Below are positions 1 through 64,000 of a stretch of 64,000 nucleotides of DNA, in pieces. The first letter of the stretch is position 1. Each line of letters begins with the position of its first letter. The position numbers and the translations under genes are program-made. The stretch lies in contig CANHCS010000001.1 of assembly GCA_947459195.1 (NCBI GenBank), positions 33,391 through 97,390 of the forward strand. The letters run 5' to 3'. The notes under the pieces are model-generated. The model saw only the letters and a list, made by a program, of their open reading frames with translations. It did not search any database and was not told the origin of the DNA. The DNA is from Sphingobacteriaceae bacterium. GTDB taxonomy: Bacteria > Bacteroidota > Bacteroidia > Sphingobacteriales > Sphingobacteriaceae.

Positions 1-1
1 C

Positions 2-3000
2 CATCCAAGGGCGCTCAATTTTGCAGGGAATAGAAACGGTACCAGTTATCTGGATGATTTTGAAGCCAGTCGCTCCTTAATAGATTTAAAAAGTGCCATT
101 ACCTGGCAGATTTCGGGCACTCCCCAATTATTCAACATCGATTATAATAGCAATGGGCTGGAGTATGGCTTTAACCGGGCTCGATTGGCTTGGTATAACA
201 TCGATCCTATTTTCTACAACAGAAGCGGCTTGGGTACACCAGAAGATATTAAACTCAATGCTAACGAATTATCGAATCATTACAGCAGAGAGGTGCTGGA
301 GCGGGAAGTATTCCCTTTTAAGGATTCACCAACCGGTCAGCCTTTGTTTTTGAATACCCTCAATATGGCCTTTTACCCAAACATTAGGGGCCCCTATAAC
401 TTTACTACCACCGGGATTGATCCGAACGGTAATTTATTAGATCCCAAAAAGCGCTGGGGTGGTATGTTCAGACGAATAGATAATAATGATTTTGAAGCCC
501 TGAATATTGAATTCATTGAATTGTGGATGCTGGATCCTTTCATCTATAAACCCAATTCACAAGGAGGTGATCTGTATTTTAATCTTGGAAATATATCGGA
601 GGATATCCTGAAAGATGGAAGAAAATCTCTGGAAAATGGCTTGCCTACCGATGGAGATATCAATAAGACAGAACCCACCATTTGGGGGAAGGTGCCCAAA
701 CTGCAACCGGTTATACAGGCATTTGATAATAATCCGGATGCCAGAAAATTACAAGATATCGGGATCGACGGATTGAGTACCGAGGAAGAGAAAAATCCGG
801 CTGCCTTTGATGGCTTTGTGAGTAAAGTAACTCCGCTGCTCAATGCTACTGCCGCTGCTGCCATCGGCCAAGATCCTGCTACTGATGATTATCAATATTT
901 TAGAGGAAATCAATTTACAGACCCGAGCACCCCAATATTAAAGCGTTATGAACGTTTCAATGGTACCGAAGGGAACTCGAAAACACCTGCTCAATCGCTT
1001 GCCGAAACCGGACTCGAGAATACAGCTGCTACTCCCTTGCCAGATGGAGAGGATGTGAACCGGGATAATAATTCCTCTAAAACAGATGAATATTTTGAGT
1101 ATAAATTGTCTATCAGGCCACAAGATCTGGAAATAGGTAAAAACCACATCACCGACATTGTAAAAACTACGGTCAAATTAGCCAATGGCAAACAGGAAAC
1201 CGTTCGCTGGATACAGTTCAGGATTCCGCTCGCAACTGCTTTTGAACCCAAGCCCAACAACCCTCAAGATTTTAAATCGATCAGATTCATGAGGGCCTTT
1301 ATGACCAATTTTGCCGATACTGCTATTTTACGTTTTGCCAAAATGCAATTGGTACGGGGCGAATGGCGGCGTTATAATCCGGAAAAAAATCCGGCCAAGT
1401 CCATTGTAGATCCGAGCATCATCAATCCGGTAGCCGATGATTTTGACCTGGAAGTGAGTGCAGTAAACATTGAAGAAAATGGTAAAAGGAGTCCTATCCC
1501 TTATGTCACGCCACCCGGCATTCTGCGAGAACTCGACTTTAGTGGTTTTAATGGCAATACCCGTCAAAATGAACAATCTTTATCGGTAAGAGTAAAGGGC
1601 CTAAAAGATGGTTATGGACAGGCGGCATTTCGTACTACTTTCAACGATTTCCGTTCTTACCGTCGAATGGAAATGTTTATTCATGCCGAAAGTTCAGCTC
1701 AGGATGCCACGCTAAAAGATAAAGATATCAATGCCTTTATTCGGATCGGTAGTGATAACCAGGATAATTATTACGAGTACAGCATCCCGTTAAAAATTAC
1801 TTCACCCGGTACTTCCGACCCTTCGGCCATTTGGCCTGATCAAAATAGAATGGAAGTATCGCTTATACAGTTACAGGAAGCCAAGGCTGCCAGGAATAAA
1901 GCAATTTTAGATGGCAATTTTCCATCCAGCAGTTTGCCATTTATTTATCCCGTTCCGGGGACAGAAAATACCATTACCGTGATGGGGCAGCCCGATATGA
2001 GTAAGGTGAGGGTGTTTATGTTAGGGGTATTCAATCCACTCAAAAAACCACTCAATCCTCTAGGAGATGATGGTTTAGAGAAATCGATAGAGGTTTGGTT
2101 CAATGAATTGCGTTTAACCGAATTTGATCAGCGTGGTGGCTGGGCTGCCACTGCAAGGATGAACGCTAAACTGGCTGATTTTGCCGATGTGAGTGTTTCG
2201 GGGAGCAGGAGTACCAATGGTTTCGGTTCTCTGGAGCGACGGGTGAGCGAACGCAACAGGAGTGATAACACCCTGTTCGATGTTTCTTCCAGTATTGAGG
2301 CCGGCAAATTATTCCCGCAACGCAGTGGAATTAAAATTCCGATGTTCGTTAATTTCTCCAGCCAGGTAAACACCCCGATGTTTGATCCTCGTTCGCCCGA
2401 CTTGGAGCTGAACAGTGTGTTAAAAAATAGTAACAAGGCCGAGCAGCAGGAGGTTTTAAATGTAGTTCAGGATTATACCACCCGCAAAAGCATCAATTTT
2501 ACCAATGTGCGTAAAATAAAAACCAATCCCGAAAGCAAAGCTCAGCCATGGGATATCGAGAATTGGAGTGCCACTTATGCATTCACCGAATTCCGTCATC
2601 GCGATTTTATCAATGAACAAAATATTCAGAAAACTTACCGGGCAGCATTGGCCTACAATTTTGCCGGTCAGCCTAAAGTCTATACGCCATTCGCCAAGAT
2701 CATTAAAAACAATACACTGGCATTGTTCAAAGACTTTAATTTTAGTTTATTACCTTCTGTTCTCAATTTCCGGATAGATGTGGACCGAATGTACTCGGAA
2801 AATACCTTGAGGAACAACGATCCGAATAATTTTATTCCGCTACAAAACTTCAATAAAAACTTCCAGATGAACCGTATTTATGGGATCAGCTGGAATTTGA
2901 CCAAATCTATGCAGCTGGATTTTAATGCTACCAATTATGCGATCATTGATGAGCCAGATGGACGAATTAATGGTTTGAAACGAGATACGATTTGGCAAAA

Positions 3001-4633
3001 TTTAATGCGGCTGGGCCGAACAACCGATTATGGCCATACCCTCAATTTAACGTATAACCTCCCCATTAATAAACTACCGGGATTAAGTTGGGTAAATATC
3101 ACCACCCGCTATGGAACTACTTTTAATTGGAGAACAGAGCCCTTGGCTACTTTACGTGATCCTGATGTTAATTTAGGGAACAGCATTCAAAACACTAGAG
3201 TAATTCAGGTGAACCCCAGCCTGAATCTTTCTTCTTTCTATAACCAATTCAAATTCATCAGAAAATTAAGTGCTGGCGACCAACAAAATGGTTTCGCTAA
3301 AGCCTTGATCAATGCCCTTACCGGACTCAAAAATATAGGTGGGGCTTATACCAGAACGGAAGGTATTTTTATGCCCGGCTATTTGCCAAATACTACCGCT
3401 TTTGGACAAGATTTTGATGCCAATGCCCCCGGTTGGGATTTCTTATTTGGCAGTCAGCGTGATATTCGGGTAAGAGCAGTCAATAACTCCTGGATTAGTA
3501 ACGATCCACTCCTCAACCAACTTTATGTAAGCGGTTTAAAAGAAGACCTCAATCTGCGAGGTAGTTTAGAAATCATTAAAGATTTAAGGATTGAGTTAAC
3601 GGCACTCAAAAGCCGCAACTTCAATTATGCTACCACTTTTAAATTTGTTCCGCAGTCAAATAGTTTCGAGAACTTGAATCCCATTACCACTGGTGATTAT
3701 AGTATTTCCTTCTTTAGTTTGAAAACAGCCTTTAAAAACAACACAGAGGTGTTTCGTCAATTTGAAGCAAACAGGGCGGTGGTTTCTCAGCGTTTAGGAG
3801 CACTCAACCCCAATTCTGTGGGGCAGTTGGACGGTTATGCCAATGGCTACGGAAAAAATTCGCAAGATGTGGTGATGTCTGCATTCTTGGCAGCCTTCAG
3901 CGGTAAAAGTCCGCAGCAAATTAGCCTTAATTCTTTCCCACGGATTCCGGTACCTAACTGGCGCTTGAATTATAATGGCCTGAACAAAATCCCAATTTTA
4001 AGCGATCTGTTCTCTTCTATTGATATTAACCATACCTACCGTTCGGTTTATAACATCAATGGCTTTAATACTTTAGCCCGCTTTGAAGAAAAAGATGGTT
4101 ATGTCAACATCAAAGATGCAGTGGGCAATTTCTTGCCTCGTTATCAGTTCAATCAGGTAACATTGGTGGAGCAATTTGTTCCTTTTATAGGGCTAGATAT
4201 GCGTTTCAAAAACAACATGACTAGTAATTTTGAATACCGAAAATCCCGAACTATGAGTTTAAGTTTAGCCAACAGTCAACTGGCGCTTCAAACCGACGAT
4301 GCCCTGGTGTTTGGTTTGGGTTATCGGACCACCCAATTCCGTTTCCCCTTTGGCTTGTTCAGCAGCCTTAAAATGAATAATGATTTGAATTTTAAATTAG
4401 ACATCGCCATCAACGACCGTAAAACGGTGATCTACCGTGCCGATGTTGGCGATCCGGAAGTGTCATCAGGAGCGAAAAATATCACTTACCGCCCATCCAT
4501 AGATTATGTTTTGAATCAGCGCTTCAATTTGAGATTATTCTACGATGGCAATATCACCAAACCTTATACTTCCCAAAGTTTCAATACCTCATTTAGTAAT
4601 TTTGGTGCAAGTTTGCGCTTTACCATTCAATAA
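2..4633 (+). CDS. sprA: SprA, T9SS outer-membrane translocon protein (5'-truncated)
   Basis: The frame is open from base 2, so the gene begins before the window; 1543 residues remain of a protein that is usually about 2400. SprA forms the very large outer-membrane beta-barrel through which type IX secretion substrates leave the cell, and it is needed for gliding in motile Bacteroidota. The visible part starts with a YLDDFEAS stretch typical of the family, continues with long SprA repeats rich in aromatic and Asn residues, and ends in a phenylalanine (SLRFTIQ), as barrel proteins often do. Followed by gcvH and a VanZ-like gene, an order often seen in Bacteroidota. A substrate with a T9SS sorting domain lies at 57350-61552, in keeping with an active system. 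The ATG at 185 is internal, not the start. Family assignment is confident; the missing N-terminus cannot be judged. Confidence 0.93.
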   Translation, partial: HPRALNFAGNRNGTSYLDDFEASRSLIDLKSAITWQISGTPQLFNIDYNSNGLEYGFNRARLAWYNIDPIFYNRSGLGTPEDIKLNANELSNHYSREVLEREVFPFKDSPTGQPLFLNTLNMAFYPNIRGPYNFTTTGIDPNGNLLDPKKRWGGMFRRIDNNDFEALNIEFIELWMLDPFIYKPNSQGGDLYFNLGNISEDILKDGRKSLENGLPTDGDINKTEPTIWGKVPKLQPVIQAFDNNPDARKLQDIGIDGLSTEEEKNPAAFDGFVSKVTPLLNATAAAAIGQDPATDDYQYFRGNQFTDPSTPILKRYERFNGTEGNSKTPAQSLAETGLENTAATPLPDGEDVNRDNNSSKTDEYFEYKLSIRPQDLEIGKNHITDIVKTTVKLANGKQETVRWIQFRIPLATAFEPKPNNPQDFKSIRFMRAFMTNFADTAILRFAKMQLVRGEWRRYNPEKNPAKSIVDPSIINPVADDFDLEVSAVNIEENGKRSPIPYVTPPGILRELDFSGFNGNTRQNEQSLSVRVKGLKDGYGQAAFRTTFNDFRSYRRMEMFIHAESSAQDATLKDKDINAFIRIGSDNQDNYYEYSIPLKITSPGTSDPSAIWPDQNRMEVSLIQLQEAKAARNKAILDGNFPSSSLPFIYPVPGTENTITVMGQPDMSKVRVFMLGVFNPLKKPLNPLGDDGLEKSIEVWFNELRLTEFDQRGGWAATARMNAKLADFADVSVSGSRSTNGFGSLERRVSERNRSDNTLFDVSSSIEAGKLFPQRSGIKIPMFVNFSSQVNTPMFDPRSPDLELNSVLKNSNKAEQQEVLNVVQDYTTRKSINFTNVRKIKTNPESKAQPWDIENWSATYAFTEFRHRDFINEQNIQKTYRAALAYNFAGQPKVYTPFAKIIKNNTLALFKDFNFSLLPSVLNFRIDVDRMYSENTLRNNDPNNFIPLQNFNKNFQMNRIYGISWNLTKSMQLDFNATNYAIIDEPDGRINGLKRDTIWQNLMRLGRTTDYGHTLNLTYNLPINKLPGLSWVNITTRYGTTFNWRTEPLATLRDPDVNLGNSIQNTRVIQVNPSLNLSSFYNQFKFIRKLSAGDQQNGFAKALINALTGLKNIGGAYTRTEGIFMPGYLPNTTAFGQDFDANAPGWDFLFGSQRDIRVRAVNNSWISNDPLLNQLYVSGLKEDLNLRGSLEIIKDLRIELTALKSRNFNYATTFKFVPQSNSFENLNPITTGDYSISFFSLKTAFKNNTEVFRQFEANRAVVSQRLGALNPNSVGQLDGYANGYGKNSQDVVMSAFLAAFSGKSPQQISLNSFPRIPVPNWRLNYNGLNKIPILSDLFSSIDINHTYRSVYNINGFNTLARFEEKDGYVNIKDAVGNFLPRYQFNQVTLVEQFVPFIGLDMRFKNNMTSNFEYRKSRTMSLSLANSQLALQTDDALVFGLGYRTTQFRFPFGLFSSLKMNNDLNFKLDIAINDRKTVIYRADVGDPEVSSGAKNITYRPSIDYVLNQRFNLRLFYDGNITKPYTSQSFNTSFSNFGASLRFTIQ

Positions 4634-4637
4634 TAAC

Positions 4638-4669
4638 GTTGCGATTTTAAACAGATTAAGCTATTTTTG
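4638..4669 (+). promoter_or_regulatory. Possible promoter of gcvH
   Basis: TATTTTTG at 4662-4669 fits the Bacteroidota -7 consensus TAnnTTTG. A GTTG at 4638-4641 lies exactly 20 nt upstream in place of the -33 TTTG. Transcription would begin around 4676, so the TTG at 4667 lies upstream of the RNA start and the ATG at 4685 is the better gcvH start. Confidence 0.5.
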
Positions 4670-4684
4670 AGCAAACGAAATTTT

Positions 4685-5065
4685 ATGAACTTCCCATCCG
4701 AACTTAAATATACCACCGACCACGAATGGATCCGTGTGGAAGGCAACCATGCTTTTGTTGGTATCACCGATTTTGCACAAAGAGAATTGGGCGACATCGT
4801 TTACATCGACATCAACACCATTGGTAAAAATGTAGCTAAAGAAGCAGTTTTTGGAACCGTTGAAGCAGTTAAAACCGTATCAGACTTGTTCATGCCAGTG
4901 AGCGGCACCGTGGTTGAATTCAATAAGAAACTGGATACAAATCCCGAATTGGTAAATCAAGATCCTTATGGAGATGGCTGGATGGTAAAAATCGAATTAA
5001 GCGATGTCGCTGAGGCCGGTCAACTGCTTTCTGCTGCCGACTATGCTGCACAAGTAGGAGCTTAA
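4685..5065 (+). CDS. gcvH: Glycine cleavage system H protein
   Basis: GcvH carries the lipoyl arm that shuttles the aminomethyl group between the P, T and L proteins of the glycine cleavage system in the cytoplasm. The 126-residue product has the family's start ([12 protein letters not shown]), the [18 protein letters not shown]-like segment, and the lipoyl-lysine region [13 protein letters not shown], where the Lys of AVKT is the modified residue. Length is normal. The ATG at 4685 is chosen over an in-frame TTG at 4667, which sits inside the predicted -7 box. The stop overlaps the next start (TAATG), so the VanZ-like gene is probably translationally coupled. The T protein gene gcvT is in the same window at 26212 but in a different operon. 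Confidence 0.96.
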
Positions 5066-5460
5066 TGCTGAAAACACTCCGATATCAATACCTGGCCATT
5101 ATCTGGGCTTTGCTGATATTGATTTTGTGTAATTTGCCTGCTCAGGACCTGCCCGACTCGAGTAGATTTTTCGAAGGCTTTGATAAGCTGGCTCATACCG
5201 GCTTTTTCTTTGTCCTTACGGTGCTCTTGTTTTATGGTAAAATCAGCCAGCAGAACAGTTATAGCTATCGATTATTAACCATCATTAAAATTCTGTTGAT
5301 CAGTTCGGCACTGGGGGCCCTTATCGAGTGGATGCAATGGAAATGGTTCACCTACCGCTCGGCCGAATGGTGGGATTTCATCTGTGATTTAATCGGCGTG
5401 GGCATGGGTGTGTTCAGCTATGTTTTTCTACATCGCTTCCGATTACAAGAAATGAAGTAG
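5065..5460 (+). CDS. VanZ-like family membrane protein
   Basis: The product of 131 residues has about four hydrophobic segments and the VanZ-family signature: DKLAHTGFFFVLTVLL after the first loop and EWMQWKW...AEWWDFICDLIGVGMG near the C-terminus. VanZ was named from glycopeptide-resistance elements, but most chromosomal relatives, including those next to gcvH in Bacteroidota, have no demonstrated role. It overlaps the gcvH stop by one base (TAATG), suggesting coupled translation. Nothing here indicates antibiotic resistance; the function remains unknown. Confidence 0.85.
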   Translation: MLKTLRYQYLAIIWALLILILCNLPAQDLPDSSRFFEGFDKLAHTGFFFVLTVLLFYGKISQQNSYSYRLLTIIKILLISSALGALIEWMQWKWFTYRSAEWWDFICDLIGVGMGVFSYVFLHRFRLQEMK

Positions 5461-5508
5461 TAAATACGTTAAATTTTACAATACATCCATTTATCGGAAC
5501 GCTCCTTA

Positions 5509-5540
5509 TTTGGATTTAATTTAAATAAGACCTACTTTTG
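5509..5540 (+). promoter_or_regulatory. Promoter of feoAB
   Basis: TTTG at 5509-5512, a 20-nt spacer, and TACTTTTG at 5533-5540 match both boxes of the Bacteroidota housekeeping promoter exactly. The RNA would start near 5547, only a few bases before the first GTG of feoA, so the leader is very short. No convincing Fur or other palindromic operator was seen by eye. Confidence 0.7.
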
Positions 5541-5551
5541 AGATCTAAACT

Positions 5552-5782
5552 GTGAAAAAGGTGAAAACTAAATTATCGCAATTAGCCCCGGGAGAATCTG
5601 GCATCATCAAAGAATTTACTGACCTCGAAATGTCGGTTAAATTAATGGAAATGGGCTGTTTACCAGGCGAAGCCATCCAGGTAGAAAGAATAGCTCCCCT
5701 GGGCGATCCCATTGCGGTAAACATCTCCGGATATCAGTTGAGTCTTCGTAAAAAAGAGGCATCTACCATCATCTTACAATAA
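5552..5782 (+). CDS. feoA: Ferrous iron transport protein A
   Basis: FeoA is a small SH3-like cytoplasmic protein that assists the FeoB ferrous-iron permease. The 76 residues contain the FeoA pattern: an N-terminal LSQLAPGESGII, the MEMGCLPGEAIQVERIAPLGDPIAVNI core and a C-terminal LSLRKKEA. Two in-frame GTG codons (5552 and 5561) could start it; with transcription starting near 5547 the second would leave a slightly longer leader. feoB begins 8 nt after the stop, so the two form an operon. Many Bacteroidota encode a FeoA-FeoB fusion; here they are separate genes. Confidence 0.92.
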   Translation: MKKVKTKLSQLAPGESGIIKEFTDLEMSVKLMEMGCLPGEAIQVERIAPLGDPIAVNISGYQLSLRKKEASTIILQ

Positions 5783-5790
5783 CACATTCC

Positions 5791-7911
5791 GTGAAAACAA
5801 ATTTGAAAGTGGCACTTGTTGGTAATCCCAACACAGGTAAATCGACACTTTTCAATTCTTTAACCGGACTGAATCAAAAAGTTGGCAATTTCCCGGGAGT
5901 TACGGTCGATAAAAAAACCGGACAAAGCAAGCTCAATGACCATCAGGAGGCCATGGTCATCGATTTGCCCGGAGCCTACAGCTTATATCCAAAAAGTAAA
6001 GATGAGGGCATTGTACTCGATGTGTTGGTCGATCCGAGCAACCCGGTTCATCCCGATTTAGTCGTATTTATTGCCGATGCTACCAACCTGAAACGCAATT
6101 TATTGCTTTACACGCAGGTGGCTGATTTGAAGATCCCGGTCATCATTGCCTTGAATATGATGGACCTGGCCAAGCGCTCGGGCTTCCAGATCAAGGTAGA
6201 TGAGCTGTCCGCCAAGTTGGGAGTGAGAATAGTGCCCATCTCTGCTCGTAGTGGAGCAGGCATAGCAGATTTAAAACAAGCCATTGCAGAAGCCGGTACG
6301 ATTCCGCTTCAGGCAGATGTGCTCGACTTGAAAGAATTACTGCCCGACAGCCGTCTCATTGAGGATGTACAGCAAGAATTCTCGCTGAAACAAGCTTATA
6401 CTGCCCTCCAATATCTGCATCATTACCAACACTTATCATTCTTAACTGATTCACAAATTGATGATTTGGCCCAGAGGGCTGAACAGTCTGATTTTAAGTC
6501 GCAACAATTGCAGGCCCGTGAAACCATCGCCCGTTATCAGTTCATTAATGAAACTTTATTCGATACGTTCATCAGCCCCGACAATCCCGTTCAGGAGAGT
6601 TATAGCAATCGGATCGATCATATCTTAACACATAAAATCTGGGGTCTTGCCATTTTTATGGCGGTACTCTTTATCATTTTCCAGTCCATTTATGCCTGGT
6701 CTGAGTACCCGATGAGCCTCATCGAGTCGTTGTTTATTTGGCTGGTGAATGCCGTGCATGATTATTTACCTGCCGGAGCGCTCACCAACCTCTTGGCCGA
6801 TGGTATCCTGGCCGGACTGAGCGGTGTATTGGTATTCATCCCACAAATAGCCATTTTATTTGCTTTTATTGCAGTTTTAGAAGATACGGGCTATATGGCC
6901 CGGGTTACCTTCATGATGGATCGAATCATGAGAAAGGTGGGTTTGAATGGAAAATCGGTAGTGCCCATCATTGGTGGCCTGGCTTGTGCCGTGCCCTCCA
7001 TCATGAGTGCCCGTAACATCGAAAACTGGAAAGACCGCATCATCACCATCATGGTGACCCCCTTGGTCAGCTGCTCGGCCCGCTTGCCCATTTATACTTT
7101 ATTGATTGCCCTTGTAGTGCCCGATGAGCGCCTCTGGGGATTATTCAATTTACAAGGACTGGCCCTCATGGGCATGTACTTGCTCAGCATGCTGAGTGCC
7201 GTTTTGGTGGCCTGGGTCATGAAATACCTCATCAAAGCCCGCGAACGTGGCTATTTCATCATGGAATTGCCGGTATACCGCATGCCCCGCTGGAACAACG
7301 TAGCATTTACCATGTACGAGAAAGTAAAGGCATTTGTGTTGGAGGCGGGCAAGGTAATCATCGCCATCTCAGTAATTTTATGGGTACTGGCTTCCTACGG
7401 ACCTCCGGCTAAATTTAAAGCCATCGATCAGCAGTTTGCATCTCCCGCATATACGGCCAAGTATTCAGTAGAGCAGATTGATCATTTAAAAGCATCCGCC
7501 AAATTAGAGAACTCCTTCGCCGGCATATTAGGCAAGAGCATCGAACCGGTCATTAAACCCCTGGGTTTCGACTGGAAAATCGGAATCGCTCTCATCACTT
7601 CATTTGCTGCCCGCGAAGTTTTTGTGGGTACCATGGCCACACTTTACAGTGTAGAAGGAGATGCCAGCCGTATGGATTCGGTAAAAGAGAAAATGGCATC
7701 TGCCCGAAACCCCGAAACAGGCCAATTGGTATTTACTTTGCCTGTGGCTTTTTCGCTGATGATCTTTTATGCCTACGCCATGCAGTGCATGAGTACGCTG
7801 GCCGTAGTTTATCGCGAAACTAAAAGCTGGAAATGGCCCATTACACAATTCGTTTACATGACGGCCATGGCTTACCTCGCCAGTTTATTGGTGTATCAGT
7901 TTCTGAAATAA
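5791..7911 (+). CDS. feoB: Ferrous iron transporter B
   Basis: FeoB is the inner-membrane permease for Fe(II), with an N-terminal G domain that regulates transport. The 706 residues show G1 GNPNTGKST (about 11-19), G3 DLPG (about 53), G4 NMMD (about 122) and G5 SARSG, a helical spacer, and then the two gate regions with membrane helices from about residue 285 onward, including GLACAVPSIMSAR and SFAAREVFVGTMATLYS. Start is GTG, directly before the G domain as in other FeoB proteins. Second gene of the feoAB operon. The SprT-like gene follows after 15 nt and may be cotranscribed. Confidence 0.97.
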   Translation: MKTNLKVALVGNPNTGKSTLFNSLTGLNQKVGNFPGVTVDKKTGQSKLNDHQEAMVIDLPGAYSLYPKSKDEGIVLDVLVDPSNPVHPDLVVFIADATNLKRNLLLYTQVADLKIPVIIALNMMDLAKRSGFQIKVDELSAKLGVRIVPISARSGAGIADLKQAIAEAGTIPLQADVLDLKELLPDSRLIEDVQQEFSLKQAYTALQYLHHYQHLSFLTDSQIDDLAQRAEQSDFKSQQLQARETIARYQFINETLFDTFISPDNPVQESYSNRIDHILTHKIWGLAIFMAVLFIIFQSIYAWSEYPMSLIESLFIWLVNAVHDYLPAGALTNLLADGILAGLSGVLVFIPQIAILFAFIAVLEDTGYMARVTFMMDRIMRKVGLNGKSVVPIIGGLACAVPSIMSARNIENWKDRIITIMVTPLVSCSARLPIYTLLIALVVPDERLWGLFNLQGLALMGMYLLSMLSAVLVAWVMKYLIKARERGYFIMELPVYRMPRWNNVAFTMYEKVKAFVLEAGKVIIAISVILWVLASYGPPAKFKAIDQQFASPAYTAKYSVEQIDHLKASAKLENSFAGILGKSIEPVIKPLGFDWKIGIALITSFAAREVFVGTMATLYSVEGDASRMDSVKEKMASARNPETGQLVFTLPVAFSLMIFYAYAMQCMSTLAVVYRETKSWKWPITQFVYMTAMAYLASLLVYQFLK

Positions 7912-7926
7912 TCACGATATTCAGTC

Positions 7927-8538
7927 GTGGATAAAATCAAAGTACTCGAACAATACCTCCCAGCTCCCTCAGCGCCCATCATTGCCCGCTGGATCGATCA
8001 TTTTCAGTGCGACTTTAAAATTTCCAGAGCCCGTAACACTAAATATGGCGATTACCGACCGCCACATGCCGGTCAGGGCCATCGCATTTCCATAAATTAT
8101 GATTTAAACCCCTTCGCTTTTTTAGTTACCACCGTACACGAGTTTGCACACTTACTTACCTGGAACGAACATCAGCGAAAAGCAAAACCACATGGATCAG
8201 AATGGAAGGCTAATTTCAAGCGGATGATGCGCCCTTTCTTTGAGCAAGAAGTTTTTCCGGCCGACATCCGCCAAGCCATTGTACGATACCTGGAAAACCC
8301 CGCTGCTTCCAGTTGTGCCGATCCGCATTTATTTAAAACACTCAAAAAATACGACCTGCGTTCAGAGCAGGTAGTCCTGCTCGAAACCTTACCCGCAGGT
8401 TCCGTATTTAAGATCAAAGACGGACGTACCTTCCGCAAAGAAGCCAAAATCAGGAAAAGATTTCGATGTACAGAGCTCGCAAGCGGAAGGTTATACTTGT
8501 TTAATCCGCTGGTAGAAGTCGAATCAATAAGCAAGTAA
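7927..8538 (+). CDS. SprT-like domain zinc metalloprotease-like protein
   Basis: The product has 203 residues with a SprT/Spartan-type core: the zinc-binding helix HEFAHLLTWNEH (about residues 65-76, HExxH) followed about 15 residues later by a histidine in KPHGSEWKANF. Eukaryotic Spartan cuts DNA-protein crosslinks; the bacterial SprT-like proteins are largely uncharacterised, so activity is inferred from the intact motif only. Starts at GTG 15 nt after feoB. The C-terminal 15 bases overlap the convergent E1 gene on the other strand, so there is no room for a terminator between them. Confidence 0.82.
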   Translation: MDKIKVLEQYLPAPSAPIIARWIDHFQCDFKISRARNTKYGDYRPPHAGQGHRISINYDLNPFAFLVTTVHEFAHLLTWNEHQRKAKPHGSEWKANFKRMMRPFFEQEVFPADIRQAIVRYLENPAASSCADPHLFKTLKKYDLRSEQVVLLETLPAGSVFKIKDGRTFRKEAKIRKRFRCTELASGRLYLFNPLVEVESISK

Positions 8539-10500
8539 TTTTTGTATCGTTTCCTGGAGTCGTGCCTTCGCCAAAAACTGATCTTCCAAGGCCTTGCTCA
8601 TGGGGATGGCGGTATCAAGGCTGGCGCAACGCATCACCGGGGCATCGAGGCTTTCGAAGGCATGTTCGGCAATATAAGCGCTCAATTCCGCTCCAAAGCC
8701 ATTGCAAAGCGTGTCTTCGTGCAGGATGAGTACCTTGCCTGTTTTGTGGACCGTTGTCAATACCGCCTCGGTATCCCAAGGTTGTAAACTTCTCAAATCT
8801 AGCAGATCTGCGCTGATCTCCAGATGCTGATCCAGATACTCGAGCGCCCAGTGTACTCCCAATCCGTAAGTGATGATGGAAACTTGATCGCCACTGCGCA
8901 ACAATCGTGCTTTGCCAATTTCAGTGGTATAGTAATCATCGAAAATAGGTTCTGAAATACCACGGTACAAAAACTTATGCTCAAAATATAAGACCGGATT
9001 GGGGTCTTCAATGGCCGAAAGCAATAAGCCTTTAGCATCCGAAGGGAAGGCAGGGTACACCACTTTTAAACCCGGCGTTTTGGTAAACCAGGCCTCATTG
9101 CTTTGTGAGTGAAAAGGACCGGCCCCGGTACCGGCTCCGGTTGGCATGCGTATTACCACATCGGCCTGTTGGCCCCAGCGGTAATGTGTTTTAGCCAGGT
9201 TGTTTACAATTTGGTTGAAGCCACAGCTTACAAAATCGGCAAACTGCATCTCCATGATGGCCTTGTATCCGTTAATAGACAAGCCCAAAGCCGCCCCCAC
9301 AATGGCCGATTCGCAGATAGGGGTATTCCGCACCCGTTCCTTCCCAAATTCTTCCACAAATCCCTGGGTAATCTTAAAGGCGCCGCCGTACTCTGCAATA
9401 TCTTGTCCCATAATCACCAGTTCCGGAAACTTTTGCATACCTGCTCTTAGCCCATCGCTGATGGCATCGATATAACGTTTCTCGGTTTGAGTTCCGCTTG
9501 CGCTGATGATGGGCGCTCTGCCGGGTGCATACATGTCATCAAGCTCCAATTTTGCATCAGGTTCCACATCGGGCATGGCAAAAACAGCTTCTACATCCTG
9601 CTCTATTTCCTGTTTAAATTGTGCCCGGATGTTTTCAATATCGCTTTCATCAAGAATGCATTCCTCTAACAAATAATCCTCAAAATTTTGGAGTGGATCT
9701 TTCTCTGCCCAAATTTCGAACAACGCTTGCGGAACATATTTGGTACCTGAAGCTTCCTCGTGCCCACGCATGCGGAAGGTTTTGCATTCCACCAATACCG
9801 GCCTCGGATTTTTCCGAATGTCTTCGGCAAGTTCGTGGATGGTATGGTACACTTCGAGTACATTATTACCATCGATGAGTCGACCTTCCATGCCATAGCC
9901 TTTGGCCCGGTCTACCAGATTTTCGCAACGGTATTGCTCATTGGTAGGTGTAGAAAGTCCGTATCCATTGTTTTCAATGATGAATATGACCGGTAAATCC
10001 CAAACCGCTGCTACGTTGAGCGCCTCATGAAAATCACCTTCGCTGGTGGCTCCTTCGCCGGTATATACGAGGGTTACCTTCTCCTGTTGCCGTAATTTAT
10101 CTGCAAGGGCAATCCCATCGGCCAGGGCCATTTGTGGTCCCAGGTGAGAGATCATGCCTATGATTTTATAATCTTGTGTGCCAAAATGGAAAGAGCGGTC
10201 GCGACCTTTGGTAAACCCTGCGGCCTTACCTTGCCATTGAGCCATCAATCTGCTCAGTTGAATACCCCTTGAAGTAAATACACCGAGGTTACGGTGCATG
10301 GGCAGTATGTATTCATCTGCTTTGAGTGCCAGGGTGCTGCCCACGGCGATGGCCTCCTGGCCAATTCCTGAAAACCATTTGCCAATTCTTCCCTGACGCA
10401 AGAGGATGAGCATTTTTTCCTCAATCATGCGTGGTTTGAGGAGCTGCTGGTAGAAGTGCAGCAGTTGCTGGTCGTCTAGGTGCTTGCGGTCGAACTGCAT
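8524..10500 (-). CDS. 2-oxoacid dehydrogenase E1, fused alpha and beta subunits
   Basis: The thiamine-diphosphate E1 component decarboxylates a 2-oxoacid and loads the acyl group on E2. The 658 residues are an alpha half (1 to about 330) followed by a beta half (about 340 to 658). The alpha half carries the ThDP motif GEGATSEGD (148-156) with NN at 177-178. The beta half shows IMGQDIAEYGGAF and MPTGAGTGAGPFHSQS. Fused E1 of this type is widespread in Bacteroidota and usually labelled branched-chain 2-oxoacid (2-oxoisovalerate) dehydrogenase E1, though pyruvate or acetoin types cannot be ruled out from sequence alone. No E2 or E3 gene lies in the window. lutB is 32 nt upstream in the same direction. 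Confidence 0.88.
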   Translation of the reverse strand: MQFDRKHLDDQQLLHFYQQLLKPRMIEEKMLILLRQGRIGKWFSGIGQEAIAVGSTLALKADEYILPMHRNLGVFTSRGIQLSRLMAQWQGKAAGFTKGRDRSFHFGTQDYKIIGMISHLGPQMALADGIALADKLRQQEKVTLVYTGEGATSEGDFHEALNVAAVWDLPVIFIIENNGYGLSTPTNEQYRCENLVDRAKGYGMEGRLIDGNNVLEVYHTIHELAEDIRKNPRPVLVECKTFRMRGHEEASGTKYVPQALFEIWAEKDPLQNFEDYLLEECILDESDIENIRAQFKQEIEQDVEAVFAMPDVEPDAKLELDDMYAPGRAPIISASGTQTEKRYIDAISDGLRAGMQKFPELVIMGQDIAEYGGAFKITQGFVEEFGKERVRNTPICESAIVGAALGLSINGYKAIMEMQFADFVSCGFNQIVNNLAKTHYRWGQQADVVIRMPTGAGTGAGPFHSQSNEAWFTKTPGLKVVYPAFPSDAKGLLLSAIEDPNPVLYFEHKFLYRGISEPIFDDYYTTEIGKARLLRSGDQVSIITYGLGVHWALEYLDQHLEISADLLDLRSLQPWDTEAVLTTVHKTGKVLILHEDTLCNGFGAELSAYIAEHAFESLDAPVMRCASLDTAIPMSKALEDQFLAKARLQETIQKLLAY

Positions 10501-10532
10501 TTGTTTTTCTTTGGCGTGTTGGCGGTCTAGGC

Positions 10533-11921
10533 TTAGGAGATTTTGTTTTCGTGCTCAGCCAGCCATTGTTTGCTGAAAGATTGGGGTGCTACTTCGGGTA
10601 AACTTCGATGCGTGCCCCAGCCCTTGCTGAAAAACTTTTGCATGATCTTGTTCTTCCACTTTCCGCTCAACAGATCCATGGTTTTGCGTTTGAGCATGCC
10701 TTTTTTCCAGGCAAACCAGGCCCAGCCTTCAATTTTATTATTCAGTCCCTCTTTTACGGCATCTCTGCGATTCAAGAGAAGCATTTTATGAATATCGATC
10801 TTCACCGGACATACTTCCGTACATTTACCGCAGAGGCTCGAAGCATAACTCAAATGCTTGAAAGTTTCCATACCCTGCATGTGCGGGGTAATCACCGATC
10901 CAATGGGGCCGCTGTAGGTAGTTTCGTAAGTGTGTCCGCCAATGTTTTTATAGATGGGGCAAGCGTTTAAACAAGCACCACAGCGAATGCAATACAAACC
11001 CTGACGCTGGTCTTTTTGAGCGAGTAAATCGCTACGACCATTGTCGAGCAAAATCACATACATCTCTTCCGGTCCATCGCTTTCATGTGGCTGTTTGGGT
11101 CCACCCAAAATGGTATTGTAAACAGTCAAATTTTGACCGGTACCATGACTGGAGAGCAGGGGCCAAAAAAGGTCGAGGTCGGCCATGGAGGGAATCATTT
11201 TCTCTATGCCCACCACCGCGATGTGTATTTTGGGGAAGGTGGTGGTTAAGCGGGTATTGCCTTCATTTTCAGTAACTGCAATGCTGCCCGAATCGGCAAT
11301 GAGGAAATTGGCGCCCGTAATGCCCACATCCGCTTGTGTATATTTCTGACGAAGTAATTCCCGGGCCTTTTGCGTGAGTTGTTCAGGAGTAGCGTCTATC
11401 GCAGTGCCAAATTTCTCGTGAAACAGCTTTGCAATGTCTTCCTTGCTTAGGTGCATGGCGGGAGTAACAATGTGATAGGGTTTTTGCCCAAGTAATTGCA
11501 CAATGTATTCACCTAAATCGCTCTCCAGCGCTTCAATTTGATTTTTCTCAAGAAATTCATTGAGGTGAATTTCTTCGGTGGCCATCGATTTTGATTTAAT
11601 GACTGATTTGGAGCCCGATTTTTTGATGATCTGCAAAATTTCCCGACGTGCTTCCTCCGCATCGTTTGCCCAGATCACTTTACCGCCTTTACGCTGGAAA
11701 TTGGCTTCAAACTCCGGCAATAATTTGTCGAGGTTTTCCATCACTTTCCATTTGATCACATGCGATTTGCGTTTAGCGGTTTCGAGGTTCGCAAATTTCG
11801 ACAAGCCCCTGGCCAAGGCGGCATCGTATTTACCAATATTGTAATTGATAATTTTTCGATGGCCTAAATCAAAGGCTTTCTCAGCACTTTTTTCAATGAA
11901 GGAGGCTGCCGGCATTGTCAT
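10533..11921 (-). CDS. lutB: LutB-like lactate utilisation iron-sulfur protein
   Basis: LutB is the iron-sulfur subunit of the LutABC L-lactate dehydrogenase complex. The 462 residues contain an LUD domain (about 70-300, with GITGANFLIADSGSIAVTENEGN-type core around 200-222) and two 4Fe-4S ferredoxin clusters: Cys311, 314, 317 and 321 (CIRCGACLNACP), then Cys364, 367 and 371 (CGKCTEVCP). All cluster cysteines are present. The length and domain order match LutB/YkgF. No lutA or lutC gene is found beside it, so either they lie elsewhere or the protein works in a different electron-transfer unit. The product starts at an ATG and is followed 32 nt later by the E1 gene. Confidence 0.85.
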   Translation of the reverse strand: MTMPAASFIEKSAEKAFDLGHRKIINYNIGKYDAALARGLSKFANLETAKRKSHVIKWKVMENLDKLLPEFEANFQRKGGKVIWANDAEEARREILQIIKKSGSKSVIKSKSMATEEIHLNEFLEKNQIEALESDLGEYIVQLLGQKPYHIVTPAMHLSKEDIAKLFHEKFGTAIDATPEQLTQKARELLRQKYTQADVGITGANFLIADSGSIAVTENEGNTRLTTTFPKIHIAVVGIEKMIPSMADLDLFWPLLSSHGTGQNLTVYNTILGGPKQPHESDGPEEMYVILLDNGRSDLLAQKDQRQGLYCIRCGACLNACPIYKNIGGHTYETTYSGPIGSVITPHMQGMETFKHLSYASSLCGKCTEVCPVKIDIHKMLLLNRRDAVKEGLNNKIEGWAWFAWKKGMLKRKTMDLLSGKWKNKIMQKFFSKGWGTHRSLPEVAPQSFSKQWLAEHENKIS

Positions 11922-11957
11922 GCAACGAATTTAGGAAAAAGACTGGCAAATGAACAC

Positions 11958-11986
11958 AAAAAAAGCCCCCGGAAAATCCGGAGGCT
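11958..11986 (-). terminator. Intrinsic terminator of the M28 peptidase transcript
   Basis: On the minus strand, AGCCTCCGGA (11986-11977), a short loop and TCCGGGGGCT form a 10-bp stem with one mismatch, followed by seven T. It lies just beyond the M28 stop codon and should end the long minus-strand transcript before lutB. Confidence 0.85.
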
Positions 11987-12009
11987 GAATGATTATTTTT
12001 TAATGACGA

Positions 12010-13590
12010 TTAGCGGTCGGCAGGGAAATCATTTTTCACATCCACCACCGGGGCTTTATCGCGGTTTACAAGATCCCATCCGGTGTAAAAAACTAGTCGG
12101 GCTCGCTTTGTTAAAGCCTCGAAATTGATTTTACCAATCTCATCGCTGGCTTTGTGGTAATCTTCGTGTACACCGTTAAAATAGAATACAATTGGAATGC
12201 CATGTTTGGCGAAGTTATAATGATCAGAACGGTAGTAAATACGCTCCGGATCGTTTGGATCATTGTATTTGTAATCAAAGTTAAGGCGGGTATAAGTTGC
12301 ATTCACATACTCGCTGATCTTGTGTAAATCGGTGCTCAGTTTATCAGAACCAATCACATAAATATAATCCGGATTGTCTTTGTGAGCATCGTCTACACGG
12401 CCAATCATGTCAATATTCAAATTGGCTACCGTTTTATTCAGCGGGAAAACAGGATTGTCAGAGTACCAATCTGAACCCAATAAGCCTTTCTCTTCGCCTA
12501 CCACGGTAAGGAATAAGATGCTGCGACGTGGTCCATTTCCTTCTGCTTTTGCTTTTACAAAGGCTTCCGCAATTTCCAATACACCGGTTGTTCCAGAACC
12601 ATCATCATCGGCACCATTGTGAATTTTATCTACTCCCTCACCATGTACACCCACGTGGTCGTAGTGCGCACTGATTACGATTATCTCATCTTTCAAATCA
12701 GAACCTTCCAGGAAACCTAAAACGTTTTCAGCTTTAACCGCTGTTACATTTGAAACTAAATTCGCCTCAAAAGAGGTTTTGATGGTTTTGCTATCTGCTT
12801 TACCAGCTGCTGCAATTTTAGCCGTTAAGTCGGTAATGCTGCTTTTCGATTTGGCAAGCATTGCATTGGCTACCGATGCCGAAACGGTCATAACCGGAGC
12901 TTGAGTTGGCTGGTTAGCCTTGTCTAAGACCATTCGGGCATTTTTAAGGTAAGCACCCATGCGCTTCACCGTGTTTTCCATATCTGGGTTGAACATGATG
13001 ATCAATGCCGGGTTTTTACTTTGCAGGTTGCGCATGCGTTTGTTGCTATTCCATGTAGAAGCTTTCTCTGTTCCGGTAATGATAGATTTACCATCTACGA
13101 ATGGTTCTTTTTGAGCAGAAAATAAAACTACTTTACCTTTCAGGTCTAAACCTGCCAGTTCATTGAATTTTTCATCTTCAATACCATAACCAACAAAAAC
13201 AATTTCTTTTACCGCTTTATTGGTGTTGATTTTGGAAGTAGAAGCATAAAAGTCTTTAAAGTTTTCGAAGTTCTGTTTGCCTACTTTCAGCGTTGAGTTG
13301 CCCGGTGCTATTTCATTAAGTCCTACTTTTTGAAAATAAGAACCGTTCACAGGCGCTTTCAAGCCTAAGCTTTTGAAATGTGCAGCAATGTATTCTGCCG
13401 CTTTCCAAGCACCCGATTTACCGGTTTCTCTACCTTCGTAGTCATCAGAAGCTAAAATTGACAAGTGCTTATAGGCATCTTCTTTTGTGATACTGCTCCC
13501 GTATTTCAGAGCATTTTTATCCTGAGCCATGCCGTTACTGCTGAGTAGCAGGGCGGCCGCAAGTATTAAAATGGAACCTTTGTGTTTCAT
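12010..13590 (-). CDS. M28 family zinc aminopeptidase, exported
   Basis: M28 enzymes are two-zinc exopeptidases. From the ATG at 13590 the product is 526 residues with a signal peptide (ILILAAALLLSSNGMAQ), so it should act in the periplasm or outside the cell. An inserted PA-like domain (about 110-270) precedes the catalytic part, which shows the metal-binding series HYDHVG, GADDDGSGTTG, VGEEKGLLGS and NIDMIGRVD, and a late SDHYNFAKHGIP. A longer reading frame reaches 13662, but its 24 extra residues would hide the signal peptide and overlap rpiB. It is the last gene before a clear terminator. Substrate cannot be read from the sequence. Confidence 0.9.
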   Translation of the reverse strand: MKHKGSILILAAALLLSSNGMAQDKNALKYGSSITKEDAYKHLSILASDDYEGRETGKSGAWKAAEYIAAHFKSLGLKAPVNGSYFQKVGLNEIAPGNSTLKVGKQNFENFKDFYASTSKINTNKAVKEIVFVGYGIEDEKFNELAGLDLKGKVVLFSAQKEPFVDGKSIITGTEKASTWNSNKRMRNLQSKNPALIIMFNPDMENTVKRMGAYLKNARMVLDKANQPTQAPVMTVSASVANAMLAKSKSSITDLTAKIAAAGKADSKTIKTSFEANLVSNVTAVKAENVLGFLEGSDLKDEIIVISAHYDHVGVHGEGVDKIHNGADDDGSGTTGVLEIAEAFVKAKAEGNGPRRSILFLTVVGEEKGLLGSDWYSDNPVFPLNKTVANLNIDMIGRVDDAHKDNPDYIYVIGSDKLSTDLHKISEYVNATYTRLNFDYKYNDPNDPERIYYRSDHYNFAKHGIPIVFYFNGVHEDYHKASDEIGKINFEALTKRARLVFYTGWDLVNRDKAPVVDVKNDFPADR

Positions 13591-13615
13591 GTTTATGATT
13601 TTGGTTAAGATTGAT

Positions 13616-14053
13616 TTAACAAGAAATTTTATCGACCCGATTTTGGTGTCTTCCACCATCAAAACCGGTATTCAGAAATTTATCGGCGATCTTTATCGCA
13701 GTTTCAGGAGTTACAAAACGGGCCGGGATACAAAGCACATTTGCATTGTTATGCTGACGGGCAAGTTCTGCAATTTCTTCTGTCCAGCAAAGCGCTGCTC
13801 TAATTCCCTGATGTTTATTTGCCGTAATGGCTACACCGTTGGCACTACCGCAGAGGAGAATGCCCAGGTCGTATTCACCATTTTCAACCGCCGCTGCCAC
13901 GGGATGTGAAAAATCAGGATAGTCTACAGAATCTGTGCTGTAGGTTCCGAAATCTTTCAGCTCAAAATGGTGCAAATGTTTTTTAAGCAGTTCTTTGTAA
14001 TCAAAGCCTGCATGGTCTGCTCCAATAGCAATTCTCTGTTTCCAAGTTGACAT
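13616..14053 (-). CDS. rpiB: Ribose-5-phosphate isomerase B
   Basis: RpiB interconverts ribose 5-phosphate and ribulose 5-phosphate in the pentose phosphate pathway. The 145 residues start with IAIGADHAGFDYKE, followed by the phosphate and active-site segments SVDYPDFSHPVA and LLCGSANGVAITANK, where the Cys is the expected catalytic base. The usual CGTGxG is CGSANG here, a mild variant. The ATG at 14053 is preferred to a TTG directly before it. Located between tatC and the M28 peptidase on the minus strand. Confidence 0.93.
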   Translation of the reverse strand: MSTWKQRIAIGADHAGFDYKELLKKHLHHFELKDFGTYSTDSVDYPDFSHPVAAAVENGEYDLGILLCGSANGVAITANKHQGIRAALCWTEEIAELARQHNNANVLCIPARFVTPETAIKIADKFLNTGFDGGRHQNRVDKISC

Positions 14054-14112
14054 CAATCAAATGTATGATTTTCATCGAAATTAAATCGTAAAAATTTTGA
14101 TGGGAGAATCGA

Positions 14113-14982
14113 TTAGTTCTGGTAAAACTCCAATTCTTTTTGCTTCCGTTTCTTCTCTACCTTGCCCGATACGATGATACTGATCTCATAAAGTAAGAAA
14201 AGCGGTAAGCTCACCGTGAACATGGTAAACAAGTCGGGAGTGGGCGTAACTATTGCCGCAATAATAAGGATGATGACCGTAGCATACCTGCGACTGTTGC
14301 GCATGAATTGCGGGGTCATGACGCCCAATTTAGATAGGATGTAAATTACGATGGGCAATTCGAAAATAATACCTGTACCCAGTGTAAGTGTGGCCACTGT
14401 GGAGAGATATGAATCGATGGTAATGTTATTGACGATGTATGCACTCACCGTATAGTTGGCCAGGAAATTGACCGAGAGCGGTGCGATGATGTAGTAACCG
14501 AATAAAATCCCTAAAACAAATAATAAGCTGGCATAAAACACAAAACCACTTGCCGATTTACGTTCATTTTCGTGCAAAGCCGGTTTCACAAATCGCCAGA
14601 GTTCCCAAAGCAGGTAAGGGAAACCGAGTACAATACCGATGATCAACGATGAATTCATTTGCAGGGTAAACTGACCTGCCATTTCGGTATTGATGATGTT
14701 GAAAGGAATTTCTTTGATACAAAAATCGGCTTCCAAGCTGAACTTGTCAGCCAAAACGCACATCATCCGATAAGTCCAAAAGGAAGGATTCTTAGGCCCC
14801 ATCACGATCTGATTAAAGATCACATCGTAATAAATAAAAGCCAGTGCGGTGACAGAAACGATCACGAGAGCGGAACGCACCAAGTGCATTCTCAGCGATG
14901 CCAAGTGGCCAAAAAACGACATTTCCTCTTCGAGATTTGCCCTTACTTTTTTGGGTTTGCTATTGGCCTGCTCTTCGCTCAT
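14113..14982 (-). CDS. tatC: Sec-independent protein translocase TatC
   Basis: TatC is the multispanning receptor of the twin-arginine translocase and recognises folded substrates at the inner membrane. The product is 289 residues, slightly longer than usual because of a charged N-terminus and an insertion after the first helix. It shows the cytoplasmic FFGHLASLRMHLVRS start (family: HLxELR), FPYLLWELWRFVKPALHENERK after helix 2, and about six membrane segments, including FELPIVIYILSKLGVMTP and IVTPTPDLFTM. Directly downstream of accC (6-nt gap). No tatA is seen in the window. Confidence 0.95.
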   Translation of the reverse strand: MSEEQANSKPKKVRANLEEEMSFFGHLASLRMHLVRSALVIVSVTALAFIYYDVIFNQIVMGPKNPSFWTYRMMCVLADKFSLEADFCIKEIPFNIINTEMAGQFTLQMNSSLIIGIVLGFPYLLWELWRFVKPALHENERKSASGFVFYASLLFVLGILFGYYIIAPLSVNFLANYTVSAYIVNNITIDSYLSTVATLTLGTGIIFELPIVIYILSKLGVMTPQFMRNSRRYATVIILIIAAIVTPTPDLFTMFTVSLPLFLLYEISIIVSGKVEKKRKQKELEFYQN

Positions 14983-14988
14983 GTTTCC

Positions 14989-16329
14989 TTATTCCTTGAT
15001 TTCGAAGGTCTCCATAAACTTCGTGGTAAACTCACCTTTTCTGAAGTTTGGATCTTTCATTAAACGCTGGTGGAAAGGAATGGTAGTTTTAATACCTTCA
15101 ATTACAAATTCGCTCAAAGCTCTTTCCATCTTGTTGATCGCTTCTTCGCGGGTTTGAGCCACGCAGATCAACTTGGCGATCATGGAATCGTAATTAGGTG
15201 GAATTTGATAACCGGCATACACATGGGTATCTACACGAACCCCATGGCCACCCGGTGAGTGGAAGTTTTTGATGGCTCCAGGTGCCGGGCGGAAACCGTT
15301 AAAAGGATCTTCCGCATTGATACGGCACTCGATGGCGAACATTGCTGGCTCGTAATTTTTCCCACTGATAGGTTCACCGGCAGCCACTTTAATTTGTTCT
15401 TTAATCAAATCGTAATTGATCACCTCTTCAGTTACGGGATGCTCTACCTGAATACGAGTATTCATCTCCATGAAGTAGAAATTTCGGTGTTTGTCGACCA
15501 GGAACTCAATGGTACCAGCACCTTCGTAATTTACGGCTTGCGCACCTTTGATGGCTGCTTCACCCATTTTCTTACGCAATTCTGGCGTCATAAAAGGAGA
15601 AGGAGATTCTTCTACTAGTTTTTGGTGACGACGCTGAATGGAACAATCACGCTCAGAGAGGTGACAAGCTTTACCGAACTGATCACCAACAATTTGTATC
15701 TCTATGTGTCGGGGATCTTCTACAAACTTCTCTAAGTAGATACCGTCGTTACCGAAGGCAGCTCCTGCTTCCTGACGGGCCGAATCCCAGGCTGGTTCAA
15801 ATTCTTCATCTTTCCAAACAATCCGCATCCCTCGGCCACCACCACCGGCAGTCGCTTTGAGGATGATGGGATAACCAATTTCGTTGGCGATTTTAATTCC
15901 CTCTTTCACATCGCTTAGTAAACCATCTGAGCCCGGAATGGTGGGAACGCCCGCCTTTTTCATGGTGTCTTTAGCCGAGGCTTTGTCGCCCATGGCATTG
16001 ATCTGTTCAGGAGTAGCGCCGATAAATTTAATGCCGTAATCGCGGCAAATGGCAGAAAATTTGGCATTTTCAGATAAAAATCCGTAGCCTGGATGGATGG
16101 CATCGGCATTGGTTAGCTCTGCAGCTGCAATGATATTTGGGATACTTAAATAAGAATCTTTACTGGGTGGAGGGCCTATACAAACCGCCTCATCTGCAAA
16201 GCGAACATGTAAACTTTCCCGATCGGCAGTTGAGTAAACTGCAACGGTTTTGATACCCATCTCCTTACAGGTACGGATGATACGTAAAGCAATCTCTCCA
16301 CGGTTGGCAATTAATATTTTCTTGAACAT
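14989..16329 (-). CDS. accC: Acetyl-CoA carboxylase biotin carboxylase subunit
   Basis: AccC uses ATP and bicarbonate to carboxylate the biotin of AccB, the first step of fatty acid synthesis. Length (446) is normal. Seen in order: [18 protein letters not shown] (N-terminal PreATP-grasp), [13 protein letters not shown], the glycine-rich ATP loop [12 protein letters not shown] (about 159-170), [14 protein letters not shown] and the C-terminal domain with [11 protein letters not shown]-like residues ([13 protein letters not shown]). Downstream of accB, separated by 99 nt that hold an inverted-repeat cluster. tatC follows closely. Part of the fatty-acid gene block. Confidence 0.97.
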
Positions 16330-16345
16330 GATATCCGATTAATCG

Positions 16346-16424
16346 ATTTGTCGATTTGCCAATTTGTCGATTAGATAATTTGTCAAGTTAATGGACAAAT
16401 GAAAGAATGGACAAATAGACAAAT
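16346..16424. repeat. Cluster of inverted ATTTGTC / GACAAAT heptamers between accB and accC
   Basis: ATTTGTC occurs at 16346, 16362 and 16378, with a one-base variant at 16354; its complement GACAAAT occurs at 16394, 16410 and 16418. The two sets face each other and could fold into a long imperfect hairpin in the accB-accC intergenic RNA. It may be a repetitive extragenic palindrome or an mRNA-stability or attenuation element. No coding sequence is present here. Confidence 0.65.
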
Positions 16425-16428
16425 TTAA

Positions 16429-16911
16429 TTAGGCTGGTTCTACCAGGAATAATGGCTGGTCGTATTCAATCGGACTGGCATTATCTACCAGAACTTTTAC
16501 AATACGCCCCGAAACTTCAGATTCAATTTCGTTAAATAATTTCATGGCCTCTACAATGCACAATACCTGACCGGGCTTAATTTCATCACCTACATTAACA
16601 AATACCGGTTTATCGGGGCTCGATGAGCGATAGAAGGTTCCAATCATTGGCGATTTTACGGTAATATAATTACTCTCATCAGCTGCAGGGTTAGCTACTG
16701 GAGCAGCAGGTGCCGGAGCAATGGGCGCAGCCGGTGCAGCAACCTGAGGGGCCATAGCTACCGGAGCAGCAGCAGGAATAGTGGCATTCACTACTGTTGG
16801 TGCCTGGTTGGTTTTTATGGTGATTTTAAAATCCTTTTCCTCAATGGAAACCTCATTTACGCCAGATTTATGTACGAACTTAATGAGTTCCTGAATTTGT
16901 TTGATGTCCAT
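16429..16911 (-). CDS. accB: Acetyl-CoA carboxylase biotin carboxyl carrier protein
   Basis: AccB carries the biotin that AccC carboxylates. The 160 residues have the normal three parts: an N-terminal helix (IKQIQELIKFVHKSG), an Ala/Pro-rich linker at about 35-75, and a C-terminal biotinyl domain with the modification site CIVEAMKLFNEIE (Lys of EAMK) and SPMIGTFYRSSSPDKP. It lies upstream of accC as is usual. A -7-like box 41 nt before its start suggests its own promoter in addition to read-through from fabH. Confidence 0.97.
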   Translation of the reverse strand: MDIKQIQELIKFVHKSGVNEVSIEEKDFKITIKTNQAPTVVNATIPAAAPVAMAPQVAAPAAPIAPAPAAPVANPAADESNYITVKSPMIGTFYRSSSPDKPVFVNVGDEIKPGQVLCIVEAMKLFNEIESEVSGRIVKVLVDNASPIEYDQPLFLVEPA

Positions 16912-16951
16912 GTTTTTGGGATTAATTCAAATTCTTGTTTTGATCAGGATT

Positions 16952-16959
16952 CAAAAATA
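16952..16959 (-). promoter_or_regulatory. Possible -7 promoter element of accBC
   Basis: On the minus strand this reads TATTTTTG, a full match to TAnnTTTG, 41 nt before the accB start. No clear TTTG stands about 20 nt further upstream, so the -33 element is weak. Confidence 0.4.
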
Positions 16960-16990
16960 GAAATAAATATTAAGAAAACGTTTCGACGGC

Positions 16991-17980
16991 TTAATAAGCC
17001 CATTTCAGGTACACAGAACCCCAGGTAAAACCTCCACCAAAGGCAGCTAATATCAGGGTATCACCTTTTTTCAATTGGCTTTCCCACTCGGCTAAGCACA
17101 AAGGAATGGTCCCATTGGTGGTATTGCCATATTTTTCGATGTTTACCATCACTTTTTCAGGTCCAACGCCCATTCGGTTAGCAGTGGCATCGATGATTCT
17201 TTTATTGGCCTGATGCGGAACTAACCAAGCCACCTCATCGGCTGTCAAGTGGTTGCGTTCCATGATTTCGGCAGCAACATCGGCCATATTAGTTACGGCA
17301 AATTTAAATACCGCCTGGCCTTCCTGGTAGGCAAAATGTTCACGGGCATCCACTGTTGCATGGCTTGCCGGTTTGGCAGATCCACCTGCTTTTTGGTGTA
17401 AATAAACCCGGCCCGATCCATCACTTTTTAAGATGGAGTCCATCACGCCTAAATTTTCGGAATTAGGCTCCAGTAATACAGCTCCGCAGCCGTCGCCAAA
17501 GATGATGCAGGTTTGTCGATCTTCATAGTCGATGATCGACGACATTTTATCGCCACCAATTACTAAAACTTTTTTGTGTTTACCTGTTTCTATGAACTGA
17601 GCGCCAGTGCTTAATCCGTAAATAAAGCCCGAGCAGGCAGCATTTAAATCAAATCCCCAGGCGTTTTTTGCTCCAATTTTATCAGCTAAAATATTCGCGG
17701 TAGCCGGAAAAGGCATATCTGGCGTAGTGGTGCAAAAAATAATGAGCTCAATTTCTTCGGCAGAGATGCCTCTTTTTTTCAGTAAGCCTTCAACTGCCGG
17801 AACGGCCATATCGGAAGTACCTAATCCTTCACCTTTTAAGATGTGACGTTCTTTGATACCTGTACGGGTGGTAATCCATTCATCGTTGGTATCAACCATA
17901 CTTTCCAATTCTTTATTGGTAAGGATATAATCTGGAACGTAAGCATTTACTGCAGTGATGGCAGCATGAATTTTTTGCAT
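16991..17980 (-). CDS. fabH: 3-oxoacyl-ACP synthase III
   Basis: FabH condenses acetyl-CoA (or a branched acyl-CoA) with malonyl-ACP to start fatty acid synthesis. From the ATG at 17980 the product has 329 residues, the usual length. The triad is visible: Cys in [13 protein letters not shown] (about 113), His in [11 protein letters not shown] (about 250) and Asn in [12 protein letters not shown] (about 280). A TTG 39 nt upstream would add 13 residues and run into plsX; the ATG is better. plsX ends 7 nt before the start, the classic plsX-fabH pair. Confidence 0.97.
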
Positions 17981-17987
17981 GATTGGT

Positions 17988-18929
17988 TTAGGAATTAAGT
18001 GCTGATTTGATTTTGTCAACCAGCTTTGATTCGATCATGGTTTTGGAAAGCAGCAACATATTTTTGATGGCTTCAGGGCTCGAAATCCCATGCCCGATAA
18101 TCACCGGAGCATTGACACCTAGAATAGGGCTTCCTCCATATTGCTCGTAATTAAATCGGTCAAAAAACTCGTCTTTAAAACCTTTTTTCAGGGTTAAAAC
18201 ATAAAAAGTTTCCGCCAGTTTCAGCATCACGTTACCAGTAAAACCGTCGCAAACAATCACATCTGCTTTGTCGTTAAACAGGTCACGACCTTCCACGTTT
18301 CCAACAAAATTATATTGTTTTTCGGCTTTCATTAATGGGTAGGCACCCATACTCACGATGTTCCCCTTTTCTTCCTCTTCTCCGATATTCATCAAGGCAA
18401 CTTTTGGATTGCTGATACCATATACACTCTCCGCGAAGATGCTACCAAGTAATCCAAATTGAGTAAGCATTTCTGGTTTGCAATCGGCATTGGCACCTAC
18501 ATCGAGCATAATTCCGAAACCACTTTTTAGTTTGGGCACATTGGTGGCGATGGCTGGGCGTAAAACGCCTTCAATGGGTCTTACGCTGAACATAGCACCT
18601 ACCAACATGGCGCCGGTATTTCCAGCCGAAGCAAAAGAATCAATTTTACCTTCTTTCAGGTACTGAAATCCAAGGCTGATACTGGAATTGGGTTTTTGGG
18701 TAATGGCTTTGGTGGGGTGCTCGCCCATACCGATCACCTCGGTGGCATGCACAAATTCAAAGCAGGATGGATCAATTTCGTGCTCGGCTAGAATAGGCAT
18801 GGCCTGTTCTTTGTCGCCAAACAATACAATTTTTTGATCGGGGGATAAGACTTTTTGAGCTGCAATAGCTCCCAAAACGGCTGCTTTGGGAGCGTAATCT
18901 CCGCCCATGAAATCTAAGCCAATTTTCAT
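17988..18929 (-). CDS. plsX: Phosphate acyltransferase PlsX
   Basis: PlsX makes acyl-phosphate from acyl-ACP for phospholipid synthesis by PlsY. The 313 residues begin with [18 protein letters not shown] and include the [17 protein letters not shown] segment, [33 protein letters not shown] and [18 protein letters not shown], all characteristic of the family. It sits between rpmF and fabH, the order conserved in many bacteria that couples ribosome and lipid gene expression. Confidence 0.97.
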
Positions 18930-18944
18930 TTTAGAAAATTAAAC

Positions 18945-19136
18945 TTAAGCGACGCTGGTATTTTCGATCACCAATTTACCTCTGTAATACAAGTTGCCGT
19001 CAACATTGTAAGCACGGTGAGGTAAGTGAACAGCACCTGTAGTTTTGCAGGTGAATAAAGTTGGAGCCTCCGCTTTGTAGTGAGTTCTTCTTTTATCTCT
19101 TCTCGATTTCGAGATCTTCCGTTTTGGATGTGCCAT
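18945..19136 (-). CDS. rpmF: Large ribosomal subunit protein bL32
   Basis: A 63-residue basic protein beginning [21 protein letters not shown], the invariant start of bL32, followed by [22 protein letters not shown]. No zinc-binding cysteine pairs are present; only one Cys is seen, as in many Bacteroidota versions. Lies between the YceD gene and plsX, gaps of 13 and 15 nt. Confidence 0.97.
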
Positions 19137-19149
19137 AGCTTCCTATTTG

Positions 19150-19689
19150 TTAATTCTTGTTTTTTATATTCTTAAGGGCTTCCCAACGTGGGTCGGCCGT
19201 ATCTTCATTTTCTGGTTCAGGAACCGAAAGGCTTTTCAGCTTTTCAATCATCTCCTGATCGCACCATTGAGTGTTTCCCTCCTCTTCGCAACGCTTAAAG
19301 AGCGGAACTGCCAGCATGATGTATTCGTAAATCAATCCCGATACATCCAGCTCATGTTCATTTCGGTTCAGCAGGATGATCTCCTCTGTGTTGTCTTCCA
19401 GTAAGTCATCATTACTGAATTTCACAATTTCGTGCTCGGTTAATTCCACTTTCGTGGGATAATCGGACAAACATAAATCGCAAGACTGGAAAATCTCACC
19501 TTTGATTTGGAAATTGAGGAGCATCATGGTCTCCTGTTTATCCAACTCCAGTGAAACCTGCAGTTTCCCGTTTTGAACCAGCGAATATTCAAATTCCTTA
19601 AAAAACGATTCGTCTAGGTCGAAATCGAATGAATGTTTACCAATTTTTAAGCCGGTAAATGGAATTCGGTATTGCTGTAAAGCTTTCAA
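19150..19689 (-). CDS. YceD/DUF177 family protein
   Basis: The product is 179 residues of the DUF177 (YceD) family, which in many bacteria precedes rpmF and has been linked to 23S rRNA accumulation. The C-terminal half has the typical CDLCLSDYP pair of cysteines (about 98-101) and the hydrophobic-acidic SGLIYEYIMLAVP stretch, ending DPRWEALKNIK. The Cys pattern and the place directly upstream of rpmF make the assignment firm; the molecular role is not settled. A -7 box precedes it at 19709-19716. Confidence 0.9.
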   Translation of the reverse strand: MKALQQYRIPFTGLKIGKHSFDFDLDESFFKEFEYSLVQNGKLQVSLELDKQETMMLLNFQIKGEIFQSCDLCLSDYPTKVELTEHEIVKFSNDDLLEDNTEEIILLNRNEHELDVSGLIYEYIMLAVPLFKRCEEEGNTQWCDQEMIEKLKSLSVPEPENEDTADPRWEALKNIKNKN

Positions 19690-19708
19690 AGCACGACAAT
19701 TAAGCCTG

Positions 19709-19739
19709 CAAATGTAGAGAAAATTTATTTAAGCGGGAA
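19709..19739 (-). promoter_or_regulatory. Probable promoter of yceD-rpmF-plsX-fabH
   Basis: On the minus strand TACATTTG (19716-19709) matches the -7 consensus fully, 20 nt before the YceD start. The -33 position, 19 nt upstream, holds only TTCC (19739-19736), so this box is weak. It would let the ribosomal and fatty-acid genes be transcribed independently of pdxA. Confidence 0.5.
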
Positions 19740-19758
19740 GTTTTTTTGAAATTGCTGT

Positions 19759-20814
19759 TTAGTCCCGATCTCTAGACAGTTTACTAAATTTCAGGGGATT
19801 GGCCGTTAATTCTGCAGTTTCGCGACGACTTTTAACGATATGAACCGCTGCGAATACCGCTTCGCGGAAAGATCCGGCATCGGCTTCGTTTTTACCGGCA
19901 ATGTCGTACGCGGTCCCGTGATCAGGCGAAGTACGTACAATTGGTAGACCGGCGGTATAATTCACCCCGTTATGGAAGGCCAATTGCTTGAAAGGGATCA
20001 ATCCCTGGTCGTGGTACATGGCCAGTACAGCATCAAACTGTTTCCAGCTTTGCTTGGCAAAAAAGCCATCGGCCGGATAAGGCCCAAATGCCAAGATTCC
20101 TTTTTTATTTGCTTCTTCCACCGCAGGGGCGATGATTTTTTGTTCCTCTTCGCCAATTAAACCTTCATCCCCTGCATGCGGATTTAATCCTAAAACGGCA
20201 ATTTTTGGTTTTTCAACCCAGAAATCGGTTTTAAGCGATTGATTGATCAGTTCCAGTTTTTTAAGGATCTTCTCTTTGGTCACTTTTTTGCTCACTTCGG
20301 CCACCGGAATGTGTCCGGTTACGAGTCCTACCCGCAAATCTTCGCCCATGAGCAACATTAAAGATTCATCTGCTCCAGCTTTTGCCTGTATGTATTCGGT
20401 ATGACCGGCAAATTGGAAGTTTTCGCTTTGGATATTTTGCTTGTTGATGGGCGCAGTTACCAGGGCATCAATTTCGCCTGCAACTAAGTCATTGGTAGCT
20501 CTTTCGAGCGATAAGAAAGCGTATTTGCCGCCAATTTCTGTCGATTGCCCCAATTCAATTTTCACATCTTCCTCCCAGCAATTGATCATATTGGGTCTTT
20601 TAGGGTGCGCATCTGCCGATTTGTTGATCACATTGAAGCTGAAATCATCAATCCCCAAAGTTTTACGATGAAAAGAGGCCACTTTGGTATTCCCGTAAAC
20701 AATTGGCGTACAATAATCGAGGATGCGCTTATCTAACAGGGTTTTGATAATCACTTCCAACCCAATGCCGTTCACATCGCCAATAGAAATACCAATTTTG
20801 ACTTTATCACTCAT
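19759..20814 (-). CDS. pdxA: 4-hydroxythreonine-4-phosphate dehydrogenase
   Basis: PdxA oxidises 4-phosphohydroxy-L-threonine in the DXP-dependent pyridoxal phosphate pathway. From the ATG at 20814 the product has 351 residues. It begins VKIGISIGDVNGIGLEVI and shows the metal and substrate residues in TAPINKQ, FAGHTEYIQ, VTGHIPVAEV, NPHAGDEGLIGEEE and MYHDQGLIPFK, then RTSPDHGTAYDIAGK. A longer frame to 20847 adds 11 residues that would overlap the divergent rsmA leader; the ATG fits the family start. Confidence 0.96.
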   Translation of the reverse strand: MSDKVKIGISIGDVNGIGLEVIIKTLLDKRILDYCTPIVYGNTKVASFHRKTLGIDDFSFNVINKSADAHPKRPNMINCWEEDVKIELGQSTEIGGKYAFLSLERATNDLVAGEIDALVTAPINKQNIQSENFQFAGHTEYIQAKAGADESLMLLMGEDLRVGLVTGHIPVAEVSKKVTKEKILKKLELINQSLKTDFWVEKPKIAVLGLNPHAGDEGLIGEEEQKIIAPAVEEANKKGILAFGPYPADGFFAKQSWKQFDAVLAMYHDQGLIPFKQLAFHNGVNYTAGLPIVRTSPDHGTAYDIAGKNEADAGSFREAVFAAVHIVKSRRETAELTANPLKFSKLSRDRD

Positions 20815-20900
20815 AATTTCCTGCAAAATAAGTAAAAGCGATGGCAAAGCGCCAAATACTGCTTAAACTTTCCTTAATTTGTCCTCAAATTCCCGATTCG

Positions 20901-21683
20901 ATGAGTTTGGTCAGAGCCAAGAAACATTTAGGTCAACACTTTTTAACCGACAAAAATATTGCCGAGAAGATTGTGAACAGCTTGCAGCTGGCGGATCAAT
21001 ATCAGCAAGTGCTGGAGGTGGGACCCGGAATGGGTATTCTTTCTGACTTTTTGTTGCAAAAAACCGCATATGAGACTTGGCTACTAGATATAGATGATGA
21101 ATCGGTAGATTTTTTAGGGAAGAAATATCCGCAGCTTCAACATCGGCTAATTCATGGCGATTTTTTGGAGCTCGATTTTGGCAAGTACTTTAAAGGCCCG
21201 ATGGCGGTGATTGGAAATTTCCCCTACAATATTTCATCGCAAATTTTGTTTAAAGTTTTAGATAATCGGCAGCAGGTAGAAGAGGTGGTGGGCATGTTTC
21301 AGAAAGAAGTAGCCGAGCGATGTGCCGCCAAGCCGGGCAGCAAGGTGTACGGTATTTTGAGCGTTTTTCTGCAAGCCTATTATAAGGTAGAATACTTATT
21401 TACGGTGAAGGCCGGGGTGTTCAATCCACCGCCGAAAGTGCTTTCGGCGGTCATTCGCCTCACTCGCAACGAGGTGGAAACCCTGCCTTGTGATGAGAAG
21501 TTGTTTTGGCAAGTAGTCAAAGCGGCTTTTAATCAGCGACGTAAAACTTTGCGTAATGCCCTTTCGGGAATTTTGGCTAAAGATAAATTAATAGGAGAAA
21601 CGCTACTCGAGCTACGTGCCGAACGTTTAACAGTAGCTGATTTTGTAAAACTGACTCAATTGATCCAAGTAGCAAATGTCTAA
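20901..21683 (+). CDS. rsmA: 16S rRNA dimethyladenosine transferase RsmA (KsgA)
   Basis: RsmA dimethylates two adjacent adenines near the 3' end of 16S rRNA late in 30S assembly. The 260-residue product starts MSLVRAKKHLGQHFLTDKNI, then the SAM site LEVGPGMGILSDFL, catalytic NFPYNIS and the C-terminal PPPKVLSAVIRL and FNQRRKTLRNAL. An in-frame ATG at 20841 adds 20 residues with no family match, so the ATG at 20901 is chosen. Divergent from pdxA; the next gene starts 8 nt before its stop. Confidence 0.96.
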   Translation: MSLVRAKKHLGQHFLTDKNIAEKIVNSLQLADQYQQVLEVGPGMGILSDFLLQKTAYETWLLDIDDESVDFLGKKYPQLQHRLIHGDFLELDFGKYFKGPMAVIGNFPYNISSQILFKVLDNRQQVEEVVGMFQKEVAERCAAKPGSKVYGILSVFLQAYYKVEYLFTVKAGVFNPPPKVLSAVIRLTRNEVETLPCDEKLFWQVVKAAFNQRRKTLRNALSGILAKDKLIGETLLELRAERLTVADFVKLTQLIQVANV

Positions 21684-22608
21684 AAAGCAGATTCTGATAG
21701 TTGACGACTTACATCCGGTTTTTAAACAGGAAGCTGAGGCCTTGGGGTATGCTGTAACCGATGAACCGCTCTTTACCCGTGAGCAAACCCTGGCGGCGAT
21801 TAAAGATTACGAGGGTTTGGCAGTACGCACCAAGTTCCAAGTTGACCGCGAAATGATAGATGCTGCGCCGAGGCTCAAATTCATCGCTCGTGCCGGTGCC
21901 GGTATGGATAATGTGGATGAGGCTTATGCCAAAGAAAAGGGGATCACCTGCATAAATGCTCCCGAAGGCAATGCAGATGCCGTAGCCGAACACACCATTG
22001 GGATGTTACTTTCCTTGATGAATCATTTGCGCCAGGCGGATCAACAAGTGCGTCAAGGAATTTGGGATCGCGAAGCAAACCGGGCTTGGGAATTGAAGGG
22101 TCGCACTTTTGGTATTATCGGTTACGGATACATGGGCCAGGCCTTGGCTCAAAAATTACAAGGCTTTGGACTCGATGTGATCGCTTACGATAAATACAAG
22201 ACCGGTTTTTCTGATACTTATGCTCGTGAAGTGAGCATGGAAGAGATCGTAAAGTTTAGCGATGTGCTCAGTTTACACATTCCACTTACCCGTGAAACTC
22301 GTCAGCTGGTAAATCATGAATACCTGTTTCATTTCAGAAAACCTATCTTCTTGCTGAATACTTCGAGAGGGGAGATTGTGCAAACCGAAGCCATACTAAA
22401 AGCAATAGAGGAAGGTAAAATATTGGGAGCAGGTTTGGATGTTTTGGAAGTAGAAAAGTTTCCTGCATTGAGCGAACAAAGCTGGTATCCTTCATTAAAA
22501 GTGAACAATAAAGTATTACTCAGTCCGCATGTAGCTGGCTGGACTTTTGAATCTTACCGAAAAATATCGGAGGTTTTGGCTGCCAAATTGAAAAATTTGG
22601 AAATCTAA
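21676..22608 (+). CDS. D-isomer specific 2-hydroxyacid dehydrogenase (phosphoglycerate dehydrogenase-like)
   Basis: The product has 310 residues with the two-domain fold of NAD-dependent D-2-hydroxyacid dehydrogenases: an N-terminal part with RTKFQVDREMID and ARAGAGMDNVDEAYA, the Rossmann motif FGIIGYGYMGQALA (about 147-160), then catalytic Arg in LLNTSRGEIV, Glu in GLDVLEVEKF and His in LLSPHVAGWTFES. It lacks the C-terminal ACT domain of many SerA enzymes, so 3-phosphoglycerate dehydrogenase is possible but other 2-hydroxyacids fit too. Overlaps rsmA by 8 nt, so the pair is one transcript. Confidence 0.85.
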   Translation: MSKKQILIVDDLHPVFKQEAEALGYAVTDEPLFTREQTLAAIKDYEGLAVRTKFQVDREMIDAAPRLKFIARAGAGMDNVDEAYAKEKGITCINAPEGNADAVAEHTIGMLLSLMNHLRQADQQVRQGIWDREANRAWELKGRTFGIIGYGYMGQALAQKLQGFGLDVIAYDKYKTGFSDTYAREVSMEEIVKFSDVLSLHIPLTRETRQLVNHEYLFHFRKPIFLLNTSRGEIVQTEAILKAIEEGKILGAGLDVLEVEKFPALSEQSWYPSLKVNNKVLLSPHVAGWTFESYRKISEVLAAKLKNLEI

Positions 22609-22627
22609 AACGGTACTTTTATCTTCG
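22596..22627 (+). promoter_or_regulatory. Possible greA promoter
   Basis: TTTG at 22596-22599, a 20-nt spacer and TATCTTCG at 22620-22627 (one base off TAnnTTTG). RNA would start near 22634, just before the terminator-like hairpin at 22636, giving greA a leader of about 76 nt. The -33 box lies in the last codons of the upstream gene. Confidence 0.5.
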
Positions 22628-22635
22628 TACTACAC

Positions 22636-22682
22636 CAAGCAAGACTATTTCGGCAGCGCTGATTTAGTCTTGTTTGTTTTTT
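22636..22682 (+). terminator. Terminator or attenuator hairpin in the greA leader
   Basis: CAAGCAAGACTA (22636-22647) pairs with TAGTCTTGTTTG (22665-22676) over 12 bp with one G-T pair, followed by six T and an A. It has the form of an intrinsic terminator. It could end the rsmA/dehydrogenase transcript, but because a promoter-like pair of boxes lies just upstream it may instead be a premature terminator within greA's own leader. Confidence 0.8.
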
Positions 22683-22709
22683 ATACAGTACCTATAAACA
22701 CAGATAACT

Positions 22710-23183
22710 ATGGCAGATGTAACGTATTATACCAAAGAAGGATTAGAGAAACTGAAACAAGAATTACAGCATTTGCGCACCGAAGGTCGTGCTCAAATTG
22801 CCAAGGCAATTGCCGAAGCTCGTGATAAAGGCGACCTTTCCGAAAATGCCGAATACGATGCCGCTAAAGAAGCGCAGGGACATCACGAAGCTAAAATTGC
22901 CAAGCTGGAAGAAGTATTGGCCAATGCTCGCTTAATTGATGAATCGAAACTCGATACCTCCAAAGTGCTGGCCTTGTCTAAAGTAAAAATTAAAAACACC
23001 AAAAACGGTGCAGAGATGACCTATCAATTGGTTTCTGAAAGCGAAGCCGATTTAAAATCAGGAAAAATTTCTGTAAAATCTCCCATTGCCAAAGGTTTGT
23101 TAGGAAAATCGGTGGGCGATAAAGTGGAAATCACGGTTCCAGCTGGTCAGATTGAATTTGAAATTGTAGAAATCAGCCGATAA
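22710..23183 (+). CDS. greA: Transcription elongation factor GreA
   Basis: GreA rescues backtracked RNA polymerase by stimulating transcript cleavage. The 157 residues have the N-terminal coiled coil with the tip acidic residues ARDKGDLSENAEYDAAKEAQ (about 39-58, the Asp and Glu that reach the polymerase active site) and the C-terminal FKBP-like domain ending SPIAKGLLGKSVGDKVEI. Length is normal. The HIT gene starts 1 nt after its stop, so both are on the same mRNA. Its leader contains a terminator-like hairpin. Confidence 0.97.
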   Translation: MADVTYYTKEGLEKLKQELQHLRTEGRAQIAKAIAEARDKGDLSENAEYDAAKEAQGHHEAKIAKLEEVLANARLIDESKLDTSKVLALSKVKIKNTKNGAEMTYQLVSESEADLKSGKISVKSPIAKGLLGKSVGDKVEITVPAGQIEFEIVEISR

Positions 23184-23184
23184 G

Positions 23185-23577
23185 ATGAGCATCTTTTCTA
23201 AAATCATTTCTGGAGAAATACCTGCACACAAAGTTGCCGAAACCAACGATTATTTGGCATTTTTAGACATCAGCCCATTAACCAAAGGCCATGTGCTGGT
23301 GATCCCCAAAAAAGAAGTTGATTATATTTTTGATATTGATGATGAGGCTTATGCCGGATTAATGCTTTTCGCCAAAATTGTCGCCGAAGGCGTAAAAAAA
23401 GCCATTCCTTGTAAAAAGGTCGGTGTTTCGGTAATCGGTTTAGAAGTGCCACATGCCCATGTGCACTTGATCCCGATGAACTTGGTGAGTGATATGAATT
23501 TCGCCAAAGAAAAACTAAAACCGAGTCAGGAAGAATTGGCAGCCACCGCTCAAAAAATTAGGGCAGCACTTACTTAA
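23185..23577 (+). CDS. HIT family protein
   Basis: The product is 130 residues of the histidine-triad nucleotide-binding family: IFSKIISGEIPAHKVAE at the start, DISPLTKGHVLVIPKKE in the middle and the triad HAHVHLIPM (His-x-His-x-His, about 90-94). HIT hydrolases act on nucleotide phosphoramidates and related substrates; the true substrate here is not known. Next to greA in the same direction. The last 8 bases overlap ruvC, which is convergent. Confidence 0.93.
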   Translation: MSIFSKIISGEIPAHKVAETNDYLAFLDISPLTKGHVLVIPKKEVDYIFDIDDEAYAGLMLFAKIVAEGVKKAIPCKKVGVSVIGLEVPHAHVHLIPMNLVSDMNFAKEKLKPSQEELAATAQKIRAALT

Positions 23578-24136
23578 TTCGCTTCTGGTTATCTTTTGCA
23601 AAAGCTGCCCAACCGGAGTAGCTTTTTTTGTTCGAGCCAGTTCCGATGCGTTGAAATGAATGGCAAACCGCAACCGCCAATCCATCAGTTGCATCTAAAA
23701 ATTCTGGTGTTTCTTTAAATGAAAGCAAGGTTTGGAGCATGGCCGCTACCTGTTCTTTTCCAGCATTTCCATTACCCGTAATGGCTTGTTTAATTTTACG
23801 CGGAGAATATTCGGTGATGGGTAAATTTCTGGAAAGTCCGGCAGCCATGGCCACACCCTGCGCCCTGCCCAACTTCAACATCACCTGAATGTTTTTCCCA
23901 TAAAAAGGAGCCTCCAAAGCCATGCAATCGGGGTGGTATTGATCTATCAACTCCAGTGTTTTCTCAAAAATGACCTGCAGTTTGAGCGGATGATCATCCA
24001 GGTGGTTGAGCTTGATCACTCCCAAATTGATCAACTCCATTTTTGTCCCGGTCTCTTTGATCAATCCATAACCCATAATGGCGGTACCCGGGTCTATACC
24101 GAGTATGATTCTTTCTTTGGCCTGTTGGGTCTGCAT
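23570..24136 (-). CDS. ruvC: Crossover junction endodeoxyribonuclease RuvC
   Basis: RuvC resolves Holliday junctions with the RuvAB motor. The 188 residues start with a short extension and then ILGIDPGTAIMGYG (first catalytic Asp at 15), ALEAPFYGKNIQVMLKLGRAQG (catalytic Glu), YSPRKIKQAITGNGNAGKEQV and the C-terminal DATDGLAVAVCH (last two Asp). All four acidic residues are present. Transcribed alone on the minus strand and convergent with the HIT gene. Confidence 0.95.
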   Translation of the reverse strand: MQTQQAKERIILGIDPGTAIMGYGLIKETGTKMELINLGVIKLNHLDDHPLKLQVIFEKTLELIDQYHPDCMALEAPFYGKNIQVMLKLGRAQGVAMAAGLSRNLPITEYSPRKIKQAITGNGNAGKEQVAAMLQTLLSFKETPEFLDATDGLAVAVCHSFQRIGTGSNKKSYSGWAAFAKDNQKRIK

Positions 24137-24305
24137 AATTACAATTATACATTATTTAGGCTTCTAAATAAAGTCATCCACCAATTCAAGATTAAACAAA
24201 TAAGTTATAACAATTTCTTTAAAATTATAAATACTTCTTAATTATTAATTATTTGGTGATTAATCATTAATTTTGGGGTGCTACCAAATACCTATGAGTT
24301 AAGTT

Positions 24306-25535
24306 GTGGACCTCCAACATCATGATAATGAATTGATCAATTTGTTGTTGAAACGACAAGCTGAACTCAATTCGCTACTCGAATTAACACAAGCTATCAA
24401 TAAAGGTGCCAGTCTGAAGGAGCTATTGGAAATGTTGCACGTGATTTTAAAAGTGCATTTAAAGGTCCATCAATTCAGGTTTTTTTTAAAGCAAGAAGGA
24501 CTTTTCAAAGATTTTTCGGGCTTTGGAGATGCGTATGTTGCACCGCAAAAACGCTTCCGTAAATCTTCGCTCTGCAAACATATTTATGAAATTAAACAGC
24601 AGCAGTTGCCGAGTAAAGATCTTTTTTGGCATTACGATTTTTATGTTCCTATTATCTATTATCGTAAACTTTCTGCTTTTGTATTGGTAAAAAGTTTGGA
24701 TGAGGGAACAGGGTTTTTAAATCACGATTTGCAATTCATCCAGACTTTGGTTGGACAAGTGGTATTTGCCGAAGAGAACAAGCAATTATTGAGGGATAAG
24801 CTCGAAAAAGAACGTTTGGAGCGAGAATTAGAATTGGGCAGGCAAGTGCAATACATGCTGATCCCTGAACAGCTACTCACCGACTCCTCGGTTGAGATCA
24901 ATGCTTGGTATCAGCCGCATGAAAGCGTTGGCGGCGATTATTTTGATTTTGCCAAAATTAATCGAACCGAACTGATGTGGTGTATTGCAGATGTTTCGGG
25001 CAAGGGAGTTGCGGCGGCATTGCTGATGGCCAACCTGCAAGCCAGTTTAAGGGCATGGGTTGCCAATACCCGCAATCCGATGGAGATTATTGAAAGGCTG
25101 AATGAGTTCATTTGGAAAAATACCCGTGGAGAATGGTATATCACACTTTTTTTAGGTATTTATGATACCGAAACCCGCTTGCTCAGCTATGTAAATGCCG
25201 GCCATCATCCGCCTATTTTATTTCATGATCATCAGTATCAAGCCTTAAAATCTGGGACTATTATGTTGGGTGCATTTGAAAAGCTGCCATTTATTGATGT
25301 AGGTCTGCAATACCTCCAAAGCGGCGATTTTATTTTTAATTATACCGACGGCTTGATTGAAAGAAAAAATGTGGCAGAACATTTTTGTGAGCAACAATTG
25401 GCCGATTTTCTGAGGCTGAATTTGCACTTACCCATTTATGAGCTGCACCAGTCTTTATTAAAATATATTGAAGACAGCATCCAAGTAAAAGCGCCTACTG
25501 ATGATTTGACGATGCTTTCTGTAAGGATCAATTAA
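24306..25535 (+). CDS. SpoIIE/RsbU-type PP2C serine phosphatase
   Basis: The product is 409 residues. The N-terminal about 165 resemble a GAF-like sensor, joined by a charged coiled coil (LLRDKLEKERLERELELGRQ) to a C-terminal PP2C domain. Its metal-binding signatures are present: ESVGGDYFDF, CIADVSGKGVAAALLMA, VNAGHHPPILF, FNYTDGLIE and APTDDLTML. Such phosphatases act on anti-anti-sigma factors in partner-switching pathways; no STAS or anti-sigma partner is nearby, so its target is unknown. Start GTG at 24306. The AT-rich 169-nt stretch upstream includes a TAATTTTG (24268) that could be a -7 box. Confidence 0.85.
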   Translation: MDLQHHDNELINLLLKRQAELNSLLELTQAINKGASLKELLEMLHVILKVHLKVHQFRFFLKQEGLFKDFSGFGDAYVAPQKRFRKSSLCKHIYEIKQQQLPSKDLFWHYDFYVPIIYYRKLSAFVLVKSLDEGTGFLNHDLQFIQTLVGQVVFAEENKQLLRDKLEKERLERELELGRQVQYMLIPEQLLTDSSVEINAWYQPHESVGGDYFDFAKINRTELMWCIADVSGKGVAAALLMANLQASLRAWVANTRNPMEIIERLNEFIWKNTRGEWYITLFLGIYDTETRLLSYVNAGHHPPILFHDHQYQALKSGTIMLGAFEKLPFIDVGLQYLQSGDFIFNYTDGLIERKNVAEHFCEQQLADFLRLNLHLPIYELHQSLLKYIEDSIQVKAPTDDLTMLSVRIN

Positions 25536-25567
25536 ACCTTTCGGGATATTTTTCTAATTTCAACCCA

Positions 25568-26167
25568 ATGCTTTTACCTTTTTTTCAAGAAGAATTCCTG
25601 GAAGCCGGTTGTGATGAAGCTGGTCGTGGCTGCCTTGCCGGTCCGGTATTTGCCGCTGCGGTGATCTTGCCTAAGGATTTCCATCACCCCTTGCTGAACG
25701 ATTCTAAGCAGCTGAATGAAACGCAGCGAAAGCAACTTCGCATAGAAATAGAAGCGCAAGCCTTGGCCTTTGCAGTTGCGCAGGTAGATCATGAAGAGAT
25801 CGATCGCATCAATATTTTGCAAGCCTCTTTTTTAGCTATGCACCGGGCTTTAGATACCTTAAAAACCAAACCTGAGTTCATCTTAGTAGATGGCAACCGA
25901 TTTAAAAAATACCAGGATTTGTCCCATCAATGTATTATTAAAGGCGATGGCAAGTATTTCTCCATCGCAGCAGCTTCCATATTGGCTAAAACCTACCGGG
26001 ATGATTTTATGGAGCGTATCGCCGTTCAATACCCACAATACGATTGGTCCAGCAATAAAGGTTACCCAACCATTAAACACCGTGAAGCAGTACTTCAATA
26101 CGGTTTTTCCCCTTACCATCGTCGTTCTTTTAAAGTGACCGATCCACAGTTGACATTATTTCAATAA
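25568..26167 (+). CDS. rnhB: Ribonuclease HII
   Basis: RNase HII removes ribonucleotides and RNA from RNA:DNA hybrids. The 199 residues carry EAGCDEAGRGCLAGPVFAAA (Asp16-Glu17 of the active site), LNDSKQLNETQRK, the third acid in FILVDGNRF, KGDGKYFSIAAASILAKTYRDD, and the C-terminal YDWSSNKGYPTIKH and SPYHRRSF. Complete and of normal length. A short gap separates it from the phosphatase gene upstream; gcvT follows after 44 nt. Confidence 0.96.
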   Translation: MLLPFFQEEFLEAGCDEAGRGCLAGPVFAAAVILPKDFHHPLLNDSKQLNETQRKQLRIEIEAQALAFAVAQVDHEEIDRINILQASFLAMHRALDTLKTKPEFILVDGNRFKKYQDLSHQCIIKGDGKYFSIAAASILAKTYRDDFMERIAVQYPQYDWSSNKGYPTIKHREAVLQYGFSPYHRRSFKVTDPQLTLFQ

Positions 26168-26211
26168 ATCGCTAAGCGCTTTTTTCTTAATTTCGCCTCA
26201 AATAAAGTAAA

Positions 26212-27294
26212 ATGAAAAACACCGCCTTAACCCAAACTCATATCGCCTTAGGTGCCAAAATGGTCCCTTTTGCCGGATACAACATGCCAGTGCAATATGC
26301 CGGTATCAATGTGGAACACGAAACCGTACGCAAAGCTGTGGGCGTATTTGATGTGAGTCACATGGGTGAGTTCATCTTAAAAGGGGAGGGCGCATTAGAT
26401 TTGATTCAAAAGGTGACATCTAACGATGCATCCAAATTATATGACGGGAAGATCCAGTATTCATGCCTGCCAAACGAGCAGGGCGGTATTGTAGACGATT
26501 TGCTGGTATACCGCATCGACGAAAAGACTTACATGCTGGTGGTAAATGCCTCCAATATTCAAAAAGACTGGGACTGGATCTCAAAATATAATTCGTATGG
26601 TGTGGACATGAAAGACATTTCGGACCGTACTTCCTTATTGGCCGTTCAGGGACCTAATGCCGCTCAGGCCTTGCAAAGCTTGACCGATATTGACTTGTCG
26701 GCTATGGAATACTATACTTTTCAGAAAGGCAAATTTGCCGGAGTAGATAATGTATTGATCTCGGCTACGGGCTATACCGGTGCTGGCGGTTTCGAAATTT
26801 ATTTTGACAATGAGCATGCTGATGTGATCTGGAAGGCCATTTTCGAAGCCGGTGCGCCATTTGGTATTCAGCCCATCGGTTTAGGTGCCCGCGATACTTT
26901 GCGCCTGGAAATGGGTTTTTGCTTGTACGGTAATGATATCGACGATACCACTTCGCCATTAGAAGCCGGCCTGGGTTGGATCACCAAATTCACGAAAGAT
27001 TTTGTGAACTCGGCCAATCTTTCGGCTCAAAAGCAGGACGGCGTCAAGCGCAAATTGGTCGGTTTTGAAATGTTGGAACGCGGTATTCCACGTCATGATT
27101 ATGAGATCTGTGACCCAACTGGAAATACCATTGGTAAAGTAACTTCAGGAACTCAATCGCCATCTTTACAAAAAGCCATTGGTCTTGGTTATGTAGCCAC
27201 CGATTTTGCCAAAGAAGACAGCGAAATTTTTATCAAAATCCGTGAACAGCTGGTGAAAGCCCAAGTGGTGAAATTCCCGTTCTATAAAGCTTAA
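26212..27294 (+). CDS. gcvT: Aminomethyltransferase (glycine cleavage T protein)
   Basis: GcvT transfers the methylene of the GcvH-bound aminomethyl group to tetrahydrofolate. The 360 residues show [14 protein letters not shown] near the N-terminus, [21 protein letters not shown] (with the catalytic-site Asp), [35 protein letters not shown] and [19 protein letters not shown]. All are strong T-protein segments. comB follows 1 nt after its stop, so the two are probably cotranscribed. The partner gcvH is at 4685 in another operon; no gcvP is seen. Confidence 0.96.
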
Positions 27295-27295
27295 G

Positions 27296-28018
27296 ATGCA
27301 GCAAAAAAAACTGGAGGTTTGCCTTAGTCCTGCCTTATTACACCTTTACGATATTAAAGATAGCCTGGTGGTGGTGATCGATATTTTTCGGGCCACTTCT
27401 TCCATGTGCTATGGCATTGCCAACGGAGCCGAGGCCATTATTCCGGTGGCTACGGTGGACGCCTGCCGTTCTTATGAGCACACCGATTATTTGCTGGCTG
27501 CCGAGCGCAATGGCGAAGTGGTGGAAGGTTTTGATTTTGGCAATTCACCTTTTTCCTATACTGCCGAAAAAGTTAGTGGCAAAACCGTAGTGGTCACTAC
27601 CACCAACGGTACTCATGCCATTAATAAAAGTCGGGAAGCCCGCAAGGTGTTGATTGGTTCTTTTTTGAATCTCAGCGCTTTGAGCCATTGGTTGAAAAAC
27701 CAGCCACATGATGTTTTGCTCTTATGTGCCGCTTGGAAAAATAAAGTGAACCTGGAAGATACTTTGTTTGCCGGAGCGGTGGCTTACCAGCTGCAAAACG
27801 AAGGCTACAAGTTCGATGATTCAGCCATCTTGTCTGCCGATCTTTATCAAATGGCACAGGGTAATCTGGATGAATTTTTGAAGAAAACATCGCACAGCGA
27901 ACGCCTGAAAGAATTAAAAATTGAGGCCGATATTGCTTTTTGCCTTCAAATAGATCTGATCGATGCTATTCCTGTTTTGGATGGGGATCGCTTGGTGAAA
28001 CTAGTATTGTCGAAATAG
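27296..28018 (+). CDS. comB: 2-phosphosulfolactate phosphatase family protein
   Basis: ComB in methanogens and some bacteria hydrolyses 2-phosphosulfolactate; homologues are common in Bacteroidota, where the physiological role is unclear. The 240 residues contain VVVIDIFRATSSMCYGIANGA, LAAERNGEVVEGFDFGNSPF, VVVTTTNGTHAI and LLCAAWKNKVNLEDTLFAGA, all family hallmarks. It follows gcvT by 1 nt. The last 73 bases overlap the convergent 442-aa ORF at 27946, an unusually long overlap. Family confident, substrate not. Confidence 0.87.
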   Translation: MQQKKLEVCLSPALLHLYDIKDSLVVVIDIFRATSSMCYGIANGAEAIIPVATVDACRSYEHTDYLLAAERNGEVVEGFDFGNSPFSYTAEKVSGKTVVVTTTNGTHAINKSREARKVLIGSFLNLSALSHWLKNQPHDVLLLCAAWKNKVNLEDTLFAGAVAYQLQNEGYKFDDSAILSADLYQMAQGNLDEFLKKTSHSERLKELKIEADIAFCLQIDLIDAIPVLDGDRLVKLVLSK

Positions 28019-29274
28019 TTTTTAAGCAAATCTTGGTCAAATCTTTTGAATCCCATCTTTTTCGCTAGACTTGTATATTCTTTTTCTAAGTTCAGCAGAT
28101 TTTCATCAGAGCCAATTTTTAATTCTGCTTGGTAGTGAGCGATTAAATAAAACAATTTAATGTATTCTTTGTAAGAGTCTAAAACATGGTCGAAGTTAAT
28201 GAATTCTAGGTTCTTGAATCCTTGATGTGGCCGATCATTCGCGATATTCACAAAACAATACCCTATCAAATAAATACAATTCTCGGTGTAGGTCACCCAA
28301 TTGGTGTTTTCAAATAATTCTTCGTAATATTTATCGATTATTTTCTCTAATAGACTTATTCTCTTAGTTAAAATACAGGCTGGGAACAGTTCATAAAAAA
28401 ATTGGTTTTTTGCTTTATGTTTTTTTGCCAGGCTGAATATGAATTTTTCTTCTTCCATTATAAATGGCTTTGAAATCAATTGATAGCCGGTCCATCGTCC
28501 CAATAAAAGTGGATGGATTTCGGTTTCATTAAATTGATTCGAAATAATTTTGATCTCTTTTTCTCCTTTTAAATACCTATGATATTCGAAGATCAGACTG
28601 ATAAACAGATAATCACTTGCTACCGACTTCGTTTTGTCAATCAAGTAGTTTATTACCTTGCCGTATGTTCCATTTATCTCGGAGTAATCAATAAACAAAA
28701 AAGTATAAAACTGATTTAACTGCGTTGAATTAAATAGGAAGAGAAAATCTTCAAGGTCTATTTTTCTAAATAATAAACCTAATGAAGATGCCAACTTAAT
28801 TTGGTCTTCGTACTTTATGACTATACGATTTTCATTACTTAACAGCAGTTTTAGGTTGTTTGTGTTTTTCGAGCGGAAATTTGCAGTTAAAACACTAGAC
28901 AAGAAATGAATAAAATCTGGGTGTTTTTGTTGCGCCAACAACCATTGGAGGTCATTTTTTGAGATAAGATTCTCATTTTCGATTCTGTAAACCTGTTTCC
29001 ATAAATACCAATCTATATTCTTTCTACACTTTATTTGAAATTCGGCTACAGATGGGTACCCGCAGAACTCACACAGTGTTTGAAGGGTGTTGTTATTTGG
29101 TTTGCCAGATTTTAGAAACGAAAAAAACCTTCTAAGGGTATTAAAGCCAAGCTTCTTGTTTACAGAAACTTCAATAGCGTTTTGAAGTAGTTTCAAATCC
29201 TTTTGAGATTCGATTCCACCTCCCATTTTCTTTTCTAGTTCTAATTTCAGTAGTTCTAAATCCGATGCGTTCAT
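27946..29274 (-). CDS. Hypothetical protein with a Bacteroidota-type N-terminal helical (HTH-like) domain
   Basis: The product has 442 residues and no known enzyme motif. The N-terminal about 85 residues have a pattern recalled from many uncharacterised Bacteroidota proteins: LGFNTLRRFFSFLKSG (42-57) then TLQTLCEFCGYPSVAEFQ (63-80), which suggests a small DNA-binding or adaptor module. The rest is rich in Lys, Phe and Tyr and looks all-helical, possibly a repeat solenoid; no membrane helix or signal peptide. AT-rich next to its neighbours. Its last 23 codons lie in antisense to comB, so this end may be a read-through acquired when the gene landed there. Function unknown. Confidence 0.72.
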   Translation of the reverse strand: MNASDLELLKLELEKKMGGGIESQKDLKLLQNAIEVSVNKKLGFNTLRRFFSFLKSGKPNNNTLQTLCEFCGYPSVAEFQIKCRKNIDWYLWKQVYRIENENLISKNDLQWLLAQQKHPDFIHFLSSVLTANFRSKNTNNLKLLLSNENRIVIKYEDQIKLASSLGLLFRKIDLEDFLFLFNSTQLNQFYTFLFIDYSEINGTYGKVINYLIDKTKSVASDYLFISLIFEYHRYLKGEKEIKIISNQFNETEIHPLLLGRWTGYQLISKPFIMEEEKFIFSLAKKHKAKNQFFYELFPACILTKRISLLEKIIDKYYEELFENTNWVTYTENCIYLIGYCFVNIANDRPHQGFKNLEFINFDHVLDSYKEYIKLFYLIAHYQAELKIGSDENLLNLEKEYTSLAKKMGFKRFDQDLLKNYFDNTSFTKRSPSKTGIASIRSI

Positions 29275-29566
29275 TTATGGGCTATTTATGGGCTAATTTA
29301 TTGATTTTTTTGACTGAAGTTAGCACATCACAATTAAAACAGTTATTCAATGCAACCCAACACTCTTCTTAAAACCACATGTTTATACATTTTTTTGCTT
29401 CAACCAAATGTTAATCGCCTCTAAATACTTTAGTAACTCAACGAGAAGTAGTTTATGCTAAATGCCGAGATGAACCTTTAACTGCGCTCACTCTAAGTCC
29501 CTACATCTACCATACCAATGATATGTCAAACTCTGAACCTATTCATCAAAAAATAATTTAATCCTT

Positions 29567-30454
29567 ATGAAATACATTTATGTAATTATTCTGGCACTTT
29601 TATTTCAAGACTGCTCAAAGTCAGAGCTTGCTACTAAATCATCTGTTCCCGAAAAACCTGAAGTAAAACAAGAGGCCATACCTGTATTTACTGATATTCC
29701 TGATCAGAATTTTGAAAAGGCGCTCATCGAAAGAAAATTAGATACCATTTTAGACGCAAAGGTGAGGACTGTTAACATCATGTACATTGAACAATTGTTT
29801 TTAGATCGGGCCGGAATTACCAATATGACCGGGATTCAGGCCTTCAAAAATTTAAAAAATCTCAGTGTTTATAAAAACTCTGATCTTAAAACTCTGGACG
29901 TTACCCAAAATACGAAGCTCACAAATCTTTGTATCTCAGATTGCGATATCTCCACCATTGATATTTCAAAAAACACGGAATTGGTTGAGATCACTTTTCA
30001 AAATAGTTCGGGACCTACTACTCCATATGGTACTACTAAGGGTCTTATTTCTATAGACTTGACGAAAAATAAAAAGCTTGAGAAAGTTTATTTATGGGCC
30101 AATCGGTTAACCGCTCTGGATGTTAGTATGTGCCCAAATTTGGTAGACTTGTGGATAGGGGCAGGTGAGTCGCTATTAAATAGCGATAAAGGTGGTAATT
30201 TCATTGAATATCTCGATTTAAGTAAAAATCCCAAATTGAATGTGCTTATGGCAGATAATAATAAATTAACTTATCTAAACATTAAGGGTACTGCTAATAA
30301 TGGCCTTCCAAGAACTTGTGTAACCAAAAACAACCCAAATTTGCTTGAAATAAAGGTGACCAATAAAAAACGTGTTGACGATCATGCATATTATCTTAAA
30401 TCCATTGGTAATATTTGGTATACAAAGGATTCTCAAACTCAATATGTAGAATAA
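29567..30454 (+). CDS. Leucine-rich repeat lipoprotein
   Basis: A 295-residue product with an SPII signal (lipobox ending FQDC at residues 13-16), so it should be a membrane-anchored lipoprotein. After a linker and a short DIPDQNFEKALIERKLD segment typical of secreted Bacteroidota LRR proteins, it has irregular leucine-rich repeats from about 85 to 250, for example LTNLCISDCDISTIDISKN and YLDLSKNPKLNVLMADNN. Such proteins are usually binding or adhesion proteins; no ligand can be inferred. It is AT-rich and forms, with the 442-aa gene, a small accessory patch. The 292 bases upstream hold no further gene that I can see. Ends 1 nt before mazG, convergent. Confidence 0.83.
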   Translation: MKYIYVIILALLFQDCSKSELATKSSVPEKPEVKQEAIPVFTDIPDQNFEKALIERKLDTILDAKVRTVNIMYIEQLFLDRAGITNMTGIQAFKNLKNLSVYKNSDLKTLDVTQNTKLTNLCISDCDISTIDISKNTELVEITFQNSSGPTTPYGTTKGLISIDLTKNKKLEKVYLWANRLTALDVSMCPNLVDLWIGAGESLLNSDKGGNFIEYLDLSKNPKLNVLMADNNKLTYLNIKGTANNGLPRTCVTKNNPNLLEIKVTNKKRVDDHAYYLKSIGNIWYTKDSQTQYVE

Positions 30455-30781
30455 CTATTTCAGTTTTTCGTTATTCCGATGCCTTTCTGTATCGCGTTTG
30501 GTTTTCTTCTCGAGGTTTTGCTGTAAAGCATGAGTTAAATCAATGCCGGTTTGGTTGGCCAGGCAGATCAATACGAATAGTACATCAGCCATTTCATCAG
30601 CCAGGTTGACTTCCTCATCTGATTTTTTGAAAGATTGCTCTCCGTACTTGCGGGCCATGATGCGGGCCACTTCGCCCACTTCCTCCATCAGGATGGCGGT
30701 ATTGGTCAATTCGTTGAAATAGCGGATGCCCTTGGTTTTTATCCACTCATCTACGGTTTTTTGTGCTTCGGCAATGGTCAT
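30455..30781 (-). CDS. MazG-like nucleotide pyrophosphohydrolase
   Basis: The product is 108 residues of the MazG/iMazG superfamily of all-alpha NTP pyrophosphatases. The metal-binding series is visible: ILMEEVGEVARIMARK (ExxE within helix 2) and NLADEMADVLFVLICLA (ExxD in helix 3). Such enzymes clear non-canonical or excess nucleotides. It is the last gene of the metH-metF-rsgA-dtd cluster, 2 nt after dtd. Confidence 0.87.
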   Translation of the reverse strand: MTIAEAQKTVDEWIKTKGIRYFNELTNTAILMEEVGEVARIMARKYGEQSFKKSDEEVNLADEMADVLFVLICLANQTGIDLTHALQQNLEKKTKRDTERHRNNEKLK

Positions 30782-30783
30782 TA

Positions 30784-31236
30784 TTATTCCTTATTTTGGG
30801 TATCGATGAGGATGGTCACCGGACCATCGTTCAATAAACTAATTTTCATATCGGCGCCAAAAATGCCGGTTTCTACCTTGTTTTCGGTCAGTTTTTCCAG
30901 TTCCGCCTGCATGAATTCATACAGCGGGATAGCTTTATCCGGCCGGGCAGCCCTAATGAAACCTGGTCGGTTGCCTTTTTTGGTTTGCGCAAATAAGGTG
31001 AACTGGGAGATGAGCAAAATTCGGCCACCGATATCTGCCAATGAACGGTTCATTTGCCCGTCCTCGTCCGAAAAAATGCGCATGTTCGCAATTTTCTGTG
31101 CTAGCCAAACGACGTCTTCCTGGCTGTCATTTTCTTCTACGCCCAGGAGCACCAAAAATCCAGCTTCAATTTGTCCGGTAATTTGTCCTTCTATAGTACA
31201 GGAAGCGTGGCTGACTCTTTGAATAACGGCTCTCAT
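30784..31236 (-). CDS. dtd: D-aminoacyl-tRNA deacylase
   Basis: DTD removes D-amino acids (and glycine from tRNA-Ala) from mischarged tRNAs. The 150 residues start MRAVIQRVSHASC and contain the SQFTLFAQTKKGNRPGFIRAA region with the catalytic SQFTL, and the cross-chiral Gly-cisPro site near the end as NDGPVTILIDT. Complete. Sits 2 nt after rsgA and 2 nt before the mazG-like gene, so translation is probably coupled. Confidence 0.96.
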   Translation of the reverse strand: MRAVIQRVSHASCTIEGQITGQIEAGFLVLLGVEENDSQEDVVWLAQKIANMRIFSDEDGQMNRSLADIGGRILLISQFTLFAQTKKGNRPGFIRAARPDKAIPLYEFMQAELEKLTENKVETGIFGADMKISLLNDGPVTILIDTQNKE

Positions 31237-31238
31237 AA

Positions 31239-32159
31239 TTAGTTTCTTGTCTCGTTTCCGTGGTAAATGCTCAAGTAAGAATCGTAACGGCTAGGCTCAA
31301 TTTCACCATTTTCAAGGGCGGTTAAAACCGCACAGCCAGGTTCGTTTATGTGTCTGCAATTGTGGAAGCGGCAATCGCCCATCCGTTCTCTGAACTCGGG
31401 GAAAAGTCGGCCCAGCTCCTGCGGTTCAATATCAAAAACACCCAATTCGCGAATGCCCGGGGTATCGATCAAGTATCCGCCGAAAGGTAAACTATACATT
31501 TCGGCAAAGGTAGTGGTGTGCTGACCTTTATCGCTCCAGTCCGAAACGGCACCGGTTTTCACTTCAGCCTCCGGTAAAATGGCGTTGATGAGCGTTGATT
31601 TCCCCACCCCTGAATGCCCGCTGATGAGCGTGACCTTATCCTTCAATAGGGTTTTAATTTGCTCGATATTTTTCCCTTCCTTTGCGGAAACGTGGTAGCA
31701 GGGATAGCCCAGATCGGTATAGATTTGCTCGTACTCGGCCAGAATTTCGAGTCCCTCATCACTGAACAGATCCAGTTTATTGAAGATTAGACTCGCTGGA
31801 ATGTCGTATGCTTCGGCAGTAACCAGGAAGCGATCGATGAAACCTAGGGAGGTTCTCGGAGAAGCCAAAGTCACGATCAAAAATGCCTGATCGAGGTTGG
31901 CAGCGATGATTTGCGCCTGTTTGCTCAGGTTGACCGACTTACGGATGATGTAATTTTTGCGTTCCTCGAGTTGGGTGATTACGCCGGTTTCGAGCTCGGG
32001 CTCTAATTCAAATTCCACCCGGTCACCCACGGCAATGGGGTTGGTCGTTTTGATGTCTTTCAACCGGAATTTACCCTGAATACGGCAATCCACACGCTGT
32101 CCGGTATCGCTTAATACCTGATACCAGCTCCCGGTTGATTTGATGACAAGCCCTTTCAT
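31239..32159 (-). CDS. rsgA: Ribosome small subunit GTPase RsgA
   Basis: RsgA is a circularly permuted GTPase that checks late 30S assembly. The 306 residues contain an N-terminal OB domain, then the permuted motifs G4 FNKLDL (about 134), G1 ISGHSGVGKSTLIN (about 179) and G3 YLIDTPGIRELGV, followed by the C-terminal zinc site CRFHNCRHINEPGC (about 263-276). Order and length are normal. Between metF (36 nt upstream) and dtd (2 nt downstream). Confidence 0.97.
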   Translation of the reverse strand: MKGLVIKSTGSWYQVLSDTGQRVDCRIQGKFRLKDIKTTNPIAVGDRVEFELEPELETGVITQLEERKNYIIRKSVNLSKQAQIIAANLDQAFLIVTLASPRTSLGFIDRFLVTAEAYDIPASLIFNKLDLFSDEGLEILAEYEQIYTDLGYPCYHVSAKEGKNIEQIKTLLKDKVTLISGHSGVGKSTLINAILPEAEVKTGAVSDWSDKGQHTTTFAEMYSLPFGGYLIDTPGIRELGVFDIEPQELGRLFPEFRERMGDCRFHNCRHINEPGCAVLTALENGEIEPSRYDSYLSIYHGNETRN

Positions 32160-32195
32160 GTAAGGCCTAAATTACAAAAATCTTAGGCCAACGGC

Positions 32196-33152
32196 TTAAA
32201 AAATAGCTTCCGCGATACGTTTGGTCGGACCGGGATTACTCATGGTGTAGAAATGGAGTACCGGAGCCCCAATTTGGATGAGTTCCTTGCACTGGGCAAT
32301 CATCCATTCAATACCAACTTCTTTAACTTCGGCTTCACTTTTGCATTTGCTTACGGCTTCGCTTAAAGCTACGGGAATGTCGATATGGAACATCTTCGGC
32401 AGACTCACCAATTGCTTAGATGAGGTGATGGGTTTCAGCCCCGGGATGATAGGCACATGGATATCGTTTTCGCGACACATCGCCACAAAATCTTTGTATT
32501 TCTGTATATCGTAAAACATCTGGGTTACGATGAAACCGGCACCTAATTCTACCTTTTTCTTCAGGTATTTGAAATCAGTTTTTAGATTTGGCGATTCGAA
32601 ATGCTTTTCTGGATACCCTGCAACACCGATACAAAAATCGGTTTTGTAGGTATGATCGTGATCCTCGTGGAGGTATTTGCCTTGGTTCATGTCCATCACT
32701 TGTTTTAACAAACCAGTAGCGTGACTGTGTCCTCCGGGGGTGGGTACAAAAGCAGCATCCGCTTTACGGGCATCTCCCCGCAACACCAATACGTTATCAA
32801 TCCCTAAAAATTGGAGGTCGATGAGAGCGTTTTCGGTTTCTTCTTTGGTAAAACCACCGCAGATGAGGTGTGGTACCGCATCTACTTTGTAGCGGTTCAT
32901 GATGGCCGCACAAATGGCCACCGTTCCCGGGCGCTTGCGGTAGGATACCTTTTCCAGCAGCCCATCTTCACGCTCTTTGTAAATATAATCTTCGCGATGG
33001 TAGGTCACATCGATAAAAGGCGGGTTGAATTCCATAAGGGGGTCGATGGCATCGTAAATACCATTGATGCTATTTCCTTTAACTGGCGGCAGCAACTCAA
33101 AAGAAAAGAGAGTTTTGCCTTTGGCGTTTTGGATGTGTTCGGTGATTTTCAT
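32196..33152 (-). CDS. metF: Methylenetetrahydrofolate reductase
   Basis: MetF reduces 5,10-methylene-THF to 5-methyl-THF, the methyl donor used by MetH. The 318-residue TIM barrel begins with SFELLPPVKG (catalytic Glu), shows DVTYHRED, LVLRGDARKADA, IGVAGYPEKHFE, FIVTQMFYD and PIIPGLKPI, and ends in HFYTMSNPGPTKRI. It starts 1 nt after metH, so reductase and synthase are translated from one riboswitch-controlled mRNA. Confidence 0.97.
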   Translation of the reverse strand: MKITEHIQNAKGKTLFSFELLPPVKGNSINGIYDAIDPLMEFNPPFIDVTYHREDYIYKEREDGLLEKVSYRKRPGTVAICAAIMNRYKVDAVPHLICGGFTKEETENALIDLQFLGIDNVLVLRGDARKADAAFVPTPGGHSHATGLLKQVMDMNQGKYLHEDHDHTYKTDFCIGVAGYPEKHFESPNLKTDFKYLKKKVELGAGFIVTQMFYDIQKYKDFVAMCRENDIHVPIIPGLKPITSSKQLVSLPKMFHIDIPVALSEAVSKCKSEAEVKEVGIEWMIAQCKELIQIGAPVLHFYTMSNPGPTKRIAEAIF

Positions 33153-33153
33153 A

Positions 33154-36100
33154 TCAATAAGCTAAATTCGGGCTAAGCCATTTTTCGGCCTCTGCTAGTG
33201 GGATATTTTTTCTTTTGGCGTAATCTTCTACCTGATCGCGACTGATTTTTCCTAATCCAAAATAACGGGCTTCTGGATGGGCGAAATAATAACCGCTTAC
33301 GGCTGCCGCAGGATGCATGGCAAAACTTTCGGTCAATGAAAGTCCAATGGCTTTTTCTGCATCTAGTAATTCAAACAAGGTCTGTTTTTCGGTGTGATCG
33401 GGGCAGGCCGGATAACCCGGTGCCGGACGTATGCCACGGTATTTTTCTTTGATGAGTTCTTCTTTGTCCAGGTTTTCATCTGCGGCATAGCCCCAATAGT
33501 CTTTACGCACCAGTTCATGCATTTTTTCGGCAAAAGCTTCTGCCAGTCGGTCGGCAAGTGCCTTTGCCATGATGCTGTTATAATCGTCGTTTTGTGCTTC
33601 AAACTGAGCCACCAATTCGTCGCAGCCAATACCGGTGGTTACCGCGAAAGCACCGATAAAATCGTTTTTCCCGCTCTCTTTGGGTGCTACAAAATCTGCC
33701 AGACTGTAATAAGGTTCTTCAGCAGGTTTCTCAGCTTGCTGACGGAGGAAATGGAGAGTCCTCAGTCTTGAGTTCTCAGTCATCAGTTCCAAATCATCAT
33801 TAACCGCGTTTGCGGGCCAAAAACCAATTACTCCCTTAGCTTTTAACAATTTTTCGTCGATGATTCGATTTAACAAGACCTGTGCATCTTCGAAAAGTTT
33901 GGCAGCCTCTTGGCCTACTATTTCATCTTTCAAAATTCTCGGGTAACTGCCTCTCAATTCCCAGGTATGGAAGAATGGGGTCCAGTCGATATAAGGAACG
34001 AGGTCTTCCAGCGGAAAATCTTCAAAAACTTTGGTGCCTAAAAATTTCGGTTGGGCCGCTTGGTACCTTGTCCAATCGATGGGATATTTTTTTGCCTGAG
34101 CTGTAGCCAATTTGGTATAAGGTTTTTCCAACTGCTTTTGGAGGTGTGTTTCCCTGGTTTTGGCGTAATCTTCTCTAATTTCTTTGGTATAGCTATCGCG
34201 ATTTTTTTCGTTGAGGAGGTTGCTGCAAACCGTTACGCTTCGGGAGGCATCCAGCACGTGAACGGTTGGTCCGGAATATTGCGGGGCAATTTTGACTGCT
34301 GCATGGATGCGGGAAGTGGTAGCTCCGCCTATAATCAGCGGGATGTTGAACCCTTCGCGTTCCATTTCTTTAGCCAGGTGCACCATTTCATCGAGCGAAG
34401 GGGTGATGAGTCCGCTTAAGCCGATGATGTCAACCTTTTCTTCTTTCGCCCTGCGGATGATCTCTTGGGCGGGTACCATTACGCCTAAATCTATGATTTC
34501 GAAATTATTGCAAGCCAGCACCACACTCACAATGTTTTTGCCGATATCGTGCACATCGCCTTTTACGGTAGCCAACAGGATCTTTCCGGCAGTCTGCTGT
34601 ACACCATTTTTCTCAGCTTCAATGAAAGGCTGCAGGTAGGCCACCGCTTTTTTCATTACCCGGGCAGATTTAACTACTTGCGGTAGGAACATCTTTCCTT
34701 CACCAAACAGATCACCTACTACATTCATACCGGCCATCAGCGGCCCTTCAATCACCTCCAGAGGTTTGGGGTATTTGAGGCGAGCCTCTTCCACATCTTC
34801 ATCGAGGTCATCAATGATACCTTTTACCAGTGCATGCGACAGTCGTTCCTCTACCGGAGCATTGCGCCAGGCTTCATCTTTTACGATCACCTTTCCACTG
34901 GTTTTGATGGTTTCAGCGAACTCCACCAATCTTTCCGTGGCATCGGGACGTCGGTTGAGCAAAACATCTTCCACCAGCTCCAATAAATCTTTCGGAATTT
35001 CCTCGTAAACCTCGAGCATTCCGGCATTCACAATACCCATATCCAGACCGGCTTTGATGGCGTGGTACAAGAAGGCAGAGTGCATGGCTTCGCGAACCAC
35101 GTTATTTCCCCTGAAGGAGAAGGAAATATTGGAAACACCGCCACTTACTTTGGCCAGCGGCAGGTTTTGTTTGATCCATCGGGTAGCTTCGATAAAATCG
35201 ACTGCATAATTGTTATGCTCTTCTAATCCGGTGGCAACTGTTAAAATATTAGGATCGAAAATGATGTCCTGGGCCGGGAATCCGACTTCGTTCACTAAAA
35301 TATTATAAGATCTTTGACAGATTTCGATGCGTCGATCCAAGGAATCGGCCTGGCCTTGTTCATCGAATGCCATGACCACGACTGCCGCACCGTATCTTAA
35401 AATTTTACGGGCATGTTCCTTAAATATTTCCTCGCCTTCCTTTAAAGAGATGGAATTGACGATTCCTTTTCCTTGCAAACATTTCAATCCGCATTCAATT
35501 ACACTCCATTTGGAGGAATCGATCATGATCGGCAGTTTAGAAATATCAGGTTCGGAAGCAATCAGGTTTAGGAATTTGGTCATGGCCGCTTCCGAATCGA
35601 GCATGCCTTCGTCCATGTTTACGTCAATTACCTGTGCTCCGCCTTCTACCTGTTGGCGTGCTACGGTTAAAGCACCTTCATAATCGCCGCTCAAAATGAG
35701 TTTGGCAAATTTGGGTGAACCGGTAATGTTGGTCCTTTCACCAATATTTACAAAGTTGGTTTCGGGCGTAAGTGTGAGCGATTCTAATCCGCTTAAGCGT
35801 AAGTATTTTTCGGGATGGGCTGGTTTTCTTGGTGAATGGTTTTTGGCTTTTTCGGCAATGCATCCGATGTGATCAGGGGTGGTGCCGCAGCATCCGCCCA
35901 CAATATTCACCAATCCCGCTTTCATGAAATCTTCTACTAAATGGGCAGTTTCATGTGCCTGCTCATCGTAGGCGCCAAATTCATTAGGTAATCCGGCATT
36001 GGGATAGGCTGATATAAAACAAGCGGCTTTTTCAGAAAGTTCCTGAATATGTGGCCGCATTTCTTTGGCACCTAATGCACAGTTCAAACCGATGCTCAAT

Positions 36101-36825
36101 AAGTCGGCATGATTCAATGAATTTAAAAAGGCTTCTACGGTTTGTCCGGAGAGGGTACGGCCGCTGGCATCGGTAATGGTACCAGAGATCATGATCTCGA
36201 GGCGCTCGGCTTTTAGTTTTCCGACCTGTTTTAATTCAACTTCATATTTCTTGATCGCAAAGATGGCCGCCTTCGCATTGAGGGTATCGAAAATTGTTTC
36301 AATCAGTAAAGCATCCACGCCGCCATCCACCAATCCTTTCACTTGTTCCAAATATGCTTCCACTAAATCATCGAAAGTAACGGCACGGTAGCCCGGGTCG
36401 TTCACATCGGGCGAAATGGAAGCGGTACGGTTGGTTGGGCCGATGGCACCTGCTACAAAACGCGGTTTAGACGGGTTTTTTTGAGTAAATTCATTAGCTA
36501 CCTCACGGGCCAGACGAGCACCTTCGTAACTCAATTCATAAGCCAAGGGCTCCATCTGGTAATCGGCCAGTGAAATCCGCTGGGTACTGAAGGTGTTGGT
36601 CTCAATAATATCTGCCCCGGCTTTCAGGTATTCGGCATGGATGGCCTTCACCACATCTGGTCGGGTGAGATTCAGCAGGTCATTATTCCCCTTTAAATCA
36701 GAGGGATGATCCTTAAAGCGTTCGCCACGAAAATCTGCTTCACTAAGCTGATAACGCTGTATCATGGTGCCCATGGCACCATCAATCACTAAAATTCGTT
36801 GTTGTAATTCTTCTCGTAAACTCAT
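33154..36825 (-). CDS. metH: Cobalamin-dependent methionine synthase
   Basis: MetH moves a methyl group from 5-methyl-THF to homocysteine through cobalamin. From the ATG at 36825 the 1223 residues include all four modules: homocysteine/zinc domain (1 to about 330, with [11 protein letters not shown]), pterin domain (about 350-610, [11 protein letters not shown]), cobalamin domain (about 650-890, with [10 protein letters not shown]; the cobalt ligand His falls at residue 759, the same number as in E. coli) and the reactivation domain (to the end, with [15 protein letters not shown]). The start follows a SAM-I riboswitch by about 46 nt. An adjacent TTG at 36828 is less likely. First gene of metH-metF-rsgA-dtd-mazG. 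Confidence 0.98.
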
Positions 36826-36871
36826 CAATCTGGGCGCTTATTTTACGAGAAGTCGGTGGAACTGACTGTCG

Positions 36872-36965
36872 CTTATCTTTTCCCTCTCGGGATAGAATGT
36901 AGCACCTTGTGGGTACAGGTTGCTAAGACTTCGTAGGGTCTATTCCCTCCGTCTTTCTCTATAAG
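36872..36965 (-). ncRNA. SAM-I (S-box) riboswitch upstream of metH
   Basis: Read on the minus strand, this 94-nt element has the S-box core in order: closing stem CTTAT...ATAAG, AGAGAAAGACGGAGGGA, GACCC...GAAGTCTTAGCAACC, and AAGGTGCTACATTC followed by a hairpin TCCC...GGGA. Positions and spacing fit the SAM-I consensus. A 7-bp hairpin (about 36851-36867) lies between it and the metH start, but I see no U-run, so the switch may act on translation or by another means rather than by a standard terminator. The initiation region starts exactly where the promoter predicts. Confidence 0.93.
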
Positions 36966-36970
36966 CAGTA

Positions 36971-37002
36971 CAAAAATGCAATTTTTATTGCTGTTTTGCA
37001 AA
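36971..37002 (-). promoter_or_regulatory. Promoter of the metH riboswitch transcript
   Basis: On the minus strand TTTG (37002-36999), a 20-nt spacer and CATTTTTG (36978-36971), one base off TAnnTTTG. RNA would start about 7 nt downstream, at the 5' edge of the SAM-I element. Confidence 0.65.
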
Positions 37003-37068
37003 TGGATGTACTTATGAATTAATCAGATTTTATTGAATGAGATACTGTACTGAAGAATATCATTAAAC

Positions 37069-38136
37069 TTATTGTTTATAACATTCCAATACGGGTAAAC
37101 TTTTATTGTTAAAATCCCAAAATGCTTGATTCTCGTAAGTTGATCCATTTGTTGATTTGGCGCCATTATAACTAATGAGTTCTGCGCCCCAATAACAAAA
37201 GCCAATGCCTTTTGGGACTTCTTTTACTAGATTGATAATACTACTCAAGTAGTCTTTTTGGCCTTTAGGGCTTGCTTCATATGGCATTAGCAGCTGAGAG
37301 TTTAGGCCAAGTATATTATTGGTCCAATCGTTCCAGCCCAGCGTAAATGGATAGGAGGTTTCAGCGATGAATATGGATTTGTTCTGTGTATTAGAAATGG
37401 TAATTAATGATTTTTTCAAATCTGGTAAACTTTTCCCATGCCACATGGGATAGTAACTCAACCCAATAATGTCATAATCTAAGTCTGAGTTATTTGAATA
37501 AAATGCATTTGCATTTTCAAAACCGGCATAATGCAATATGATCTTGGTTTTCTTATTGGTCGCTCTTACTGCGCTAATCCCCTTCTGCAAAAGCTCTTTC
37601 ATTTGTTGAAAATTGGTTATGCTCCCCTCTGGCCAAAGAAAACCGTTGTTAATTTCGTTTCCAATCTGTACATATTCTGGATCAATCTCTCTTACTATTC
37701 TTTGTGTGTAATTATACACACTATCCTTTAATTGATTGAATGAAACACCCCGCCACTTTGCCGGTTTGGTTTGCTTTGCAGGGTCTGCCCAGCTATCAGA
37801 ATAATGAATGGTGATCATCACCTTTAAACCCATGCTTTTTATTTCATTCGACAGACTTTTAACTGAATTAAAGCTTGAATTTGGGGTATTTGGGCTTTCC
37901 CAAATTCGTAATCTTATGGTATTTACCCCTGCTTTCTTTAATGTCAAAAGCATATCTTCAATTTGATTTTGGTCATTGTAGCAGGATACTCCGCTTTGCC
38001 TCACTTCGGGTAGATTCGAAAGGTCGGTTCCTTTGATCTCCAATTGATTCAAGTTCACCAAAGGGCTGTTTTCGACTTTTTTTGAACAGGAAATGTTAAA
38101 AAAAATCACGATCAATATAATGGATGAAAATCTCAT
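37069..38136 (-). CDS. GH53 endo-beta-1,4-galactanase-like lipoprotein
   Basis: GH53 enzymes cut beta-1,4-galactan side chains of pectin. The 355-residue product begins with an SPII signal (lipobox FNISC, Cys at 17), so it is anchored to a membrane. The barrel shows GVNTIRLRIW, MITIHYSDSWADPAKQ, the acid/base Glu in YVQIGNEINNGF, HYAGFENANAF-like middle, IIGLSYYPMWHG and the nucleophile Glu in IFIAETSYPF. A TTG 18 nt upstream overlaps the previous stop; the ATG at 38136 is preferred. It is separate from the GH2-GH53 fusion at 49325, and no SusC/SusD pair accompanies it. The following 100 bases contain no gene. Confidence 0.9.
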   Translation of the reverse strand: MRFSSIILIVIFFNISCSKKVENSPLVNLNQLEIKGTDLSNLPEVRQSGVSCYNDQNQIEDMLLTLKKAGVNTIRLRIWESPNTPNSSFNSVKSLSNEIKSMGLKVMITIHYSDSWADPAKQTKPAKWRGVSFNQLKDSVYNYTQRIVREIDPEYVQIGNEINNGFLWPEGSITNFQQMKELLQKGISAVRATNKKTKIILHYAGFENANAFYSNNSDLDYDIIGLSYYPMWHGKSLPDLKKSLITISNTQNKSIFIAETSYPFTLGWNDWTNNILGLNSQLLMPYEASPKGQKDYLSSIINLVKEVPKGIGFCYWGAELISYNGAKSTNGSTYENQAFWDFNNKSLPVLECYKQ

Positions 38137-38150
38137 ACAATTCTTTGTTG

Positions 38151-38717
38151 TCAATTGAGGCGCTTCGTTAATTGTTCTTCTACTTTTTTGAACAACTGCA
38201 TCGGTTTCAGCCCACGCCAGCTTAAATCGTCTAAACTCCCGCCAAAATTGATGTAATAATCAATGTTATTGCGTTTGAATTCTTCGATCACATGTTCGCG
38301 GAAATTGATACCGGCAATCCAGCCATCTTCCACATCCTGAAACCATTCTTCATAGTAGAGATCGTCTGAAGAATGAAAATTGAGCACATTTTCACCAATT
38401 AGGATGAACTTATTGATGCCTTCATCCATCATTAATTCCAAAATCTCCCGTTTGAGGGTCATGATGTCGTTGTGGATGGCATCGTTCCATTCGCCGATGA
38501 ATTCGATAATGGCGTAGCCATGCTCGTAGTCGGCAAATATTACTTTAAGGTATAAGGTTTGTGAGCCGAAATCGTCCCACTGTGGGTGGATGAGGTAATT
38601 GTAAATCTGTTTATCGAAATGAAACTCGTTGTACTGTGTCTCGTAAAAAGGAGATCGCTCGTCTTCGGCGGCTATATAATCATCTCGCCAACGGTAATAA
38701 GGTTCAATCTCATGCAT
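38151..38717 (-). CDS. Hypothetical protein coupled to murQ
   Basis: The product is 188 residues, acidic and aromatic-rich, without signal peptide or membrane helices; I do not recognise a family. Notable stretches are YYRWRDDYIAAEDERSPFYE at the N-terminus and FGGSLDDLSWRGLKPMQLF near the C-terminus. The central part alternates beta and helix like a small Rossmann or STAS-like fold (VIFADYEHGYAIIEFIGEWN then LKREILELMMDEGINKFILI), which is only an impression. The ATG follows the murQ stop by one base, so its translation is probably coupled to that of murQ, hinting at a role in cell-wall recycling or in a stress response linked to it. Confidence 0.75.
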   Translation of the reverse strand: MHEIEPYYRWRDDYIAAEDERSPFYETQYNEFHFDKQIYNYLIHPQWDDFGSQTLYLKVIFADYEHGYAIIEFIGEWNDAIHNDIMTLKREILELMMDEGINKFILIGENVLNFHSSDDLYYEEWFQDVEDGWIAGINFREHVIEEFKRNNIDYYINFGGSLDDLSWRGLKPMQLFKKVEEQLTKRLN

Positions 38718-38718
38718 C

Positions 38719-39531
38719 TCAAGCTCCTTTCCTAAATGCTTCCATGGCTTTCCTTACGCTGCCGTACTGCTGAATATATTTTTCGGCCGATGCCTGGTCC
38801 ATAGCTGTTTCCTGCATCAGCATGCGGATGGCCCGGTTAACCAATTTGTGATTGCTCAATTGCATATCGACCATTTTATTGCCTTTCACCCGACCCAGTT
38901 GAATCATCACCGAAGTGCTGATCATGTTTAAAACCAATTTTTGAGCGGTTCCTGCTTTCATACGGGTAGAGCCGGTTACGAATTCGGGGCCAACCACTAC
39001 TTCGATGGGATAGTCGGCTGCAGCGGCCACCGGACTGCCGTCGTTGCATACGATACAACCCGTTACCAAGCCGGCTTGTTTGGCTTTTTGTAAACCACCA
39101 ATCACATATGGAGTACGACCTGAAGCCGCAATGCCTACCAAAACATCTTTGTCAGAGATTTGATATTCCTGCAGATCTTTCCAGGCTTGTTCTTCATTAT
39201 CTTCTGCAAATTCTACCGCCTTCCGAATAGCCCTATCGCCTCCGGCGATGATGCCGATTACCCAGTCGAAAGGTACGCCATAGGTGGGTGGACATTCGGA
39301 GGCGTCTACAATTCCCAAGCGGCCGCTGGTACCGGCACCGATGTAAAACAAACGACCACCAGCTTTCATTTTGGCTACAATTTGCTCAACCAGTGCTTCT
39401 ATTTGCGGAAGGGATTCTTCCACCGCATGGGGTACCGTTTGATCTTCCTGGTTGATGCCACGAAGGATTTCGGTCACAGTCATTTGATCGAGGTTCTGGA
39501 AATTAGAGTCTTGTTCGGTGGTGTTTTTCAT
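38719..39531 (-). CDS. murQ: N-acetylmuramic acid 6-phosphate etherase
   Basis: MurQ cleaves the lactyl ether of MurNAc-6-P to give GlcNAc-6-P in peptidoglycan recycling. The 270 residues show an SIS domain with GAGTSGRLGIVDASECPPTY (catalytic Glu), GIIAGGDRAIRKAVEFAEDN, VGIAASGRTPYVIGGL, and GSTRMKAGTAQKLVLNMIST. Slightly shorter than the 300-residue enzymes but complete. Upstream of it der starts a separate direction-matched group; downstream the 188-aa gene starts one base after the stop. Confidence 0.96.
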   Translation of the reverse strand: MKNTTEQDSNFQNLDQMTVTEILRGINQEDQTVPHAVEESLPQIEALVEQIVAKMKAGGRLFYIGAGTSGRLGIVDASECPPTYGVPFDWVIGIIAGGDRAIRKAVEFAEDNEEQAWKDLQEYQISDKDVLVGIAASGRTPYVIGGLQKAKQAGLVTGCIVCNDGSPVAAAADYPIEVVVGPEFVTGSTRMKAGTAQKLVLNMISTSVMIQLGRVKGNKMVDMQLSNHKLVNRAIRMLMQETAMDQASAEKYIQQYGSVRKAMEAFRKGA

Positions 39532-39548
39532 CCCCGAAATTTACACAA

Positions 39549-40850
39549 TTATTTCTGGCGGAAATAAATCTGTATCGGCACGCCGCTAAAATCGAAGTTT
39601 TCCCTGAGTTTGTTTTCTACAAAACGTTTGTAGGGATCTTTGATGTATTGCGGCAGGTTACAGAAAAAGGCAAACATGGGTGAACTGCCGCTGATCTGTG
39701 TGGCATACTTAATTTTAATGTATTTCCCTTTAGTTGCCGGAGGTGGATAATTTTCGATGATTGGCAGCATTACATCGTTTAGTTTGGAAGTTGGAATCTT
39801 CTTGAACTTGTTCTCATAAACTTTGGATGCAGCTTCGATGGCCTTAAAAATTCTTTGTTTTTCAACTACCGAAGTGAAAACGATGGGCACGTCGGTAAAA
39901 GGTGCTATTTTTTGTCGGATTTGTTCCTCAAAAACTTTGGTGGTTTTGTGATCTTTTTCAATTAAATCCCATTTATTTACGAGAATCACTACCCCTTTTT
40001 TGTTTTTTTCGGCCAAATGGAAGATGTTGATATCCTGTGATTCGATCCCTTCTACGGCATCAATCATCAAAATTATCACATCAGCTTCTTCCAGGGCTTT
40101 GATGGTACGCATCACCGAATAAAACTCGATGTTTTCCTTAACCTTGGTTTTTTTACGCAGCCCAGCTGTATCAATCAGCATAAATTCGTGACCGAACTGA
40201 TTATAGTGGATATGGATAGAGTCGCGGGTGGTACCGGCAATGGGCGTTACAATATTCCTCTCTTTACCGATGAGCGCATTAATGAGTGATGATTTCCCAA
40301 CATTTGGGCGACCAACAATGGCGTACTTGGGTAAGGTATTTTCGGTTTCTTCAGCTTCACTGAAATGTTTGACCACCTCATCCAGTAATTCGCCGGTCCC
40401 GGAGCCGGTCATGGAAGAAATCAGGTAAATTTCACCCAATCCGAAGCTGTAAAATACAGCTGCATCGTTGCGCAAGTTATTATTATCGACCTTATTGGCA
40501 ACCACAAACACCGGTTTTTTACTACGGCGAAGTATATTCGCGATCTCATCATCCAGATCGGTGACTCCGGTGGTAACATCAACCATGAAAATAATCACGG
40601 TAGCTTCTTCTATCGCTATGCTAACCTGTTCGCGGATGGCTGTTTCAAAAACATCTTCAGAGTAGGCCACATAACCGCCGGTATCTACCACCGTAAAAGG
40701 TTTGCCTAGCCATTCTGCCACGCCGTAGTGGCGGTCGCGGGTAACGCCGCTCATATCGTCTACAATTGCCTTACGGCTTTCTGTTAAACGATTATAGAGG
40801 GTTGATTTGCCCACATTTGGGCGCCCTACGATGGCTACTAAATTGCTCAT
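39549..40850 (-). CDS. der: Ribosome biogenesis GTPase Der (EngA)
   Basis: Der has two GTPase domains in tandem and acts in 50S assembly. The 433 residues show first-domain G1 [18 protein letters not shown] and NKVD, then second-domain G1 [14 protein letters not shown] (about 178-191), [13 protein letters not shown] and NKWDLIEK, and a C-terminal KH-like domain ending [13 protein letters not shown]. Length normal. Follows era by 6 nt, so the two GTPase genes share a transcript. Confidence 0.97.
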
Positions 40851-40856
40851 GGTGTA

Positions 40857-41735
40857 TTAGTTTTCGTATCCAAAGGTCTTTAGGTAATTTTTCCGGTTTC
40901 GCCAATCGGCAATCACCTTTACAAATAACTCCAGGAATACTTTTTTCTGTAAAAATTCTTCAATGTCCTGTCGGGCATAGGTGCCTACTTTTTTTATCAT
41001 CTCTCCACTTTTGCCAATCAGGATGTTTTTTTGCGAATCGCGTTCAACAATGATTTCGGCGGCAATTCGTATTAATTTTCCTTCTTCTTTAAAGGAGGTC
41101 ACAATCACTTCTGTACTGTACGGAATTTCTTTGTCGTACAGTTTGAATATCTTTTCCCTAACCATTTCCGATATAAAAAAACGTTCGGTTCGGTCGGTGA
41201 GGGTGTCTTTATCGTAATAGGCCGGATGTTCGGGCAGGCGGTCTAAAATGAATTGCATCACGGCAGCCACATTATGTTCATGAAGAGCCGAAACCGCAAA
41301 AATGGCTTCCGGGTTAAGGGTCTCTTGCCAGTAGCTGATTTTCTCTTTTACTTTTTCTTCGTCAGATTTGTCAATTTTATTGATAATGACTGCCACCGGC
41401 GAAGCGGTTTTTTGCAGGCGCTCCAAAACATCGTTTTCGTCGTAGCGCTCGTTAATATCGGTAACAAATAAAATCAGATCTGCATCAACCAAGGAACCGT
41501 TTACAAAACTCATCATCGATTCCTGCAATCCATAATGGGGCTTGATGACGCCCGGAGTGTCTGAAAAAATGATCTGATATTCCGGTTCATTTACAATTCC
41601 TAAAATACGGTGTCGGGTGGTTTGCGCTTTAGAAGTAACGATAGACATTTTCTCGCCCACCAAAGCGTTCATCAGGGTAGATTTACCCGCATTCGGTTTC
41701 CCGATGAGACTCACAAAACCGGCCTTATGCGACAT
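40857..41735 (-). CDS. era: GTPase Era
   Basis: Era binds the 3' end of 16S rRNA and checks 30S maturation. From the ATG at 41735 the product has 292 residues: G1 LIGKPNAGKSTLMN, G3 FSDTPGVIKPHYGL, G4 INKIDKSDEE, then the KH domain with VERDSQKNILIGKSGEMIKK and the ending LELFVKVIADWRNRKNYL. A longer frame to 41828 would start inside the tRNA promoter region and has no family support. A divergent promoter with a perfect 14-bp inverted repeat lies directly upstream. Confidence 0.97.
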   Translation of the reverse strand: MSHKAGFVSLIGKPNAGKSTLMNALVGEKMSIVTSKAQTTRHRILGIVNEPEYQIIFSDTPGVIKPHYGLQESMMSFVNGSLVDADLILFVTDINERYDENDVLERLQKTASPVAVIINKIDKSDEEKVKEKISYWQETLNPEAIFAVSALHEHNVAAVMQFILDRLPEHPAYYDKDTLTDRTERFFISEMVREKIFKLYDKEIPYSTEVIVTSFKEEGKLIRIAAEIIVERDSQKNILIGKSGEMIKKVGTYARQDIEEFLQKKVFLELFVKVIADWRNRKNYLKTFGYEN

Positions 41736-41755
41736 GGAATTTTTTTTGAAAAAGA

Positions 41756-41795
41756 TTTGGACTGCAAAGAAACGAAATATATCTTTGCAGTCCAA
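41756..41795. promoter_or_regulatory. Divergent promoter region for tRNA-fMet and era, with a 14-bp inverted repeat
   Basis: Plus strand: TTTG at 41756-41759, 20-nt spacer, TATCTTTG at 41780-41787, a perfect Bacteroidota promoter aimed at the tRNAs. The arms TTGGACTGCAAAGA (41757-41770) and TCTTTGCAGTCCAA (41782-41795) are exactly inverted, so the minus strand presents TTGG, 19 nt and TTTCTTTG, a weaker promoter directed at era. The palindrome could also form a hairpin or bind a dimeric regulator. Confidence 0.7.
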
Positions 41796-41842
41796 TTTAA
41801 AAGCAAGGCATATTGTCGCCAATGCCAATAAATTGTAGAGAG

Positions 41843-41918
<76 letters not shown>

Positions 41919-41950
41919 AGTTGAGTTAAATAGAACTTAACTGATATAAT

Positions 41951-42025
41951 GGCCCGTTCGTCTAGGGGTTAGGACGCAAGATTTTCATTCTTGAAACAGG
42001 GGTTCGATTCCCCTACGGGCTACCA
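41951..42025 (+). tRNA. tRNA-Glu (TTC)
   Basis: Cloverleaf with anticodon stem-loop CAAGA-TTTTCAT-TCTTG (anticodon TTC, Glu), T arm AGGGG-TTCGATT-CCCCT and acceptor ends GGCCCGT / ACGGGCT, CCA encoded. Its 3' half is the integration site of the downstream island: bases 42008-42022 are repeated at 49199-49213. The antisense strand of its 3' half encodes the last residues of the recombinase. Confidence 0.97.
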
Positions 42026-43532
42026 TAAGGGAAAGGTCAGATTTACTCTGACCTTTTTTCATTGTTTTTCCTACAAAAAATTCATTTAAACCATAAATAA
42101 GATTGATTATCTCATTGTCCCCATTGGTTCGATAATTTGAGTTCTCGTAAATTAATTTTTCGGTAAATATCAAACCAAGCAGCTTCTTCCTTATTTCAAT
42201 TGTTGAATTTTTGTAGTATTCCTTAATGTTTCCAATAAGTGTGATGCCGTATTTTAAGTATTTGTCATACCCACTCTCTTGATGTTCAATTTCACTAATC
42301 CTTAATTCCAAAGTCGCGATATTTCTCTTTGTTTTCTCATTGTAATTACGGAATGTATCCTTGTCTATTGTGCCTTGAATCAAATGTTCAGTAGCCTTAT
42401 TTAGATTTTCACGACATTTAACAATATCTTCATCTAACTTTCTTATTTCATCTTGTCTATTTCCCTCGCTCGTTTCGAAAATATCCTTTATAATTGCTAA
42501 ATATAGCTCTATGATTTCTGGTTGAACCTTCAAACTCTCTAAGTAGCTTTCAAAAGCCGAATGAATTTTATTTGCAGAATGTCTTTCTTTACAACCAGGT
42601 TGACAATGGTAGTAATAGTATTTTCCACCATTACCTTTTGAAGCACTTCCTGTTAAATTAGTACTACATTTAGGACAAACCAGGAAACCCCTTAGAGGTA
42701 ATAGTTCGTTAACCTTGACTGATTTTAGAGTTATTTTTGATTTTTTTAGGCTAATTTGTTGTACTCTATTGAATAGTTCTTCGGGAACAATACTATCATG
42801 TACCCCCTTTACAATTTGCATATCCTCATCCCCCAATGCAGGGACCACTACATATCCAGCATAAACATATCTATGAAACATTTTATTAAAGGCTGATTTT
42901 TTCAAGCTCATACCTTCGGGTATTAGCATTTTTCTAACTTCCTCTTTCTCGTAGATACCTTGTGAATATAGTTCGAACGCTTTTCGGATAAGAATGGCTT
43001 TCTCATTTGGAATTAAAATCCGCTTATTAAGTGCGTCATCAGTAAAAGAATAACCAAAAGGAGCGGTAGAAACATAACGACCTTCTTTCATCGCCCTTCG
43101 CATACCATTTGCAGTATTCATTGCCCTTCTATCATTCTCAACTTCGGGAGCAGTCAAGTAAAAACTTAACATAAATTTACTCTCTGGTTTTGTTGGGTCA
43201 ATCCATCCCTCAATAGCATTAACCTCTACACCATAACTTTTCAGTAGTTTGATTTTAGCTAATGCATCAGTTATATTTCTTGAAAATCGGTCCCATCTTG
43301 AAACAAGAAAGTAGTCAATTTTTAACTTCTTTTTAGTTATCAATTGCTCTATTTCTCTAAATTTCGGTCTTTCAAAATTTTTGGCGGAGAAATCTTCTTG
43401 GAAATGACCAACAATATCGATGGAATTAAACTTGCAGAACTGCTCGAGTTTGCTTTTTTGGTCCAGTAAACTATACCCTCTATTAGCCTGTTCGTCTGTA
43501 GAAACTCGGGTATAAATTATTGCATTCTTCAT
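41985..43532 (-). CDS. Large serine recombinase (integrase of the tRNA-Glu island)
   Basis: The product has 515 residues. It begins with the resolvase/invertase catalytic domain, IIYTRVSTDEQANRGYS with the nucleophile Ser11, then the Recombinase domain (about 150-270), a zinc ribbon with two Cys pairs (CPKC at about 284 and HCQPGC at about 310) and a coiled-coil region (about 345-415), the order of large serine integrases. Its gene sits at the left end of the island and its final residues (VARRGIEPLFQE) are encoded by the antisense strand of tRNA-Glu, with the stop codon inside the anticodon arm. A terminator hairpin for the tRNAs lies inside its 3' coding end. Probably functional: no frameshift and all motifs present. 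Confidence 0.93.
   Translation of the reverse strand: MKNAIIYTRVSTDEQANRGYSLLDQKSKLEQFCKFNSIDIVGHFQEDFSAKNFERPKFREIEQLITKKKLKIDYFLVSRWDRFSRNITDALAKIKLLKSYGVEVNAIEGWIDPTKPESKFMLSFYLTAPEVENDRRAMNTANGMRRAMKEGRYVSTAPFGYSFTDDALNKRILIPNEKAILIRKAFELYSQGIYEKEEVRKMLIPEGMSLKKSAFNKMFHRYVYAGYVVVPALGDEDMQIVKGVHDSIVPEELFNRVQQISLKKSKITLKSVKVNELLPLRGFLVCPKCSTNLTGSASKGNGGKYYYYHCQPGCKERHSANKIHSAFESYLESLKVQPEIIELYLAIIKDIFETSEGNRQDEIRKLDEDIVKCRENLNKATEHLIQGTIDKDTFRNYNEKTKRNIATLELRISEIEHQESGYDKYLKYGITLIGNIKEYYKNSTIEIRKKLLGLIFTEKLIYENSNYRTNGDNEIINLIYGLNEFFVGKTMKKGQSKSDLSLMVARRGIEPLFQE
42008..42022 (+). repeat. attL core: 15-bp direct repeat in the tRNA-Glu 3' end
   Basis: TTCCCCTACGGGCTA, identical to 49199-49213. 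It spans the T stem, acceptor stem and discriminator base of tRNA-Glu, the usual place for tRNA-targeting integrases. Flanking bases differ at the two copies. Confidence 0.85.
42032..42060 (+). terminator. Intrinsic terminator of the tRNA transcript, within the recombinase coding end
   Basis: AAAGGTCAGA (42032-42041), loop TTTAC, TCTGACCTTT (42047-42056), then three more T. It follows tRNA-Glu by 6 nt and ends plus-strand transcription. It lies on the island side of the attL core, so the island supplied this terminator. Confidence 0.85.
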
Positions 43533-43674
43533 CCTGTTTGGATTTATTTTTAAAAGTCTCGTAATCTAATCTTCCTAAGCAATATAATACTTCTCTTATC
43601 GCTTTAATATTTTCAGTCGAATAAAATTTGCCTGATTTCGTAAGTATTGATTTACAATGTTCGATTGAGAGCAT
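43483..43674 (-). CDS. Small recombinase-associated protein
   Basis: Using the ATG at 43674 the product is 63 residues: MLSIEHCKSILTKSGKFYS, then a helical segment (STENIKAIREVLYCLGRLDYETF) and a charged tail. Small ORFs of this pattern (an ILxKxGxxYTxEExxxIRExLYxLAxL-like core) are recalled directly upstream of recombinases in Bacteroidota, so it is probably an accessory or regulatory protein of the element. It overlaps the recombinase start by 50 nt in another frame. A longer frame to 43752 is open, but its 26 extra residues do not fit the pattern. Function not established. Confidence 0.6.
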   Translation of the reverse strand: MLSIEHCKSILTKSGKFYSTENIKAIREVLYCLGRLDYETFKNKSKQDEECNNLYPSFYRRTG

Positions 43675-43925
43675 AATATAAACTTGTATCGATTTTAATA
43701 ATTCGATGTAAAGCACGTTAAAATGCTTATGTGAAAAAATCAATGTGGACAACTTTCAATTATCTGGGTGCTTGTTACAATAATTAAATCGCCTTTTTTA
43801 TTTATACACTTTATCATAACTTTATGAGAGATTGAATACAGAAAGTGAAATATTTCATTTTCAAATACTGTTTTAATACTAACTAAGCCTATATCTCACC
43901 AATCTCAAAACAACTAAGTCCCAAT

Positions 43926-44411
43926 ATGAAAAAAACAATTCTAATCTTAATTCTACTCCCATTATTCACATTTGGTCAAAGAGAAAGCAAGGATAGTTTG
44001 CAGATTAATGAAAAAGCTCTTGGTTGGTTTAAATCTAATTATGTAGAAAAGAGTTTCAAGGACCCTTATTCTTTTAAACTAATGAAAATTTCAAATAGTT
44101 CAATTTCATTTAAACAATGGATATTAAATGATTTAGAATCTGCTCAAAGAGCAATTTCTGAATATGAGCAAAAAAAGAAATTAGATAAGTATGAAAAAGA
44201 GTTATATGATGGTACTGTTAAACGAAGAGCTTTATATCAGGAGCAATTAAATACGTTGACTCCGGAAGATTCACAAAAGGTTAAGTGTTACGAAATCTTG
44301 ATAGACTGCTATGGTGCAAATTCATATGGCAACTTGATTTTGAGTAAATATAAATTCAATTTTTTCACTGATAAACTTCCCCCAGTTTCATACGTGCAAA
44401 AAGTTAATTGA
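43926..44411 (+). CDS. Exported hypothetical protein (island cargo)
   Basis: The product is 161 residues with a clear Sec signal peptide (MKKTILILILLPLFTFGQ) and a basic, helical mature part: SNYVEKSFKDPYSFKLMKIS followed by a charged helix (AQRAISEYEQKKKLDKYEKE) and a C-terminal stretch with two Cys (KCYEILIDCYGANSYGN). The DPYSF...SFK segment and the closing GANSYGNLILSKYKF resemble a small secreted family seen in Bacteroidota, but I cannot name it. First of the plus-strand cargo genes. Confidence 0.7.
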   Translation: MKKTILILILLPLFTFGQRESKDSLQINEKALGWFKSNYVEKSFKDPYSFKLMKISNSSISFKQWILNDLESAQRAISEYEQKKKLDKYEKELYDGTVKRRALYQEQLNTLTPEDSQKVKCYEILIDCYGANSYGNLILSKYKFNFFTDKLPPVSYVQKVN

Positions 44412-44466
44412 AGTCTTGATTGTTAAAGGATTATAATATTAGATTTAACTATTAAAACATTTAACC

Positions 44467-44805
44467 ATGAAAGAAAACCAAGACTACACCAAACTCAAAG
44501 ACGACACAATTGAATATTTAGAAACAAATGACGAAAACAACCTAAGGAGAGTTGCAACCTTTGTTTTGTTAATTGGTATAGGAATTTCCATATTATCCTT
44601 TATTTACCTTTCTTTTATTACGGTTCCCCATCGTGACTACCCCCTTACACAAAAGGAATATGTATTTAACCCATCTGGGTTCATTGCAAGTATTGGTACC
44701 CTTATGGGGTCAATTTTACTTTGGTCACTCTTAAGGGTGATTTCTAATATTTCAATATCCCTTAAGGAACTTAATGCAAATTACACAACTAAAAATTTTC
44801 GATAG
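44467..44805 (+). CDS. Small membrane protein with two transmembrane helices
   Basis: The product is 112 residues. A charged N-terminal about 30 residues precede a first helix (VATFVLLIGIGISILSFIYL) and a second (FIASIGTLMGSILLWSLL) followed by an amphipathic tail (SNISISLKELNANYTTKNF). No known domain. It is followed 22 nt later by another small membrane protein; the pair may work together. Confidence 0.65.
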   Translation: MKENQDYTKLKDDTIEYLETNDENNLRRVATFVLLIGIGISILSFIYLSFITVPHRDYPLTQKEYVFNPSGFIASIGTLMGSILLWSLLRVISNISISLKELNANYTTKNFR

Positions 44806-44827
44806 AATTTTAAAAAAGTATTAAAAC

Positions 44828-45046
44828 ATGGGAACAACAACTGAACCCCTCTTTGGGGTTGTATTAGTTATTTTTTTACTTATTGGTATTTTCCTGTTGA
44901 TAAGAGGATTAAATCTTTGGTATTGGAAAATTGAAGAAAGGATTGAAATTGAAAAAGAACAATTACGTGTACAAAGAGAAATATTGAGTAATCTTCAGGA
45001 TTTCATGAGTGAATTAGAAAAACGAAAAAATAATTCTTTTTATTAA
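44828..45046 (+). CDS. Small single-span membrane protein
   Basis: The product is 72 residues: one hydrophobic helix (FGVVLVIFLLIGIFLLIRGL, about 10-29) and a charged, helical C-terminus (IEIEKEQLRVQREILSNLQD) that could form a coiled coil. No family recognised. Directly follows the 112-aa membrane protein in the same direction. Confidence 0.6.
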   Translation: MGTTTEPLFGVVLVIFLLIGIFLLIRGLNLWYWKIEERIEIEKEQLRVQREILSNLQDFMSELEKRKNNSFY

Positions 45047-45159
45047 GTATCCTAATAAAATTATTGTGGTAGCCAAGTGTAGCTACATGCCGTTGGTAGC
45101 AAGTCTAAAGTCAGACGCCCTACAAACAAACCGATACAAATTCAAAAAATTAAAGAGAT

Positions 45160-46077
45160 ATGAACAAATTAAACATTTTACTCTTTTTAACACTGGTTGT
45201 TGTTTTAACTTCTTGCGACAAAACATATAAGTATGTAGAGAAGGTTAGTGAAGAAAGTATTTTAGGTGGGACAGTAATAAAAGAGAAAGATGAAACAATT
45301 ATTATGGCAAAGGACGACTCTACTGCATACTTGGAAGCATTCCGGAAGTTTTGTATTTCGGTTAAAGTTAAAAAGTACATGGATAAATCAATGGGTAAGA
45401 CATATTCTACACCCATAAGTTTTAAACTTTTAAATGACAAGGGTGAAGACATAACAAGCACTACATTATTTGCAAGCCGAACTAAACGTGAAAAAGAAAT
45501 TGAAGAACGAATATTTTCAATGAAAAACAGCGTTCAAGATGCAGTTGACAATAACAGAAAAGAGAGAATAGAAGAATTTAAAAAAACAGCAAAAATTGAT
45601 TCTGCAAAAATTAAAGAATTGAAGAAATTTTTTAGAATTAAAAAAGACGAATTTTCTACAACAGGAAAAACCTGGTATACACCCAAGTCAGCTCCAAGAT
45701 ATACAAATAGAAATGGATTATATTGCTATTTCCAAACGGAGAATGGTATTCCGAGCAATTTTAGATTTAGAATGCAATACTATTCGGACGATTGGTTGTT
45801 TTTTAGTAAAGTGCAATTTTCAATAGATGGGAAAGCATATGAGTATGTACCTATGGACACAGAAACTGATAATGGGGACGGTGGACGTATTTGGGAATGG
45901 TTTGATGAAAGTGTTTCCGAAAGCGACAAAGAATTAATAAATGCTTTAGCGAATGCAAAATCAGCTAAAATGAAACTGATAGGTAGACAATATTTTGATA
46001 TAAAAAATATAACACAGGAACAAATAAAAAGTATTAAACGAACATTAGAATTGTATCAAGCAATGGGTGGAAAATAG
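45160..46077 (+). CDS. Hypothetical lipoprotein (island cargo)
   Basis: The product is 305 residues with an SPII signal and lipobox VLTSC (Cys at about 19). The mature part has a Lys/Glu-rich helical middle (about 105-160) and a C-terminal half with aromatic residues (RYTNRNGLYCYFQ, MQYYSDDWLFFSKVQFSIDG, GGRIWEWFDESVS) that looks beta-rich, ending in a helix. I recognise no family. The segment around WLFFSKVQFSIDGKAYEYVP is like small periplasmic or lipoprotein domains that occur alone in many genomes. Function unknown. Confidence 0.72.
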   Translation: MNKLNILLFLTLVVVLTSCDKTYKYVEKVSEESILGGTVIKEKDETIIMAKDDSTAYLEAFRKFCISVKVKKYMDKSMGKTYSTPISFKLLNDKGEDITSTTLFASRTKREKEIEERIFSMKNSVQDAVDNNRKERIEEFKKTAKIDSAKIKELKKFFRIKKDEFSTTGKTWYTPKSAPRYTNRNGLYCYFQTENGIPSNFRFRMQYYSDDWLFFSKVQFSIDGKAYEYVPMDTETDNGDGGRIWEWFDESVSESDKELINALANAKSAKMKLIGRQYFDIKNITQEQIKSIKRTLELYQAMGGK

Positions 46078-46274
46078 CAATAATAGCAAAGAGTGTTAGT
46101 TTTTCAATCAATATATTAGTTATAAAAATCAAAAGAAGATAAATCATAAAGAATACATCCCCTTATGAAAAGCTGTTTTTGCATATGAGGACAAAAATGG
46201 GCTTTTCAGATAACAAGCTAAAGGGGAAGGTTTTTATCTAACTGTTAAAATCACATTAATAAAGGAAAGGTATC

Positions 46275-46457
46275 TTGGATGATATATATGTTACCCTTGA
46301 TGGAGGTAGTAATACATTCAGAGAGGTAAAGCGTTACTTTGATAATCCAGAAATTGCAAATGAATTAAGAAGAGGGATTATAGTTACATTTAATGAAAAT
46401 TGGGTTGGATTAATGGGTAATATTTTAATTAAGGAGTTTGAGTTAATACAAGATTGA
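46275..46457 (+). CDS. Short hypothetical ORF, possibly a gene remnant
   Basis: The frame encodes 60 residues from a TTG (no ATG is available; a stop lies 4 codons upstream). The composition is protein-like (FREVKRYFDNPEIANELRRG, then VTFNENWVGLMGNILIKEF), so it is more likely a truncated or small real gene than chance. The 42-aa ORF starts 2 nt after its stop. Product unknown. Confidence 0.4.
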   Translation: MDDIYVTLDGGSNTFREVKRYFDNPEIANELRRGIIVTFNENWVGLMGNILIKEFELIQD

Positions 46458-46459
46458 AT

Positions 46460-46588
46460 ATGAATTTATTCGGAATTACAGGTAGTAAGGTATATGCCGA
46501 TTTAACCCCACTTCCGTCTAAAAATTTGTATAACCCTGAACGATTCTTCAGACATCATATCTTTCCAATTGAGAAAGTTGAAAGTTAA
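46460..46588 (+). CDS. Tiny ORF (42 aa) with an NPExFF tail
   Basis: Encodes MNLFGITGSKVYADLTPLPS, then a tail NPERFFRHHIFPIEKVES. It starts 2 nt after the 60-aa ORF. The tail resembles that of a second tiny ORF at 47461 (NPEQFFSQHLISLEKE), and the DNA is similar there too, so the two are related. Could be a micropeptide or a leftover of a duplicated gene end. Confidence 0.35.
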   Translation: MNLFGITGSKVYADLTPLPSKNLYNPERFFRHHIFPIEKVES

Positions 46589-46598
46589 AGGACGTATA

Positions 46599-47072
46599 CT
46601 AAGAGAGAACTCCAATTACGAAAATTATAAAAATTATAATTGCAATCCATGCAATTACTATCATAGAATTATCGCTATCATAATTTACTGATGGGTTTTG
46701 TTTTCTATAAGCACTCAAACCACCCGTTTGAATATAGTTCTCCAAATAATCCAAAAATTCTCTTTTTATTTTTTCAGCAGTATTGTGAGTAACCGTTGTG
46801 AGTAACCCATCTGAATTACTAATCTTCAGTTTTAGATTGGTTTTATTAGGTTCTAAACTTACTATTTGACACTCTATGACAAATTTCGAACCGAAAGTTG
46901 GGCTGTAATCAAAGGTTATAGTTTTATACAAAGATTTGATTGCCGGGTTATAGAAGTTTGAATTAGATTGAACAACTATAGAAACCGATGAAAACAGTTT
47001 TTCATCGTCAACATTGAAATTATAATTACCCTCTAATGCTGGTAATTGGTGTCTTTGATAATAAGTTCCCAT
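46599..47072 (-). CDS. Hypothetical tail-anchored protein
   Basis: The product is 157 residues: a soluble beta-rich N-terminal part (for example LKLKISNSDGLLTTVTHN) followed by a short helix (AEKIKREFLDYLENYIQ) and one C-terminal membrane helix (VIAWIAIIIFIIFVIGVL) ending at the C-terminus. So it should be anchored in the inner membrane with the main domain in the cytoplasm. No family recognised. Convergent to the tiny ORF at 46460; same strand as the 63-aa membrane protein upstream. Confidence 0.68.
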   Translation of the reverse strand: MGTYYQRHQLPALEGNYNFNVDDEKLFSSVSIVVQSNSNFYNPAIKSLYKTITFDYSPTFGSKFVIECQIVSLEPNKTNLKLKISNSDGLLTTVTHNTAEKIKREFLDYLENYIQTGGLSAYRKQNPSVNYDSDNSMIVIAWIAIIIFIIFVIGVLS

Positions 47073-47097
47073 GTTCTATTTTTTTATATCTAATCCA

Positions 47098-47289
47098 TCA
47101 AAGCCTGTAAAAAGAATTGATTTGTTCATTCGTCATCTTTGTGCCGTCTTTCTCATACAATAACTTTAAAAGATAGTTTGTTCTTTTTGTGTTCTTGTCA
47201 ATTGATGAGAAAACTAAATAAAACATAATAATTATAATCAGTTGAATTCCTAAAATGATAAATAGTACGGTTGATACATCGTTAGTCAT
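47098..47289 (-). CDS. Small single-span membrane protein
   Basis: The product is 63 residues with one N-terminal helix (VLFIILGIQLIIIIMFYLVF) and a charged cytoplasmic tail ending in TNEQINSFYRL. It precedes the tail-anchored 157-aa gene on the same strand by 25 nt, so the two may be one transcript. No known family. Confidence 0.6.
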   Translation of the reverse strand: MTNDVSTVLFIILGIQLIIIIMFYLVFSSIDKNTKRTNYLLKLLYEKDGTKMTNEQINSFYRL

Positions 47290-47460
47290 ATTTTTCTGTT
47301 TTTAAGTTATTTGACTAATCTAAATTTATTATTTTTTAATTGTTTCAAGGGATTGATTTGAAAAATTATTTGAATTATAAATACTTATAACTTGTTATTC
47401 TTTTAGGTTCATTGTTTGTGTGCCAATTTGATAATCCATCAAATTATTCTTTAAAACCAT

Positions 47461-47532
47461 ATGTGTCAAAAAAAGAGTCAGAATCCTGAACAGTTCTTTA
47501 GTCAGCATTTGATTTCATTAGAGAAAGAGTAA
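47461..47532 (+). CDS. Tiny ORF (23 aa) related to the one at 46460
   Basis: Reads MCQKKSQNPEQFFSQHLISL and ends LEKE; the NPEQFFSQH segment matches NPERFFRHH in the 42-aa ORF. It lies in a 372-base stretch (47290-47661) that otherwise holds no gene, only AT-rich DNA and a promoter candidate. It may be untranslated remnant DNA. Confidence 0.25.
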   Translation: MCQKKSQNPEQFFSQHLISLEKE

Positions 47533-47571
47533 AAACTAAAAATAATTTACTAAGATTCTTTTGTTGATTTT

Positions 47572-47604
47572 TTTGAGTCAAATAAGGTCTATATCCTTCT
47601 TTTG
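47572..47604 (+). promoter_or_regulatory. Possible promoter of the 185-aa exported protein
   Basis: TTTG at 47572-47575, 21-nt spacer, TTCTTTTG at 47597-47604 (one base off TAnnTTTG). The gene start is 58 nt downstream. Confidence 0.4.
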
Positions 47605-47661
47605 CACTTTAAATTGGAAAAATAGTTTACTATTTTTATGCTAATAGATTAAGAAAGTAAA

Positions 47662-48219
47662 ATGAAAAACATTATTGTAACTACTATGGTAGTAGTGCTT
47701 ACAACGACAGCACTTTTGGGTCAAGAATTTTTAGGCGTCAAGGTTGATGGGAAAAAAGAGACGGTTATTGCTGCATTTAAGTCGAAAGGGTTTGCTCCAA
47801 GCGGCGAAATGTCGGACAATGTTGTTACAATGAAAGGTGTTGCTGCAGGCAAAAATATAGAAATCAACATTGTCAGTACTCCATTGACTAAAACAGTCTG
47901 GAAATTTTCTGTTTACCTACCAAAACAAAGTAATTGGTATTCTTTAAAGGCACAATATGAAGAATACTTAAAGCTCTTAACAGAAAAGTACGGGGAACCA
48001 ACGAACATGTATAATTTCTTCTCAAGCCCTTACGAAGAGGGAGATGGTTATGAAATGACTGCAGTGTATGCTGAGAAATGTCATTATGCTGCTTTTTGGA
48101 AGCAGGGGTATGCTATAAATATATCCCAATGGAAACAAGTTAACATTGTCTATGAAAATGATGTTAATAGTGATTTAAATCGCAAAGAAAAAGACCAGGT
48201 GAATAAAAACATATTCTAA
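47662..48219 (+). CDS. Exported hypothetical protein (island cargo)
   Basis: The product is 185 residues with a Sec signal peptide (MKNIIVTTMVVVLTTTALLG). The mature part begins with a short repeat-like segment (FLGVKVDGKKETVIAAFKSKGF) and contains WSYSLKAQYEEYLKLLTEKYGEPTNMY-type helix-turn sequence, typical of small periplasmic proteins of unknown role in Bacteroidota (the LKLLTEKYGEPT pattern recurs in them). No enzyme motif. Its own promoter-like boxes lie 58 nt upstream. Confidence 0.72.
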   Translation: MKNIIVTTMVVVLTTTALLGQEFLGVKVDGKKETVIAAFKSKGFAPSGEMSDNVVTMKGVAAGKNIEINIVSTPLTKTVWKFSVYLPKQSNWYSLKAQYEEYLKLLTEKYGEPTNMYNFFSSPYEEGDGYEMTAVYAEKCHYAAFWKQGYAINISQWKQVNIVYENDVNSDLNRKEKDQVNKNIF

Positions 48220-48397
48220 TCTTCTCCATGCAGTAGTTACAACCAGTACACCTTCTTCCTAATGAAAGTATACAATTAAGGTTGTATTCCCTTATAGGAT
48301 GGATATTGCTTCTCAAATATCTCTGACACCCTTTGTTATTTTTTGCTTTTAGCGTTATAAATAGGTATAATATGTCTTAGTGTATACAATTCCCGTA

Positions 48398-48440
48398 ATT
48401 TCACCTTAGTTCGGTTCGATAATTGAAGCTTACGGGCTAC
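48398..48440 (+). pseudogene. Eroded tRNA-Glu 3' half, probable scar of an earlier integration
   Basis: Contains in tRNA order ATTTCACCTTAG (resembling the anticodon loop TTTTCATTCTTG), GGTTCGAT (48413-48420, identical to the T-loop) and TACGGGCTAC (48431-48440, identical to the acceptor end of tRNA-Glu at 42014-42023). The spacing between T loop and acceptor is 5 nt too long and the stems no longer pair. A strong terminator follows at once, as after a tRNA. It may also be chance similarity, but the order of three matches argues against that. Confidence 0.45.
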
Positions 48441-48441
48441 T

Positions 48442-48480
48442 AAAAACCTCATTTCTGATTTCAGAGATGAGGTTTTTTAT
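48442..48480 (+). terminator. Strong intrinsic terminator
   Basis: AAAAACCTCATTTCTGA (48442-48458), loop TT, TCAGAGATGAGGTTTTT: a 17-bp stem with one G-T pair, ending in six T. It follows the tRNA-Glu-like scar. The 356 bases between 48220 and 48575 contain this and the scar but no gene. Confidence 0.88.
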
Positions 48481-48575
48481 TTTACGGGTTAAACAAAGTA
48501 AACATTTATTAAACTTCAATACTAGATTTATCCTTGGAGGTGATAGTTATTTTTAGAGTTTTAATTATCATGGAT

Positions 48576-49013
48576 TTATTTTTTGATGGAGTAATAGAAT
48601 GTCCCAACGCCTCCACGATTCATCCCACCAATTAGTACCGTTGTGTCGATTTTACTTAATACTTTATTATTATTTATGTATATAGAAGAAGTTGAACTTC
48701 CTTTCTTGTCTAAGATATAAAAGGTCGTTTCAAATCCAACATCCAATGGTCTTTTGTTACTGGTAATTGTAAACGTAGTATCCCAGGAATTAACTCCACT
48801 TTTAGGGTAAACATATTCTGATAATCCATTTTCTCCCACAATTTTCGTAATTCTAAATGCTGACCTAGGACCAAAGCTAGCGGGAGGTTCGATGATACCT
48901 GTACTAAATTTTAGTTCATATTTTACAGTTATAGGGACAGGACGTGTTGTTTTATCTTTGGAGCAACTACTAAATAAACACACCAAAAACAAAATATTAA
49001 TAATTTCTTTCAT
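48576..49013 (-). CDS. Hypothetical lipoprotein
   Basis: The product is 145 residues with an SPII signal (lipobox LFSSC, Cys at about 17) and a small beta-sandwich-like mature domain (VKYELKFSTGIIEPP, SVNSWDTTFTITSN-type strands, DTTVLIGGMNRGGVGTFYYS). Such domains are common among Bacteroidota surface or periplasmic lipoproteins of unknown role. It is the only gene of the segment between the tRNA scar and attR. The 311 bases from 49014 to 49324 hold no gene, only attR and a terminator. Confidence 0.72.
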   Translation of the reverse strand: MKEIINILFLVCLFSSCSKDKTTRPVPITVKYELKFSTGIIEPPASFGPRSAFRITKIVGENGLSEYVYPKSGVNSWDTTFTITSNKRPLDVGFETTFYILDKKGSSTSSIYINNNKVLSKIDTTVLIGGMNRGGVGTFYYSIKK

Positions 49014-49198
49014 ATGAATCAGTTAATCTATGAATTAAATATTTCCAAATTTAAAATTCTTTAAGGAAACTGTCATTCCTCTATTCTCTATATTTCAATG
49101 AAGGTTCATTGTATAGTATTTAGAACTATATGAGTTCGAAGTCCTGTTAAAAAAGTGCTGTAAAACATTTATAAAAGCACATTATGACTGAGGTGTGT

Positions 49199-49213
49199 TT
49201 CCCCTACGGGCTA
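49199..49213 (+). repeat. attR core: copy of the tRNA-Glu 3' end
   Basis: TTCCCCTACGGGCTA, 15 of 15 identical to 42008-42022. Directly followed by a terminator hairpin, as would be expected if this is where tRNA-Glu originally ended. No CCA follows here, whereas the tRNA copy has one. Confidence 0.85.
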
Positions 49214-49248
49214 AAAAACCCTTAGCAATTATATTGAGGGTTTTTTAT
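49213..49248 (+). terminator. Intrinsic terminator, probably the original end of the tRNA-Glu transcript
   Basis: AAAAAACCCT (49213-49222), 14-nt loop, AGGGTTTTTT (49237-49246): 10 bp and a T run. Displaced from tRNA-Glu by the island; it now sits upstream of the galactan operon. Confidence 0.8.
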
Positions 49249-49324
49249 TTTGTAACCTTTCTGTTTGCATCTTTATCCTTTCATGATTTTCTGTAAATTG
49301 CTCTCTTAACCAATTGAATCAATC

Positions 49325-52300
49325 GTGCATATTCACTTTAAGAGATGGTTGCTTGTTGCTTTTTTGTTCAACAGTTTACTTGTAAGGTCACAAACCAAAA
49401 TCAATTTTGATGAGGGATGGAAATTTCATTTCGGCCATGCCGGTGATCCTTCGAAGGATTTCAATTATGGTATTCCAGCCATATTCTCCAAGTCAGGCAA
49501 AACAGATCAAACTGCGCTAGGCATTAATTTTGATGATAAAGCCTGGAGAACGCTCGATTTACCTCATGACTGGGCAGTAGAATTACCTTTTGTAAATACG
49601 CCTAATTTTGATGTGCAGTCGCACGGCTATAAACCAGTGGGCGGTTTGTATCCAGAAACCAGTATCGGCTGGTACCGCAAACATTTTACCGTAGCCAAGG
49701 CCGATTCGGGAAGTCGTTTCAGCATACAGTTTGATGGAATTTTTAGGAATGCCAACATTTGGGTCAATGGATTTTTTCTGGGGAATAATCAAAGTGGCTA
49801 TGTGGGGGCAACTTATGATATTACCGATTATATCCAATTTGATAAAGACAATGTAATTACGGTAAGAGTAGATGCCACACAATACGAAGGTTGGTTTTAT
49901 GAGGGGGCCGGGATCTATAGGCACGTATGGCTAAATAAATTTAACAACCTCCATTTTGAGCAGAATGGCGTGTTTGTTTATTCGGATGTGAAGGATAAGA
50001 GTGCACAAATAAACATTGAAGCCAGCATCCAAAATGAACAATTGAGTGGAGCAAACTTCACAATCTATTCATATCTCACAGACCGGAATGGTAAAAGGCT
50101 GGCCCAAACGAAACCACAAGCTGTTGAACTGGCTTCCAACGCTCAAACAACCGTTAAGCAGCAGATCCATCTCCTGCATCCGCGTTTATGGAGCTTAAAA
50201 GATCCTTATTTATACAAAGTCGTTTCTATCATTAAATCCGGGGATCAGGTGATCGATTCTGTAAAACAACGCATTGGTATCCGTACCATCCGTTTGGATC
50301 CGAAGGAAGGTTTTTTCCTGAATGGCGAATACGTGAAGTTGCAAGGCGTAAACAATCACCAAGATCATGCTGGGGTAGGGAGCGCCTTGCCGGATTATTT
50401 GCAATACTATCGTGTGGCTTTATTAAAAGAAATGGGCGTGAATGCCTATCGTACCAGCCACCACGCACCTACACCCGAACTGTTAGCAGCCTGCGATAGT
50501 TTAGGGATGCTGGTGATGGATGAACAACGTTTATTAAATAGCAGTCCCGAATACATGAGTCAGCTTGAGCGTCTAATTAAACGTGATCGGAATCATCCTT
50601 CCGTTTTTTTATGGTCAATTGGCAACGAGGAAGGTTGGATACAAACTAACTCTACCGGAAAGCGTATTGCTCAAACCCTATTGGCCAAACAACGAGCATT
50701 AGACCCCACCCGCACCAGCACCTATGCGGCCGATGTTCCCAATGTATTTGAAGGGGTAAACGAAGTCATCCCCGTTAGAGGATTTAACTATCGCCAGTTT
50801 GCCGTTGCCGATTATCATCGCGACCACCCCAATCAACCCATTATTGGTACGGAGATGGGGAGTACGGTAACTACTCGGGGAATTTATCAGCTTGATTCAT
50901 TGAAAGCTTATCTGCCCGATCAAGACATCACTGCTCCCTGGTGGGCCAGCCGTGCTGAAGAGTGGTGGCAGCTTGCTGCTCCAAATAAATTTTGGCTAGG
51001 TGGATTCATCTGGACTGGATTTGATTATCGAGGAGAACCCACCCCATTCAAATGGCCTAATATCAATTCGCATTTTGGCGTAATGGACATGTGCGGATTC
51101 CCAAAAAACATTTATTACTACTATCAAAGCTGGTGGACCGATAAAGACGTATTGCATATTTCGCCTCATTGGAATTGGCCCGGCAAAGAGGGACAAGCCA
51201 TGGATGTTTGGGTGAACTCCAATGCCGACGATGTGGAATTGTTTTTAAATGGGAAAAGTTTGGGTAAAAAACAGATGCCACGTAATGGGCATTTGCAATG
51301 GTCAGTTTTGTATGAGCCGGGTAAATTAGCAGCCATTGCTTATAAAAAAGGTAAAAAATTAACCGCACAAGTAGAAACTACCGGTCCGGCTGCCGAAGTG
51401 GTAATTACTCCTTATAAAACAACCATGCTGGCCGATGGCAAGGATGCAGCCGTGATTAATGTGAGTGTAGTGGACAAGGAGGGAAGAGAAGTGCCCAATG
51501 CCAATCAGCTCATTAAATTTATCCTTACGGGAGATGCGAAAATTATTGGCGTTGGCAACGGAGATCCGAGCAGTCATGAACCTGATAAATGTGTAGACGG
51601 TGCCTGGCAACGAAGTCTGTTTAATGGGAAATGTCAGGTAATTATTCAATCGGGTAAAACCGCGGGGAATATCAAGTTCGAAGCAATAGCAGATGGACTG
51701 TGGAAAGGATCAACTGATATTTTAACAGTTTCACCGTCTAATGTATCTACCCTGAGTACGAGCGATAAGAAGTATGAATTGAGAGGTGAAGCCGCCAAAT
51801 CGAGGTCGAGCACCAAGATGCTGGGAGCTGATATTTCTTTTCTACCAGAGTTAGAGGCCAAGGGGATTAAATTTTCGGATCAGGGTATTCAGAAAGATCC
51901 CATTTTGATCATGAAAGACCATGGGATCAATTATGTGCGCTTACGCATTTTTAATGACCCAGCTCATGAAAAAGGCTATGCTCCCGGCCAAGGATTCTGC
52001 GATTTGAACTATACCAAAGCCATGGCGAAACGGGTGAAAGCAGCCGGGATGAAGCTCTTATTAGACTTTCACTATAGCGATTATTGGGCCGACCCGGGAA
52101 AACAATTCAAGCCGGCCGCTTGGGAAAAATTAAATCCGGAGGAGCTCAAGCAAGCTTTATATGATTTTACCAAGAAAGTGATGCAGGAATTGAAAGATCA
52201 GGGCACTACACCCGATATGGTCCAAATTGGAAACGAGATTAACCATGGTATTGTTTGGCCGGAAGGTAGTGTGAGCAATATCGATTATTTGGCACAGCTC

Positions 52301-52726
52301 ATTAAATCAGGTACCGCCGCCGTAAAATCGGTTGATCCGAAAGTGGTGATGATGCTGCACATCGCTTTGGGCGGACAGAACGACGAGTCTGTATTTTTTA
52401 TAGATAATATGGTGGCCCGTGGGGTACACTTCGATGTGATCGGTCAGTCCTATTATCCAAAATGGCATGGAACTTTAGCTGATTTGAATTCGAATTTGAA
52501 TGATTTGGTCAGAAGATATGATAAAGAGGTCATCGTAGTTGAATATTCCCAATTTAAGGATGAAGTAAATAAAATTGCTTTTGAACTTCCTGAAGGCAAG
52601 GGCATGGGTACCTGCATTTGGGAGCCCCTCAATACCTGGGAGGCATTCTTTAACCCAGACGGCCAATCTAATGACTATCTGAAACGCTACGATCAGATCA
52701 GCAAACAATACCTCCAGAAAAAATAG
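49325..52726 (+). CDS. Fused GH2 beta-galactosidase and GH53 endo-beta-1,4-galactanase
   Basis: A 1133-residue exported enzyme. A signal peptide (KRWLLVAFLFNSLLVRSQ) is followed by a GH2 module (about 25-620): sugar-binding and Ig-like domains, then a TIM barrel with acid/base Glu435 in WSIGNEEGW and nucleophile Glu510 in GTEMGST. Additional beta domains (about 620-825) precede a GH53 module (about 832-1133) with KMLGADISFLPELEAKG, MKLLLDFHYSDYWADPG, acid/base Glu971 in VQIGNEINHG and nucleophile Glu1073 in VIVVEYSQ. Both catalytic pairs are intact. So one chain should cut galactan and release galactose from the fragments. The GTG start is placed just before the signal peptide. First gene of the galactose operon; galK begins 12 nt after its stop. 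Confidence 0.93.
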   Translation: MHIHFKRWLLVAFLFNSLLVRSQTKINFDEGWKFHFGHAGDPSKDFNYGIPAIFSKSGKTDQTALGINFDDKAWRTLDLPHDWAVELPFVNTPNFDVQSHGYKPVGGLYPETSIGWYRKHFTVAKADSGSRFSIQFDGIFRNANIWVNGFFLGNNQSGYVGATYDITDYIQFDKDNVITVRVDATQYEGWFYEGAGIYRHVWLNKFNNLHFEQNGVFVYSDVKDKSAQINIEASIQNEQLSGANFTIYSYLTDRNGKRLAQTKPQAVELASNAQTTVKQQIHLLHPRLWSLKDPYLYKVVSIIKSGDQVIDSVKQRIGIRTIRLDPKEGFFLNGEYVKLQGVNNHQDHAGVGSALPDYLQYYRVALLKEMGVNAYRTSHHAPTPELLAACDSLGMLVMDEQRLLNSSPEYMSQLERLIKRDRNHPSVFLWSIGNEEGWIQTNSTGKRIAQTLLAKQRALDPTRTSTYAADVPNVFEGVNEVIPVRGFNYRQFAVADYHRDHPNQPIIGTEMGSTVTTRGIYQLDSLKAYLPDQDITAPWWASRAEEWWQLAAPNKFWLGGFIWTGFDYRGEPTPFKWPNINSHFGVMDMCGFPKNIYYYYQSWWTDKDVLHISPHWNWPGKEGQAMDVWVNSNADDVELFLNGKSLGKKQMPRNGHLQWSVLYEPGKLAAIAYKKGKKLTAQVETTGPAAEVVITPYKTTMLADGKDAAVINVSVVDKEGREVPNANQLIKFILTGDAKIIGVGNGDPSSHEPDKCVDGAWQRSLFNGKCQVIIQSGKTAGNIKFEAIADGLWKGSTDILTVSPSNVSTLSTSDKKYELRGEAAKSRSSTKMLGADISFLPELEAKGIKFSDQGIQKDPILIMKDHGINYVRLRIFNDPAHEKGYAPGQGFCDLNYTKAMAKRVKAAGMKLLLDFHYSDYWADPGKQFKPAAWEKLNPEELKQALYDFTKKVMQELKDQGTTPDMVQIGNEINHGIVWPEGSVSNIDYLAQLIKSGTAAVKSVDPKVVMMLHIALGGQNDESVFFIDNMVARGVHFDVIGQSYYPKWHGTLADLNSNLNDLVRRYDKEVIVVEYSQFKDEVNKIAFELPEGKGMGTCIWEPLNTWEAFFNPDGQSNDYLKRYDQISKQYLQKK

Positions 52727-52738
52727 TTACAGTTCAGT

Positions 52739-53878
52739 ATGACTCAGATTAGAAGCATTTTCTATCAGCAATTTGCCACAGAGCCAATTGTTATTCAATC
52801 TCCCGGCAGGATCAATATCATAGGAGAGCATACCGATTATAATGAAGGGTTTGTATTGCCGGCATCGATAGACAAATCAATTTATGTGGCCATTTCAAAA
52901 AGGGAGGATCAACAAATCCATTTGTTCTCCTCCAATTATCAAGAGTACATTGAAATAGCACTTGCTGATATCAGGCCAAATCAAAATTGGTCAACTTATA
53001 TCTTAGGAGTAGTAGATCAAGTCCAGAAAAAGGGACATCATTTAAGTGGTTTTAATTTGGTGTTGGATGGGGATGTGCCGATTGGTGCGGGATTATCTTC
53101 TTCTGCAGCTGTGGAATGTGCGGTGGTGTTTGCATTAAACGAATTATTCGGTCTGGGAATCAGTAAGCTCGAAATGGTTCAGATCGCTCAAAAGGCAGAG
53201 CATACTTTTTCTGGCGTATTATGTGGTATCATGGACATGTTCGCCAGCATGTTTGGGCAGCAAGATCAAGTGATCAAACTCGATTGTCGTTCGCTGGATT
53301 ATACATATAAACCTTTGGTTCTCGACGGATATAAACTTGTCCTCTTCAATACCAATGTGAAACATTCATTAGCCAGCTCTGCTTATAATACCCGCAGGCA
53401 GGAATGTGAGCAGGGGGTGAGCTGGGTGCAGCAAAAATATCCGGAAGTAAAAAGTTTAAGAGATGTGAACAGGCAGATGTTGCAAGAATTAGTTGCCCCT
53501 AAGGATCAGCAGGTTTACCGTCGTTGCAATTATGTGGTATCAGAAATTGAGCGCTTACAGCAAGCCTGTGATGATCTGGAAAGGGGAGACCTTTTAGCCT
53601 TGGGTCAAAAAATGTTTCAAACTCACCAAGGGCTGAGTAATGACTACGAAGTAAGCTGCAAAGAATTAGATTTTTTAGTAGATGAAGTCAAAACACAAAA
53701 TGCCGTTTTAGGAGCCAGGATGATGGGGGGAGGTTTTGGCGGATGTACCCTTAATTTAGTGAAAGAAGAATTTATAACTGAAATCTCTGAGAAGCTTTAC
53801 CAAAGCTATCAGCAGAAAATGGGTTTAGAGCTGAGCACTTACATCGTAACTACCGCTCCAGGAACACACAGATTATGA
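52739..53878 (+). CDS. galK: Galactokinase
   Basis: GalK phosphorylates galactose to galactose 1-phosphate, the entry of the Leloir pathway. The 379 residues have the three GHMP-kinase motifs: SPGRINIIGEHTDYNEG (about 22-38), PIGAGLSSSAAVECA (about 118) and MMGGGFGGCTLNLV (about 337). Complete and of normal length. It sits between the GH2-GH53 fusion and the aldo/keto reductase, whose start overlaps its stop by 4 bases. No galT or galE is in the window. Confidence 0.97.
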   Translation: MTQIRSIFYQQFATEPIVIQSPGRINIIGEHTDYNEGFVLPASIDKSIYVAISKREDQQIHLFSSNYQEYIEIALADIRPNQNWSTYILGVVDQVQKKGHHLSGFNLVLDGDVPIGAGLSSSAAVECAVVFALNELFGLGISKLEMVQIAQKAEHTFSGVLCGIMDMFASMFGQQDQVIKLDCRSLDYTYKPLVLDGYKLVLFNTNVKHSLASSAYNTRRQECEQGVSWVQQKYPEVKSLRDVNRQMLQELVAPKDQQVYRRCNYVVSEIERLQQACDDLERGDLLALGQKMFQTHQGLSNDYEVSCKELDFLVDEVKTQNAVLGARMMGGGFGGCTLNLVKEEFITEISEKLYQSYQQKMGLELSTYIVTTAPGTHRL

Positions 53879-54870
53879 GCTACATTCCTAATATAAACCG
53901 TTACGAGCAAATGGACTACCGTCGCTGTGGTCAAAGTGGGTTGAAATTGCCGGCCATTTCTTTAGGTTTATGGCACAATTTCGGACAGCTTGATGATTTT
54001 GAAAATGCCCGTCAACTTATTCATAGAGCTTTTGATTTGGGTATTACTCATTTCGATCTTGCAAATAATTATGGTCCGCCGCCGGGCAGCGCAGAAGAAA
54101 ATTATGGCAAGATCCTGAAGCAAGATTTTGGTAGATTTCTTCGCGATGAACTCATCATTTCGACCAAGGCGGGCTATCGGATGTGGCCGGGACCTTACGG
54201 CGAATGGGGTTCACGAAAGTATCTGATCAGTAGTCTCGATCAGAGTTTAAAACGCACGGGTTTGAATTATGTAGATATCTTTTACCACCACCGACCCGAT
54301 CCTGAAACGCCCTTGGAAGAGAGTATGCAGGCCCTGCACGATATCGTAAAAAGTGGCAAGGCATTATATGTGGGTATTTCCAATTATCCTGCCGAAGTAG
54401 CTCGAAAAGCGATCCAAATGCTTAAAGAATTGGGTACGCCCTGCCTCCTCCATCAGCCTAAATATTCACTATTTGAACGTTGGGTGGAAGATGGTTTATT
54501 GGACGTTTTAGAAGAAACTGGAACCGGTTGTATCCCTTACTCGCCTCTGGCGCAAGGCTTATTGTCCGACCGTTACCTTAAAGGCATTCCAAAAGATTCT
54601 AGAGTGGCTAAAGGGGTAGGTTTTTTAACTGAATCTCATTTATCACCCGACAAATTGGAAAAAATTAAGCAATTGAATGAGCTGGCAGTTGAACGTAGCA
54701 CCACCTTGGCACAAATGGCATTGGCCTGGGTATTGAAAGATCCTCGAGTTAGTTCGGTACTCATAGGCGCCAGCCGCCCCGAGCAAATTAGCGATGCGGT
54801 TGAGTGTTTGGAGAAATTATATTTTGAGCCAGAAGAGTTGTCCGCCATTGAAAATATCTTGAAGCCCTAA
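53875..54870 (+). CDS. Aldo/keto reductase (YghZ-like)
   Basis: The product is 331 residues of the aldo/keto reductase superfamily, closest in pattern to YghZ (L-glyceraldehyde 3-phosphate reductase) and Kv-beta-like members: MDYRRCGQSGLKLPAISLGL at the barrel entrance, DLANNYGPPPGSAEENYG (catalytic Tyr), YVDIFYHHRPDPETP, KALYVGISNYPAEV, and the C-terminal NADPH site SSVLIGASRPEQISDAVE. It starts inside the last codons of galK (4-base overlap), so it is part of the galactose operon; a role on a sugar aldehyde is plausible but not shown. Confidence 0.87.
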   Translation: MSYIPNINRYEQMDYRRCGQSGLKLPAISLGLWHNFGQLDDFENARQLIHRAFDLGITHFDLANNYGPPPGSAEENYGKILKQDFGRFLRDELIISTKAGYRMWPGPYGEWGSRKYLISSLDQSLKRTGLNYVDIFYHHRPDPETPLEESMQALHDIVKSGKALYVGISNYPAEVARKAIQMLKELGTPCLLHQPKYSLFERWVEDGLLDVLEETGTGCIPYSPLAQGLLSDRYLKGIPKDSRVAKGVGFLTESHLSPDKLEKIKQLNELAVERSTTLAQMALAWVLKDPRVSSVLIGASRPEQISDAVECLEKLYFEPEELSAIENILKP

Positions 54871-54894
54871 TCCTTTCAAAATCCTGAATCAATT

Positions 54895-56589
54895 ATGAAC
54901 AGTAATTTATTACAAACAGCAGATTACATCGTCTTCCTCATTTACTTCTTCATTGTGGCCGGTTATGGATGGTGGATATACACCCGTAAAAAATCTGAAA
55001 AATCGGGTACTAAAGATTATTTTTTAGCAGAGGGCTCGCTTACCTGGGTGGCCATTGGCGCATCGTTGATCGCATCTAATATCTCTGCCGAACAATTCAT
55101 TGGTATGAGTGGCGAAGGATTTTTCAGCGGCATCGCGGTAGCTGCTTACGAATGGATAGCTGCCCTATCACTCATCATTATTGCGGTCTGGTTCATGCCG
55201 GTGTACCTCAAAAATCAAATTTTTACCATGCCGCAGTTTCTCAAGGAGCGATACAACGAAACCGTAGCGATCGTAATGGCTGTTTTCTGGTTATTTCTAT
55301 ACGTTTTTGTCAATCTTACTTCTATTTTATACCTGGGTTCAAAAGCCATTAGCGGATTAGCGGGACAGGAATATTTTCACCTCATTCTCATCTTACTTTC
55401 TCTATTTGCGTTGCTTATTGCCCTTGGCGGGATGAAGGTGATTGGCTATACCGATGTGATTCAAGTGGCCGTATTGATCATCGGTGGATTTGTGGCGGTA
55501 TGGCTGGCATTGGTAAAAGTGGATGAAGTGGTGAACCAAGGTCAGAGTGCGTGGAATGGGTTCCGTACACTGATGACTCAGGCTCCCGACCATTTCCATA
55601 TGATTTTTGACAAACCTACTGCAACGAGTAATGCTGATTTTATTGCCAAATATTTAGCCCTGCCCGGTATTACGATGTATTTTGCCGGCCAATGGGTAGC
55701 CAACCTTAATTATTGGGGCTGTAACCAATACATTACGCAAAGGGCTCTAGGGGCCGATTTACAAACAGCCCGTAATGGGATTCTGTTTGCCGGATTTCTG
55801 AAATTGTTTATGCCGGTAATTGTCATGTTGCCGGGCATTGCAGCTTATGTTTTGTATAAAAACGGTTATTTTGATGCGGCTACCTTTAATGGACAAAAGG
55901 ATGGCGCCTATGCTGCTATTTTGAGTTTATTGCCTGTGGGGATGAAAGGCCTATCTGTTGCTGCCCTTACGGCAGCCATTGTAGCGTCCTTGGCGGGTAA
56001 AGCCAATAGTATTTCAACCATCTTTACTTTAGATGTGTACGAGAAGTATTTTGATAAAGCTGCTGATGAGAAGAAATTAGTGTGGGTAGGTCGCCTCACT
56101 ATTTTGGTTGCCATGCTCATCGCGATAGCAGTTTGTTGGGAAGATTTATTGGGTATTGGCCGAGAAGGCGGATTTACGTTTATTCAGAAATATACCGGAT
56201 TTATCAGTCCGGGAGTTTTTGCATTGTTTATCTTAGGTATGTTCTGGAAGCGTACCACTAGTGCTGCCGCCATTACCGGTTTAATTTCTGGCCTGGTCAT
56301 CGTAATAGTATTTAATAATTTTGCTCCAAGTTGGTTCGGTATGGAGACCTTGCTTTATACTGCCTATTTGAACGGTGCCGGTCAGTATGAGATTCCATTC
56401 ATGGTTAATATGGGTTGGTCGTTTGCTTTCACCGTTTTAATTATGGTACTTGTCAGTTTCGCAGGCCCTAGAGTCAATCCTAAAGCATTCGAATTGGATC
56501 AAGAAATGTTCAAATTAAAGCCATCTACCATTGCACTCATCACTATTATTTTAATGATGGTTTTAGCCTTGTACATCAAGTTTTGGTAA
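54895..56589 (+). CDS. Sodium:solute symporter, probably for galactose
   Basis: The product is 564 residues with about 14 membrane helices of the SSS family (SGLT/vSGLT type). Seen: an N-terminal helix DYIVFLIYFFIVAGYGWWI, the SSS motif LEGSLTWVAIGASLIASNISAEQFIGMSGEG-like region, YNETVAIVMAVFWLFLY, and the central GMKGLSVAALTAAIVASLAGKANS. The Ser/Ala-rich ion site and GQWVANLNYWGCNQYITQRALGA segment are as in SGLT-like sugar transporters. Its place after galK suggests it imports the galactose released outside. A strong terminator follows. Confidence 0.9.
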   Translation: MNSNLLQTADYIVFLIYFFIVAGYGWWIYTRKKSEKSGTKDYFLAEGSLTWVAIGASLIASNISAEQFIGMSGEGFFSGIAVAAYEWIAALSLIIIAVWFMPVYLKNQIFTMPQFLKERYNETVAIVMAVFWLFLYVFVNLTSILYLGSKAISGLAGQEYFHLILILLSLFALLIALGGMKVIGYTDVIQVAVLIIGGFVAVWLALVKVDEVVNQGQSAWNGFRTLMTQAPDHFHMIFDKPTATSNADFIAKYLALPGITMYFAGQWVANLNYWGCNQYITQRALGADLQTARNGILFAGFLKLFMPVIVMLPGIAAYVLYKNGYFDAATFNGQKDGAYAAILSLLPVGMKGLSVAALTAAIVASLAGKANSISTIFTLDVYEKYFDKAADEKKLVWVGRLTILVAMLIAIAVCWEDLLGIGREGGFTFIQKYTGFISPGVFALFILGMFWKRTTSAAAITGLISGLVIVIVFNNFAPSWFGMETLLYTAYLNGAGQYEIPFMVNMGWSFAFTVLIMVLVSFAGPRVNPKAFELDQEMFKLKPSTIALITIILMMVLALYIKFW

Positions 56590-56611
56590 AAATCAAATTC
56601 CTATTCAACGA

Positions 56612-56643
56612 AAAAAGTCCTACTCAAAAGAGTAGGACTTTTT
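56612..56643. terminator. Bidirectional terminator between the galactan operon and the S8 protease operon
   Basis: AAAAAGTCCTACTC (56612-56625), loop AAAA, GAGTAGGACTTTTT (56630-56643): a perfect 14-bp stem with a T run in both directions. It serves the converging symporter and lipoprotein transcripts. Confidence 0.95.
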
Positions 56644-56651
56644 CATTTGGA

Positions 56652-57353
56652 TCAATTGGTTCTGAATTTGTACAAACCAGAGTCTGAAGAATTATTCTTG
56701 GCATCTTTAGTAATCACCTTCCAGTAGTAGGTAGTTCCTGGATTGGTAGGAACAGCGGTAGATGAGAGGTTTGCTGCAACTGCTCTTAATAAACTACTCG
56801 ATTTATTATTAACGTCTGTCTCAGAAGTGCCAAAATAAACTTCGTAACCAGTGATATCATTATCGGTATCAGCACCTTTCCATTGCAAATTGATATTGCC
56901 AGAACCAACTGCTTGGTTATAGGTTGGACTCACAATTTCTGCCGGGAAAGGGGCATAGTTTGTTTTTCCGGAGCCGGCGTTGTAAAATTTCCAGGTATCA
57001 CTTTCGGCAGTAGCAGAACTTTTGCTCGATTTCGAAATCACATACCAGGAATAGGGCGTGTCTTTCAATAGATTGATATCTATAAAATTTGTATTAACCT
57101 CTTTATTAGTTAAAGTGTTTGTTAGCAGGTTTTTGACGATCACCTCATATCTTTGTGCATTGGCAGCATTTGACCATTCAAACCGTACGGTACTTTCTGT
57201 GTTCGATACCGAAACCCCATTTAAACAAACTTCGTCTTTTGCAGGCAAGCGTAATACTGCTTTCTCTGGGTTCACTTCAGGAGCATCAGAGCCCTTACTG
57301 CAAGCGCCAACAATAGCTGTTAATAATAAAATAGACAATACTAATTTTTTCAT
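56652..57353 (-). CDS. FN3-like domain lipoprotein
   Basis: The product is 233 residues with an SPII signal (lipobox IVGAC, Cys at about 18) and two fibronectin-type-III-like beta domains: one with TVRFEWSNAANAQRYEVIVK and one with INLQWKGADTDNDITGYEVYFG, ending with TYYWKVITKDAKNNSSD. These are typical of extracellular binding domains in Bacteroidota. Its start overlaps the stop of the protease gene by 4 bases (ATGA), so the two are translated together; it may anchor or assist that protease. Confidence 0.85.
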   Translation of the reverse strand: MKKLVLSILLLTAIVGACSKGSDAPEVNPEKAVLRLPAKDEVCLNGVSVSNTESTVRFEWSNAANAQRYEVIVKNLLTNTLTNKEVNTNFIDINLLKDTPYSWYVISKSSKSSATAESDTWKFYNAGSGKTNYAPFPAEIVSPTYNQAVGSGNINLQWKGADTDNDITGYEVYFGTSETDVNNKSSSLLRAVAANLSSTAVPTNPGTTYYWKVITKDAKNNSSDSGLYKFRTN

Positions 57354-60300
57354 TTTTTCAAAATTTTATAGGTTTTGGTGCCCAAATTCAAGAAGTAGAA
57401 TCCAGCTTCTAATGAAGATAGATCTACCTGAACGGTTCTGTTTTGTACCGTATGTAAATTTTTATAGACTACTAATCCGGCACTGTTGAGTACGCTGACT
57501 AGCACCGATTTAGTTTGAGGATCCTCTAATTTAATATTCAGGATATCCTGGAATGGGTTCGGATAAACCAATGCCTTGATATCTACTAAAAACTCTTCTT
57601 CATAGGTACCCTGACACGCTTGATCGGTGCTGACCACCAGTTTATTGGTACCATTCTTTAAATCTAAAGTAATTTCAGATGAACTGGTGAAGTAGAGTTC
57701 ATCATTCAATTTAATTTGATAAGTATTCCCACCATCCAATCTAATGGTCACCGAATTTGTTACCGGATCCACTTTTGAAAAAGCCGTCAGACTTTTCGGT
57801 CCCACAACTAGCGAATATTCAGTTTTAAATTCCTCCTTACCATCTACATAAATGCTGATCTTATAATTACCAGATGTGAGGTTGTTGATATCCAATGTAT
57901 TATTGAACACGAAATCGGCACTAGTGTTATCTGGTCTGGTGAGTTTCAATAAGTAACGTAGGTTTTGAGCAGCGGTAATATTAATCCTTCCATTAATGAT
58001 ATTGGTGCAAGTTGCATCGGTAACCGATACAGAAAAATTATTGGCAGCTAATGGGAAGTTAACGCCCACTACCACGGTTGCTGAGTTTTGAACACATGCT
58101 CCAGAGCTTACCCTAACCGAATAGGAGCCCGCTTGCGTACTGGTATGAGTGTTACCGGTAGCGCCTGGTATGGCCTCGCCATTGAAAAGCCATTGATTGC
58201 CCGTAGCTGCGCTGGAGGTGAGGGTGTTGCCGTTCACGCTGATGGTTGGAAGACTCAACGGAGTTGTGGTTACTGCAGTTCGTTGAGGGGCAGCACATTC
58301 GGCTGATTTGACCACCAGATCATAAAAATAGTAGTAGAAGTTTTTGAAATGTTCGGGGTTAGAAGCATCGGTTGCGGTATTACCGGTGATGCTAAAAATC
58401 CCCCCAATAGTGAATGGATAACCAGTTACACCTGCATTGTTTCGGTAGATAGAAGATCCACCTTCGTAGCTGATGGATATCCTGTAGTTACCGGCAGTTG
58501 GGAGTAAAAGATTGAGGTCGTATACCTGCCCATCGGTATTCTGAATCACATCAAGTGTAACAGAAGAAACCGGCAGGCCTGTGGAGACATTTTCTGCGGT
58601 GAATGTGATTTTACCGGCGCTGCCAATGTAAAGTCTTGCACTTTCGAGGATGACTGGTACTCTGGTGTTGACGAGCACGGCCGGATTGTTGCCATTTAGA
58701 AATCCTCCCCCTGAAAATGCAGTATTTGTTTTTGGTCCTACCGAAGCTTTAAAATCATTCACTCCAGCATGAAAAGTGCTAATGTTGGTATTATTTTCGG
58801 TGTAGTTGGCGGGGCTATTATTGGAAGTAAAAGCCACCGGTACTTGGTCATTGGCATTTTTGTACCAGAATACAGTTCCAGCTCCGCTTGAGCTAAAATT
58901 ATAAACCCCAGTGCTGCCACAACTCACTACAGATGTATTGGACAGAGTTGGTGGGTTACTAATGCTGAAATTAATGATCTTTTGGTTGTTAACCGCGTCT
59001 GCATCATTACCTAACTCTGTGCTGGCAATTAGTTCATAAGTTTGACCTGCCTGGCTGTTGAATGGGGTATTTAATGTAAAATCAACTTCATTGAGTGCAG
59101 CCAAATTTCCGGTATAACTTTCGGTTATGGTTGTCAATACATTATTGTTATTTTTTATGATGACTTTAACAGGTACATTACTAATGGTGGTACTGCCATA
59201 GTTGTTCAAAGTGACGGTTATTCTCTGACCATTAGCAGCACAATTGCCATCCACAGGGTTTAGAATGGCACTTATGCCCACGTCTCTGCTTGGCCTTAAA
59301 AAAGCCACCCTGTAATCCATTACTTCCCCTTTATTGTAAGTTCCGCATGAAGTTATACTGTTTGCATCTGCAGTCTCGCTCAACACCACACGCAGTAAAC
59401 TGAATGCATTTAATGTAACATTACTTGGAATACTGATGTCTTTTTTAAATTCTGCACTACCATTTATGACCGATGTGGTAGCGATTAGTTCGTTGGTTTC
59501 ATTAAAGCTACCATCCTGATTAAAGTCGATGTAAATTTTCGCGATTTTATTGGCATTGGTATTACAAGCGCCTAATTTAATGCTGAGCGGATAAGTAGCT
59601 CCTGCTTCCAAATTGATGAGTTGAGCCGTATTGTCTGTGTAAGCCCTGCAATTAGCATTACTGTAATCGATGTTACTCAATTTAAAGCTTTCAATTTTGG
59701 CATTCTGTGTGCCAGAAATTGTGGGAGCACAATAGGCCGCACCACCTATACCTGAAATGATCAATGAATAAGCTTGTTTACCGCCATCAAGATTGTTTTT
59801 ATGTCTCACATTGATGGTATAAGTTTTTCCGGGAATGGGATCATTGATGATCACCTGCTCCACATTGTCCCTGATATTATCGCCACGGGTGGCATTAGCA
59901 TCGGGGGCATCAGGACTCAAGATCCATGGTCTGTACTCGGTAGACTGATCATTGATTCGTAAGTCGAGATCATTGATCAAACGCGGTGTACGCTCATTGA
60001 GCGGATAAGTATAAGTTTTTTGATTGTTTGATTCAGTGAAGGGAGGAATGCCGGGTGGGTCTGTCCAGCAAATGGTGGCCACAATTGGCCCATTTCCGGA
60101 GCTGGTTACCTGATAGGTTTTATTGGAGGTGGTGACGTTATTAACGGTCCCCAAAATGTCTTCATAAATTCTGCTCTTTGTACCATCCTCCAAGATAAGT
60201 TGAGCAGCTTTTTCAGCATTTAATACTCCCCAGCCAAAAATGTAATCAGGTCCCGGCCGTCCTACATCATCGGCAGTATGAATGGCCAGTCCTTTTAGCG

Positions 60301-61552
60301 TTGCCGAGCGCATTCTTATGTTGTTATTTTTTTGCATGTAAGCTTCCTGGAGAAGTACCAATGACCCGCTCACATTGGGGCTGGACATGGAGGTGCCATT
60401 TAATGCTGCGTAGGATACTGGACTTGTGGTTACCGTAGATGTTACCTGAACCCCCATACCAACAATATCAGGTTTAATCCTTCCATCGTCGGTTGGCCCC
60501 CAGCTACTAAAATCGGAAATCCGGATACTTTCGGCGTTGATAGGGCCATTTTTGATTCCAAATACAGCGCCCACTGTTAAAATATTTTTTGCATTTCCAT
60601 TCAAACTGATCAGATCATACTCTCTCTGGCTGTTCAGGTCTTCGATTTGTCTGGTAAATTCTGTCCATCTTTGGCTGGTAAAACGAAAATACTTCTCACC
60701 CACTGCAGGTCCGGAGGCATTGCGACTATTTCCGGCTGATTTTACCGGCAGGTAATAAGGTGCCTCGAAGGTAATTTTGTCCCACTCTTCGGCATCAACC
60801 CCATAAAATCCAAATTTATAATCCTCTTTATCACCTTCTCTTCCATACCATTCCCATCTGGGAGCACCACCGCCACTAGGAGCCGAATTGAAATGCCAGC
60901 CAGCGAGAAAACCATAAGAGTGATTGGATAATAACATTCCACTGTTGGCCTCAATCGCCATTTCGCTGTCATCATTACCAAAATCATAGGAAATAAGACG
61001 TTGTAGCCCAAATGCCATTCCCTTGGCTACCGGTTCCACACCTGTGGCCATCATGGTTCCGGCCACGTGAGTTGCATGTCTGTCTGTGGCTGCAGTGGCG
61101 TTTTTATTGAGGATCCTACCACCCGCAAATTCCTGGTGACTGGTATAAACCGAGCCGCCATCCCAAATACCAATTTTATCTGTTAATAATGGAGATGATC
61201 CGCTTAAATTCAAACCCAATCCACCTCCGTTATAGAGTCTGTTTGCTCGGGTGGTATTGGCGGCCGTGGCGTTATTTTCGGTAATCAAATATTGAGGCAA
61301 GCCATAGGCATCAACGCCCTGCAGAGACATGATGGTTCCGTTATCAAACTGTTTGAAAGTAATCCAATCATATTTTTTGGCTAATTCGAATGCTCTCTTT
61401 CTCGACTTCTCAGCTAACTCAGTATAGGTTTTAGCTAATTGATCGAGAACAGGCTTGTTGCTTTCTGTTTCTTGCGCAGACAGCCTATTTGCTGTCAATA
61501 AAAATAAAAAACATGCGATGATGCTAAACCCAAATCTTTTTTGAATGGTCAT
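57350..61552 (-). CDS. Subtilisin-like S8 protease with T9SS C-terminal sorting domain
   Basis: A 1400-residue secreted protein. A signal peptide (about 1-26) precedes a subtilase domain with the triad Asp131 (KIGIWDGGSV), His162 (RHATHVAGTMM) and Ser388 (NGTSMSSPNVSG). Later parts include a domain with DFNQDGSFNETNELI and GTYNKGEVMDYRVAFL (GEVED type), CARDB-like beta domains and Ig-like repeats. The last about 75 residues (VYPNPFQDILNIKL ... GFYFLNLGTKTYKILKK) form a type A T9SS sorting signal. It should be exported through the SprA translocon, part of which is encoded at the left edge. The lipoprotein gene starts within its last codons. Confidence 0.93.
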   Translation of the reverse strand: MTIQKRFGFSIIACFLFLLTANRLSAQETESNKPVLDQLAKTYTELAEKSRKRAFELAKKYDWITFKQFDNGTIMSLQGVDAYGLPQYLITENNATAANTTRANRLYNGGGLGLNLSGSSPLLTDKIGIWDGGSVYTSHQEFAGGRILNKNATAATDRHATHVAGTMMATGVEPVAKGMAFGLQRLISYDFGNDDSEMAIEANSGMLLSNHSYGFLAGWHFNSAPSGGGAPRWEWYGREGDKEDYKFGFYGVDAEEWDKITFEAPYYLPVKSAGNSRNASGPAVGEKYFRFTSQRWTEFTRQIEDLNSQREYDLISLNGNAKNILTVGAVFGIKNGPINAESIRISDFSSWGPTDDGRIKPDIVGMGVQVTSTVTTSPVSYAALNGTSMSSPNVSGSLVLLQEAYMQKNNNIRMRSATLKGLAIHTADDVGRPGPDYIFGWGVLNAEKAAQLILEDGTKSRIYEDILGTVNNVTTSNKTYQVTSSGNGPIVATICWTDPPGIPPFTESNNQKTYTYPLNERTPRLINDLDLRINDQSTEYRPWILSPDAPDANATRGDNIRDNVEQVIINDPIPGKTYTINVRHKNNLDGGKQAYSLIISGIGGAAYCAPTISGTQNAKIESFKLSNIDYSNANCRAYTDNTAQLINLEAGATYPLSIKLGACNTNANKIAKIYIDFNQDGSFNETNELIATTSVINGSAEFKKDISIPSNVTLNAFSLLRVVLSETADANSITSCGTYNKGEVMDYRVAFLRPSRDVGISAILNPVDGNCAANGQRITVTLNNYGSTTISNVPVKVIIKNNNNVLTTITESYTGNLAALNEVDFTLNTPFNSQAGQTYELIASTELGNDADAVNNQKIINFSISNPPTLSNTSVVSCGSTGVYNFSSSGAGTVFWYKNANDQVPVAFTSNNSPANYTENNTNISTFHAGVNDFKASVGPKTNTAFSGGGFLNGNNPAVLVNTRVPVILESARLYIGSAGKITFTAENVSTGLPVSSVTLDVIQNTDGQVYDLNLLLPTAGNYRISISYEGGSSIYRNNAGVTGYPFTIGGIFSITGNTATDASNPEHFKNFYYYFYDLVVKSAECAAPQRTAVTTTPLSLPTISVNGNTLTSSAATGNQWLFNGEAIPGATGNTHTSTQAGSYSVRVSSGACVQNSATVVVGVNFPLAANNFSVSVTDATCTNIINGRINITAAQNLRYLLKLTRPDNTSADFVFNNTLDINNLTSGNYKISIYVDGKEEFKTEYSLVVGPKSLTAFSKVDPVTNSVTIRLDGGNTYQIKLNDELYFTSSSEITLDLKNGTNKLVVSTDQACQGTYEEEFLVDIKALVYPNPFQDILNIKLEDPQTKSVLVSVLNSAGLVVYKNLHTVQNRTVQVDLSSLEAGFYFLNLGTKTYKILKK

Positions 61553-61675
61553 ACATTGTAAGTTTAAGTCGGTTAAACCAACTCGGCAAACCGGCCCCTT
61601 AAATTAGAAATTTAATTGTTAAAACTTCAAAAGATTTAAGGCTTAAAAATAAAATTCTTTAGATGGACTTAATTT

Positions 61676-62068
61676 TTACAATTGTTTGAGAATCTGTGCG
61701 GTAAGTGGCTTACTGATGAAGGTTTCAGCAAATGGATTTTTCTCAATTTTTTTACGGTCTAAGGGGTCAAGAGAGGAGGATAACACGTAAATTTTTAATT
61801 GAGTGATGGAGATATTCTGCAAGTTCCTCAATTCACTTAAAAATCCATAGCCATCTATTTCTGGCATACGAATATCTAAAAAGATCACTAATGGTGGTTC
61901 GGTTTTGAATTCGATTTGCTTTAAAAATTTCAGTGCCAAGCTCGCCGATTCGAAGATGGATACTTCTTTTGCAAATTGGGTACTAAGTATAATTTTTTGA
62001 TGGATGATGTTATCGATATAATTATCATCAACTAAAATAACACGCTCATATTTGTAAAAAGGCTCCAT
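61676..62068 (-). CDS. Stand-alone response regulator receiver protein
   Basis: The product is 130 residues, a single CheY-like receiver: acidic pair D14-D15 (VILVDDNYID), phospho-acceptor Asp65 in FLDIRMPEIDGYG, switch Ser in YVLSSSLDP (about 98), and Lys120 in FISKPLT. There is no output domain, as in single-domain relay or adaptor regulators common in Bacteroidota. It lies alone between the S8 protease gene and the efflux genes, with no kinase next to it. Confidence 0.92.
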   Translation of the reverse strand: MEPFYKYERVILVDDNYIDNIIHQKIILSTQFAKEVSIFESASLALKFLKQIEFKTEPPLVIFLDIRMPEIDGYGFLSELRNLQNISITQLKIYVLSSSLDPLDRKKIEKNPFAETFISKPLTAQILKQL

Positions 62069-62111
62069 CCTTCGCCATGATCAATATTTATATCTAAGAT
62101 AAAATATTTAA

Positions 62112-63431
62112 TCATAAAGAAAGAACACCTGCCACTTGTTTTAATCCAATTTCGGCTTGTTTTGCTTGGAACTGCGCATCGGTGTAGCGGGTAAATGCAT
62201 TCAAGAAATTTAATTGAGCTTCTCTAAACTCAACTGTACTCAAACTACCCAAGCGGAGTTTTTCGATGGAAATATCCAAGTTTTGCTTGGCAATCTCCTG
62301 GTTCTCTTTTTCCATTTTTACCAATGCTAAATTGGTTTGATAAGTTTGATAGGCAATTTCCAGCTGTGCACTTATTCTCTGCTGCGTTTGCTTGTATTGT
62401 AGTGCAGCATTATCTATGCCAATCGAGGCATTTTTTTCATTTCGGCTTTGTAAAAAGCCATTAAAAATTGGAATACTGGCAGTTATGCCAATATTGATTC
62501 CTTGTCCGCTGGCCTCTCTGGCAAATCCAAGAGGTGAGGTAGAGTTATTAAAATTATAACCCGTATTGATATTCATCCAAGGATAACGGCTGGATTTTAC
62601 CTGCTTTTGGTTAAGTCGGGCTAGCTGTTGTTCAATGCTGGCCTGTAACAATGCTGGATTTTTAGTTTCTGCCAAATCTTTGAGCTCTGAAAAATTAAGG
62701 TTATCAGTAATATTGATATCCTCTTCAGTGCTAAATGAGGTGTGTACCTCTCTGCCCAATAATTCATTCAATTGGATCTGCACTCTTTTATAATTATCTA
62801 ATTGGCGCATCAGATTGGTAGTATCGGTATTGAGATCTACTTTAGCCGCCAAGACTTCTAATTTGGAAGCTTTACCGATTTTGTAACGGTTATTAGAATT
62901 GTTTAAGCGGAGTTGTGAAATTTCAAGCGCTGTTTTAAGTGTGCGAATTTGTTGCGCTTGTCTCGCCAAATCATAATAGGTATTGATCACATTGGCGATG
63001 GTGTTTTCTACTGTCATCCGGAAAGTCAGTTCATCAGACTTGTTCAGTTTTTGTAAACGCTCATAATTGGCAAACATGCTCATGCCATCGAAAATCCTCC
63101 AGTTTAAGCTGAAGCCATAAACAGTATTGGTGTTACGAACGTTATCTCGCTCTTGCTGCGTGCCGTTGGCAAGTGTTTGGCGGCTATCCTGTATACTCCG
63201 ATTGTTAGAAAAATTACCATTGATGGCAGGAAGAATGCCTGCATTGGCCAGGCTCACATTGTTTTTTGAAACTTTTACCTGATTGCTGCTCAATAAAATA
63301 TCATAATTGTTTTTGAGTGCAGTTTCAATGGCATCCCTCAAACTCATTCTTTCTTGTGCAAACAAGTTGTGCCCCTGTCCAAAAACAAGAGTGAATAAAA
63401 AACATAGGGTATAGATTAATTTGCTCTTCAT
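62112..63431 (-). CDS. TolC-family outer-membrane efflux protein
   Basis: The product is 439 residues with a signal peptide (LIYTLCFLFTLVFGQGHNLFA) and two TolC-type repeats: LRDAIETALKNNYDILLSSNQ in the first half and LAETKNPALLQASIEQQLA in the second, each with long coiled helices, ending in GLKQVAGVL. Such proteins form the outer-membrane channel of RND or type I efflux. Its start overlaps the RND gene stop by 4 bases (ATGA), so both belong to one efflux operon whose other genes lie beyond the window. Confidence 0.92.
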   Translation of the reverse strand: MKSKLIYTLCFLFTLVFGQGHNLFAQERMSLRDAIETALKNNYDILLSSNQVKVSKNNVSLANAGILPAINGNFSNNRSIQDSRQTLANGTQQERDNVRNTNTVYGFSLNWRIFDGMSMFANYERLQKLNKSDELTFRMTVENTIANVINTYYDLARQAQQIRTLKTALEISQLRLNNSNNRYKIGKASKLEVLAAKVDLNTDTTNLMRQLDNYKRVQIQLNELLGREVHTSFSTEEDINITDNLNFSELKDLAETKNPALLQASIEQQLARLNQKQVKSSRYPWMNINTGYNFNNSTSPLGFAREASGQGINIGITASIPIFNGFLQSRNEKNASIGIDNAALQYKQTQQRISAQLEIAYQTYQTNLALVKMEKENQEIAKQNLDISIEKLRLGSLSTVEFREAQLNFLNAFTRYTDAQFQAKQAEIGLKQVAGVLSL

Positions 63432-64000
63432 GCTTTTTTGGTAGAAGTATTTTTAAGGGGTCTTGACCACAATTGATAAATAGCCGGAATTACATACAAT
63501 GTCAAAGCCAGTGAGAACAAAGTACCCCCAATAATTACGATTCCCATTCCCATTCTGCTTTTGGCTGCAGCTCCAATGGCTAAGGCAATTGGTAATGCAC
63601 CGAGTGCAATGGCAAGGCTGGTCATTAAAATAGGGCGGAGCCTAGTTTCGGCAGCTTTTCTGATGGCCTCCGGCACACTCATTCCCTGCTCTTTCAATTG
63701 GTTGGCAAATTCGACGATTAGAATTCCATTTTTTGTTACCAAACCAATGAGCATGATGGTCCCGATCTGGCTAAAAATATTCCAGGTTTGGCCAAATAGC
63801 CAAAGGGAGAAAAAGGCACCGGCAACTGCCATAGGCACTGTCAGAATAATGATTACAGGATCGACGAAACTCTCAAACTGGGCGGAAAGGATCAAATAAA
63901 TTAATAAAAGAGCCAATCCGAAGGCAAACAGGGTGTTCGATGAACTTTCCTTGAAATCTCTGGATTCTCCGCCTAAGTCGGTCGAAAAACGATCATCCAA
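63428..64000 (-). CDS. RND efflux transporter, C-terminal part (runs off the window)
   Basis: The last 190 residues of an AcrB/MexB-type (HAE1) or related RND pump; the frame is open at the right edge. Membrane helices of the second half are visible, with LLIYLILSAQFESFVDPVII, FSQIGTIMLIGLVTKNGIL (the helix with the family's GxLxKNGIL-like motif), RLRPILMTSLAIALGALPIAL and MGMGIVIIGGTLFSLALTL. The rest of the pump and any membrane-fusion protein would be to the right. Substrate unknown. Confidence 0.93.
   Translation of the reverse strand: MDDRFSTDLGGESRDFKESSSNTLFAFGLALLLIYLILSAQFESFVDPVIIILTVPMAVAGAFFSLWLFGQTWNIFSQIGTIMLIGLVTKNGILIVEFANQLKEQGMSVPEAIRKAAETRLRPILMTSLAIALGALPIALAIGAAAKSRMGMGIVIIGGTLFSLALTLYVIPAIYQLWSRPLKNTSTKKA

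Follow-up and report, generated by a model that had tools for sequence, protein, structure and literature searches.

A recurrent GH2-GH53 fusion with a short-loop GH53 module, a candidate finishing enzyme for beta-1,4-galactan in Bacteroidota

Among the closest described counterparts of the locus analyzed here is the galactan PUL BT4667-BT4673 of Bacteroides thetaiotaomicron, which comprises SusC, SusD, SusE, GH53 and GH2 (PMC5238430). The solved GH53 enzymes differ in the loops that carry the distal subsites. In BlGal, an extended loop houses the -3/-4 subsites, and in IaGal the -3 Trp is placed in loop 8; loops 7 and 8 of GH53 enzymes are normally tied together, and the loop 7 of BtGal is short (PMC8447715). 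From galactan, GH53 enzymes without a -3 subsite produce galactose and galactobiose; the fungal enzymes of this kind, as well as the short-loop-7 BtGal, take galactan down to galactobiose (PMC8447715).

The locus lies in a 64,000-nucleotide stretch of Sphingobacteriaceae DNA, the whole of which is called the window. It encodes a GH2 beta-galactosidase and a GH53 module in a single chain. Judging from its sequence, predicted fold and gene context, this fusion likely works in the periplasm, where its two activities would complete the breakdown of beta-1,4-galactan, as found in pectic galactan and in type I arabinogalactan side chains.

Domain organization and distribution of the fusion

The fusion is encoded by one uninterrupted frame of 1133 aa that spans positions 49325-52726 on the forward strand and opens with GTG, a start that is backed by the same opening (VHIxF...) in the near relatives L022 and L024. 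The original prediction of a GH2 beta-galactosidase and a GH53 in one exported chain agrees with the organization observed, in which a signal peptide is followed by a GalA-family GH2 with its C5 domain, a linker and a GH53 barrel. The signal peptide, as read from the sequence, covers residues ~1-22 (49325-49390) and is of type I, with no lipobox Cys. The GH2 module (residues 31-795; 49415-51709) was delimited by Pfam, NCBIfam, alignment and Foldseek, and consists of Glyco_hydro_2_N, Glyco_hydro_2, Glyco_hydro_2_C, DUF4982 and Glyco_hydro2_C5 (PF18565; residues 694-795; 51404-51709). Residues 29-797 match the whole NCBIfam model NF041462, "beta-galactosidase GalA", with 1096.1 bits against a curated cut-off of 900. 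That model stops at the C5 domain and has no GH53, whereas the fusion continues through a linker of ~37 residues (796-832; 51710-51820), poorly conserved in the alignment, into the GH53 module (residues 833-1133; 51821-52723). Residues 833-1078 of the latter match Glyco_hydro_53 (PF07745) with an E-value of 3.6e-93 and 312.7 bits against a cut-off of 24.

The solved relatives of the fusion are GH2 beta-galactosidases (7CWD, 4YPJ and others) and GH53 galactanases (7OSK, 1R8L and 6GP5). The AlphaFold model of the protein is good for the GH53 and the beta domains and weak at the active-site loops of the GH2 (residues 512-539 and 565-595). In a Foldseek search, the top matches of its GH2 part are GH2 beta-galactosidases with a target TM of up to 0.87.

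A scan of GTDB-species genomes yielded 289 related stretches, of which the best 80 (64-94% identity) were analyzed as loci. Nearly all of these 80 match the query end to end, and all of them carry GH2 and then GH53 in a single ORF, a few being cut by contig ends. At least 80 related genomes thus carry the fusion, and its one-chain form in all 80 best loci rules out chance or an assembly artefact. The hosts of the best 80 are mostly Chitinophagaceae, joined by Sphingobacteriaceae, Saprospiraceae, Flectobacillaceae and Flavobacteriaceae. Within the genus of the window, a GH53 match inside a frame of 1112-1138 aa is present in five of six genomes, the sixth being 60% complete. Across an evenly drawn sample of the phylum, three of ~395 other Bacteroidota genomes have the fusion and one has an independent fusion, in keeping with the earlier statement that endo- and exo-galactanase activities usually reside in separate genes. 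The suggestion that the architecture is exceptional does not hold, given at least 80 close homologues with the same single-chain layout. GalA also occurs without GH53, as shown by GH2-only relatives at 55-71% identity. Two open frames of 1472 and 1501 aa were considered as further GH53 fusions; reading of the DNA resolved them into ordinary separate GH53 and fusion genes.

Both catalytic pairs appear intact, as originally predicted. The GH2 residues were assigned by motif, with Glu435 of the NE motif as the acid/base and Glu510 of the GTE motif as the nucleophile, and the GH53 residues Glu971 (acid/base, strand 4) and Glu1073 (nucleophile, strand 7) align with those of the solved enzymes. Glu435, Glu510 and Glu971 are kept in 81 of 81 aligned proteins and Glu1073 in 80 of 80, one row being cut. 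The mean conservation of the GH53 (0.80) is on par with that of the GH2 domains (~0.8) and exceeds that of the linker (0.58), which indicates that neither module is decaying. Both modules look catalytically competent.

The position of the linker among the least conserved stretches of the mature chain, together with the existence of relatives that have each module alone, would fit a protein whose modules are cleaved apart after export and act as two separate enzymes. This is very improbable, since no conserved cleavage motif was seen in the linker and the fusion has been kept through wide divergence.

The short-loop GH53 module

The GH53 of the fusion shares with IaGal (7OSK), BlGal (1R8L) and BtGal (6GP5) the catalytic Glu pair, the -2 Trp and the barrel up to strand 7. 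It differs from them in the absence of loop 7, in a minimal loop 8 and in being joined to a GH2. In phmmer comparisons, most solved GH53 enzymes align to it only as far as the nucleophile, and IaGal resembles it strongly through strand 7. Trp921 is invariant; counting residues along the alignment matches it to W115, the -2 Trp in IaGal. The spacing between the nucleophile and the Trp of strand 8 is 26 residues in 35 of 35 fusions and in 13 of 13 shorter proteins that consist of a C5 domain and a GH53 (C5-GH53 proteins), compared with 36-58 residues in the seven other GH53 enzymes that the script could measure. In the model of the fusion, strand 7 (1068-1073), helix 7 (1078-1086) and strand 8 (1093-1098) follow one another with almost no loop 7. 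By the spacing and the model, the module is without the loops 7 and 8 that bear the -3/-4 subsites in the BlGal/IaGal subtype, and it presumably has no such subsites.

This deletion is no bar to GH53 membership, as the -3 subsite is also lacking in fungal enzymes and loop 7 is short in BtGal (PMC8447715). Based on the missing loop 7 and the retained -2 Trp, the module probably yields galactose and galactobiose, a profile that fits its GH2 partner. The short-loop GH53 subclade would represent an uncharacterised type of galactanase with a predictable product profile (galactose plus galactobiose) that is relevant to pectin processing.

Having lost loop 7 and some of loop 8, the module might instead have changed its function, for example to the exo-acting release of galactobiose or mainly to substrate binding. 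The deletion is common to all 48 short-loop GH53 measured, which form one clade (100/99), and while a short loop 7 is also seen in the solved BtGal (PMC8447715), the spacing here is below that of every other GH53 measured. A changed function is nevertheless rather unlikely in view of the invariant catalytic pair and -2 Trp, and of the strong similarity through strand 7 to IaGal, a solved endo-galactanase. It is quite improbable that the loop-7-less GH53 evolved as a partner of the GH2, with the GH2/C5 domains standing in for the missing groove wall, or the groove opening onto them, so that products are fed to the pocket of the GH2 to which it is joined.

Origin and loss of the pairing

The clade of short-loop GH53 modules (100/99) comprises the fusions, the C5-GH53 proteins and two GH53-alone proteins nested among the fusions. 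The C5-GH53 proteins (loci L112-L124; e.g., L115:1988-3397) occur in the window's own family and measure 458-479 aa. Like the fusion they place a GH2-type C5 domain ahead of a GH53 of the same clade, as confirmed by PF18565, but they lack the GH2 catalytic part. They are probably relics of the fusion, and the C5 remnant suggests that some relatives have shed the GH2 part again. The simplest reading of the tree is that the GH2 was lost repeatedly while the GH53 was retained. This order of events is tentative, since a tree that unites these fusions in one clade also passes the AU test (p-AU 0.08).

A second GH2-C5-GH53 protein (L126), of 36% identity, has a GH53 of the BtGal type. The AU test strongly rejects a tree that unites it with the first fusion (p-AU 1.5e-165); its branch is long. 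It belongs to a genus of another Bacteroidota family in which three genomes, G660, G711 and G809 (L126, L149 and L148), carry the fused form. These proteins share with the first fusion the order GH2-C5-GH53 and the position beside a separate GH53 gene, and differ from it in their BtGal-type GH53, in the GH2 branch and in having an unfused congener. In that congener, G837, the GH2 (832 aa) and GH53 (369 aa) are encoded by adjacent separate genes, both downstream of another GH53. The rejected grouping, the BtGal-type GH53 of the second fusion and the separate genes of G837 indicate that the pairing arose at least twice. Fused and unfused GH2 and GH53 thus stand within one genus (L147, L148, L149 and L126), and the second fusion is recent.

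The fusion would chiefly set a 1:1 ratio and the co-location of the two activities, with direct channelling possible. Substrate channelling proper, as originally proposed, in which the arrangement of the active sites hands what the GH53 releases straight to the GH2, would fit the short linker (~37 residues), the retention of the fusion across 64-94% identity and its repeated origin. We regard it as unlikely, because the linker is poorly conserved and because the C5-GH53 and GH53-alone proteins make repeated loss of the GH2, with the GH53 kept, the simplest reading of the tree. A fusion of endo- and exo-hydrolases that act on the same bond offers a clean test of fusion against co-expression, and nature provides the controls: modules that are fused, separate, apparently lost again and independently fused anew, including fused and unfused forms within one genus.

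A literature search returned no paper naming a GH2-GH53 fusion; CAZy and PULDB lay outside this search and may already hold the module order. The recurrent module combination and the GH53 subclade are apparently undescribed, and it is to these two that the novelty of the present analysis is confined.

Gene neighbourhood and cellular location

Three forward-strand genes identified in the original prediction lie downstream of the fusion and were confirmed by Pfam and NCBIfam: the galactokinase galK (52739-53878), an aldo/keto reductase of the L-glyceraldehyde 3-phosphate reductase (YghZ) subfamily (53875-54870) and an Na+/sugar symporter of the SSF family (54895-56589). The closest solved relative of the symporter is vSGLT of Vibrio parahaemolyticus (3DH4/2XQ2; aligned over residues 7-490, E 5.5e-115). 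Of the eight residues that we take to be the galactose contacts of vSGLT (N64, Q69, E88, S91, N260, Y263, K294 and Q428), the symporter keeps all except S91. It differs from vSGLT in having Ala at this position and at S364 of the Na site. The window genome (G000; 1.8 Mb, 93.5% complete) has galK and an aldose epimerase, and no match to the GalT family (PF01087) was found in it. A Bacteroides control genome likewise gave no match, so this lack may be a wider Bacteroidota trait.

The window genome has just two GH53 genes, the fusion and a separate endo-galactanase at 37069-38154 on the reverse strand. The latter lies 11 kb from the fusion, carries a lipoprotein-type signal with a lipobox-like motif (FNISC) and a long loop 7, and belongs to a different GH53 branch. 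In 31 of the 80 relative loci, a GH53 gene is located directly upstream of the fusion on the same strand, and of the 57 loci whose upstream DNA extends for 6 kb or more, 33 have SusC or SusD. The recurrent locus of the relatives reads SusC-SusD-SusE-GH53 lipoprotein-fusion(-galK-SSF), and Pfam confirmed SusD, the TonB-receptor plug (SusC), SusE, GH53, galK and SSF. This layout, common to many relatives, is also that of BT4667-BT4673, in which GH53 and GH2 serve beta-1,4-galactan alongside SusC/SusD/SusE-like proteins (PMC5238430). In the PUL, however, the GH2 and GH53 are separate, whereas the GH2 of the fusion has its own second GH53. The window locus differs further in that SusC/D/E were found neither around the fusion nor in the loci L022-L024 of the same genus; the lack of SusC/SusD among the surrounding genes had already been noted in the original prediction. 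The genome does encode four SusD proteins, on other contigs.

The signals of the fusions are hydrophobic and of type I, with a lipobox-like pattern in only three of 80, and no T9SS tail was found in them, the chains ending right after the GH53. On these grounds, the fusion is predicted to be periplasmic. By contrast, the GH53 proteins that neighbour it in relatives typically have a Cys closing the hydrophobic stretch, within a strict lipobox pattern in 18 of 36; most of the others have a near-lipobox Cys, as judged by eye. This difference in signals points to cutting at the surface by the GH53 lipoprotein and finishing in the periplasm by the fusion. The absence of SusC/SusD had been taken to suggest the import of galactose instead of oligosaccharide. 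That is plausible only for the inner membrane, where a vSGLT-like symporter would act, and it conflates two membranes: with the fusion in the periplasm, oligosaccharides still have to cross the outer one.

Galactose could be the sole import if the protein were released from, or displayed on the outside of, the cell, and the galactose-type symporter in the operon and the lack of SusC/SusD beside the gene in the window's genus are compatible with this. Such an external location is decidedly unlikely, as the fusion has neither a T9SS tail nor a lipobox, its orthologues are located in SusC/SusD loci, and an SSF symporter works only at the inner membrane.

For the periplasmic fusion, a three-step pathway can be proposed. 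A separate, putatively surface-exposed GH53 lipoprotein, here that of 37069-38154, would cut galactan, and the oligosaccharides would enter the periplasm, in many relatives through SusC/SusD. There, the loop-7-less GH53 of the fusion would break the oligosaccharides into galactose and galactobiose, with the GH2 module freeing galactose from non-reducing ends. Judging by homology, the vSGLT-like symporter would then bring galactose into the cytoplasm for phosphorylation by GalK. The fusion would thereby represent an uncharacterised, recurrent route from pieces of pectic galactan to galactose.

Two further elements flank the fusion. A ~7.2-kb island (42008-49213), which ends ~110 bp upstream of the fusion start, is integrated at the 3' end of tRNA-Glu(TTC) (41951-42025) and bounded by a 15-bp repeat, TTCCCCTACGGGCTA. 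L022 and L024 have no insertion at this site. The island encodes a serine recombinase (41985-43532, reverse strand), an enzyme type that is unusual for a tRNA 3'-end site. Its small ORFs received no Pfam assignment, a PADLOC scan of the island returned nothing, and one has a weak Ntox46 match. Downstream of the fusion, on the opposite strand, lies a subtilase of 1400 aa (57350-61552) with a GEVED domain and a T9SS sorting tail; the position of this protein family beside the fusion is conserved in L022-L024.
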